From positions 1 through 36,319 of IMG/VR virus record IMGVR_UViG_3300028577_000090: a stretch of DNA of 36,319 nt, one strand, 5' to 3'. The position numbers and the translations under genes are program-made. Source of the DNA: a virus. Numbering within the stretch: the stretch's first letter is position 1; the number at the start of each line of letters is the position of its first letter. The notes beneath the pieces are model-generated. The model saw only the letters and a list, made by a program, of their open reading frames with translations, was not told the origin of the DNA and searched no databases. Shown here one piece after another: positions 1 to 36,319 of this stretch.

Positions 1-273
1 CGCGCCGCCACGGACGCCGCCACGCGCGACGCCACGCGCGACGCCACGTACGCCGCCACGAGCGTCGCCACGGACGACGCCACGAGCGCCGCCACGGACG
101 CCGCCACGAGCGCCGCCACGAGCGACGCCACGTACGCCGCCACGGACGCCGCCACGGACGCCGCCACGCGCGACGCCACGCGCGACGCCACGTACGCCGC
201 CACGAGCGACGCCACGTACGCCGCCACGGACGCCGCCACGCGCGACGCCACGGGCGCCGCCACGTACGCCGCC
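1..273 (+). repeat. 12-bp tandem repeat, left-end block
   Basis: Twenty-two full 12-bp units plus a partial one. Codons 3 and 4 are always GCC and ACG. Codon 1 varies only in its first two bases (CGC, GAC, TAC, AGC, GGC). Codon 2 is GCC, GAC or once GTC. Joined to the right-end block this gives about 33 units (~393 bp). Repeat number may be mis-assembled, since the contig opens here. Confidence 0.93.
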
Positions 274-939
274 GATCTGGTGCGCTTCTTGATCATCTGC
301 TGCAACGGCTGGTCGTACGTGTGGAACGGCGGGAACCAGTGGTCCGCCTGGACGTCGTACCTGTCGTTCTTCCGGCACGTCGCGAAGCTGGAGCTGCCCG
401 AGTACGAGCGGTGGCAACACTTCGAATCCGCAACCGTGCACGGCGGGCCGCGGTTCATGCACCGGCGGTTCTGTATCGTCTCGGACTTCCCGACGGTGGT
501 CGCGAAGGACGATCGTAACCGCCCCCACCGCGAGGACGGACCGTTCATCGCCTGGAGCGACGGCTGGCAGCTGTATGCCTGGCACGGCACGCGGGTACCC
601 GCCGACTGGATCCTGCACAAGGACCGGCTCGATCCGAAGTCGGCGCTCACGCACGACAACATCGAGCAGCGCCGCGCCGCCGCTGAAATCGTCGGGTGGG
701 CGCGCATCCTCGAGCACGTCTCGGCGCGAGTCGTCGACAAGGACGACCCCGAGATCGGGACGCTGTACGAGGCGGACCTGCCGGACGCCCCGCGCTCGAA
801 GTTCCTGGAAGTGAAGTGCGGTACCGGGCGGCGTTTCGTGCTGCCCGTGCCGGGGGAGATGAAGACGGCGCTTCAAGCAAATTCATGGACGTTCGACGTC
901 CCTGAGATCGACGTTCGAAAGCTCGAGGTACGCACGTGA
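1..939 (+). CDS. DUF6745-family protein, C-terminal part (begins at 35774)
   Basis: This is the 3' part of the gene that begins at 35774. Codons 1-91 continue the X-(A/D/V)-A-T repeat. From about position 274 the protein becomes ordinary globular sequence (DLVRFLIICCNGWSYVWNGG...). It contains the pattern 'FCIVSDFP', 'RPHREDGPFIAWSDGW', 'YAWHGTRVP.DWI', which resembles the conserved Trp/His-rich block of DUF6745. No catalytic motif can be named and the function is unknown. There is no start codon at the left edge; the GTG at 280 is internal and should not be taken as a real start. The stop overlaps the GTG start of the HNH gene at 936, so the two are probably translationally coupled. Confidence 0.8.
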   Translation, partial: RAATDAATRDATRDATYAATSVATDDATSAATDAATSAATSDATYAATDAATDAATRDATRDATYAATSDATYAATDAATRDATGAATYAADLVRFLIICCNGWSYVWNGGNQWSAWTSYLSFFRHVAKLELPEYERWQHFESATVHGGPRFMHRRFCIVSDFPTVVAKDDRNRPHREDGPFIAWSDGWQLYAWHGTRVPADWILHKDRLDPKSALTHDNIEQRRAAAEIVGWARILEHVSARVVDKDDPEIGTLYEADLPDAPRSKFLEVKCGTGRRFVLPVPGEMKTALQANSWTFDVPEIDVRKLEVRT

Positions 940-1391
940 ACAGCCGCGTCTCCGTGCACGTGGCGGCCTACCTGGCGGACCGGTCGCGACTCGCCAGGAA
1001 CGGCTGCGTGGAGTGGACGGGGCCCATACTCAATAGCGGCTACGGAGCGGCCCACGTCGCCGGGATGAAGACGACGGCGCATCGGGTGGCGTTCATTGCG
1101 GCCGGGAAGGACATCCCGCCTGGGATGGAGCTTGACCACCTCTGCCGTAACCGCATCTGCGTCAACGTCGCGCACCTGGAGCCGGTCACGCGAAAGCAGA
1201 ACATGGAGCGCACGCCGATCGCCCAGGCCGACGCATGCGCGCATGGCCACCTATTTACGCCGGAGAACACCTACGTGAAGTCGAACGGATGTCGTTCGTG
1301 CCGCACGTGCAACGCCGCCCGTCAGCAAGCGCTGCGGGACGATGGGCGCGATTGGTACAGCAAAAACCAGCGAAAGGAGTCGAGACCATGA
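936..1391 (+). CDS. HNH homing-type endonuclease
   Basis: A 151-aa protein. It carries an HNH_3-like core: His49 in 'TAHRVAF', Asp67-His68 in 'ELDHLCRNRIC', and Asn77/His80 in 'NVAHLEPVT'. This is the beta-beta-alpha metal fold that cuts DNA. Cys-rich segments (CAHGH at about 105, CRSCRTC near 122) probably bind structural zinc, as is common in free-standing phage HNH nucleases. The GTG start overlaps the previous stop and has a CGAGG ribosome site upstream. It may be a free-standing homing nuclease inserted in the early operon. A role in DNA processing is less likely, because no terminase neighbours it. Confidence 0.85.
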   Translation: MNSRVSVHVAAYLADRSRLARNGCVEWTGPILNSGYGAAHVAGMKTTAHRVAFIAAGKDIPPGMELDHLCRNRICVNVAHLEPVTRKQNMERTPIAQADACAHGHLFTPENTYVKSNGCRSCRTCNAARQQALRDDGRDWYSKNQRKESRP

Positions 1392-1753
1392 AGAGCATCG
1401 AGAAGCGAGGGGCCCAGGGAGACGTTCTGTTCCGCAAGGTGAAGGCGGTCCCGAGGGACGCCGTGGTGGTGAAGCCCGAGAACGGCGCCATCATCGTCAC
1501 GCACAGCGAGACGGGCCACCATCACGCGGTGCTGGACCTGACCTGTGTGATGTACCAGGACCCGAAGTCGGCCCTGGTGGGCTACCTGCAGCTCGGTGAC
1601 GGCTGCGCCGAGTTCGGTGGCGCGGACGTCGTGCACCAGCGGCCGTGGGACACGCACGAGACGCTGCGCCTACTGGGGCAGCCGGGAGACGTGTTCGAGA
1701 TCCGCCGCCAGCGGGAGCACACCCCCGAGGGCTGGCGCCGGGTGGCCGACTGA
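1388..1753 (+). CDS. Small conserved phage protein with QGDV and HSETGHHH motifs
   Basis: A 121-aa protein. I start it at ATG 1388, preceded by AAAGGAG, rather than at in-frame upstream starts that overlap the HNH gene; it still overlaps that gene by 4 bp. It opens with 'AQGDVLFRKV' (residues 9-18), then 'PENGAIIVTHSETGHHHAV' (30-48), and ends '...EIRRQREHTPEGWRRVAD'. This pattern of a QGD(V/I) strand followed by a His-rich T/SETGHxH segment recurs in small phage and mobile-element proteins of unknown function. The clustered His and Glu could bind metal, but that is inference. Confidence 0.8.
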   Translation: MKSIEKRGAQGDVLFRKVKAVPRDAVVVKPENGAIIVTHSETGHHHAVLDLTCVMYQDPKSALVGYLQLGDGCAEFGGADVVHQRPWDTHETLRLLGQPGDVFEIRRQREHTPEGWRRVAD

Positions 1754-2865
1754 TGGGCGCGAAGTGGCTGGCCGTCAAGAAGATCAAGTTGGACACCATC
1801 GTCCTGCCGGGCGGCTTCGCGAGGCGGAAGAGGGAGCAGCACGTCGCTGACCTCGCCGAGAGCATCAAGCGCGGCGGCGTCATCAGCCTTCCCGTCGTTG
1901 ATGCCAAGACTCGGAAGCTGGTGGCGGGCGGTGATCGACTGGCGGCGCTGCAGCTCCTGAAGGTCACGCAGCACGAGGTCCGCATGGTGACGGGCACCGA
2001 GAACGAACTGGAGGCCATCACCATCGAAGAGAACCTGTGGCGCCGCCGCGGGGACGACTACGACGGGATGACGAAGCGGCTCATTCAGCTTGCCGTTGCC
2101 GAGGGGCGGGAAATACCGGCCACGCTGACCGGTAAGTCGGACATCGATGATGAGCCGGCGCGCCCCGTGGGTCGCCCGAAGACGGACCACGGGCGGGCAC
2201 GGGAAGAGGTGGCGGCGAAGCTGGGCAAGACGCCAGAGGCCATCCGTCAGGCAGAGAAGCGAGCGCGGCAGAAGGAAGAGGCCGCGAAGGAAGAGGAGAC
2301 ACCGGAGGAGGTCCGGATCGCCGAGAACCCGCCCGTAACCACCTACGGCGTGGCGCTGGGCCTGGAGTTCGCCAGGGCCATCAAGGCGGTGCAGGTGCTG
2401 ATCGACGACGCCGACAAGCAGTTGCGCGCGGCCCAGCGGGCGATCACCGCGCTCAAGAGCCAGGGGAGCCTCGGCAGTCCGCTCGCTTCGCGCATGCAGG
2501 CCGAGGTGCACCGGGCGGCGGACGCGGTGAGGCGGGAGCGGCCGGACTCCGTTTGCCCCTGCTGCAAACTGATCCCGGCGCTGCAACTCAAGTGCACGTT
2601 CTGCGGCGGCGTGGGCGTGGTCAGCAACGAGAAGGCGTCGGCATGCGCGCCCGAGTTGCTGGTGAGCGGACCGAAGGCGATGGTGGTGTCTGCGCGCGGG
2701 GGGCTGGTGCCGTACGACCGCGAGTCGGCGGCGCCGACGGAGAAGGCCAAGCCGGCGAAGGGTGCGAAGAAGATCCGCATCGAGGACGACAGGGGCAATG
2801 AGCTTCCCATCGACGACGTGCCCTCGATGGACGTCAACGAGGAAGACGAAGGCCTGGCGTTCTGA
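1753..2865 (+). CDS. ParB/Srx N-terminal domain protein
   Basis: A 370-aa protein whose ATG 1753 overlaps the previous TGA. Residues about 10-95 resemble the ParB/sulfiredoxin fold: 'REQHVADLAESIKRGGVISLPVVD', then 'KLVAGGDRLAALQLL' in place of the GERRxxAA box, then 'EAITIEENLWRR'. Next come a charged 'VGRPKT' linker, a Lys/Glu-rich coiled segment near 155-190, and a possible zinc ribbon near 270-292 (CPCC...CTFCGG). The C-terminus is acidic. Phage ParB-like proteins can partition DNA, act as nucleases or regulate. With no ParA beside it and a helicase next, a DNA-binding or replication role is more likely than partition. This is inferred. Confidence 0.8.
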   Translation: MGAKWLAVKKIKLDTIVLPGGFARRKREQHVADLAESIKRGGVISLPVVDAKTRKLVAGGDRLAALQLLKVTQHEVRMVTGTENELEAITIEENLWRRRGDDYDGMTKRLIQLAVAEGREIPATLTGKSDIDDEPARPVGRPKTDHGRAREEVAAKLGKTPEAIRQAEKRARQKEEAAKEEETPEEVRIAENPPVTTYGVALGLEFARAIKAVQVLIDDADKQLRAAQRAITALKSQGSLGSPLASRMQAEVHRAADAVRRERPDSVCPCCKLIPALQLKCTFCGGVGVVSNEKASACAPELLVSGPKAMVVSARGGLVPYDRESAAPTEKAKPAKGAKKIRIEDDRGNELPIDDVPSMDVNEEDEGLAF

Positions 2866-4532
2866 TGAGCGTCGCGGCGCACACCCTTCCCCTGTTCGAT
2901 CGGCCGTTGGTCGAACGGGCTCCCGTGGTGGTGGCGCCGCGCGCCGGCACCACCCTGCGGCCGTACCAGACGCAGGCGATCGGCCACATCGGCGCCGAGC
3001 TGGCGGCGAACCGCTCCACGCTGCTGGTGATGGCGACGGGGACGGGGAAGACGACAGTCTTCGGCGAGGTGGCCCGCAACTGGCCGGGGCGGGTGCTGGT
3101 GCTGGCCCACCGGGACGAGCTGATCGAGCAGGCCCGCTCCCGGCTGGCGTCGATGACCCAGGAGTACGTGGGGGTGGAGCAAGCGAAGTGGAGCGCGCAG
3201 GGCGAGCGCATCGTGATCGGGAGCGTGCAGACGCTGTCGCGCGACGGTCGCCTTGCGCGCTTCGAGCGCGACCGGTTCTCGTTGGTGGTCGTCGACGAGG
3301 CCCACCATGCAGTGGCGCGCACCTATCGCAAGGTGCTGGACCACTTCGAGGCGGCGAAGGTGCTCGGCGTGACGGCGACTCCCGACCGCTCCGACGAGTC
3401 GGCCATGGGGCAGGTATTCGAGTCGGTGGCCTTCGTCTACGACATTCAGGACGGCATCCGCGACAAGTGGCTGGTGCCCGTCTCCTGTCAGATGGTGCAC
3501 GTCGATGGCGTGGATCTGTCGGGCGTGAAGACGACGGCCGGCGACCTGAACCAGGGCCAGCTCGACGCGGTGATGGCGAGCGAGGAAGCTCTGCACGGCA
3601 TCGCGCGGCCCACACTCGAGCTGGCGGGCGACCGGCGCACCATCCTGTTCACCACCAGCGTGGACAACGCCCACCGGCTGGCCGAGGTGATCAACAGGTA
3701 CCGGCCCGGTGCGGCGCGGGCGGTGGACGGCGGGACGGCGACCGACGACCGGCGTGCGCTGCTGGCGGGGCACAAGCGCGGGGACTATCAGTTCCTCTGC
3801 AACGTCGGCGTTCTCACCGAGGGCTACGACGATCCGGGGGTGGCGTGCGTGGCCATGGGCCGCCCCACGAAGAGCCGCGCGCTCTACACGCAGTGCATCG
3901 GCCGGGGCCTGCGCCCGGCGCCGGGGAAGACGGATTGCCTGGTGCTGGACTTCGCCGGCAACAGCGGGCGGCACAAGCTGGTGTCGGCCCTGGACATCCT
4001 GGCGGGGAAGTGGCCCGAGGACGTGGTGGAGCGGGCGAAGAAGGACGCGAAGGGTGGGCGAGCCGAGGACGCGCTGGCGAACGCCGCTGCATCGATGGAA
4101 GCGGAAAAGCAAGCCGAGATCGCGAAGCGCGCGCGCATCAAGGCAGCGGCGGTGCAGTACCGAGCGCAGAGCGTTGACCCGTTCACGGTGATGGGCCTGC
4201 GCGACCGCGGGGACGACTCGCGGGGCGCCAGGGAGCCGGCGACGCCGGGGCAGGTCACCACCATGCAGAAGTTCAAGCTGGACATTCCAGGCGGCTGCAC
4301 GAAGGGGCAGGCGTCGCGGCTCATCGACGCAGCGATGACGCGGATGAAGAGGGGCCTGGCCACCTATCGGCAGACGAAGACCCTGAGCCGCTACGGGGTG
4401 GACGCCACCCGCATGTACATGACCACGGCGGGCAAGGTGCTGGACGCCATCGCCCGCAACAACTGGGCTCCCATCGGCGCGGAGATGGTGAGCCGAATCG
4501 TCAACAGCCGCGAGGCAGGAGAAGACGGATGA
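2865..4532 (+). CDS. DEAD/DEAH-box (SF2) helicase
   Basis: A 555-aa superfamily-2 helicase with a complete motif set: Q-like LRPYQTQAI (31-39), Walker A ATGTGKTT (57-64), Ia 'LAHRDELIEQA', DEAH (144-147), TAT (170-172), motif V VLTEGYDDP (316-324) and motif VI QCIGRGLR (343-350). The layout matches the UvsW/RecQ-like or restriction-type helicases that serve many small phages as the replicative or recombination helicase. A C-terminal 'TPGQ...TKGQASRLID' segment (about 430-465) resembles a small accessory domain often attached to phage helicases and exonucleases. It is ATG-coupled to the ParB-like gene. With no polymerase or primase present, the host probably supplies the replisome. Confidence 0.93.
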   Translation: MSVAAHTLPLFDRPLVERAPVVVAPRAGTTLRPYQTQAIGHIGAELAANRSTLLVMATGTGKTTVFGEVARNWPGRVLVLAHRDELIEQARSRLASMTQEYVGVEQAKWSAQGERIVIGSVQTLSRDGRLARFERDRFSLVVVDEAHHAVARTYRKVLDHFEAAKVLGVTATPDRSDESAMGQVFESVAFVYDIQDGIRDKWLVPVSCQMVHVDGVDLSGVKTTAGDLNQGQLDAVMASEEALHGIARPTLELAGDRRTILFTTSVDNAHRLAEVINRYRPGAARAVDGGTATDDRRALLAGHKRGDYQFLCNVGVLTEGYDDPGVACVAMGRPTKSRALYTQCIGRGLRPAPGKTDCLVLDFAGNSGRHKLVSALDILAGKWPEDVVERAKKDAKGGRAEDALANAAASMEAEKQAEIAKRARIKAAAVQYRAQSVDPFTVMGLRDRGDDSRGAREPATPGQVTTMQKFKLDIPGGCTKGQASRLIDAAMTRMKRGLATYRQTKTLSRYGVDATRMYMTTAGKVLDAIARNNWAPIGAEMVSRIVNSREAGEDG

Positions 4533-4846
4533 ACGTAGCCGTAACGCATCGACGCCTGCGCGAGGAACTGGCCGCTGGAGCTGACATGGCGGCCATCGCA
4601 GACAAGCTTGGCCTGCAGAAAGCAACGGTGAGGGAGTACATCCGCAAGTGGGACCTCCCACGCCCGGCCCCATCGGTGAAGCTCGACAAATGGGAGCGCG
4701 ACTCGTCCGACGATGAGACGCCACGCGAGGCCCGGGCCCGCGTCGCTCGTGACCTCGCCGAGGGCCGGCGCTGCGCCGCCCGCCTGCTGAGCGGCGGCCC
4801 GTGCTCGCTCCTCTTGCCGTGCGCCACTCACGCCCATGGCCGATGA
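4529..4846 (+). CDS. Small helix-turn-helix protein
   Basis: A 105-aa protein starting at ATG 4529 behind AGGAG and overlapping the helicase stop. Residues 21-41 (AAIADKLGLQKATVREYIRKW) form a plausible HTH of the kind found in sigma-like or resolvase-type DNA-binding proteins. The rest is basic and Arg-rich with a short Cys-containing tail (CAARLLSGGPC). It has no enzymatic motif. It may bind DNA as a regulator or replication-initiation accessory. It could also be the reader of one of the repeated palindromes seen elsewhere in this genome, but nothing in the sequence proves that. Confidence 0.7.
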   Translation: MNVAVTHRRLREELAAGADMAAIADKLGLQKATVREYIRKWDLPRPAPSVKLDKWERDSSDDETPREARARVARDLAEGRRCAARLLSGGPCSLLLPCATHAHGR

Positions 4847-5231
4847 TCCCGCGCGACAGCTACTCAAGGATCTCTACCGCGACGCGGTCGGTGCCGGCGT
4901 GCCGCGCGAGCTGGCGAAGTGGGTGTTCCTGGAGGCGAAGGCAATCGCCCGTCGAGAGATCGCCGATCGCCGACTCAAGCGCCTCGACAGCGAGGACTTC
5001 AGCGTGCGGTGCAAAGCCTGGGGAACCGACATGGAGACGGCCCGCGTGCTCGTGATGCAGCACGCCCCTGACGACGTCCGCTGGCACAAGGCCGAGACCG
5101 CCCTGGCAGACGCCATCGAAGAGGTCGCGGTGTGCGGCCGGATGATCGAGGCGCTTTCGAAGCAACCGCCGTCCCCTAACCAGCGTCCTGCACCAGCTCC
5201 CGTTCCAGCTCGAACCCAAGCGAAAGGATGA
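4836..5231 (+). CDS. Hypothetical early protein
   Basis: A 131-aa protein from ATG 4836, overlapping the HTH gene by 11 bp, with no clear Shine-Dalgarno and therefore probably coupled. The body is predicted helical and charged (LLKDLYRDAVGAG..., WVFLEAKAIARREI...), with a Pro-rich tail (PPSPNQRPAPAPVPA). I do not recognise the family. It sits among replication genes in the early operon. Confidence 0.65.
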   Translation: MADDPARQLLKDLYRDAVGAGVPRELAKWVFLEAKAIARREIADRRLKRLDSEDFSVRCKAWGTDMETARVLVMQHAPDDVRWHKAETALADAIEEVAVCGRMIEALSKQPPSPNQRPAPAPVPARTQAKG

Positions 5232-5233
5232 CC

Positions 5234-5407
5234 ATGGCCACGACGAAAGAGACCCCGAAGAAGCGAATCCGCCTGCCGATGGACAAGTTCAAGGCAGCAG
5301 CCGCCATCGACCGGATCTTGACGCAGATTCAGCCGCAGGACCGCGCCGCCGTTCTGCAGTTCGTGCGCGAGCCACCGCAGACTGAGATCCCATTCGCCGG
5401 GGGGTAA
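5234..5407 (+). CDS. Small hypothetical protein (57 aa)
   Basis: A short ORF with AAAGGA eight bases before ATG 5234. It encodes MATTKETPKKRIRLPMDKFK and then a helical segment (AAAIDRILTQIQPQDRAAVLQFV) ending at TAA 5405-5407. It has a basic N-terminus and an amphipathic helix. It fits exactly in the gap between its neighbours, which supports it being real. Function unknown; small phage proteins of this type sometimes bind DNA or inhibit host factors. Confidence 0.6.
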   Translation: MATTKETPKKRIRLPMDKFKAAAAIDRILTQIQPQDRAAVLQFVREPPQTEIPFAGG

Positions 5408-5410
5408 CGC

Positions 5411-5506
5411 GTGAGCACTGACGCGCAGATGGTCGCGGCCTTTGTCGTCGGCATCCCCATCGGCTGGCTACTGGTGGGCTACATCAAGCGGTTCTTTCGC
5501 GCGTGA
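5411..5506 (+). CDS. Tiny single-span membrane peptide (31 aa)
   Basis: The GTG start at 5411 follows the previous stop by three bases. The product is MSTDAQMVAAFVVGIPIGWL followed by LVGYIKRFFRA: one hydrophobic helix (residues 7-24) and a positively charged end. The stop overlaps the GTG of the next gene. ATG 5429 is an alternative start. The tight fit between overlapping genes supports it. Function unknown. Confidence 0.5.
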   Translation: MSTDAQMVAAFVVGIPIGWLLVGYIKRFFRA

Positions 5507-5892
5507 GGCGCACGCCTCTACAGCGGCACACGCGGCTGCGCGCGAAGCGGTGGGCCATCCGGCCCCGCCGCCCGCGCCGGCTAGACAAGCCACAAAGTGA
5601 CCCCGCGCGACTGGAATGGGTAAGGGAGCAGACCTGCGTCGTGCTGTTCTACCTATCGGAGCGATGCGATGGACGAACCGAAGCTTGCCACGAGGGACGC
5701 AAGCCGGGGATGGCCATGAAGTGCCCCGACGCCGAGACGCTTCCGATGTGCACCGCCCACCACCGACAGTGGACCGACCACGCGGGCGTGTTCAAGGGCT
5801 GGACGAAAGAGCAACGCCGCCGCTGGGCAGACGAGCGCATCGCCGAGACCACGGCGCGCTACCTGAGCCACGGCAACAGACGGGCAGTGTGA
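5503..5892 (+). CDS. HNH/Ref-like putative nuclease
   Basis: A 129-aa protein. The N-terminus is very basic (RRTPLQRHTRLRAKRWAIRP), as in many phage DNA-binding nucleases. The core carries Cys and His residues in an HNH-like order: 'EQTCVVLF', 'RCDGRTEACHEGRKPG', 'KCPDAETLPMCTAHHRQWTDH'. The C...C/H-His-His layout resembles Ref/NinG-type or DUF968-like recombination nucleases. GTG 5503 overlaps the previous stop. It closes the early operon, and its stop codon overlaps the first 25-bp palindrome. The nuclease role is inferred from motif order only. Confidence 0.65.
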   Translation: MRRTPLQRHTRLRAKRWAIRPRRPRRLDKPQSDPARLEWVREQTCVVLFYLSERCDGRTEACHEGRKPGMAMKCPDAETLPMCTAHHRQWTDHAGVFKGWTKEQRRRWADERIAETTARYLSHGNRRAV

Positions 5893-5916
5893 TTACCGGT
5901 CAACTTGACCACAATT
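5892..5916. promoter_or_regulatory. 25-bp palindrome, copy 1
   Basis: Perfect core GGTCAACTTGACC at 5898-5910, flanked by ATTACC on the left and ACAATT on the right. It overlaps the stop codon of the HNH/Ref-like gene and opens the 346-bp gene-free island. Likely a protein-binding operator. Confidence 0.8.
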
Positions 5917-6168
5917 GGGCGAACGAATAGCCCTCTGGACAGGACCCGCGGCGGCCTTCGATGTTGGCGCAACGGGGTAAAAGCGGCCCGCGTGACGGGG
6001 CTTGGGGCCGCACTGTAAGCCGGGGCCGCTCAACGGACATAGCGGGAACGTAGCGCCGGCCCCTTCTCCGGGGTGCCTGCCGAACCGCGCACCCAGAAGC
6101 TCTCTGTCTCAGGCGACCCACGCCAGAGAAGGCGCCCCGTCCGTCCTGCGCATTTGCCGCGCAACGTA
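5917..6168. other. Gene-free island between two palindromes
   Basis: About 250 bp with no convincing ORF in either direction; the minus-strand reading at 5900-6121 has no family resemblance. It holds several G+C-rich hairpins, for example GCGGCCC paired with GGGCCGC around 5975-6015, and CCCC/GGGG around 6060-6076. No tRNA cloverleaf was found. Palindromes bound it on both sides and it lies directly upstream of the packaging genes. It could hold an origin, a packaging (cos/pac) site, an early terminator or a small RNA; the sequence does not decide. Confidence 0.55.
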
Positions 6169-6193
6169 ATTACCGGTCAACTTAACCGGTAAT
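6169..6193. promoter_or_regulatory. 25-bp palindrome, copy 2 (most symmetric)
   Basis: The arms ATTACCGGT and ACCGGTAAT are perfect inverted repeats around CAACTTA. This shows that the whole 25-bp element, not only the core, is the symmetric unit. It ends 10 bp before the -35 of the promoter for the gene at 6239. Confidence 0.88.
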
Positions 6194-6203
6194 CCTCCAA
6201 CAA

Positions 6204-6231
6204 TTGCAGGACTGGAGGGCAGGGATACCGT
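6204..6231 (+). promoter_or_regulatory. Late promoter, packaging module
   Basis: TTGCAG (6204-6209), 16-bp spacer, TACCGT (6226-6231), followed by TGG as in the two promoters at 12339 and 26155. Palindrome copy 2 lies just upstream. Transcription would begin at about 6238, almost on the ATG at 6239. Confidence 0.55.
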
Positions 6232-6238
6232 TGGGTTA

Positions 6239-6955
6239 ATGGGCAAACTGCGCAACGGTGACGACGGCGTAACGATCAACGAATTCACGGCCAGCACGAG
6301 GGCGACGAAGAACAGCCCGCACGACGTGGTGACCTGGGACCCCCACGCCATCAGAGGGGTGACGATGGACGGCCACCAGGTGTTCTCGGGCGATACCACC
6401 GTGGTCCGGTCGGTAAACGTGAGCATCGGGGGGGTGAGCTTCGAGTGCGACCCCAGCATGCTGGACGTGCTGGCGGACAAGGACGCCCGGCAGTCCCTGG
6501 TGATGCGGAGCCTGGAGGCGCAGGCCGAAAAGGACCAGCTGGAGGCGAGCCGGCACGAGTGGGTGGAGGACGAGGACAAGCGGACGGCCTCCGGCGCGGC
6601 CTGGCAGTGCACCCGGTGCAAGGGGTGGGTGGTCGGCCCGACGAACCTGGAGCGGCCCGCGGGGGGCTGCATCGGGCGCGAGCCGAACGAGCAGGAGAAG
6701 CGTCAGCAGGACGCGCAGGTAGCGTTGCAGGAGCTCGGCCGCCGGCTGCAGGCCATCCACGACCTGGCGCGGGAGGCGCTGCAGAACGGAGCCCTCCCGA
6801 TCAACGTGATGGGGGCGGTGGACCTGGGCTCTTCCTTCGGCGCGCTGGCAAAGCTCATCCCCGAGGTGGTGGCCGCTGACGCCGAGTTGGACACGCCGTC
6901 ACCGGAGGTCCAGCCAGCCCTGGCGAGCGCGGTGCCCCCGAAGAAGGGCAACTGA
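6239..6955 (+). CDS. Hypothetical protein heading the packaging module
   Basis: A 238-aa acidic protein. It has a possible zinc knuckle (QCTRCKGW at about 123-130, with GGCIG following) and a helical charged segment (RQQDAQVALQELGRRLQAIH). It lies where a small terminase often sits, but I see no HTH, so I do not assign that role. No Shine-Dalgarno precedes ATG 6239. If transcription starts at about 6238 the mRNA would be leaderless. The in-frame ATG 6365 (MDGHQVFSG...) has AGGGG at a good distance and is an alternative start. Confidence 0.65.
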   Translation: MGKLRNGDDGVTINEFTASTRATKNSPHDVVTWDPHAIRGVTMDGHQVFSGDTTVVRSVNVSIGGVSFECDPSMLDVLADKDARQSLVMRSLEAQAEKDQLEASRHEWVEDEDKRTASGAAWQCTRCKGWVVGPTNLERPAGGCIGREPNEQEKRQQDAQVALQELGRRLQAIHDLAREALQNGALPINVMGAVDLGSSFGALAKLIPEVVAADAELDTPSPEVQPALASAVPPKKGN

Positions 6956-6960
6956 AAGCG

Positions 6961-7335
6961 GTGATCCGTCCCGCGGCACAGGACGAGCTAGGCTTCATCC
7001 GGGAGACCAGCTGCAAGGTGCGCAAGCCCCGCGAGCGGTCCTGGGCATCCTGGGAGGCGCAGCACGGCCCGCAGGTTGACCGCTGGCTGCGTGAGGGGGA
7101 GGCGACGGTCTACGCGGCAGAGGAGGCGCCAGAGATCGTCCTGGGCTTCCTGCTGGTGACTGACGGTGACGTGGTGCGGATGATCTACGTTAAGCGAGAC
7201 TTCCGGGGCGAGGGCATCGGCCTCGAGCTGCTGGGCCAGCTGAAGATGCCCCCCCGCCCCTGGCAGCCGAACGGCGTGTGGCGGCAGTGGGTGGCCTACC
7301 ACCGCCGGGTGATGGGCAACCTGGTGGCGGCGTGA
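6961..7335 (+). CDS. GNAT-like acetyltransferase domain protein
   Basis: A 124-aa protein starting at GTG 6961. It opens 'MIRPAAQDELGFIRET', typical of GNAT N-termini. The acetyl-CoA loop is visible as 'YVKRDFRGEGIGLELL' with R-G-E-G-I-G at about 82-87, preceded by a beta strand (IVLGFLLVTDGDVVRMI). It is shorter than usual GNAT enzymes after motif A. Small GNAT-like proteins beside phage terminases are common, but their substrates are unknown. Its stop overlaps the terminase GTG, indicating coupling with packaging genes. Confidence 0.72.
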   Translation: MIRPAAQDELGFIRETSCKVRKPRERSWASWEAQHGPQVDRWLREGEATVYAAEEAPEIVLGFLLVTDGDVVRMIYVKRDFRGEGIGLELLGQLKMPPRPWQPNGVWRQWVAYHRRVMGNLVAA

Positions 7336-8774
7336 ACCTCGAACCGCTGGCCCAGCTGGCCGCCGAGCTCGTGGCCTTCGAGCCCGCCGAGCAGGGTTGG
7401 AGCCTGCGCACCTTCGCCGGTGAGCATGCCAAGCAGCTGGCGTTTATCCAGGACCCGGCGCCGCGGAAGCACGTGCTCTGCGCGCGCCAGAGCGGCAAGA
7501 GCTGGGGAGACGACGCCATCTTGCTCGACCGGGCCATGCGCATGCCCTACAGCCTCCACGTGCTGCTGGGCCTGAACGGTGTGGCGGTGCGGGCGAACAA
7601 CTGGATCCCCGTGTGGCTGCGCCTGCTGGACCGCTTCCACGTGGAGCGGCGGGACAACCAGCAGATGATGCTCACCACCTTCCCGAACGGGAGCCGGGTC
7701 GCGTTCGCCGGCACCGACGACCTGAAGCACGTGAAGAACTGGCTGGGCAACCGCCTGGCGGGCGGCACGTTCATCGTGGACGAGTGCCAGGACCAGAGCG
7801 ACGACGTGCTGGAGTACATCCTGCGCGTGATGCTGCCCCCGACGCTCACGCCCACGAGCCAGGTCATCCTCAGCGGCGTGCGTCCCGACTCCCCGGTGGG
7901 GAAGTTCTACGCGATGCGCACCGACGAGGCGTGGAGCCATCACAGCTGGGCGCGCTGGGACAACGTCCACACGCCCGAGGCCCGCGCCGAGTACGAGGCG
8001 CACAAGGCGGCCAGCCACCTGGGCGACGACGATCCGCAGCTGCAGCGGGACTGGCACAACCAGGACGTCTACGACCCGAACGCCCGCGACTACTTCTACC
8101 GGGCCGAGGTGAACGCCTACGACGCCGTGACGCCGCGCTGGGCGCAGGGCTGGATCAGCCCCCCCGGCTTCGGTGACGTGCGCTTCGCCGAGCCATGGCC
8201 GGGCATCGACACGTTCTCGGTGGCGCTCGACCCCGGCGGCGGGGACCCGTTCGGCCTGCAGGTAATCGGATGGGGGAAGACGCACCGCCGCATCCAGCAC
8301 CTGGTGGACTGGACGAGCCCGCGCGGCGCGCGCCTGACCTGGGGCGACGTGATGGGAACGCTGGGCCGGGTGGTGCAGGAGCACTACCGCACCGGCTTCT
8401 GGTGCTACGACACGAACAGCGGCACCGAGCTGGACACCTTCGGGCACCAGTACGGCGTGCCGGCGGTGCGCGCGGCGAAGAAGGCCGACTTCCTGGGGCA
8501 GATTCGCCGCACCAACGACCTGCTGCGCCCAGGCACGCTGGCCGTCATGCGGGACTCGACGCTGGCGACGGACTACCTATCGGCCCAGCTCGACTGGACC
8601 GGCGGCGCGCCGAAGTGGAAGAGCACGTACCACCCGACCGCCAGCGAATGCGTGCGCTACGCCCTCGGGGCCTTCTGGGAGAAGGCCCCGCCCGAGAAGA
8701 AGGACGAGCCAGTCAAGGACCCGTTCGACCGCGAGCAAGAACGGCTCGCGAAACTCAAAGGACGACGCCGGTAA
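7332..8774 (+). CDS. terL: Terminase large subunit
   Basis: A 480-aa packaging motor. I choose GTG 7332, overlapping the previous stop, over the upstream in-frame starts. The ATPase domain has Walker A CARQSGKS (50-57), Walker B FIVDEC (147-152, Asp150/Glu151) and motif III ILSGVR (179-184). The RNase H-like nuclease domain shows acidic residues in VALDPGGGDP (Asp300) and CYDTNS (Asp360), with a further Asp in the C-terminal region near 'LDWTGG'. It pumps DNA into procapsids through the portal and cuts concatemers. The TAA stop overlaps palindrome copy 3. High confidence in function; the packaging strategy cannot be read. Confidence 0.93.
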   Translation: MNLEPLAQLAAELVAFEPAEQGWSLRTFAGEHAKQLAFIQDPAPRKHVLCARQSGKSWGDDAILLDRAMRMPYSLHVLLGLNGVAVRANNWIPVWLRLLDRFHVERRDNQQMMLTTFPNGSRVAFAGTDDLKHVKNWLGNRLAGGTFIVDECQDQSDDVLEYILRVMLPPTLTPTSQVILSGVRPDSPVGKFYAMRTDEAWSHHSWARWDNVHTPEARAEYEAHKAASHLGDDDPQLQRDWHNQDVYDPNARDYFYRAEVNAYDAVTPRWAQGWISPPGFGDVRFAEPWPGIDTFSVALDPGGGDPFGLQVIGWGKTHRRIQHLVDWTSPRGARLTWGDVMGTLGRVVQEHYRTGFWCYDTNSGTELDTFGHQYGVPAVRAAKKADFLGQIRRTNDLLRPGTLAVMRDSTLATDYLSAQLDWTGGAPKWKSTYHPTASECVRYALGAFWEKAPPEKKDEPVKDPFDREQERLAKLKGRRR

Positions 8775-8798
8775 TTACTGGCCAAGGTGACCACAAAT
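8774..8798. promoter_or_regulatory. 25-bp palindrome, copy 3
   Basis: It fills the whole gap between the terminase stop and the portal ATG. The core reads GGCCAAGGTGACC; the departure from consensus creates AAGGTG, a usable Shine-Dalgarno seven bases before ATG 8797. The site may serve as both operator and ribosome site. Confidence 0.7.
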
Positions 8799-10752
8799 GT
8801 ACGAGCAAGAAGACGAGTGGAGCGACCTGAAGCGCGAGGACCCGGGCGTGCTGCAGCGGTCGCTCGACCAGGCGGTGAACGCCATCGAGCTGTCGCCCGC
8901 CGAGCAGGGGCGCCTCAGCGCGGCGCTGGTGGACCTGGCGCTCTACTGCGGCCAGCCCTTCACCCTGATGACCATGTCGGACCTGTGGTGGTCCTACAAG
9001 GCCATCGCAGACGCGCAATCGCTCAAGTACAACGCCGCCTATTCGGTGGTGAACACCATCGTGTCGCGGATCTGCAGCTTCCGCCCGCGCGCGCAGTTCA
9101 TCCCCGAGGCGGGGAACTACAAGACGCAGAAGCTCTGCCGTGACCGCACCGCGGCTTGCGACGCGTGGTCGCAGCGCGAGCAGTACCAGGACCAGGCCAG
9201 CTACGCCTTCCGCGACTGCCTCATGGGCCCCGGCGGCGTGCTGAAGGTCTACCTGGAGACGCTGTTCGAGGGCACCGACGACGAGGAGACGCAGACCCGC
9301 CTCGGTCGCTTCCCGAGCTGGGAGATCAAGGTCAACGAGCAGGACGGCCGCTACGGCGAGCCGGAGTTCATGTACCACGTCAAGTGGCTGACCCAGCGGA
9401 ACGCCCTGAAGCTCTACGGCAAGGACGACAACGCGCGCGCTCTCATCGTCACGGGGGCTGATCGCATCGGTGCCTACGCCGGCTATGGCGTGGGGGACGA
9501 CGGGCTGAACGGCATCGCCTGGCGCAACGGACAGCGGCTCATCCGCGTGGTGGACGCGTACGCGCGGGGCCCGAAGGGTCGCCACGTCATCATGGCGGGC
9601 GACTACATCGCCTATGATCAGGAGTGGAAGCACCGCTGGCACCCGTTCACGGTGAGCCGCTTCGAGCGCGCGGAGGCCACGGGCTTCTGGGGTCGCTCGG
9701 CGCTGGACAAGGTGCGCGGGGTGCAGACGGGCCTCGATGCCAGCGTGCAGGACATCGACGACGCGCACCACCTGGCGGCCAAGCTCATCGCAACCGGCCC
9801 CATGGCGCCCGAGAAGTTCACCAACGATATCGTGCAGTACTTCGCCGGCCCCCCGGGCTCGTGGCAGTTCCACAACCCGAAGCCGACGGACCCTGATGCC
9901 TATCGGTGGTTCGAGATGAAGAAGGCGTGGATGTTCGAGGTGCTGGGCGTGAGCCCCAACGCCGCGCAGGCCACGAAACCCCAGGGCGTGACGGCGGCGG
10001 TGGCCATCGACGCGGTGACGGACCTGCAGAGCGACCGGCTCTCGCAACTATCGCAGATGTGGGAGCAGACGGTGGTGCAGGTGGGGGAGAAGTGGTTCGC
10101 GCTGGAGAGCGACGCCGCGGGCGGGGACAGCAAGCGCACGTACATGGCCACCGACCGCGGCCGTGCCTCGATGGTGGACGTGCACGCCGACGGCACCACG
10201 CCGACGATCCGCGTGTTCCCTACGTCGCTGTTCGGGCAGTCGGTGCCCGCGCGCTTGCAGAAGGCCATGGACGCCGTGAAGGCCGGCTGGTTCGACCAGG
10301 AAGAGATCTTGAAGGTCCTGGGCGTCCCCGACCTGGAGAGCATCTTCGAGATCAAGCTGGCCGAGTACGAGTGGACGGAGAAGTTCTGCGACGACCTGCT
10401 GGAGAACGGCAAGTACGTCACGCCGACCGTGTGGGCCAACCCTATCAAGCTGTTCGAGTATGCCCGCCTGCGCTACCTGCGGGCGGACACGGACGGCAGC
10501 TACCCCAAGCCGAACATGGCCAAGATGCGCAAGCTGCTGGACTACCTGCAGCCGATCGCCCAGGCGGCACGCGACAAGGCGGCGGGAAAGGCCCCTGCCC
10601 TGCCCGCTGGCGCAGTTCCTGGAGCTCCCGCGCTTCCCGCGGGACCGCCCGCTCCCGGCGCCATCAGCCCGGCGGCGCTCCCCCCGGCGGCGCCCGCCGC
10701 GCCTCCCCTTCCTGGCCTGACGCCGTCGCCCGAGGCGGCGCCGGCCCCGTAA
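8797..10752 (+). CDS. Portal protein
   Basis: A 651-aa protein right after the large terminase and before a scaffold-like gene, the standard place for the dodecameric portal at the head vertex. The middle region has podovirus-portal character: 'FWGRSALDKVRGVQTGLDASVQDIDDAHHL' spans about residues 290-320, and 'EVLGVSPNAAQA' begins the wing/stem segment near 383, followed by a long helix rich in Gln and Ser. The C-terminal 50 residues are Pro/Ala-rich and probably disordered. It is translated from ATG 8797, whose ribosome site is inside palindrome copy 3. The family assignment rests on context plus these patterns. Confidence 0.85.
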   Translation: MYEQEDEWSDLKREDPGVLQRSLDQAVNAIELSPAEQGRLSAALVDLALYCGQPFTLMTMSDLWWSYKAIADAQSLKYNAAYSVVNTIVSRICSFRPRAQFIPEAGNYKTQKLCRDRTAACDAWSQREQYQDQASYAFRDCLMGPGGVLKVYLETLFEGTDDEETQTRLGRFPSWEIKVNEQDGRYGEPEFMYHVKWLTQRNALKLYGKDDNARALIVTGADRIGAYAGYGVGDDGLNGIAWRNGQRLIRVVDAYARGPKGRHVIMAGDYIAYDQEWKHRWHPFTVSRFERAEATGFWGRSALDKVRGVQTGLDASVQDIDDAHHLAAKLIATGPMAPEKFTNDIVQYFAGPPGSWQFHNPKPTDPDAYRWFEMKKAWMFEVLGVSPNAAQATKPQGVTAAVAIDAVTDLQSDRLSQLSQMWEQTVVQVGEKWFALESDAAGGDSKRTYMATDRGRASMVDVHADGTTPTIRVFPTSLFGQSVPARLQKAMDAVKAGWFDQEEILKVLGVPDLESIFEIKLAEYEWTEKFCDDLLENGKYVTPTVWANPIKLFEYARLRYLRADTDGSYPKPNMAKMRKLLDYLQPIAQAARDKAAGKAPALPAGAVPGAPALPAGPPAPGAISPAALPPAAPAAPPLPGLTPSPEAAPAP

Positions 10753-10780
10753 CCCAACGACGCAACGAAAGGCACACCCC

Positions 10781-11875
10781 ATGGCGAAACGATCGGCACT
10801 GGCGCGCAGCGCCTCCACCCGCATGCCCCGGCAGGACAGCGGCAACGTGAAGGCAGAGCCCGGCGAGAGCCGCATCCAGGAACCCACCGTGACGGAGTGG
10901 GACCCCCACGCGTCCGACCTGCAGGAGAAGCCCGACGACCGCACCGTGCCGGCCATCGACGACGCGCAGGTGGGACGTCCCCAGGCCACGCCGCCGGCCG
11001 ACGAGGCGGACAAGCAGGCGCGCATCCGCAAGCTGCTGAGCAACGACGCGCCCGACGAGGAGCCGGCCGAAGATCCCGCGCCAGCGGCAGAGCAGCCGAA
11101 GCCCGTGGCAGAGCCGGCGAAGCCACCGGCCCGCCGCGATATCCTTGCGAACCTGGGCGCCGAGAAGCAAAAGCGCCAGCTCGAGCAACAGTTGAAGGCC
11201 GAGCGCGAGCGGGCCGACAAGGCCGAGAAGGACCGCGACGAGGCGTCCAAGCTGCTGAAGGACGGCGACCTGCTGTCTTTCGCGAAGGCCCGGGGGCTGA
11301 CCACGGACCAGGCGATCGACATGCTCATGAACCCGCCTGCCGAGCCTGCCAAGCCGCCCCCCGCGCCGGCGGCTGACCAGACCAACGAGCGGCTGTCCCG
11401 CCTCGAGCAGCGGGAGCGCGACCTGTTGCAGCGAGAGGCCATGGCCCGCCTGGAAGAGGAGACGAAGGAGCTGGATATCCCCGTCACCCGCGCCACCAGT
11501 CGCGTTGCGGTGACGGACAACAAGGGCGGCTCGCGCATCATGAGCGGCCGGGAGCTGGTCCTGGCGACGGCCCAGCGCCTGTGGGAGGCGGACGGCCGCC
11601 CCGCCGGCAAGCAACGCGAGTACATCAAGGAGGCCGCTCCGCTGGTCGAACAGCAGCTCATCGACGACGACAAGGACCGCTTCGAGGCCTACGCGAAGAA
11701 GACGGGCGGCGGCACGCCAGCAGCAGCCCCGAAGCCTGCCCCGGCGAAGAAGCCCGCGGTGCCCTCGGTAGGATCGCGCTCGGGAGGTTCGTCCCCCAAG
11801 CAGGAGGTGCCCGAGCTCCCCGACGATCCGGACGAGCGGCGCCTGGCCATCAAGCAACGCCTCGGCTGGTCGTAA
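10781..11875 (+). CDS. Putative capsid scaffolding protein
   Basis: A 364-aa protein between portal and major capsid genes, with AAAGG upstream of ATG 10781. It is Pro/Ala/Glu-rich and largely non-globular. A strong coiled coil spans about 125-165 (EKQKRQLEQQLKAERERADK...) and a second charged helix about 205-235 (RLSRLEQRERDLLQREAMA). A basic C-terminal tail ends RRLAIKQRLGWS. Helical, charged proteins in this slot are typically scaffolds that template procapsid assembly, binding the coat through their C-terminus. No protease gene was recognised nearby, so the scaffold may leave intact as in P22. Role inferred from position and composition. Confidence 0.75.
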   Translation: MAKRSALARSASTRMPRQDSGNVKAEPGESRIQEPTVTEWDPHASDLQEKPDDRTVPAIDDAQVGRPQATPPADEADKQARIRKLLSNDAPDEEPAEDPAPAAEQPKPVAEPAKPPARRDILANLGAEKQKRQLEQQLKAERERADKAEKDRDEASKLLKDGDLLSFAKARGLTTDQAIDMLMNPPAEPAKPPPAPAADQTNERLSRLEQRERDLLQREAMARLEEETKELDIPVTRATSRVAVTDNKGGSRIMSGRELVLATAQRLWEADGRPAGKQREYIKEAAPLVEQQLIDDDKDRFEAYAKKTGGGTPAAAPKPAPAKKPAVPSVGSRSGGSSPKQEVPELPDDPDERRLAIKQRLGWS

Positions 11876-11879
11876 CCCC

Positions 11880-12326
11880 ATGGCCACGGGCAAGGTGCCC
11901 GGGAAGAAGACCTTCGGCCCCCACAACTCGACGTGGAAGAAGGGCGTTGCCCCCACCGGGAAGCGCGTGGGGCCGAAGGTCACGAGCACGCGCCCGAAGA
12001 CTTTCACCGGATTTCGCGAGGCCATGCGCGCCGCCTTCGAGACGACGGGGCAGGACCCGAAGGGCGAGCGCACGCTGACCCAGGTGGTCCTCGGCAAGGC
12101 GTTCGACGACACCAACCCCGACCAGCTGAACGCCATCAGGTTCGCCGCGGCGTACGCCTACGGTCTGCCCAAGGCCGGCCTCGACGAGCAGACGATCGAG
12201 GCGCTGGGCAAGGAGATGGCGCAACGGATGTTTGAAGCGGCCATTGAGGAAGCCCGGAAACGCCGCATGGTCGAGGCAACCGAGGTCACTGCCACGCCGG
12301 CCATTACTGGTCAACCTGACCACTAA
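11880..12326 (+). CDS. DUF5681-like hypothetical protein
   Basis: A 148-aa protein. The basic, glycine-containing N-terminus (HNSTWKKGVAPTGKRVG) and the later 'FAAAYAYGLPKAGLD' segment resemble the DUF5681 pattern of phage proteins ('KKG.SGNP.GRPKG' ... 'YAYGKPP'). Members of that family sit near terminase and capsid genes and may bind DNA. The last residues (AITGQPDH) and the stop are encoded by palindrome copy 4, so the operator is part of the coding region. No Shine-Dalgarno is visible; translation is probably coupled to the scaffold gene ending five bases upstream. Confidence 0.65.
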   Translation: MATGKVPGKKTFGPHNSTWKKGVAPTGKRVGPKVTSTRPKTFTGFREAMRAAFETTGQDPKGERTLTQVVLGKAFDDTNPDQLNAIRFAAAYAYGLPKAGLDEQTIEALGKEMAQRMFEAAIEEARKRRMVEATEVTATPAITGQPDH

Positions 12327-12327
12327 T
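12303..12327. promoter_or_regulatory. 25-bp palindrome, copy 4
   Basis: Core GGTCAACCTGACC with flanks ATTACT and ACTAAT. It lies 11 bp upstream of the -35 of the major capsid promoter, with its centre about 58 bp before the expected start of transcription. That position suits an activator. Confidence 0.82.
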
Positions 12328-12338
12328 TAAGCCAACCT

Positions 12339-12366
12339 TTGACGGGTCATTGGAGGCCTGTACATT
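12339..12366 (+). promoter_or_regulatory. Major capsid promoter
   Basis: TTGACG (12339-12344), 16-bp spacer, TACATT (12361-12366), followed by GG. The spacing, -10 sequence and distance from the palindrome match the promoter at 26155. Confidence 0.68.
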
Positions 12367-12372
12367 GGTAGT

Positions 12373-12463
12373 TGTCTCCCCGCTGTAAAGGCGAAACGGT
12401 CCCGTAATACGAAACCTCACGGGGTCAGCAGGGGTTCAACAACCTGTTGCGTGAGGTTTCCCC
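12373..12463 (+). ncRNA. Structured 5' leader RNA, copy A (major capsid)
   Basis: About 90 nt between the predicted start of transcription and the capsid ATG. AAACCTCACG (12412-12421) pairs perfectly with CGTGAGGTTT (12450-12459). This ten-base-pair stem contains the Shine-Dalgarno GAGG (12453-12456), seven bases before ATG 12464. Inside is TCAGCAGG and a small hairpin (CA, two-base bulge, GGTT/AACC, loop CAAC). A homologous leader with a different but still paired inner helix lies at 26189-26283. This points to a conserved RNA that controls or protects translation starts. The 5' end is predicted from the promoter. Confidence 0.72.
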
Positions 12464-13753
12464 ATGGCTGGACCTGGAGCTGCATTCAGCGCGCTTAACG
12501 ACGCGCTGTTGCTCAATTACGATCTGAAGTTCCGCGGGCGCGTTGGCTGGAGCAAGGGCGCGCTGGCCGCGATGATCCCGAAGGTGCGATGGTCGGGGCT
12601 CTACCCGGTCATCCCGATCCGCAACACCGCCTCGCCTGCCGTCTCCGCGACGTTCGCGAACGCGCAGACCATCGCGACCGGGACCACCGGCATCGTGCAG
12701 GTCGCGCAGTTCAAGCCGTCGTGGTACCGCAAGTTTGGCGTGGCGCAGATCGATTCGCTGCTGCTGGCCGCCGCCAGCGACGCGAAGGGGGCCGTCTACG
12801 ACGAGATGTGCGGCCAGATCGACGGCATCATGGACGGCACGGCGCACCAGTTCTCGATCGAGGTGTACCGCAACGGCTACGGCGCCATCGGTGTCATCGA
12901 CTCGACGACCACCATCGCGTCCACCCGCTGCATCCTGAAGAACCCCGAGGACAGCGTGCACTTCGTCCAGGGCGCGAAGATCGTCGCGGCCGCCACCGAC
13001 CACGCGGACCTTCTGCGCAGCTCGGGGGCCTCGATGGAGGTCGCCGGCATCGAGGATCCGGAGAAGGGGTACATTACCTTCACGGCGAACCTCAGCACCA
13101 CGCTGTCGGACATCGCCACGGGTGACTACCTGTTCTCGCTGGGCAACCGGCAGAACAGCGCCACCCCCACGCCCGTCTGCATGAACGGCATGGACGCGTG
13201 GTTCCCCGTCACGGTGCCCACCACCACGGACACCGCCTCGGGCGTGGACCGCAGCAAGAACGCGCTCTACCGCGGGACCATCATCGACGCCACCACGGCG
13301 CCGAAGTCCTCGCTGAACAAGGAAGACCTGATGCTCGAGGCCATCACGGCCAGCTCCCGCTACGGCGGCAGCCCCGAGAAGATGGTCTACTTCACGAACA
13401 ACACCAACTACAAGGAGGTGTTGCGCATCGGGTCGGCGAAGTTCCGGCCGAACACGGTCAAGGGCCCCTACGGCGTCAGCTTCCAGGGCATCAAGATCAT
13501 GACCGACGCGGGCGAGATTCCGGTGCAGCCGGATCCGTACTGCCCGGTGCAGCGCTCCTACCTGCTGGACCTGTCCACCGTGAAATTCTACGGCTGTGGC
13601 AGCGCCGAGGTGCCGCGCTTCATCGACGACGACGGCGTGGGCAAGGTCCTGCGCATGACGGACGCGGCGGCTGTGGAGTGCCGCGTCGGGTACTACGGCA
13701 CGATCGGCGTGAACAAGCCGATCGTCAACGTGGTGGTCCAGCACTCGACGTAA
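12464..13753 (+). CDS. Major capsid protein
   Basis: A 429-aa protein in the canonical position after the scaffold. It begins 'MAGPGAAFSALNDALLLNYD' and is rich in beta segments and Ala/Thr/Gly. It has a long helical stretch (about 93-120, FGVAQIDSLLLAAASDAKGA...) compatible with the spine helix of the HK97 fold, and a 'NNTNYKEVLRIGSAKFRPNT' segment near the P-domain. It ends in beta strands (KPIVNVVVQHST). It has its own promoter, a structured leader and a downstream terminator, as expected of the most abundant virion protein. The role is assigned by context and size; I cannot name a close relative. Confidence 0.83.
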   Translation: MAGPGAAFSALNDALLLNYDLKFRGRVGWSKGALAAMIPKVRWSGLYPVIPIRNTASPAVSATFANAQTIATGTTGIVQVAQFKPSWYRKFGVAQIDSLLLAAASDAKGAVYDEMCGQIDGIMDGTAHQFSIEVYRNGYGAIGVIDSTTTIASTRCILKNPEDSVHFVQGAKIVAAATDHADLLRSSGASMEVAGIEDPEKGYITFTANLSTTLSDIATGDYLFSLGNRQNSATPTPVCMNGMDAWFPVTVPTTTDTASGVDRSKNALYRGTIIDATTAPKSSLNKEDLMLEAITASSRYGGSPEKMVYFTNNTNYKEVLRIGSAKFRPNTVKGPYGVSFQGIKIMTDAGEIPVQPDPYCPVQRSYLLDLSTVKFYGCGSAEVPRFIDDDGVGKVLRMTDAAAVECRVGYYGTIGVNKPIVNVVVQHST

Positions 13754-13759
13754 TTCCTG

Positions 13760-13810
13760 GGGCGCTGAGCCGGGCGTTTCTTCCCTTTCCGCCCGGCTCG
13801 GCGCCCTTGG
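13760..13810 (+). terminator. Strong hairpin terminator after the capsid gene
   Basis: A 17-bp stem joins GGGCGCTGAGCCGGGCG (13760-13776) and CGCCCGGCTCGGCGCCC (13790-13806). There are 16 Watson-Crick pairs and one G-U, a 13-nt pyrimidine loop, and then TTGGTTCTT. It is likely a partial terminator that lowers expression of downstream genes relative to capsid; it may also shield the mRNA 3' end. Confidence 0.85.
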
Positions 13811-13831
13811 TTCTTCACCAGGGAGACCACC

Positions 13832-14236
13832 ATGAGCTTCATGCCAGCGGGATACGTCTGGAACCGGCGGAACGTCGCCTGGTTCATCCACACCATCACC
13901 ATCGGCGCGTCCGGGGCCATCTCGTCCCAGGACGCCGCCGCCGATTCGGGCGTGGTCGCGGCGAAGGCGTCGCAGGCCGGCCGGTATACGCTGACCTTCC
14001 CGGGCAAGGGCTTCCGGAAGTTCCAGGGCGCGTACACCATCCTCATCGGCGACGCGACCAATCAGTTCGGCGCTGTGTCTGTCGGGTTCGACAGCCTGTG
14101 CCGGGCCGAGCATATCGACGACGCCACCAACCCGCCGACCGTGATCGTGCAGTTCGTCAACAGCTCGACGAACTACACCGACGCGGATCTGCCGTCTGGC
14201 ACGGTCGTGAAGATCCACACGTGCGTGGAGTTCTGA
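13832..14236 (+). CDS. Putative capsid decoration/structural protein
   Basis: A 134-aa beta-rich protein with GGGAG before ATG 13832, directly behind the capsid terminator. Patterns such as 'FIHTITIGASGAISSQDA' and 'FQGAYTILIGDATNQFGAVSVGF' look like alternating strands of a small beta-sandwich. Position next to the major capsid gene and small size suit a decoration or head-fibre protein. No specific family recognised. Confidence 0.65.
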   Translation: MSFMPAGYVWNRRNVAWFIHTITIGASGAISSQDAAADSGVVAAKASQAGRYTLTFPGKGFRKFQGAYTILIGDATNQFGAVSVGFDSLCRAEHIDDATNPPTVIVQFVNSSTNYTDADLPSGTVVKIHTCVEF

Positions 14237-14239
14237 GCC

Positions 14240-14515
14240 ATGGCCGACTTCATCGACGGCATCGTGAAGCGGCGGGGGGGCGCGCCCGCTGACGACGGGG
14301 GCGACGCCGCGCCGGCGAAGGCCCCCGGCTACGGGGACGCCAAGAAGTCGGCCCTCGACGACCTGGCGCGCATCGTCGGCGTCATGAAGGCCGACCGGGG
14401 CGCGTTCGATGCGGCCATGACGGACTTCGTCGAGGCCTGCATGGAGGACGAAGAGAAGGAAACCCCCGCCGACGAGTCGGCCGAGGGCGACGACACCGAA
14501 ACCCCCGAGGAGTAA
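14240..14515 (+). CDS. Small acidic hypothetical protein
   Basis: A 91-aa protein, four bases after the previous gene. The N-terminus is MADFIDGIVKRRGG. A Pro/Ala/Gly linker, one helical segment (ALDDLARIVGVMKADRGAF) and a very acidic tail (about 70-91, Glu/Asp/Thr) follow. I do not recognise it. Position between decoration and adaptor genes suggests a virion or assembly role. Confidence 0.6.
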   Translation: MADFIDGIVKRRGGAPADDGGDAAPAKAPGYGDAKKSALDDLARIVGVMKADRGAFDAAMTDFVEACMEDEEKETPADESAEGDDTETPEE

Positions 14516-14518
14516 CCC

Positions 14519-15166
14519 GTGGGCGTTCCGCTCGCACAGCTGGTCATCGGGGCCCGCACCGCCGCATCCATGCAGCAGGGCGGGCCCTGGGAGCCGTCCG
14601 AGTGGGACGCGGCGGTGAACAACGCCGTGCGCGCGTTCTGGGTGGACGTCACGGCCATCAACAACACGCTGGCGGTGACGATCGCCACCATCACGATCAC
14701 CAACACGGCGACGCCCTACGTGGCGTTGCCGGCCGACTTCATGAACGTCCTGAGCGTGTGGGAGCGCCCGGGCACCGCCAGCCGGCGCGAGCTGCGCAAG
14801 AGCGGCGACCGCTCGGCCTACGGACAGCGCACCTACCGCATCAGCGGCAAGCTGCTGTACATCGACCCGCTGGAAGCGAGCGTCGACAGCTACGAGCTGG
14901 ATTACAACCCCCTCCCCACGCTGCTGACCGCCTCGGTGGACCTGGACGGCGAGCTGGTGCAGCACCGCGAGTACTTCGAGCTGCACACCGCCATCGCGGC
15001 CCTGACCTCGGAGCAGTCCCCCACGGCTGACATCGCCCCGCGCTTCGCCGTGTGCCAGCAGCGCGCCCTTGCGTGGGCGGCCCGCCAGCGATCGAGCGAG
15101 CCCAGCCGGCCCCGTGACGTGCGGCCTCGTGGTGGACGGGGACGCCTGCCCGGGCGCTGGCCGTGA
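14519..15166 (+). CDS. Head-tail adaptor (gp4/gp6-like)
   Basis: A 215-aa protein from GTG 14519 with GAGGAG upstream. The N-terminal 'EWDAAVNNAVRAFW.DV' helix and the following 'YVALPADFMNVLSVW' beta segment, then 'YRISGKLLYIDP' and a helix rich in Ala and Gln, match the helical-bundle-plus-beta layout of podovirus head completion or adaptor proteins. These bind below the portal. The C-terminal 25 residues are Arg/Pro-rich, and the stop overlaps the next GTG. The role is inferred from pattern and gene order. Confidence 0.7.
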   Translation: MGVPLAQLVIGARTAASMQQGGPWEPSEWDAAVNNAVRAFWVDVTAINNTLAVTIATITITNTATPYVALPADFMNVLSVWERPGTASRRELRKSGDRSAYGQRTYRISGKLLYIDPLEASVDSYELDYNPLPTLLTASVDLDGELVQHREYFELHTAIAALTSEQSPTADIAPRFAVCQQRALAWAARQRSSEPSRPRDVRPRGGRGRLPGRWP

Positions 15167-16311
15167 AGCTCCCGTACAAGCGCCCCAGCGATCCGGAGCT
15201 GGCGCAGCTATACGACGCCATCAACGAGGTAGCGCAGGCCCAGGTCACCACGTCCGAGGCCCCGGGGCTCATCACCGCCGTCCCGACGTTCGCCGAGCTG
15301 CGCAAGACGCCGGGCGACGTCACGGGCGCCGCGGGCCCGCCCGCCATCACCGTCAGCGGCATCAAGGCCCCCGGGGACAACGGCGCGGCCATGACGTTCG
15401 CGTGGAAGCCCGGGGACGCCCGGGACGACAACAACGGCGACAACAGCACAGGTGACGGCATCGTGGCCGTGGTGGGCATTGACCGCGGGCGGTGGACGCG
15501 CGCGCAGGCGGTGGCCTCGGTGCAGACGCTCACCGCGGGCACCGGCATCAGCCTGACCGGCCCGGCTGCCACCCCTACGATCAGCAACACGGGGGTCATC
15601 AGCGCCACCGCCGGCACCGGCCTGACGAACAGCGGGACGGCCACGGCGCCCGTGTTCAACGTGACGGCCGCGCCCGGGAAGACGCTCATTCGCCGCTCGG
15701 TGATCACCGGCAATACGACGCTCGGGAAGGCGACCGGCACCACGTTCGCGACCTGGCGAATGGTCGGCGGCGGCGGGGGCGGCGGCGGGTGCGGCACCAC
15801 GGGCCTGGCGGGCGGCGGCGGCTCCGCTGGCGGCTACGCGGAGGGCTCCACGGCCACCATCCCCTCGGCCAGCTGGTCTATCGCCATCGGCGCGGCAGGC
15901 ACGGCCGGCGTCTCGGGTGCCAGCCAGACGGACGGCGGCGCCGGCGGGAACACCACCATCAGCAACGGCACGACGACCACCACGGCCTTCGGCGGCCCTG
16001 GCGGCGTCGCCTCCACCTCCACCACACAGGGTGTCTCTGTTGCTGGCGGGGCGGCGCCCGCCGTGTCGACGAATGGCGACGTCAACAGCAGCGGCGAGCC
16101 CGGCGGCAGGGGAATCAACCTCACCACCACCGCCTGTGTCACTGGACAGGGCGGCTCCGGTCCCTTCGGCGCGGGCGGGCGCTCCAAGAGCGTGGGCAGC
16201 GCCGGTGACACGGGCATCGGCTACGGCGCGGGCGGCTCGGGAGCCTCCGTCTCGTCGTCCAACGGCGGCGCCGGCACGGCCGGGATCCTCATCCTGGAGG
16301 AGTGGGGATGA
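15163..16311 (+). CDS. Glycine-rich tail fibre/adhesin
   Basis: A 382-aa protein from GTG 15163, coupled to the adaptor. Residues 1-125 are globular, starting 'MKLPYKRPSDPELAQLYDAI'. Residues 125-200 hold Thr/Gly-rich repeats ('TAGTGISLTGPAATPTISNT', 'SATAGTGLTNSGTATAPVFN') typical of fibre shafts. From residue 202 onward the sequence is Gly-rich, opening with eight consecutive Gly, and ends 'GTAGILILEEWG'. This matches glycine-rich C-terminal adhesin domains of phage tail fibres, which form polyglycine-II sandwiches and bind cell-surface receptors. Host range is probably set partly here. Confidence 0.82.
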   Translation: MKLPYKRPSDPELAQLYDAINEVAQAQVTTSEAPGLITAVPTFAELRKTPGDVTGAAGPPAITVSGIKAPGDNGAAMTFAWKPGDARDDNNGDNSTGDGIVAVVGIDRGRWTRAQAVASVQTLTAGTGISLTGPAATPTISNTGVISATAGTGLTNSGTATAPVFNVTAAPGKTLIRRSVITGNTTLGKATGTTFATWRMVGGGGGGGGCGTTGLAGGGGSAGGYAEGSTATIPSASWSIAIGAAGTAGVSGASQTDGGAGGNTTISNGTTTTTAFGGPGGVASTSTTQGVSVAGGAAPAVSTNGDVNSSGEPGGRGINLTTTACVTGQGGSGPFGAGGRSKSVGSAGDTGIGYGAGGSGASVSSSNGGAGTAGILILEEWG

Positions 16312-16315
16312 TCGG

Positions 16316-16340
16316 ATTACTGGTCAACTTGACCACTATC
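16316..16340. promoter_or_regulatory. 25-bp palindrome, copy 5
   Basis: Perfect core GGTCAACTTGACC with left flank ATTACT and right flank ACTATC, five bases after the fibre stop codon. A different kind of promoter, with GTAGCGT boxes, follows at 16343. Confidence 0.82.
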
Positions 16341-16342
16341 TC

Positions 16343-16371
16343 TTGTAGCGTCTCGGTCTGTAGCGTATCAT
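16343..16371 (+). promoter_or_regulatory. Tail-module promoter with GTAGCGT boxes
   Basis: TTGTAG (16343-16348), 17-bp spacer, TATCAT (16366-16371). GTAGCGT occurs at 16345-16351 and 16360-16366, and the inverted copy ACGCTAC at 16380-16386. The downstream pair could form an operator of two inverted half-sites, or an RNA hairpin just before the AAGGAG ribosome site. Confidence 0.65.
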
Positions 16372-16398
16372 CGAATCACACGCTACAAGGAGACGCCC

Positions 16399-19300
16399 AT
16401 GACACGCGGAGACATCGACCGACCGATCGAGAACATCCTGATTGCCCTGGCCATCGCGGCCGTATTCGTGGCCGCCATGCTCGGCTGCGCGCCACCGAAT
16501 ACCCCGGCGACCGCCGCCACTGCTGGCTCCGCATCGGTGGCCGATGTTTCGGAGGAGGTGCCTGACATGGCCCTTCAGAAGCACCCTATTTCCTGGCCCC
16601 TGACGGGCGGCCTGGACACGAAGAAGGCCCCGCTGGTGGTGCAGCCGGGCAGCTTCCTGCGCCTGGACAACGTCGTGCAGGAGCGCCAGGGCGAGTGGCG
16701 GCGGCGCAACGGCTGGACGCAGGTATCCGCGGACACCATGCCCGAGACGGCGCCCTACACGGTGGGGGCGCTCGGGGACGCTGGGTTCTTCCTGAACGGA
16801 CAGGGCGGCCTGTCGGTCTACTCGCCGTCGCAGGCCTCGTCACGATGGTCGGGGCAGTCGGTGGTACAGCCGCCCCAGGACGTGAAGCGCACGCCGGGCG
16901 CGTCCTCGTCGTCGCTGCAGACGGCCCTGGCCACCAACGGCACCTTGGCAGCGGTGTGGACGCAGGGCCCGAGCACCGACGCGATCTCCGTCATCGACCT
17001 GACGACGAACACCGTCACGCTCACCTTCAGCGTCACCAGCGCGGGCGCCAACGTCGTGCGCGGCGCCGCCACGGCCAGCAAGCTGTGCTTCTTCACGCCG
17101 AGCTCGGGCAGCATGCTGGCATACGTGGTCGACGTGGCCACCGGTGCGCTCACGGGCCCGACCACCATCGCCACGGGACTGTGGACGACCTCCACCCCCA
17201 CGGGGCATGACGCGCGCTGGTACGGCGGGAACACGATCACCATCGTGGCTCAGGCGTCCAGCGGCGGCGATACGCGCTTCATGGAGTGGAACCCCTCCAC
17301 GGCTTCGATGGTCGTCAACGTCGCGCTGGGGACCGCAAGCAACTACGCCCTGTCGCTACTGGACGAGCCCGACGGCTCGGGAACGAGGTTCGTGGCGGCA
17401 TCCTCGACCACGCAGATCAAGGTGCTCCGCGTGTCCTCGGCCGGTTCTGTGCTCACGACGGACATCGCCGAGGGGATCGCCGCCTTTGCAGCTACCGGGG
17501 TGGCCTTCAACAACGGGGTGGACTGGAGCCTGATCTACGCGAATACCAGCGGCGGCAACCTGCGGATGAACAGCAAGAGCGGCGGGATCCTCGGGACGGC
17601 CACCGATTTCCAGCTGGCCTCCGTCTGGACCGGCTCCACGGCCACGATCGATTCGAACGCCTGGCGCGATCCGTCGGTTTACGGCTGGTCCTTCCTGCTG
17701 GGCCTGCATTCGCGGTCTGCCTCCGACCCGCAAGACTCGTGGGTGGAGATGCTGATGCCCCCCGCGGTGAACGGCATCGGGCAGCCGATCGCCGTGATGG
17801 AGTCGCTGGCGGCGGGAGGCATGCCGGCGCTGGCGGTGGGAAACCAGTTCCAGGTGGTCCGCCCATCGGCGCGCCACTTCATCATGGGCCTGCCGGTTCA
17901 GGTCATCTACGAGGACAACGCCGGCACCATCGTGCGCCACTACTCGGTGGACGTCTTCCAGAAGACGTATCTGACCAGCGCGGACGACGCCTCGGACAAG
18001 ATGGGGCGCCCGGTGCCGTACCGCTCAACGGCGTTCGTCCCCGGCGGCCAGCTGTCGTTCTACGACGGCGGCACGCTGACCCCCCTGGGTACCCGCTATC
18101 CGCCCCGCGCGCCGACCGTCACGCCGAGCACGGCGGCGGGCAACCTGACCCCGGCAAGCCAGTACGAATACGTGGCCGTGGTCGAGCAGATCGACGCGGA
18201 CGGCAACATGTGGCGCTCTCCCCCTTCGATCCCCGTCCTGGTGACCATGGGAGCCACCGACAACACCAACACGGTGGTCTTCAAGTCCTGGGAGCTGGAG
18301 ACGCTGCGCCAGTACCGGCTGGTGCTCTACCGCTCGAGCGCGGACGGAAGTTCGCCCCGCCGCTGGTACTCGCAGCTGTTCACCGCTGGCGCCAACATCA
18401 CCGTCACCGACACGTTCTCGGATGCCCTGGTGAACGCGGGCGAGGTACTTTACACGGAGGGCGAGGCGCCGAACATCATCACGCCGCCGGCCTACCTGGC
18501 GTGGCTGGCCGATGATCGGCTTTGGACCGTGAATCCCGAGTACCCGACGGAAGTCAGCTACTCGAAGAACCTGCGCCCGAACCGGCTGCCTGAGTTCACC
18601 GCCGAGAACCTGATCGACCAGGACGATCAGTACGGCGGCGTGACCGGCGGCGGCGTCCTGGACGACAAGATCGTCCTGTTCAAGCGCAACGCCGTGTACT
18701 TCCTGCAGGGCGGTGGCTTCACGGACTCGGGGAGCGGTGACAACTACGCCGCCACCATCCTATCGAGCGACGTAGGCGCTCTCCCGGGCTCCCCGGTGGT
18801 GCAGGCCGCCGACATGCTCTATTTCGTGAGCGAGCGCGGCATCATGAAGTTCGACAAGCAGGGGAACGTGACCTGGATCGGCGAGCCGGTGGACCAGTAC
18901 CTGCACCAGCCGCTCGTTCAGACGCCCGAAACCGTCTATGACGGCTGCTTTGTGCCCAGCGCCAATGAAGTGCGCTTCCTGACCACCAATTACGTCCTGG
19001 TCCACAACCTGACGTTCGATTACTGGGTGCGTTGGACGTTGAGCGGCTTCCGGCGGTGCCTGGTGGTGGGCGGGCAGATGGTCATGTTCCGCAACGACGG
19101 GACCGTGTGGCGCGAGGGCGACCAGACGCAGACCACCGACCAGGGGACGGCCTTCACCGGCGTGATTCGCTCGCCCTGGATGCGGCCGGCGCCTGGGATC
19201 CAGGGCTCACCCCCCACCAACACCTCGACGACGGGCCAGCGGGCCATGCGGCTCTACGAGGGGCGGATCGTCTACACCCGCACCAGCGGCGGCGGCCCGG

Positions 19301-19557
19301 CGGCGCTCACGGGGCGGCTCTACGCCAACAACGACGACAACCAGGTGCAGGAGTTCACCGGGCAGAGCATCGACGGCCTGACGTTGGCTGGCGCCGCGTC
19401 AATGAAGCCGCTCGCAAGCATCCAGAAATGCACGTCGTTCTCGGCAGAACTGGTACTCCCGAGTGGCGATGTTAGCGTGAGAGTTGATGGGTTTGCCGCT
19501 GTCATTGGTCTGCGCGACGGGGCTCAGGCTGTCGATCCAGGGAGCCGCTACAAATAG
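16399..19557 (+). CDS. Large tail/DNA-stabilisation protein with lipoprotein-like extension
   Basis: A 1052-aa open frame with two good starts. ATG 16399 (AAGGAG) adds 56 residues containing a hydrophobic span (13-29) that ends in MLGC at Cys30, like a lipobox. Internal ATG 16567 follows GGAGGAGG and starts MALQKHPISWPLTGGLDTKK, the opening of podovirus tail proteins of the 'GGLDTK.AP.VV.PG..L.LDNVV' type. These close the portal and form the tail nozzle (P22 gp10 / T7 gp12-like position). The body is beta-strand repeats, consistent with a propeller. The virion form is probably 996 aa from 16567. A membrane-targeted long form would be unusual. Confidence 0.8.
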   Translation: MTRGDIDRPIENILIALAIAAVFVAAMLGCAPPNTPATAATAGSASVADVSEEVPDMALQKHPISWPLTGGLDTKKAPLVVQPGSFLRLDNVVQERQGEWRRRNGWTQVSADTMPETAPYTVGALGDAGFFLNGQGGLSVYSPSQASSRWSGQSVVQPPQDVKRTPGASSSSLQTALATNGTLAAVWTQGPSTDAISVIDLTTNTVTLTFSVTSAGANVVRGAATASKLCFFTPSSGSMLAYVVDVATGALTGPTTIATGLWTTSTPTGHDARWYGGNTITIVAQASSGGDTRFMEWNPSTASMVVNVALGTASNYALSLLDEPDGSGTRFVAASSTTQIKVLRVSSAGSVLTTDIAEGIAAFAATGVAFNNGVDWSLIYANTSGGNLRMNSKSGGILGTATDFQLASVWTGSTATIDSNAWRDPSVYGWSFLLGLHSRSASDPQDSWVEMLMPPAVNGIGQPIAVMESLAAGGMPALAVGNQFQVVRPSARHFIMGLPVQVIYEDNAGTIVRHYSVDVFQKTYLTSADDASDKMGRPVPYRSTAFVPGGQLSFYDGGTLTPLGTRYPPRAPTVTPSTAAGNLTPASQYEYVAVVEQIDADGNMWRSPPSIPVLVTMGATDNTNTVVFKSWELETLRQYRLVLYRSSADGSSPRRWYSQLFTAGANITVTDTFSDALVNAGEVLYTEGEAPNIITPPAYLAWLADDRLWTVNPEYPTEVSYSKNLRPNRLPEFTAENLIDQDDQYGGVTGGGVLDDKIVLFKRNAVYFLQGGGFTDSGSGDNYAATILSSDVGALPGSPVVQAADMLYFVSERGIMKFDKQGNVTWIGEPVDQYLHQPLVQTPETVYDGCFVPSANEVRFLTTNYVLVHNLTFDYWVRWTLSGFRRCLVVGGQMVMFRNDGTVWREGDQTQTTDQGTAFTGVIRSPWMRPAPGIQGSPPTNTSTTGQRAMRLYEGRIVYTRTSGGGPAALTGRLYANNDDNQVQEFTGQSIDGLTLAGAASMKPLASIQKCTSFSAELVLPSGDVSVRVDGFAAVIGLRDGAQAVDPGSRYK

Positions 19558-19577
19558 CGGTCAACGTGACCACTAAT
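19553..19577. promoter_or_regulatory. 25-bp palindrome, copy 6
   Basis: Core GGTCAACGTGACC. It overlaps the TAG stop of the large tail gene and the first two bases of ATG 19576, filling the gap between the genes. Just upstream is a CCGCTA/TAGCGG inverted repeat (19545-19560). Confidence 0.75.
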
Positions 19578-21294
19578 GGCTGACGGCACCGTATACGCGA
19601 CGCAATCTCAGGCATCTGGGACGCAGACGTTCGCGACGCAATATCAAGACGTCGTTGATCCGTCGACGGGCAAACAGGTCACGATCAAACTGCTAGCGAA
19701 CGGCTCACCGGATACGTCCGACCCGGCCACCGCGTCTTACGTGCAGAACCAGGCCCTGGTAAATCAAGGGACGTCTGCGAATGGCGATCTGGGAGGTGGC
19801 ACGGGGGGCGGATCGGGGGCGCCCCCGACGAGTCAGGGATCGGCGGGAGGCTCGTCTGGCGGCAACCCGCTCGACCCGGCCACGGCGCTGAAGAACCTGC
19901 AGGCGTTCGATCCGAATGCTCCCCTACCCGACCAGTTCAAGATCGACCCCGGCACCGTCACGCCGGGGCAGGCAACCCCAGGTGTCGCAGCCACCGCGCC
20001 GGTGATCACCGCGCCCGGGGCGGTCTCGGCGCCGAGTCTCGACTTCAACACGGGGCTCACGGCGCCGCAGATCACCGCCACGCCCACCGCGGGGACGGTC
20101 CCGGTGGTCAGCGCGCCGCAGCTGGGCCCGGCGCCCACGGTGAGCGCGGGAAGCGTAGGGGGCGGCTCGGTCTCCGCGCAGAACATCGACCCGAGCGCCG
20201 CCACCGCCACCCCGGTAGCGGACGTGAGCGCCCAGGGTGTGGGCCGGGACGCTGAGACACAGGGCCTCGACTACCTGAAGGGCGTTGCCGAGGGGACGAC
20301 GACCACGGCAGCCGACAAGCTGCTGCAGAAGGGGGTAGACGAGAACGTGGGCGCGGCCTACGGGCTCGCGGCCTCGCTGCAGGGCCGGAACCCCGGACAG
20401 GCGCTGCGCCAAGGGCTCACGAGCGCGCGCACCGCCGTAGCGAAGTCGTCCGCCGATGTCGCCGCGCAGAAGGCGCAGGAGCAGCAGACGGCAATGCAGC
20501 AGTACGCCACGCTGGGAACCTCCATCGCTGGCCAGGATCTACAGGCCGCGATGTCGAATCAGTCGAAGGATCTGCAGCTCAGCGTCACCCAGATGCAGGC
20601 GAAGATCGACGTGCTGAAGGCGAACCAGGCCTCCCAGCTCAGCGCCGGTGAAGCGACGCTGGCCAGCCAGACGCAGGCCCAGATCGCCACGCTGCAGTCG
20701 CAGACGAACGTCGCGATCGCGCAGCTGCAGACCTCAACGGCCCGGGACATCGCGAACCAGACGGCGCAGCTCGACGCCTCGAAGGCGAACGCCGCCAACA
20801 CGATCGCCGTCAACATCGCCACCCTGCAGGCGCAGGTCCAGGTCGAGGAGGCCAACCTGCAGGCGGCGACGTCGACGCAGAACACCCAGGCCCAGATCGA
20901 TGCGCAGAAGGCGATCACGCAGTACCAGGGCCAGCTCGATCTCCTGAAGCAACAACAGGACCAGCTCTACGACGCCGCCAAGACCAACGCGGCCAACGCG
21001 ACGCAGACCAACATCACGAACGCCAACAACGCCACGACGGTGGCCACATCGAACGCCGCCAACACGACGCAGGCGAGCATCGCGCAGCAGCAGCTTGCCG
21101 AGAAGGCGAAGGCGGATGAGAACACCATGGACGCCCAGCTCGCCCAGCTCGGGCTCTCCTCTCTCGTGGCGCAGCTGAACGCCGCCATCGAGAACGCCAA
21201 GACGGACCAGCAGCGCCAGGCGGCTGAGGACTCATTCTGGGCGAGCATCATCGGCACCGGAGCGAAAGCGGGGACGGCAATCGCCGCACTGTAA
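19576..21294 (+). CDS. Ejection/internal virion protein 1
   Basis: A 572-aa protein. The first 230 residues are low-complexity Gly/Ser/Thr/Pro/Ala. Residues about 260-540 form a very long Ala/Gln-rich coiled coil (AQKAQEQQTAMQQYATLG..., QTQAQIATLQSQTNVAIAQL...). The end is a short hydrophobic helix (IIGTGAKAGTAIAAL). This layout, and its position after the tail nozzle gene and before two similar proteins, fits podovirus ejection proteins. Those are stored in the head and injected to build a channel across the envelope. No enzymatic domain seen. No ribosome site other than the palindrome precedes the ATG. Confidence 0.7.
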   Translation: MADGTVYATQSQASGTQTFATQYQDVVDPSTGKQVTIKLLANGSPDTSDPATASYVQNQALVNQGTSANGDLGGGTGGGSGAPPTSQGSAGGSSGGNPLDPATALKNLQAFDPNAPLPDQFKIDPGTVTPGQATPGVAATAPVITAPGAVSAPSLDFNTGLTAPQITATPTAGTVPVVSAPQLGPAPTVSAGSVGGGSVSAQNIDPSAATATPVADVSAQGVGRDAETQGLDYLKGVAEGTTTTAADKLLQKGVDENVGAAYGLAASLQGRNPGQALRQGLTSARTAVAKSSADVAAQKAQEQQTAMQQYATLGTSIAGQDLQAAMSNQSKDLQLSVTQMQAKIDVLKANQASQLSAGEATLASQTQAQIATLQSQTNVAIAQLQTSTARDIANQTAQLDASKANAANTIAVNIATLQAQVQVEEANLQAATSTQNTQAQIDAQKAITQYQGQLDLLKQQQDQLYDAAKTNAANATQTNITNANNATTVATSNAANTTQASIAQQQLAEKAKADENTMDAQLAQLGLSSLVAQLNAAIENAKTDQQRQAAEDSFWASIIGTGAKAGTAIAAL

Positions 21295-22784
21295 TGGCCG
21301 ACGACTCACAGCCCAGCACCATCGTCGTCAACCCCCAGGCCGCCTGGGAGCAGTCGGTCACCGCACCGACGAGCAGCGACACCACGAAGGCCCTGTCCGC
21401 GCCCCAGGTGGCCGAGCAGGCGTCGAGCGCCGCGCTCACGAAGGACGAGATCGCCGGCACCGCGCCCAAGGCGGCCTACGACACGGGCGTGGCGCAGCTC
21501 CAGGCGGACGCCGCGAAGAACAACGAGAAGATCGCCGGCGCCACGCTGCAGGAGAAGAGCGCCGTCGACGAAAAGCAGATGGCGAACATCGCGGCGAAGG
21601 CCGAGGTGCTGCGCCAGGCACAGGAGGCGATCAAGGCGACGCCGGCCCCCGCCCTCTTCGCGGACCGCCAGGGCTGGCAGAAAGTGATCGGTGCCATCGG
21701 GATCGCGATCGCGGGCATCGGCGACGCGAAGGAAGCGCGCGACGCCTCGATCTTGCACCGCGAGCGCGGGCCGTCCGCCGTCGACAGCATCATCAGCGCC
21801 GACCTCGAGCGCCAGAAGGCGAACATCAAGCGCCTGACGGACGTCCAGATCATGGCGAAGGAGGGCGTGAAGGACGCCATCCAGGCCCGGGAACTGGCGC
21901 TGGCGAAGGTGGACATGAAGGGGGCCGCCCTGCTGAACCTCGCCGCCCAGCACGCTGAATCGCTGTTGAAGGCGAAGGGCGTGGAGGCGCCCGCCATCCA
22001 GCAAAACGAGCTGGTGCTGAAGCTGCGCCGGGATGAAGAGACGCGGAAGGCGGCGGCGGTAGCCGGGCTGACCAGCGAGCACACCGCCGCGAGCTCCAAG
22101 ACGGAGACCACGAACCGCATCAGCGATCCGACGCCGAGCGCCCCCACCGGCCGGGTGGCCATCGTGAAGAACCCCGACGGCTCGGACGCGGGGCTGGCGC
22201 CGGCCGCCGCCGCGAACACCGTGAACGAAGAGACGGCGAAGCGAATCACCGTGGAGCGAACGGGGCGCGAGTACCTGGACTTCGTGAAGGCGCACCCCCA
22301 TGTCATGCCCGGCACCGCCGAGTACCACAAGGCCGAGGCCCTTCACGCCGAGATGGTGACGGCGCTGGGATCCGTCTCCGCGCTGGGCAAGAGCGACGAG
22401 ACGAACGCCCTCGAGGCGAAGCGCCTGGGGCCATCGGGCACCGGCGTGTGGAGCACCCAGCCGGCCCTCATCTCGAAGATCCTGGACACCAACGCCAAGG
22501 CCGGTAAGACGCGCATCAAGCTCACCGCCGGCACGGCCACGGAGAAAGACGGGAGCCCGAAGGAGATGCCGGCCGCGCCCGCCCCCACCCCTCAGACCGC
22601 CGCGCAGGGCCAGACGGCGCCGATGGTGCCGCCCGCCGATCAGGCCGCCGCCGCGGCGAAGAAGCCCGCGCGCGCGCCGAACAGCCCGTGGACGCCCGAG
22701 ATGCGAGACGCGGCGAAGTGGATCACCGCGCACCCCGGTGACCCGCGCATCCCCGAGATCCGCAAGAGGCTGGGCCTGCCATGA
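21294..22784 (+). CDS. Ejection/internal virion protein 2
   Basis: A 496-aa protein whose ATG overlaps the previous TAA. It is helical and Ala/Lys/Glu-rich, with a hydrophobic glycine segment at about 139-150 (IGAIGIAIAGIGDAK) that could insert in membranes. It has a C-terminal Pro/Ala linker and ends with 'WTPEMRDAAKWITAHPGDPRIPEIRKRLGLP'-like basic sequence. As the middle gene of three it is likely part of the injected channel. No close family recognised. Confidence 0.68.
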   Translation: MADDSQPSTIVVNPQAAWEQSVTAPTSSDTTKALSAPQVAEQASSAALTKDEIAGTAPKAAYDTGVAQLQADAAKNNEKIAGATLQEKSAVDEKQMANIAAKAEVLRQAQEAIKATPAPALFADRQGWQKVIGAIGIAIAGIGDAKEARDASILHRERGPSAVDSIISADLERQKANIKRLTDVQIMAKEGVKDAIQARELALAKVDMKGAALLNLAAQHAESLLKAKGVEAPAIQQNELVLKLRRDEETRKAAAVAGLTSEHTAASSKTETTNRISDPTPSAPTGRVAIVKNPDGSDAGLAPAAAANTVNEETAKRITVERTGREYLDFVKAHPHVMPGTAEYHKAEALHAEMVTALGSVSALGKSDETNALEAKRLGPSGTGVWSTQPALISKILDTNAKAGKTRIKLTAGTATEKDGSPKEMPAAPAPTPQTAAQGQTAPMVPPADQAAAAAKKPARAPNSPWTPEMRDAAKWITAHPGDPRIPEIRKRLGLP

Positions 22785-24799
22785 CCTTCGACCCCGACAA
22801 GTTCATCGCCGAGTACGACTCCCAGCCCGCCGCCGAAGGCACGCCGCCACTGCTGGAGCGTCCGGTCACGCCGCTGGAGCCGGGAAACATCAACCTCGAC
22901 ACCCGCCCTCGCGTGCGCAATCCGGACGGCTCGATCAGCACCGTCCGTTCGATGTCCAGCGAGCAGGACGGCAAGGAAGTCCTGGTGCCCACTGTCAGCG
23001 ACGACGGGCGGATCATGTCCGATGACGAGGCGTGGGCGCACTATGAGAAGACGGGCAAGCACCTGGGGAAGTTTCGGACGCCCGAAGAGGCGGACAAGTT
23101 CGCGAAGAGCCTGCACGAGGATGAGGCCCGCAAGCTCACCATGGGATTGCCAGACTACGCGAACGACCCCATTCCGCCCGCGCCCCCTCACGACGAGGTG
23201 AAGCCGGGGCAGGCCGCCCAGGTCCGCACCGCGATCGCAGATGCGATGGCCAAGCCTGGCTTCGCCGAGCTGCCCCCCGCCCAGAAGCAAAACGCCATCA
23301 TCGAGGCCGTCCACGCCGTCACGCGCGCCGCTGGCGCCGCCGTGCCGCTGGGTCACGTCGTGGGTGCGGGCCTCGAAACGCTGCCCGTGGTGGGCAACGG
23401 GCACACGTTCCACGAGAACCTGGACGCGCTCGACCAGGGCGCCGCCGACGCGCGCGCGGCGCATCCCGTGGCGAGCACCATCGGCACCACGCTGGGCCTG
23501 GGCGCGACCGTTGCCGCCTCGGGAGGCTTCATGGCTCCCGGCTCGACGGCGCCCGTCGCGGGCCCTTCCCTGGCGCGCTTGGTGGCCCCGGTGGGCGAGA
23601 ACGCGGCGATTGGCGGCGTGCAGAACGCGACCGAGACGGCGGCGCGCGGCGGGGACGCGGGCGACGTCCTACGCGCGGGCGGCGATGGCGCGCTGGCCGG
23701 CGCGGCGCTGGGCGCGGCTGTGCCTGCCGCTGGCGCGCTGGCGGGGAAGACGCTAGTGGGCGCGGTGAACCGCTCAGACAACCGCATGCTGAAGGAGGTG
23801 GGCGACGGTGCCCCCAAGGTGCAGCGGTTCAAGCTGAACGAGCGCGGCGACGACGTGGTGGACCTCATCCGCCGCACGCCCGAGCTCGAGAAGACGTACA
23901 AGAAGCCGTCGGAGTTCGCGGGCGCGGCGGTGCGGCTGCTGGGGAAGAATGGCGGCGAGCTGGACAGCATCTACGAGGCGGCCGACAAGGGCGGAAAGAT
24001 CGGCGCAGATCAGGCCGTGAAGGCCGTTCAGTCCGTGCAGGCGAACGTCGGGAGCACGCTGGCGGGCGAAGAGGTGGCGGCGGCCATGAAGCCGACCCTC
24101 GACAAGCTACAGCGCCGCGCCGACAAGATGCAGCCCATCGGCGGATCCGAGCTGCGCGCAGAGGTGACGCGCCTGCAGAACATCGCCAACGCCAAGGGCC
24201 CTACTGCGCCCCCCACCGAGGTTCAGAAGGCAGCCGGCGCCGCGGCGAACGCGCTCCGTGACGTGCTGGAGAAGCACGTGGAGACGAACCTGCCCGGCCA
24301 GTTGCAACGCGTGCAGCAGCTCAACGGCGACCAGACGCTGCTTTCTCGCATCAAGGGCGCCGCCGAGTACAAGGCGATGAACCGGCCGAACGAGAACACG
24401 TCCCGGCTGGCCGAGATCGGCAAGGGCGTGGTCACCCACGGCGCGCACACCGCGGGCCTGGGCGAGGCGGTGCACGGGGCCATGTCTGGCAGCGTCCCCG
24501 AGATCGCCGCGGGTGTGGCTACCGCCGTCGCACCGCACGTGATTCCACCGGTGGCGCGCGCTGCTGACGAGGCGCTGGCGAAGATGGGCCGCGCCGCCGG
24601 ACAGTCGCGCACAGCGCCCGTGGGGGGGCTCATCGAGCGCATCTCCCAGGCAAAGAACCCGGGCCAGGTGCACAGCGAGCTGATGTCGCACATTTTCGGC
24701 AACGCCCAGTCCCCCGAAGACGTTCCCGAGCCCGAGTCGTTCGGGCCCCGCGAGACCAACAACAGCGAACCCGACTCGCTACTGGCGCCGAAGAAATGA
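22781..24799 (+). CDS. Ejection/internal virion protein 3
   Basis: A 672-aa protein overlapping the previous gene by four bases. Residues about 42-120 carry a recognisable conserved phage module: 'NPDGSISTVRSMS', 'DGKEVLVPTVSDDGRIMSDD', 'AWAHYEKTGKHLGKF' and 'EEADKFAKSLH'. This module occurs in internal virion proteins and in structural proteins with muralytic partners. A long Gly/Ala-rich segment (about 185-330) has membrane-like stretches, followed by helical repeats. The role is probably DNA ejection across the envelope. I see no lytic transglycosylase catalytic motif. Confidence 0.75.
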   Translation: MTFDPDKFIAEYDSQPAAEGTPPLLERPVTPLEPGNINLDTRPRVRNPDGSISTVRSMSSEQDGKEVLVPTVSDDGRIMSDDEAWAHYEKTGKHLGKFRTPEEADKFAKSLHEDEARKLTMGLPDYANDPIPPAPPHDEVKPGQAAQVRTAIADAMAKPGFAELPPAQKQNAIIEAVHAVTRAAGAAVPLGHVVGAGLETLPVVGNGHTFHENLDALDQGAADARAAHPVASTIGTTLGLGATVAASGGFMAPGSTAPVAGPSLARLVAPVGENAAIGGVQNATETAARGGDAGDVLRAGGDGALAGAALGAAVPAAGALAGKTLVGAVNRSDNRMLKEVGDGAPKVQRFKLNERGDDVVDLIRRTPELEKTYKKPSEFAGAAVRLLGKNGGELDSIYEAADKGGKIGADQAVKAVQSVQANVGSTLAGEEVAAAMKPTLDKLQRRADKMQPIGGSELRAEVTRLQNIANAKGPTAPPTEVQKAAGAAANALRDVLEKHVETNLPGQLQRVQQLNGDQTLLSRIKGAAEYKAMNRPNENTSRLAEIGKGVVTHGAHTAGLGEAVHGAMSGSVPEIAAGVATAVAPHVIPPVARAADEALAKMGRAAGQSRTAPVGGLIERISQAKNPGQVHSELMSHIFGNAQSPEDVPEPESFGPRETNNSEPDSLLAPKK

Positions 24800-24808
24800 C
24801 GCTGGGGG

Positions 24809-24833
24809 ATTTGTGGTCAAGTTGACCGGATAT
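24809..24833. promoter_or_regulatory. 25-bp palindrome, copy 7 (inverted orientation)
   Basis: Perfect core GGTCAAGTTGACC. The flanks read ATTTGT on the left and GGATAT on the right, so relative to the other copies it is reversed. It lies between two genes, just before ATG 24840. Confidence 0.82.
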
Positions 24834-24839
24834 TCCTGG

Positions 24840-25385
24840 ATGAAGCGGGACGCCCCGACCGGGGAGCCGCCCCCTGCGCCACCCGTTGACGCGGACGCGA
24901 TGCGCAAGCGCCTGAACGACGCCGGGGCGATCGTGTCGCCCGCGATGACCTACCTCAAGGCCCAGATGCCGCCCCAAATCACCGACCGGTGGGGGCAGCC
25001 GTTGCCGCTGAGCGTGGACAAGCAAGAGCGCCTCGACCGCCTGGCGGCCGTCCTGGCGCAGCCGCTCGAGCGGGGGCGCGCGCTGCTGGTGTCCGGGCAG
25101 CTCGACACCATCGAGGCGGACGCGATCCGCAACGGGTGGCCCCAGGTGTACGACCACCTGAAGGAGCAGGCGATCGCCGAGATGGCCGAGGCGGGCCCGC
25201 CGCTCCCCCCGTGGAGCGAGGGCGTGCTGGGCATCCTGTTCGGACGGGACGCCGCGCTCGTCTACACCGACGGGTCCGCCGACGCGGCGAAGCCCACCGG
25301 CAATAAGCAGTTCAACGGCAAGGCGCCTCTGGCGTCGCCGGCCGATCTCTCTTCTGAACCCGACCTCCGACCACGTAGGAGCTGA
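24840..25385 (+). CDS. Hypothetical virion-associated protein
   Basis: A 181-aa protein. I choose ATG 24840; GTG 24813 is in frame but would translate the palindrome. The sequence starts MKRDAPTGEPPPAPPVDADA, then a helical and hydrophobic body (AVLAQPLERGRALLVSGQLD) and a polar tail. No family recognised. It lies between the ejection genes and the Ig-like structural gene, so a virion role is likely. Confidence 0.62.
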   Translation: MKRDAPTGEPPPAPPVDADAMRKRLNDAGAIVSPAMTYLKAQMPPQITDRWGQPLPLSVDKQERLDRLAAVLAQPLERGRALLVSGQLDTIEADAIRNGWPQVYDHLKEQAIAEMAEAGPPLPPWSEGVLGILFGRDAALVYTDGSADAAKPTGNKQFNGKAPLASPADLSSEPDLRPRRS

Positions 25386-25388
25386 CCA

Positions 25389-26123
25389 ATGGACAACCGA
25401 GTCAACCGATTCCGATTCCAGTTCTCGACGCCGAGCTTCACGCCGGTGTCGGGTGCCATCTCGGGGACCACGCCCAAGGTGTCGAGCGCCATCACGGTGA
25501 AGGGGGTGGAGTCGGTCGCCATCGCCCTGGCGACCACCAGCACGGCGAACGGCCTGTGGACGATCCAGGTCAGCAACGACGAGAGCGCCACGAAGGTGTG
25601 GACGGAATCGGCGAGCTTCCCGGGGCAGCCCACCTACCCCACGGGCGCGGCCAGCTCGGGGACGCCGGTGATCCCCACCTGGGGATACAACTTCATGCAG
25701 ATCACGTTCACCCCCTCGGCCGGCGCGGGCAACGCCACGGCCACGGTGAGCGGCAAAGTGCAGTCCGCGCCCATCGACGTCTGCCAGAACGAGACGGGGT
25801 CGCTTCTCCTGGTCGCGAATGCCACCGACACGCTGGCGGGGACCTGGCTCCCCGAGGTGTCCAACGACTGGTCGGGGATGCTCCTGAACCCGGCGGGGCG
25901 GAACCAGGTGAACAAGCTGGTGATCGCTGATGGCTCGTGGGGGACGTACCTCGTGAACCCCGCGCTGGCGGCGAAGGTGGCGAGTACCCTGCAGGCCCAG
26001 ACGTCGGACCTCGGGATCAACACCACCGGATCCCCCGGGACGATGCCCTACGGGGCCTTCCGCCTGGCGTTCACTCCCACCGCCGGCTCGGGGACCGTCA
26101 CCGCCACGGGGATCTTCAAATAA
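25389..26123 (+). CDS. Tandem-duplicated Ig-like structural protein
   Basis: A 244-aa beta-rich protein behind TAGGAG and ATG 25389. It contains two related halves. Residues about 35-135 include 'NGLWTIQVSNDES' and end 'YNFMQITFTPSAGAGNATAT'. Residues about 140-244 include 'AGTWLPEVSNDWS' and end 'YGAFRLAFTPTAGSGTVTAT'. The shared W....VSND and FTP.AG.G..TAT marks point to internal duplication of one beta-sandwich domain. Such domains decorate capsids or tails and can bind surface carbohydrate. Precise role unknown. Confidence 0.72.
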   Translation: MDNRVNRFRFQFSTPSFTPVSGAISGTTPKVSSAITVKGVESVAIALATTSTANGLWTIQVSNDESATKVWTESASFPGQPTYPTGAASSGTPVIPTWGYNFMQITFTPSAGAGNATATVSGKVQSAPIDVCQNETGSLLLVANATDTLAGTWLPEVSNDWSGMLLNPAGRNQVNKLVIADGSWGTYLVNPALAAKVASTLQAQTSDLGINTTGSPGTMPYGAFRLAFTPTAGSGTVTATGIFK

Positions 26124-26143
26124 CGGCCAACGTGGCCGGTAAT
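26119..26143. promoter_or_regulatory. 25-bp palindrome, copy 8 (compensatory)
   Basis: Core GGCCAACGTGGCC: both arms carry the same T-to-C/A-to-G change relative to GGTCAACTTGACC, so symmetry is kept. It overlaps the stop of the Ig-like gene and ends 11 bp before the -35 at 26155. Confidence 0.8.
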
Positions 26144-26154
26144 CCGGCGAACGT

Positions 26155-26182
26155 TTGTCCGTTCCAGCCGCAGTGATACATT
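26155..26182 (+). promoter_or_regulatory. Structural-gene promoter, twin of the capsid promoter
   Basis: TTGTCC (26155-26160), 16-bp spacer, TACATT (26177-26182), then GG. Spacer length, -10 and distance to the palindrome equal those at 12339. Confidence 0.65.
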
Positions 26183-26188
26183 GGACCT

Positions 26189-26283
26189 TGTCCCGCTGAA
26201 TTGCGAAACGCGCCGAAGACGAAACCTCACGGCGATCAGCAGGGTGTTGTGGTCACAACCCTTTTCTGTCGTGAGGTTACGCA
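26189..26283 (+). ncRNA. Structured 5' leader RNA, copy B
   Basis: AACCTCACG (26223-26231) pairs with CGTGAGGTT (26270-26278), enclosing the Shine-Dalgarno GAGG (26273-26276) seven bases before ATG 26284. Inside, GATCAGCAGGG is shared with copy A. The inner hairpin is AGGG/CCCT, a two-base bulge, then TTGT/ACAA with loop GGTC; copy A has GGTT/AACC there, so pairing is conserved while sequence is not. CGAAAC motifs upstream are also shared. The 5' end is predicted. Confidence 0.72.
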
Positions 26284-26778
26284 ATGGCAACGCGAGTTTT
26301 CACCCTGTCGGGACAGTTCACCGTGGCCAACCAGGCGGTCACGCTGGCGTTCATCAACCCGGCGGCGGCGCCGAACTTTGGCATCGAGATCATGCAGGTC
26401 GACGTGTCGCAGTCGGGCACGGCCACGAGCGCCCAGCAGCGTATCCAGCTCGTCACGCAGGTCACCGCGTTTCCGACGCTGACCAGCGCCACCCCGCAGA
26501 AGATGGAACTGGCTGACCCGAACGCCAGCATCATCACGGGCGGCACGGCCGGCGCGGCTGGCACGTCTGGCGTGAACGCATCGGGGGAAGGCGCGGGCAC
26601 CAAGACGGTGCGTTACGAGTCGGACTTCAACAACCTCAACGGCTTCCTGTGGTGCCCTCCCGAGGTGGGACGCATCAAGCTGCCGGCGGGGTTGGCCTCG
26701 GGCTTCGGCGTGTTCTTGCCTGCCGCCCCGGGAACCCTGGCCGGGTGGGCCGTCTCCGTGATGTTCCGCGAGTACTAA
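26284..26778 (+). CDS. Beta-rich structural protein under capsid-type control
   Basis: A 164-aa protein starting MATRVFTLSGQFTVANQAVT. It is Ala/Thr/Gly-rich with alternating strands ('FGIEIMQVDVSQSGTATSAQ', 'RIQLVTQVTAFPTL') and a Gly/Thr loop in the middle, ending 'GWAVSVMFREY'. It shares its operator, promoter spacing and leader RNA with the major capsid gene. It is therefore likely made in large, coordinated amounts, as a decoration or fibre protein would be. No family recognised. Confidence 0.7.
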   Translation: MATRVFTLSGQFTVANQAVTLAFINPAAAPNFGIEIMQVDVSQSGTATSAQQRIQLVTQVTAFPTLTSATPQKMELADPNASIITGGTAGAAGTSGVNASGEGAGTKTVRYESDFNNLNGFLWCPPEVGRIKLPAGLASGFGVFLPAAPGTLAGWAVSVMFREY

Positions 26779-26789
26779 GAGCGGGCCGC

Positions 26790-28829
26790 ATGCGGATCGC
26801 CATCGTCGCGGCCGTGCTGCTGGTCAGCGCGACCGCGCTGGCGCAGTCGTCTGGCGTCCCGAACGCCGGCTCCACGGCCTGCACTCGCGAGAACGGGTGT
26901 TTCTTCACGCCGTGCTTTGGGACGCAGACGGCGGGCACCGCGTACTACTTCTGCGACTGCAAGACCACGGGCGCGGCCGGCCTTCCCCCGTCTGGTCAGC
27001 AGCCGCAGAGTGGATGCACAGCGGGCAGCGACGCCGCGAACGGCCTGACGCCCGCCACGGCCAAGCAGACCTACGGCGCCGCGCAGGCGTTGTTCGGTAG
27101 CCTCGGGCCCGACGACCGAATCCTATTCTGCAACGGCGGCGTAGTCGATGACACCGGCGCGTCAAGCACGAACTGGGTCAACACGGGCGTCAGCGCCGCG
27201 CACCCCATCATCGTCGGCACCTACGACGCGGCATGGGGCGGCGGCGGCGTTCGGCCGGTCATCCTCAACGCGCTGGGCACGTACGCCTTCAACCTTACCG
27301 GTTCGGACACGCCCAAGGGTGGATACGTCTTCGCGGGCCTTGACGTCGAGGGAATCGGGAAGGACCCGGCAGCTTGCGCAGACAGCCCGCCGTGTGGCGC
27401 GAACCCGTGCCCGTTCGAGGCCTTCTTCGCCTACAACCAAGTCAACGACGTCACCATCTGCGACGTCAAGATGGCGTGGCACTGCATCGGCATGGAGATG
27501 GCCGGTGGTAACAACAACTCCGACGACAACCAGCGGTTCACCATCAGGAACAGCACCATCGTCAACAACGACGCCCAGGGCTTCCTGGGGAGCGGGTCGA
27601 ACCTGCTCATCGATAGCAGCTTCTTCGACTATAACGGCAAGAAGGACGCCAACCTCGACCACCACATCTACTATTCGTCGGGAATCTCGACGGGGTCGGT
27701 CATCTCGAACAACGAGCTGTATCGCAACGCGCCCGTCAGCGGCGGCGGATGCGCGGGCGTTGCCCTTGTCACTCACGGCATTTTCGACGGGCTGACCATC
27801 GTCGGCAATTGGATCCACGAGCCGCCCGGGACTGCGCTGGGCGGATGCTACGGCATCGGCATCATGCCGGGCTACACGTCCGCCGAGATGTTCGCGCACG
27901 CATTCGTGCTGCGGAACTTCATCCAGGACGTCGGCGGAAGCGCCGTCGAGATGGAGGCGTGCCACAACTGCAGCGTCGAGGGGAACATCTTCACGGCCTC
28001 GGCCACGTCCGCCATGGAAGCCGTCACGCTCACGGGCGGCTCGGTCGGAACGGGCGACTGGACGAACGACACCATCTCGGTCCAGGGGAACACCGCGTAC
28101 GGCGCAGGCGTCCAGTTCCGCGAGAGCGACACCGCCGCGAACATCAGCTTCGGCGACAACGTCACGTATCGAACCGAGTCGGGCACCGTCAACTGCTTCG
28201 ACCACCAGCTTTCGACGGCGTCCTACACGAAGATGGACCGGAACTGGTGCTACGCGCCCAGCGCCGGCACGCTTCGATGGAACGCCACGGGGACGCAGTC
28301 ACTTGCTACCTGGCAGGGCGCTACCGGCTTCGACAGCAACTCGACGTCCGGCACTGACCCGAAGTTCGCGAGCCCCACCGTTACGGGAACGCTGACGACC
28401 ATCGCGGCGGCGTTCAAGCCTCAGTCGGCGTCGGGCCTGCGCGCCGCTGGGTCGAGCGTCTACGTGACGACGACGGACTTCGGGGGGGGCACGCGGCCCA
28501 ACCCGCCGGCCATTGGGGCCATGGAGTTCACGTCGCCGCCTTCGACGCCAGCGTCCGGCGGCAAGAACCGCCCGATCACCTACGGCGGGTGGTTCCTGCT
28601 GACGCTGTTCGTCCTGGGCTTCGCCGCGCTAGCGGGCCACCTCAGCGTGAGGCGGCGCCGCGCGGAGCTCGCGGACGCGCAGCACGTCCACCTCATCGAC
28701 GAGCACACGGTACCCGCGCTGAGGGAGGTGGCCCGCGACGAAGACATCGCCGGCCTGATGATCAACGACCTGTGTGACCAGTGCGGCGAGCCCGCGTGGT
28801 TGCCGCGCGGGCGAAAGCGCAAGGGGTAG
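26790..28829 (+). CDS. Secreted, membrane-anchored right-handed beta-helix protein
   Basis: A 679-aa protein. I choose ATG 26790 because it gives a clear signal peptide (MRIAIVAAVLLVSATALAQ). Next come Cys-rich segments (CFFTPCFG, YYFCDC), a 'DAANGLTPATAKQT..AA' entry typical of secreted beta-helix proteins, and PbH1-like rungs between about 240 and 500 ('RFTIRNSTIVNNDAQGFLG', 'GLTIVGNWIHEPPG', 'CSVEGNIFTASATS'). Near 600-618 is a membrane helix (WFLLTLFVLGFAALAGHL), followed by RRRR and a tail with CDQCGEPAW. Phage tailspikes do not normally have signal peptides or anchors. This may be a host-derived surface protein expressed from the phage, perhaps acting at the cell surface. Confidence 0.78.
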   Translation: MRIAIVAAVLLVSATALAQSSGVPNAGSTACTRENGCFFTPCFGTQTAGTAYYFCDCKTTGAAGLPPSGQQPQSGCTAGSDAANGLTPATAKQTYGAAQALFGSLGPDDRILFCNGGVVDDTGASSTNWVNTGVSAAHPIIVGTYDAAWGGGGVRPVILNALGTYAFNLTGSDTPKGGYVFAGLDVEGIGKDPAACADSPPCGANPCPFEAFFAYNQVNDVTICDVKMAWHCIGMEMAGGNNNSDDNQRFTIRNSTIVNNDAQGFLGSGSNLLIDSSFFDYNGKKDANLDHHIYYSSGISTGSVISNNELYRNAPVSGGGCAGVALVTHGIFDGLTIVGNWIHEPPGTALGGCYGIGIMPGYTSAEMFAHAFVLRNFIQDVGGSAVEMEACHNCSVEGNIFTASATSAMEAVTLTGGSVGTGDWTNDTISVQGNTAYGAGVQFRESDTAANISFGDNVTYRTESGTVNCFDHQLSTASYTKMDRNWCYAPSAGTLRWNATGTQSLATWQGATGFDSNSTSGTDPKFASPTVTGTLTTIAAAFKPQSASGLRAAGSSVYVTTTDFGGGTRPNPPAIGAMEFTSPPSTPASGGKNRPITYGGWFLLTLFVLGFAALAGHLSVRRRRAELADAQHVHLIDEHTVPALREVARDEDIAGLMINDLCDQCGEPAWLPRGRKRKG

Positions 28830-28832
28830 CCC

Positions 28833-30191
28833 GTGGCCACGCCGCTCCTCCTTTACCTGTTCAACGAGGGCACCGGGGCCACCGCGACCGATACCAGTTC
28901 CGGCACGGCGCTGAATGCCACCATCACGCCCGGGGCCTCTGGCGCGTGGACTACGGCGGGAACAAACAAGGTCGGCTACGACTTCGCCGGCACGGGCACC
29001 GGCATCACGGGCAGCCTCAGCGGGACGAAGGTCAATACCGCCCTGTCCGGCGGCACGAAGATCACCCTTGAGCTGGTCTTCGACTCGGCGGCTTCGACCT
29101 CGACGTACGACGAGTTCCTGAAGATCACCGACGGCAGTTCAACAGGACTCATCGGAGCGACCGTCAATCACAGCCAAGGCGGCCTGATTTTCAGTGCTGC
29201 CGAGGGCGCGTTCCCGAATGACTGCCTGCTGAAGTACGCGATCCCCACGTCCGGGGTCATCGTTCTTCACATCGTCATCGACTCGACGCAGGCGTCGGCG
29301 GGGAACCGCGTCCTGGTCTACGTCGCTGGCAGCAGCGTCAGCCCGACCATCATCGACACGCTGGGGCTCAACGCCGCGCTCGATGCCGCGTTCAACTGGT
29401 CGACGTCAACGCTGGTGTTCGGCGAGGCGGGCGCGAGCCCGAGGAAGCTGTATTACGCCGCTATCTATGCATCGGCGCTGACGTCGGGGCAGGTGGCCGC
29501 GAACGCAACAGCCCTGGCGGCCAACAACGACGCCGACCCGAACGGTACGGCGGCATCCCAGGTGCCGTTCCGCCGACAGCAGTGGGTCCCGCAGGCCGAC
29601 GAGGAAATCATCCCCCGGCGACGCCTGTTCGTCCCCCCGCCCACCGGAGCCGCCCCGTCGCGCGTCCCCTATCGACGCCCGCAGCCGCCCCAGGAGCCCG
29701 CGCCCGAGTACCTGTTCATGGGCATGCGGTCGGCCACCATCCAGAGCGGCGCCGCGCCCCCCGACAACCCGCCATGGGGATGGCCAAGGCGCATCCTCGC
29801 CCTGTTCCAGCCGGCCGAGGACTTCCAGCCGCCCCCGCAGCTACGCAAGGTGCCCACCAGCGGGCCCGTCATCGTCCCGGACAATCCACCGTGGGGGTGG
29901 CCGCGCCGCGTCCTGGCGCTGGTGCGACAGGAGGAGGAGGCGCCGCCGCTCCTTCCCCGCCGCCGGACGGCTACGATCGCCCCGCCCGCGGTCATTCCCG
30001 ACACGCCGCCCTGGGGCTGGCCGCGTCGCCTGGCGCTATTTGCGGGAATTGCGAACGCCATCGTTGACGAGTTCTTCCCGCAAAGGCGGGTCAACGTGCC
30101 GCAGCCCGGCTTCGTGCCCGCGCAGACGTTGCGGCCTCCCTTCGTTGCGGTGGTGGACTCCCAACAATTGACGGTCACCCCGGATACCTGA
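28833..30191 (+). CDS. LamG/ConA-like lectin protein with PPWGWPRR repeats
   Basis: A 452-aa protein from GTG 28833 behind AAGGGG. Residues 1-225 resemble a LamG/concanavalin-like beta sandwich: 'LLLYLFNEGTGATATDTSSG', 'FDFAGTGTGI'-type and 'KLYYAAIYASALTSGQV' segments are classical for this fold. It binds glycans in tail fibres. The remainder is Pro/Arg-rich and contains PPWGWPRR three times at residues 313-320, 352-359 and 392-399, each followed by a hydrophobic (I/V)LAL(F/V) or LALF patch. Spacing is about 40 residues. The role of the repeat is unknown; it could attach to another virion protein. Confidence 0.78.
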   Translation: MATPLLLYLFNEGTGATATDTSSGTALNATITPGASGAWTTAGTNKVGYDFAGTGTGITGSLSGTKVNTALSGGTKITLELVFDSAASTSTYDEFLKITDGSSTGLIGATVNHSQGGLIFSAAEGAFPNDCLLKYAIPTSGVIVLHIVIDSTQASAGNRVLVYVAGSSVSPTIIDTLGLNAALDAAFNWSTSTLVFGEAGASPRKLYYAAIYASALTSGQVAANATALAANNDADPNGTAASQVPFRRQQWVPQADEEIIPRRRLFVPPPTGAAPSRVPYRRPQPPQEPAPEYLFMGMRSATIQSGAAPPDNPPWGWPRRILALFQPAEDFQPPPQLRKVPTSGPVIVPDNPPWGWPRRVLALVRQEEEAPPLLPRRRTATIAPPAVIPDTPPWGWPRRLALFAGIANAIVDEFFPQRRVNVPQPGFVPAQTLRPPFVAVVDSQQLTVTPDT

Positions 30192-30203
30192 AACTGAGGG
30201 AAC

Positions 30204-30524
30204 GTGAAGCCTCGCAAGCGCACCGACACCGGCTACCCCATCACGGCCACGCTGAAGGCCAATGGCGTGGTCGTGGACCTGACTGGCTCGACGGTGGCGA
30301 TTTGGCTGCGCGACCGCAATACGCAGGTGGTGAAGGTCAGCGGGGGTTCCTGCACCATCGTGAGCCCGACCGCGGGGACCGTGAGCTACACACCGGCCTC
30401 CACCGACGTGGACACCTCGGGCAGCTACGACGTGGAGTTCAAACAGGTGCGCGGAGACGGCACGATCATCCACTACCCGTCGGACGGCTACGAGCCGCTG
30501 ACCATCGAGGACAACCTTGGCTGA
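30204..30524 (+). CDS. BppU-like baseplate/tail protein
   Basis: A 106-aa protein from GTG 30204 with GAGGGA upstream. The order 'DTGYPITATLKANGVVVDLT', 'STVAIWLRD', 'SPTAGTVSYTPASTDVDTSG' and 'YDVEFKQVRGDG', ending 'YPSDGYEPLTIEDNL', matches the small beta-sandwich at the N-terminus of BppU-type upper-baseplate proteins. That domain attaches receptor-binding proteins to the tail. It is the last gene before the lysis cassette. Confidence 0.75.
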   Translation: MKPRKRTDTGYPITATLKANGVVVDLTGSTVAIWLRDRNTQVVKVSGGSCTIVSPTAGTVSYTPASTDVDTSGSYDVEFKQVRGDGTIIHYPSDGYEPLTIEDNLG

Positions 30525-30801
30525 CGGGGAGAACCTCAGCCGTTGGTGGCACGCTCCCCTCGTGGGCGGCCTCGCCACCGTCGGGACGTTCCTGATGAGC
30601 CACTACGGCGGGGCCACGCACGACGACGTCAACGGCCTGAAGGCCGACATCGCCGCGCTGCGGACTGAGGTGAACCAGTGCGAGCTGAGAATCGCGACAG
30701 TGGGCGACCAGGACAAGAAGTACACCGACAAACAGGTACTCGACGTGGAGGCGCGCGTGGCGTCTCTGGTCAAGAAGAAACGGAAGGGTGATGCCCAATG
30801 A
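30517..30801 (+). CDS. Small membrane protein with coiled coil (holin or i-spanin candidate)
   Basis: A 94-aa protein from TTG 30517, with GAGGA upstream and overlap with the previous stop. One hydrophobic segment (APLVGGLATVGTFLMSHYGG, about 13-32) is followed by a coiled coil (HDDVNGLKADIAALRTEVNQ) and a Lys-rich end. One membrane helix plus coiled coil just before the lysozyme suits a holin or inner-membrane spanin. Which one cannot be decided from sequence. Confidence 0.62.
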   Translation: MADGENLSRWWHAPLVGGLATVGTFLMSHYGGATHDDVNGLKADIAALRTEVNQCELRIATVGDQDKKYTDKQVLDVEARVASLVKKKRKGDAQ

Positions 30802-31069
30802 AAGCAGCAACGGCCAGGGCGCACGCGTGGGGGAGCCTGGAGGCGGCGGGGCCGCCGATCGCCACGGCATCGTCAATGTCGGCCTTGAAATCATCTCCCT
30901 GGGGACCACTCTCGCGGAAACTGGCCGCCTCGCGGCTCACGTTGCTCCGGATCAACTCCCGGCTGAGCTCGTTGCCATCGCAGGAGTCGCCGACGGAATC
31001 GCCGAGACCCTGACGGAGCTGTCCTCGAAGCTCCGCGAGGAATCAAAGAAGCTGCTGCATGGCCGGTGA
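30791..31069 (+). CDS. Small hypothetical lysis-region protein
   Basis: A 92-aa protein from ATG 30791, overlapping the previous gene, with GGAAGG nearby. The N-terminus is Gly-rich. A hydrophobic segment (GIVNVGLEIISLGTTLAETG) is followed by a helical Leu-rich body (LVAIAGVADGIAETLTELSS) and a Lys tail. A second frame (30798-31013) is open across it but lacks a ribosome site and is probably a shadow. Possible holin-like role; unproven. Confidence 0.55.
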   Translation: MPNESSNGQGARVGEPGGGGAADRHGIVNVGLEIISLGTTLAETGRLAAHVAPDQLPAELVAIAGVADGIAETLTELSSKLREESKKLLHGR

Positions 31070-31316
31070 CGTCGTCATGGAGTTCGCGGAGGAGCCCACG
31101 CCCGTCAGGCGCGTGTGCCCCGACTGCACCCGCGAACAGACGGTGCTCGACAACGACGTGCAGGCGCCCGAGTCCCCCAACGAGGCCTGGAAGCTCATGA
31201 GCTGCCGAGGGACCGCCGACTGGCGCCTATGGCGCTGGTGCCGCGTGCTCGGCGAGGTGACACGGCCAGCGGCGGGGCGCCGGCTGAGCCACGAACGAAG
31301 GAAGGTGCCGCGATGA
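31059..31316 (+). CDS. Small zinc-binding-like protein
   Basis: An 85-aa protein from ATG 31059, overlapping its neighbours on both sides. It contains RRVCPDCTREQTV (CxxC), a second Cys at 'LMSCRGTADW' and another in 'RWCRVLG', so one metal site is possible. It has a basic C-terminus. No family recognised. The overlaps with neighbours support expression. Confidence 0.55.
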   Translation: MAGDVVMEFAEEPTPVRRVCPDCTREQTVLDNDVQAPESPNEAWKLMSCRGTADWRLWRWCRVLGEVTRPAAGRRLSHERRKVPR

Positions 31317-31873
31317 CCGAGCAGCAACTGGCCGAGCTGGTGGACAACCTGCGCCGCTTCGAGGGCGCGTCACCCTGGATGTACCTCGATACGGCCAGCC
31401 CGCCGTGCGTGACCGTCGGGATCGGCGTGATGCTGCCCGATGTCGGCGCCGCCGTCGCCCTGCCCTTCCGCAACTGCGTCGCCGGGAGGGGGGGCACCGA
31501 GGACGAGATCGCCGGCGCCTTCGAACGCGTGCGCGAGATGCGCGGGGGCCAGGCCCTGAGCGCGTACAAGCTGCAGCCGCCGATCGAGCTGGACCCGGAG
31601 GAAGTGACGGCGCTGGCGGTGCGGCGACTCAACGACGTGTTCATTCCGGGCCTGCAGCAGCAGTTCCACGCCTTCGATGCTCTGCCGTGGGCGGCTCAGC
31701 AGGTGCTGGTGGACCTCGCCTGGAACCTCGGGCTGAACGGCCTGGCAAAGTTCCGCAACCTGGCAGCCGCAGTGGACCGCCGCGATTGGGAGCGCGCCGC
31801 CGTCGAGTCTCACGTGGAGACGTCGCGGCCGGCCCGCAACGAATGGCGAGCGGAGATGTTCCGGTCATGCTGA
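31313..31873 (+). CDS. Endolysin, T4-type lysozyme (GH24)
   Basis: A 186-aa protein from ATG 31313 behind GGAAGG. It carries the T4-lysozyme catalytic triad order: Glu17 in RRFEG, Asp26 in YLDTAS and Thr34 in CVTVGIGV. The Glu-Asp spacing of nine equals that in T4 lysozyme, and there is a short insertion before Thr. Later segments (VDLAWNLGLNGLAKFRNLAA, WERAAVES) match the C-terminal lobe. It cleaves the glycan strand of peptidoglycan. No signal sequence is present, so release to the periplasm needs a holin. High confidence. Confidence 0.92.
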   Translation: MTEQQLAELVDNLRRFEGASPWMYLDTASPPCVTVGIGVMLPDVGAAVALPFRNCVAGRGGTEDEIAGAFERVREMRGGQALSAYKLQPPIELDPEEVTALAVRRLNDVFIPGLQQQFHAFDALPWAAQQVLVDLAWNLGLNGLAKFRNLAAAVDRRDWERAAVESHVETSRPARNEWRAEMFRSC

Positions 31874-32148
31874 CCGGCGTCGTCGTCCTGCTGGCCCTCT
31901 GCATCTCGATCCTCGCTCACGACAACCACCAGACCAGAAAGGCACTCAAGCACATGTCTCAATCGCTCGACAACCTCACCGCCGCCGTCACCACCGTGGA
32001 AAACTCCGTTGCCGCCGCCGTTGCCGAGATCGGCACCCTGCACGCCGGCTCGGCCGACGACTCCGCGCAGCTCGACGCGCTCACCGTTCGGCTGACCACC
32101 GCCTCCAACGCCCTGACCGCCGCCATCGCGCCGAAGCCCGCGGCGTAA
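31867..32148 (+). CDS. Membrane-anchored coiled-coil protein (Rz-like candidate)
   Basis: A 93-aa protein. ATG 31867 overlaps the endolysin stop and gives an N-terminal membrane helix (MLTGVVVLLALCISILAHDN). A coiled coil of heptad type follows (MSQSLDNLTAAVTTVENSVA, then Ala/Leu-rich), ending in Pro. The internal ATG 31953 starts a form lacking the membrane part. One membrane helix plus coiled coil after a lysozyme fits an Rz-like i-spanin; inference. Confidence 0.62.
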   Translation: MLTGVVVLLALCISILAHDNHQTRKALKHMSQSLDNLTAAVTTVENSVAAAVAEIGTLHAGSADDSAQLDALTVRLTTASNALTAAIAPKPAA

Positions 32149-32151
32149 CCC

Positions 32152-32775
32152 ATGCTGACCACCTGGCACGCCCGCGGCGTAGCAGCTCTCATCGCCGCGG
32201 CGTGCCTGCTGGGCGCCTACGGCGCCGGCCGGTTCACGGCCCCAGCCAAGGTGGTCACCGTCGAGGCGTCGAAGGTCACGACGGACGTCAGGGCGAAGGA
32301 GACGACCACTGCGCAGGCCGACGTGCACGCCGCAGTAGCAGCGACCGCCGACACGAAAGCCGACGTCGCCACCAAGACGACGATCCGATGGCTCCCCTCG
32401 CCGGCCGTCGAGGGCTGCCCGGTCGGTCCTCCCATCGTCGAGGAGACCATCGAGCGTACCAGCGCGAAGACGTCGCACGTCGAAGCCAAGGCCGAGCGCC
32501 AGGCCGAGACGAAGGCGACGACGCAGGCGCAGCACGACGCCCACCAGGTGACGCAGGAGACGCGCACCGTGACCGTGACGGCCGAGCGGCCGCAGTGGTC
32601 GGTGACGGCGCTGGCGGGAGCGAGCCTCGGGAGCCCGCCGCACCTCATCCCGGGGCTACCGGGGCCGCTGGTGGTCGGGGCCCAGCTCGAGCGGCGCATC
32701 CTCGGGCCGCTGTCCGCCGGCCTCTGGGCCACGAGCTCGGGCGCGGGCGGGGTCAGCGTCAGGCTGGAGTTCTAG
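32152..32775 (+). CDS. Possible spanin: membrane anchor, coiled coil and beta C-terminus
   Basis: A 207-aa protein from ATG 32152. The hydrophobic N-terminus (VAALIAAACLLGAYGAGRF) could be an anchor or, with Cys, a weak lipobox. The middle is Thr/Ala/Glu-rich helix (AKAERQAETKATTQAQHDAH). The C-terminus 'QWSVTALAGASLG', 'VVGAQLERRILGPLSAGLWA' and 'GGVSVRLEF' has the look of outer-membrane beta strands ending in Phe. A single protein bridging both membranes would act like a u-spanin. The stop overlaps the minus-strand nuclease gene. Confidence 0.6.
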   Translation: MLTTWHARGVAALIAAACLLGAYGAGRFTAPAKVVTVEASKVTTDVRAKETTTAQADVHAAVAATADTKADVATKTTIRWLPSPAVEGCPVGPPIVEETIERTSAKTSHVEAKAERQAETKATTQAQHDAHQVTQETRTVTVTAERPQWSVTALAGASLGSPPHLIPGLPGPLVVGAQLERRILGPLSAGLWATSSGAGGVSVRLEF

Positions 32776-33056
32776 CGCCGGCTGACCGCGATCGCCTCGT
32801 CCACCGAAGACACGATCACGTAGCTCGCTTGCCATCGGTTCGCGAAGGCCGCCTCGTCAGGGGTGAGCGCCCGCGCGCTGGGCGGCTTCTTCCCGTCCTT
32901 CACCTCCACCAGCAGCACCGTCCCCGCGCGCGTCTTCACCACCAGGTCGGAGAACCCGCGCCCCACGTCGCTGGTGTCCTCGACGACCGGGCAGAGGCTT
33001 CGAAGTACATCCCGAATCTCCGCATGGTTCCGGTCCACCCGCCGGGCCCGCCTCAC
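32772..33056 (-). CDS. Small PD-(D/E)xK (VRR-NUC-like) nuclease
   Basis: A 94-aa protein, the only minus-strand gene I accept. I choose GTG at 33056 because AAGGGG lies eight bases upstream on that strand; the open frame extends farther but looks unlike protein. Active-site order: 'VGRGFSDLVV' (Asp37), 'GTVLLVEVKDGKKPPSARAL' (Glu51-x-Lys53) and 'LTPDEAAFANRW' plus a final strand 'YVIVSSVDEA'. The pattern resembles VRR-NUC and Holliday-junction-type nucleases found in phages. It could process replication or recombination intermediates. Its 3' end overlaps the spanin gene by four bases. Confidence 0.78.
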   Translation of the reverse strand: MRRARRVDRNHAEIRDVLRSLCPVVEDTSDVGRGFSDLVVKTRAGTVLLVEVKDGKKPPSARALTPDEAAFANRWQASYVIVSSVDEAIAVSRR

Positions 33057-33203
33057 CGTAGCAACCCCTTGACGGCGCACCCGAGACAGCGGACGATCGG
33101 CAACCGAATGGACGCCGAGTACATCGGCGCCTTGGAGTTGGCGCTGACGTTGCTCTCCGGGAAACAGTTGCCGACCACTGAGAAGCATCGTAGCGTACCA
33201 GTC
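33057..33203. promoter_or_regulatory. Divergent control region, nuclease/regulator
   Basis: 147 bp between the leftward nuclease and the rightward XRE gene. Rightward: TTGCCG (33168-33173), 17-bp spacer, TAGCGT (33191-33196). The box GTAGCGTACC (33190-33199) sits four bases before ATG 33204, so the regulator probably represses itself and its message would be nearly leaderless. An in-frame ATG at 33109 could extend the regulator by 32 residues. Confidence 0.55.
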
Positions 33204-33467
33204 ATGGACGTCAACACGGAGCGAATGAGCGTGATCACCCGGCGCGCGGCCACCCGGGCAACGCGGGAGCATGCGGGCCTCCGGAAGCTGTACGAGCAGG
33301 ACGTGAGCCAGTCGAGCCTCGCCCGCGAGCTGGGCGAGACGCGCTCGCGCGTCGTCAGCTGGTTCGCCGAAGGCCCTGGAAACAGGCCGATTCCCCGCAA
33401 GACGGCCGAGCGGATACGCGACAAGTACGGCCTCCCCTTGTCTGTCTGGGCGCGCATCGCCGAATAG
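33204..33467 (+). CDS. XRE/Cro-type transcriptional regulator
   Basis: An 87-aa protein. A helix-turn-helix covers about 34-54 (SQSSLARELGETRSRVVSWF), followed by 'NRPIPRKTAERIRDKYGLPL', which is typical of XRE/Cro domains. I take ATG 33204. The frame is also open from ATG 33109 (MDAEYIGALELALTLLSGKQ), which could be an extra N-terminal part. The size suits a Cro-like regulator with no C-terminal protease-type domain. Palindrome copy 9 overlaps its stop and a GTAGCGT box precedes its start. It is the best candidate reader of one of these two elements. Confidence 0.78.
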   Translation: MDVNTERMSVITRRAATRATREHAGLRKLYEQDVSQSSLARELGETRSRVVSWFAEGPGNRPIPRKTAERIRDKYGLPLSVWARIAE

Positions 33468-33488
33468 CTGGTCAAGCTGACCACGATT
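33464..33488. promoter_or_regulatory. 25-bp palindrome, copy 9
   Basis: Core GGTCAAGCTGACC. It overlaps the TAG stop of the XRE gene, in the gap before the recombination operon. Confidence 0.75.
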
Positions 33489-33515
33489 CGTCGCGTCAGA
33501 ATCGTCAGGCCCAGC

Positions 33516-33546
33516 GTAGCGTTTGCTTGAAATCGTAGCGTATCAA
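33516..33546 (+). promoter_or_regulatory. Early operon control site with two GTAGCGT boxes
   Basis: GTAGCGT at 33516-33522 and 33535-33541, the second running into TATCAA (33541-33546), a likely -10. The upstream box occupies the -35 position; no good TTGACA match is present. AGGAGG for the next gene lies at 33568-33573. Confidence 0.55.
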
Positions 33547-33580
33547 TGTCAACGTGTCGTCTCACCCAGGAGGCGACGAC

Positions 33581-33736
33581 ATGCGAGACGAGAATGACAC
33601 GCCCGAGCACGTAGACGAGACCCCCACGGTGCCGATGGCGCCGATCACGAACCGCGAGTTGGTGTACGGCGACCGCTTCGCCGACGATGCCGCGTTCAAG
33701 GAACAGGTCCGCTGGGACCGGGAGGCGCTTCGATGA
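33581..33736 (+). CDS. Small acidic hypothetical protein
   Basis: A 51-aa protein from ATG 33581 behind AGGAGG (the in-frame start at 33554 has no such site). It is acidic and polar (MRDENDTPEHVDETPTVPMA) and ends 'FKEQVRWDREALR'. It is the first gene of the recombination operon and overlaps the next ATG. Function unknown; small acidic leaders of early operons are sometimes anti-host proteins, but nothing shows that here. Confidence 0.6.
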   Translation: MRDENDTPEHVDETPTVPMAPITNRELVYGDRFADDAAFKEQVRWDREALR

Positions 33737-34683
33737 GCGCCAACGGAGTGACCGACCTGACCCGCGCTGCCACCGAGGCGCGGGCGGCGACCGAGCCCAA
33801 GGCGCCGATGGTTCCGCAGTACGCGACGGGCTTCGAGGGGGCGGCTTCTGCGCCCTTCGCTCCCGAGGCGGCGGCCATCTTGGGCGCACCGGTGAACGAG
33901 GCCGAGGTGGAGATCCGCCCCGACGGCATCGTCTACCTGCCTGGCGTGGCCTACCGGCGCATCCTCACGCGGGCCTTCGGCGTGGGGGCGTGGGCGCTGC
34001 TGCCCCGCGGCCCGTCCCGGCCCAGCGGCGAGGCGCAGCTGTACCACGGCGCGCTGTTCATCCTGGGGCGGTTCGTGAGCGAGGCGGTGGGCGAGTGCCG
34101 CAAGAGCTTCGGCATGTCGGAGGCCTCTGCCATGGAGGGCGCGCGCACCGACTGCCTCACGCGCTGCTGCAAGGATTTGGGGATGGCCTCGGAGCTGTGG
34201 GATCCGACCTGGCGCGAGGCGTGGCAGGAGAAGTACGCCCAGAAGGAATGGCGGGAGGCGAAGGAGCCCGGGAAGAAGGGAAGCTGGCACTGGAGCCTCA
34301 AGACGAAGGGCGGCACGTTCGCGCTGCCCACGGGGAGGAACGCCGGCCCGGCTGAGGCGACGCCCGCCCCAAAAGCCGATGCTGGTGCGGCTGGTGCAGC
34401 GCCTGCCGAAGTGACGGCGGCGAGCCCTGACACCGGAGAGGCCCCCGACGCGACGGTCATCAGCGGCATCCGCAAGGCGGTGAAAGCGCTCACCTGGAAG
34501 CCGGGCTACGCGAAAATCTGGCTGCGCGGCGCCTTCGGTGTCGAGTCGCCCGACGCCCTCACGGCGGTGCAGGCAGCGGACGCGCTGCAGCTGCTGGAGG
34601 CGGCCCAGGTGGACGACAACGACGCCACCTACGGCGAGGTGCGGGCCAAGCTGGTGGCGGCGGGAAGGGTGAAGGCGTCGTGA
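33733..34683 (+). CDS. MGM101/Rad52-like single-strand annealing protein
   Basis: A 316-aa protein with GGGAGG before ATG 33733. Residues about 68-160 match the core of the MGM101 group of the Rad52 superfamily: 'LPGVAYRRILTRAFGVGAWA', 'LLPRGP', 'YHGALFILGRFVSEAVGE', 'SAMEGARTDCLTRCCKDLG' and 'MASELWDPTW'. The yeast mitochondrial protein Mgm101 and phage annealing proteins share this. It would coat ssDNA and anneal homologous strands, working with the nuclease at 34916. A Pro/Ala linker and a helical C-terminal domain (about 240-316) follow. Confident family call by motif. Confidence 0.88.
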   Translation: MSANGVTDLTRAATEARAATEPKAPMVPQYATGFEGAASAPFAPEAAAILGAPVNEAEVEIRPDGIVYLPGVAYRRILTRAFGVGAWALLPRGPSRPSGEAQLYHGALFILGRFVSEAVGECRKSFGMSEASAMEGARTDCLTRCCKDLGMASELWDPTWREAWQEKYAQKEWREAKEPGKKGSWHWSLKTKGGTFALPTGRNAGPAEATPAPKADAGAAGAAPAEVTAASPDTGEAPDATVISGIRKAVKALTWKPGYAKIWLRGAFGVESPDALTAVQAADALQLLEAAQVDDNDATYGEVRAKLVAAGRVKAS

Positions 34684-34919
34684 CGCGCGCCAAGAAGCGC
34701 CTGACGGACGCCGAAGCAATCGAGCGCATCCTGGCCGAACTGCGCCGCGCGCGCGACAAGTTCCCCCGGCCCCTCAATTCGCCGCACGAGGGGTTCGGCG
34801 TGCTGCGCGAAGAAGTCGACGAACTATGGGAGACGGTTCGTGGACTGGAGGGAGACATGCGTGCGGAGGCCACCCAGGTGGGCGCGATGGCGATCCGGTT
34901 CCTCGTGGAGTGCACGTGA
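34680..34919 (+). CDS. MazG-like protein
   Basis: A 79-aa protein from GTG 34680, coupled on both sides. 'LNSPHEGFGVLREEVDELWE' carries the acidic EEVDE motif of MazG-like NTP pyrophosphohydrolases, and 'RAEATQVGAMAIRFLVEC' matches their final helix. The full second EXXD motif (ExxD) is not evident. It could remove abnormal or regulatory nucleotides such as ppGpp or dUTP during infection, or be a structural relative. It lies between annealing protein and nuclease. Confidence 0.75.
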   Translation: MTRAKKRLTDAEAIERILAELRRARDKFPRPLNSPHEGFGVLREEVDELWETVRGLEGDMRAEATQVGAMAIRFLVECT

Positions 34920-35656
34920 TCACCGCCAGCGCCCTGAAGCGCAACTGCGGGTACCCGCGCGCGTTGTCCCGCCTGGAGCCGACGACGGCCAAGGAGCGGG
35001 ACGCGCGCGCCCGGCGCGATGCCGCAGCGGACAAGGGCACGCTGTTCCACGCCGCCATCGTGGACTGGAAGGAGCAGGCCAGCCTTCACGACATCCTGGT
35101 CTCGCTGCCCGACGACGAGGTGCGGGGATGGCTGGAGATGCTGGCCATGAGCTGGCACCCGCGCCCCGGGATGCTGTTCGAGCTGGCGGTGGGGCTGCGC
35201 GAGGACGGGAGCGGCGTGCTCTGCGACGAGCCCGAGCCGCACGTCTACGTGGCGCGCGACGGCTCGCCGCTGCTGACCGCGGGCCGGGCGGACGTGGTGG
35301 GATCGAGCATCGTCGCCGGCCGGCATCTGGTCACCGTCCGCGACTGGAAGACCGGAAAGTGGCCGGTGGACCCGCCCGCCCACAACCTGCAGCTCACGGC
35401 GCTGGCGCTGGCGGCGTGCTCGCTGGCCCAGGCCGACGGGTTCAGGCGGGAGATCTACTACGTGCGCGACGGCTTCACGGACGGCGACGAGCTGCCCGTG
35501 ATGCACGGAAGCCCCGAGTGGGCCGACGCGATGACGGTGGTGGTGGAGGCCGCGTTGCTTGACGACACGCCCCGTCCAGGTGCCCACTGTTCCAGCTGCT
35601 GGGAAGCGCGGATGCGACGGTGCGCGCAGGCCCAGCGGCCGGAATCGGCCGAGTGA
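34916..35656 (+). CDS. RecB/Cas4-type nuclease with probable Fe-S cluster
   Basis: A 246-aa protein from GTG 34916, overlapping the MazG gene. It has the RecB/Cas4 PD-(D/E)xK motif set: GTLFH (Gly41...His45), GRADVV (Asp126), RDWKTGK (Asp143-x-Lys145) and NLQLTALAL (Gln159) in place of QhxxY. One Cys near the start (Cys11) and three at the end (Cys225, Cys228, Cys236) are placed as in Cas4 and AddB, where four Cys hold a 4Fe-4S cluster. It likely resects DNA ends and loads the annealing protein, as lambda Exo does with Beta. No cas genes are nearby, so CRISPR use is not implied. Confidence 0.87.
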   Translation: MITASALKRNCGYPRALSRLEPTTAKERDARARRDAAADKGTLFHAAIVDWKEQASLHDILVSLPDDEVRGWLEMLAMSWHPRPGMLFELAVGLREDGSGVLCDEPEPHVYVARDGSPLLTAGRADVVGSSIVAGRHLVTVRDWKTGKWPVDPPAHNLQLTALALAACSLAQADGFRREIYYVRDGFTDGDELPVMHGSPEWADAMTVVVEAALLDDTPRPGAHCSSCWEARMRRCAQAQRPESAE

Positions 35657-35705
35657 CCTGAGTCCCTGACGGCCGAAGAAAAGCAAGGTCCGCGTGAAAA
35701 AGGTG

Positions 35706-35735
35706 TTGACCTGGGGCATGACTGTAGCGTATCGA
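35706..35735 (+). promoter_or_regulatory. Promoter of the DUF6745/replication operon
   Basis: TTGACC (35706-35711), 18-bp spacer, TATCGA (35730-35735), with a GTAGCGT box (35724-35730) abutting the -10. It is the only promoter found for the run of overlapping genes from 35774 through the ends to 5892. The rest of the 35657-35773 gap holds nothing else recognised. Confidence 0.65.
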
Positions 35736-35773
35736 ATAGTGGTCGGCTTTGAACACTTGAAAAGGAGCGGATC

Positions 35774-36319
35774 ATGGGCGCCAAGAAGAAGAAGCTGTAC
35801 GAGCTCACTCCCGAGCATCGTGAACAGCTGAAGCCGTGGGCGGACCGCTGGATCGCGAACGCGCTCCGCACCGCCCCGATGACGGACGCGGACCGGGACG
35901 CGATGCGCGTGGCGGTCAACGGGCTGCACGAGGCGGCCAAGCTCCCGGCGCCCGACCGGATCGTGTTCTGCGCGTCGCCCATCGGGGGCGCCATCGCCGC
36001 TTCGATTGCGGCCGGCGTCTGGTACCTGCGCGAGAACCCGGCCCAGCAGCAGAAGCTGTTCCGGCGAAAGCTCACCGAGGCCGACCTTCAGGCCGCGATC
36101 GCACCCGCTGTCGCCCACGTCGTTCGACACGGGTTGCACCGGGTGCTGACCCTCGAAGCATTGCCGGCTCCGGATGCTGCGAGGTCAAGATCCGCCACGC
36201 GCGCCGCCACGGGCGCCGCCACGGACGACGCCACGCACGCCGCCACGCACGCCGCCACACGCGCCGCCACGCGCGCCGCCACGGACGCCGCCACGCGCGC
36301 CGCCACGGGCGCCGCCACG
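35774..36319 (+). CDS. DUF6745-family protein, N-terminal part (continues at position 1)
   Basis: The ORF starts at ATG 35774 behind a strong AAAGGAG ribosome site and has no stop before the window ends. Its last codon is complete, and reading continues in the same frame from position 1 to the stop at 939, giving 494 aa if the ends join. Residues 1-100 (LTPEHREQLKPW..., then a 'T.PMTDADRDAMR.AV..LH..A.LP.P' stretch) look like the N-terminal part of DUF6745 proteins, a family without known function. From about residue 139 the sequence becomes a tetrapeptide repeat. A TTGACC-N18-TATCGA promoter with a GTAGCGT box lies 40 bp upstream. The gene follows the recombination genes and leads the replication operon. 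Being split by the window end is the oddity; the join is inferred from frame and repeat identity. Confidence 0.8.
   Translation, partial: MGAKKKKLYELTPEHREQLKPWADRWIANALRTAPMTDADRDAMRVAVNGLHEAAKLPAPDRIVFCASPIGGAIAASIAAGVWYLRENPAQQQKLFRRKLTEADLQAAIAPAVAHVVRHGLHRVLTLEALPAPDAARSRSATRAATGAATDDATHAATHAATRAATRAATDAATRAATGAAT
36200..36319 (+). repeat. 12-bp tandem repeat, right-end block
   Basis: Ten 12-bp units of the form NRC-GMC-GCC-ACG run to the last base. They encode X-A/D-A-T with X = Arg, Gly, Asp or His. One unit has ACA instead of ACG. The block joins in frame to the repeat that opens the window. Confidence 0.93.

Follow-up and report, generated by a model that had tools for sequence, protein, structure and literature searches.

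A putative translation-controlling leader RNA upstream of the major capsid gene in a group of tailed phages

Background

The level of a phage capsid protein is usually ascribed to strong late transcription and to a strong, open ribosome site. The locus described here raises the question of how the message for a major capsid protein (MCP) is translated when its Shine-Dalgarno sequence (SD) is predicted to lie within a stable RNA helix, and of what a copy of the same leader might do in front of a second gene. A lid of this kind, conserved on the capsid ribosome site across a phage group, would imply a translational timing decision for the shell protein, and the second copy offers a natural way to ask whether the cassette by itself is enough to transfer control. 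The window, by which we mean the whole stretch of DNA analysed, is an IMG/VR virus record of 36,319 bases, and our analysis is sequence-based throughout. We conclude that the leader is probably a cis-acting RNA that controls the initiation of translation on the MCP mRNA.

Results and discussion

The phage, its head genes and its relatives

The window contains a run of head genes that leads to the MCP gene and a stem-loop behind it:

7278-8774, terminase gene, the first in the head-gene run
8797-10752, portal gene, following the terminase gene
10781-11875, probable scaffold gene, 364 residues, so labelled from its position only
11880-12326, between the probable scaffold gene and the MCP gene, a gene for a protein of 148 residues
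12464..13753, plus strand, MCP gene, 429 residues, phrog_9953 major head protein
13759..13807, plus strand, strong GC-rich stem-loop directly 3' of the MCP gene, probably a terminator

The stem-loop makes a dedicated one-gene MCP transcript likely. The MCP matches the Pfam family SU10_MCP weakly, just below the cut-off, and an SU10-type adaptor is encoded downstream of it. Kuravirus SU10, representing the nearest named capsid family, shares the order of head genes and has a weakly similar MCP profile, but differs in having 41 nt between the scaffolding and MCP genes, no leader and a partly accessible SD. Since the terminase, portal and MCP of the window have no relatives among 50,697 phage records, the group to which this phage belongs appears to be undescribed. 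MCPs 70-80% identical to that of the window are encoded on seven IMG/VR contigs, three of which are near-identical; with the two copies of the window these provide seven distinct close leaders. G004, a contig of 37,249 bases that was reached through relatives of the second gene's protein, encodes an MCP that is 38% identical and brings the total to eight distinct leaders in all the collections searched.

Two leaders with a buried ribosome site

The elements upstream of the two genes are the following:

12339..12366, plus strand, sigma-70-like promoter of the MCP leader (TTGACG, 16 nt, TACATT), which passes a generic promoter scan
12373..12463, plus strand, MCP leader RNA, conserved in L001-L006 and L055, with covariance-model matches
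12392..12397, plus strand, first CGAAAC motif of the MCP leader, invariant in the close clade and absent in G004
12411..12421, plus strand, 5' arm of the MCP SD hairpin, GAAACCTCACG
12427..12449, plus strand, inner hairpin of the MCP leader, CAGCAGG/CCTGTTG
12450..12460, plus strand, 3' arm of the MCP SD hairpin, CGTGAGGTTTC, with the SD GAGG at 12453-12456
26155..26182, plus strand, promoter of the second leader (TTGTCC, 16 nt, TACATT), with a weaker -35 element, identified by homology
26189..26283, plus strand, second copy of the leader, homologous to the MCP leader and matched by the covariance model
26204..26209, plus strand, first CGAAAC motif of the second copy
26223..26231, plus strand, 5' arm of the second SD hairpin, AACCTCACG
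26246..26259, plus strand, inner hairpin of the second leader, GTTGT/ACAAC
26270..26278, plus strand, 3' arm of the second SD hairpin, CGTGAGGTT, with the SD GAGG at 26273-26276
26284..26778, plus strand, second-leader gene, encoding a 164-residue beta-rich protein with a putative virion role

An initial annotation of the window had reported two 5' regions with CGAAAC motifs and a stem enclosing the SD, and both are seen at 12373-12463 and 26189-26283; they precede genes whose proteins, as it had also stated, show no similarity on comparison. Over ~68 nt comprising the promoter -10 element and the leader, the two copies share 77% identity. On the plus strand of the window CGAAACCTCACG occurs exactly twice (12410 and 26220), the arm CGTGAGGTT is found in exact form at 12450 and 26270, in both cases with GAGG within it and an ATG just downstream, and there is no third match to the leader sequence in the whole 36,319-base record. 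The leaders of the close relatives follow the order promoter, CGCUGAA or a variant, CGAAAC, second CGAAAC, hairpin, GAGGUU and AUG, while the TCAGCAGG element varies, with UCGGCGGAG, CGGCAGGGA and other forms in relatives. The 9-bp AACCTCACG stem of the annotation is found in both window copies, but the relatives keep only GAAACC/GGUUUC of it.

Predicted RNA folds bury the SD in both leaders, with hairpin z-scores of -3.9 and -3.4 (with 1000 shuffles, -4.3 for the MCP leader and -3.3 for the second). The MCP hairpin (12411-12460) combines an outer stem of 11 bp with an inner stem of 7 bp, and the second (26223-26278) has 9 bp plus further pairs; the 3' end of the hairpin comes within a few nt of the AUG and the SD is part of the 3' arm. 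This hairpin is the minimum free energy fold in 7/7 distinct close leaders, its mean energy being -26.8 kcal/mol as against -17.0 kcal/mol (sd 1.1) in shuffles (0/1000). Energies run from about -22 to -29 kcal/mol, and the short hairpin of G004 stands at -19. The SD in these predicted folds is thus placed inside a stable mRNA helix, as in SD-sequestering leader hairpins, although in the L002 group and L055 it is the GG that is paired and the GA of the SD that is left in an internal loop. By SD accessibility the MCP is the most occluded among 24 genes of the window, and values below 0.1 are found in only 5% of 80 start sites across the clade. The antisense strand folds just as stably as the sense strand, and wobble pairs are therefore no proof that the element acts as RNA.

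A shared promoter had been proposed for the two leaders, and its conserved placement holds: TTGACN-16-TACNNT precedes the MCP leader in all seven close contigs, by eye at an equal distance (the spacer of L003 is 17 nt), but a generic scan passes only 12339-12366. Judging from this promoter, the MCP transcript is predicted to start just before or at 12373, ~40 nt ahead of the hairpin. One alternative to control of the full leader is a timing lock of the T4 gene e/soc type, whereby the hairpin silences early read-through transcripts and the late transcript, starting inside the hairpin, escapes. Among the roles of SD-sequestering hairpins in tailed phages this one is the best documented (PMC3014915), and the MCP gene does come after a same-strand gene run, across a 137-nt gap. 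However, the sole conserved promoter in the compared leaders is upstream of the entire hairpin, no conserved promoter was seen between the arms, and the late promoter within the 5' arm that typifies gene e was not found; we regard a lock of this type as unlikely.

Conservation of the helix by compensatory change

An SD hairpin is present upstream of the MCP gene in 8/8 related contigs found, including G004, where the region reads CGAAACACUCU...GGAGUGUUUCCCAUG and the stem has been rewritten, as GAAACACUC/GAGUGUUUC versus GAAACCU/AGGUUUC, with the SD still paired. Within the close clade GAAACC/GGUUUC forms an invariant core, the inner pairs are variable and compensatory replacement is seen further in. 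The initial annotation had pointed to covariation of the inner helix between the two window copies; this covariation is present but is weak evidence alone, and it is the eight distinct leaders that carry the claim. We compared native hairpin halves with halves exchanged between lineages, by permutation. Native pairing was better at 0.0006 of 5,040 permutations for seven lineages (0.0012 without the invariant core), at 0.00007 of 40,320 permutations for the eight lineages with G004, and at 0.0004 for the MCP leaders only; common ancestry of both halves could inflate these values somewhat, the control with the 3' half reversed having given 0.095. Arm-by-arm pair counts show 82% paired cells and five pairs with two-sided change, much of it from G004, and covariation in the stem is 0.188, whereas column shuffles give 0.083 (0/500) and slid controls no more than 0.064. 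Further copies with compensatory changes, on which the annotation had staked its proposal, are therefore at hand in the eight leaders, the swap test and the pair counts, and the helix is conserved through compensatory change in relatives in the manner of an SD-sequestering leader.

RNAalifold on a MAFFT alignment reports zero compensatory pairs since the core does not vary and the inner arms are misaligned, a discrepancy that is cleared up by the swap test together with the arm alignment. A covariance model built from eight leader copies of the close clade matched, in the contigs examined, only copies already known, and missed G004; the RNAalifold core alone is hence too weak a model, and G004, which the close-clade model did not find, represents an independent case. 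An unguided scan of four genomes for SD-covering helices of at least 9 bp recovered the MCP start in 4/4, along with the second gene of the window; its few extras were in G001, two of them short stems close to structural genes, of which one overlaps a terminator. In G001 (L057, minus strand, 2224 and 7271) short stems occur near the SD of the gene after the MCP and of a portal-like gene, and the stem of the post-MCP gene overlaps the terminator (GACGGG..CCCGTCGTTTT) at the end of the MCP unit. Leader DNA patterns in 2.9 million viral contigs and GTDB genomes returned the MCP clade plus chance matches only, and the SD hairpin element is, on these searches, restricted to one clade. Short ORFs in the leaders are not conserved by eye, and coupling to an upstream ORF was rejected.

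A conserved helix might also serve the message in other ways. Were it an element of mRNA stability or expression, the structured 5' end would protect the capsid message and burial of the SD would be a side effect, tolerable because ribosomes load fast during transcription. The MCP is needed in large amounts, and the stem-loop after its gene would give a one-gene unit, but the compensated helix sits exactly on the SD rather than at the 5' terminus, a position that a protective stem does not need, and this role appears distinctly unlikely. Fainter still is the case for a ligand-binding riboswitch or pseudoknot, in which the 5' end, CUCCCGCUGA, would pair with UCAGCAGGG or its equivalents and an aptamer would control access to the SD. 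By eye the strands are complementary in every close leader, and in 7/7 the 5' end has its best target at the same place; the swap test, however, shows no coevolution (0.55 for the P1+P2 halves), so that the coevolving helices of a T4 gene 32-like pseudoknot were not found, the complementarity of the 5' end to its target is not above shuffles (0.13), and G004 has neither the first CGAAAC nor the 5' strand. Nor is there a match to a described RNA family: Rfam 15 gave zero matches at gathering and chance matches only at E up to 5, in agreement with the earlier remark that no named phage RNA is known to have such a form. The pseudoknot or switch model (5' end with UCAGCAGGG, a CCG/CGG helix and the TCAGCAGG element) was rejected on the strength of the swap test and shuffles. 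That the inverted repeat is a protein-binding DNA operator overlapping the SD incidentally is hardly credible: sense and antisense fold equally and the promoter is adjacent, but the loop between the arms ranges from 20 to 43 nt, which argues for RNA pairing over a DNA operator, the inner arm of G004 is replaced with complementarity kept, and in every case the repeat extends to the start codon and takes in the SD. The most likely reading of these sequences is a cis-acting translational lock on the MCP mRNA.

Comparison with known phage leaders

Among the T4 genes with which this leader can be compared, soc encodes a capsid protein. 1) SD-sequestering leader hairpins are known in T4 e, soc, 49 and I-TevI, and in Aeh1 mobE (PMC3014915), and share with the present one a tailed-phage setting and an RNA helix that holds the SD and/or start codon. 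Late transcripts of gene e lack the structure, their promoter being situated within its 5' strand (PMC3014915), whereas the present hairpin lies entirely downstream of the conserved promoter and belongs to the major capsid gene. 2) T4 genes 32 and 43 have autogenous translational operators that diverge between related phages, gene 32 relying on cooperative binding and on a pseudoknot that lies 67 nt upstream, gene 43 on a short specific hairpin (PMC3014915). The MCP leader is likewise predicted to be an RNA structure acting on the translation of one phage gene, but unlike in these operators the SD itself is within the stem, and the pseudoknot tested was unsupported. 3) The split ribosome site of T4 gene 25 has a stem between SD and AUG that helps translation (PMC3014915); like ours, this RNA stem is conserved between related phages where a structural gene begins, but in our case the stem contains the SD. 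The principle of SD-sequestering phage leaders is known, and it is the MCP target and the promoter arrangement that differ from T4 gene e. In a limited literature search, covering few subscription journals, no leader of this kind was found described for the MCP of a tailed phage.

A possible mode of action

A dedicated MCP transcript, starting ~40 nt before the hairpin, would carry the hairpin whole. Folded mRNA would be expected to load ribosomes poorly, making MCP synthesis conditional; it speaks against this reading that a lid of -27 kcal/mol on the mRNA of the most abundant protein needs an opening step, of which the sequence shows no sign. The likeliest use would be feedback or timing, with young or opener-bound MCP mRNA being translated and folded MCP mRNA being silent, or kept in the folded state by a protein specific for the conserved CGAAAC-containing 5' arm, a role for which the capsid protein or an assembly protein would be a natural candidate. 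The CGAAAC arm is constant where its partner differs (GGUUACG in the second copy of the window, GGUUUCC in the others), which suggests recognition beyond pairing and is the main ground on which a bound protein is favoured. We offer tentatively the fuller proposal of an MCP feedback operator, whose CGAAAC arm would be read by the capsid or an assembly protein and which could move as a cassette, with its promoter, to a second virion gene. In the phage of the window, the duplicated cassette would put the second gene under the same control. The leader is small and portable, and could be used for reporter work.

The second leader and its gene

The idea of a conserved cis-acting RNA on two virion genes stands for the SD-occluding MCP hairpin, but a conserved regulon of two virion genes is not supported, the second copy having been seen in this phage only. 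The family of the second gene's protein is represented on 18 IMG/VR contigs of various phages, and besides G002 the leader is absent upstream of the relatives in all 16 that could be read (0/16), one contig starting too close to the gene. G002 has an MCP-type promoter one gene upstream of the second-gene homologue, followed by an ordinary short leader, and the promoter is hence separable from the leader. Leaderless promoter copies, TTGACN-16-TACAGTCGGC, occur at G002:33159 (L060:15160) and L058:8592, one of them preceding the second-gene operon in G002. The second leader is most simply explained as a duplication of the phage's own MCP promoter-plus-leader cassette, an origin favoured by the 77% identity over the promoter -10 element and leader.

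PHROG, Pfam and PDB searches gave no function for the second protein. An AF2 model from 18 sequences (pLDDT 87) predicts a beta-sandwich resembling uncharacterised phage proteins; it was used in place of a first model (pLDDT 50), which was discarded. On the basis of this model a virion role for the protein is plausible. Members of the family (26284-26778, L114-L131) are ~160-residue beta-sandwich proteins widespread in tailed phages; those scanned are without a Pfam or PHROG match, and the closest predicted structure is A0A6J5LRZ4.

Other features of the window

The window also encodes a ParB-like protein (1645-2865) and an Mgm101/Rad52-like annealing protein (33733-34683; Pfam PF06420, E 3.5e-45), whose gene adjoins that of a PD-(D/E)XK nuclease (34826-35656). 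A dispersed palindrome, TGGTCAACNTGACCACTA, lies at gene boundaries (5897, 8779, 12308, 16321, 19558, 24811 and 33469) and has 12 matches in the window at up to 3 mismatches, versus 0.02 expected; these are possibly operator or parS-like sites. Sites like AATTAACGGTCRCNNYGACCGTTAATT occur in the relatives, and in G002 and G004 they are also found just upstream of the MCP promoter.
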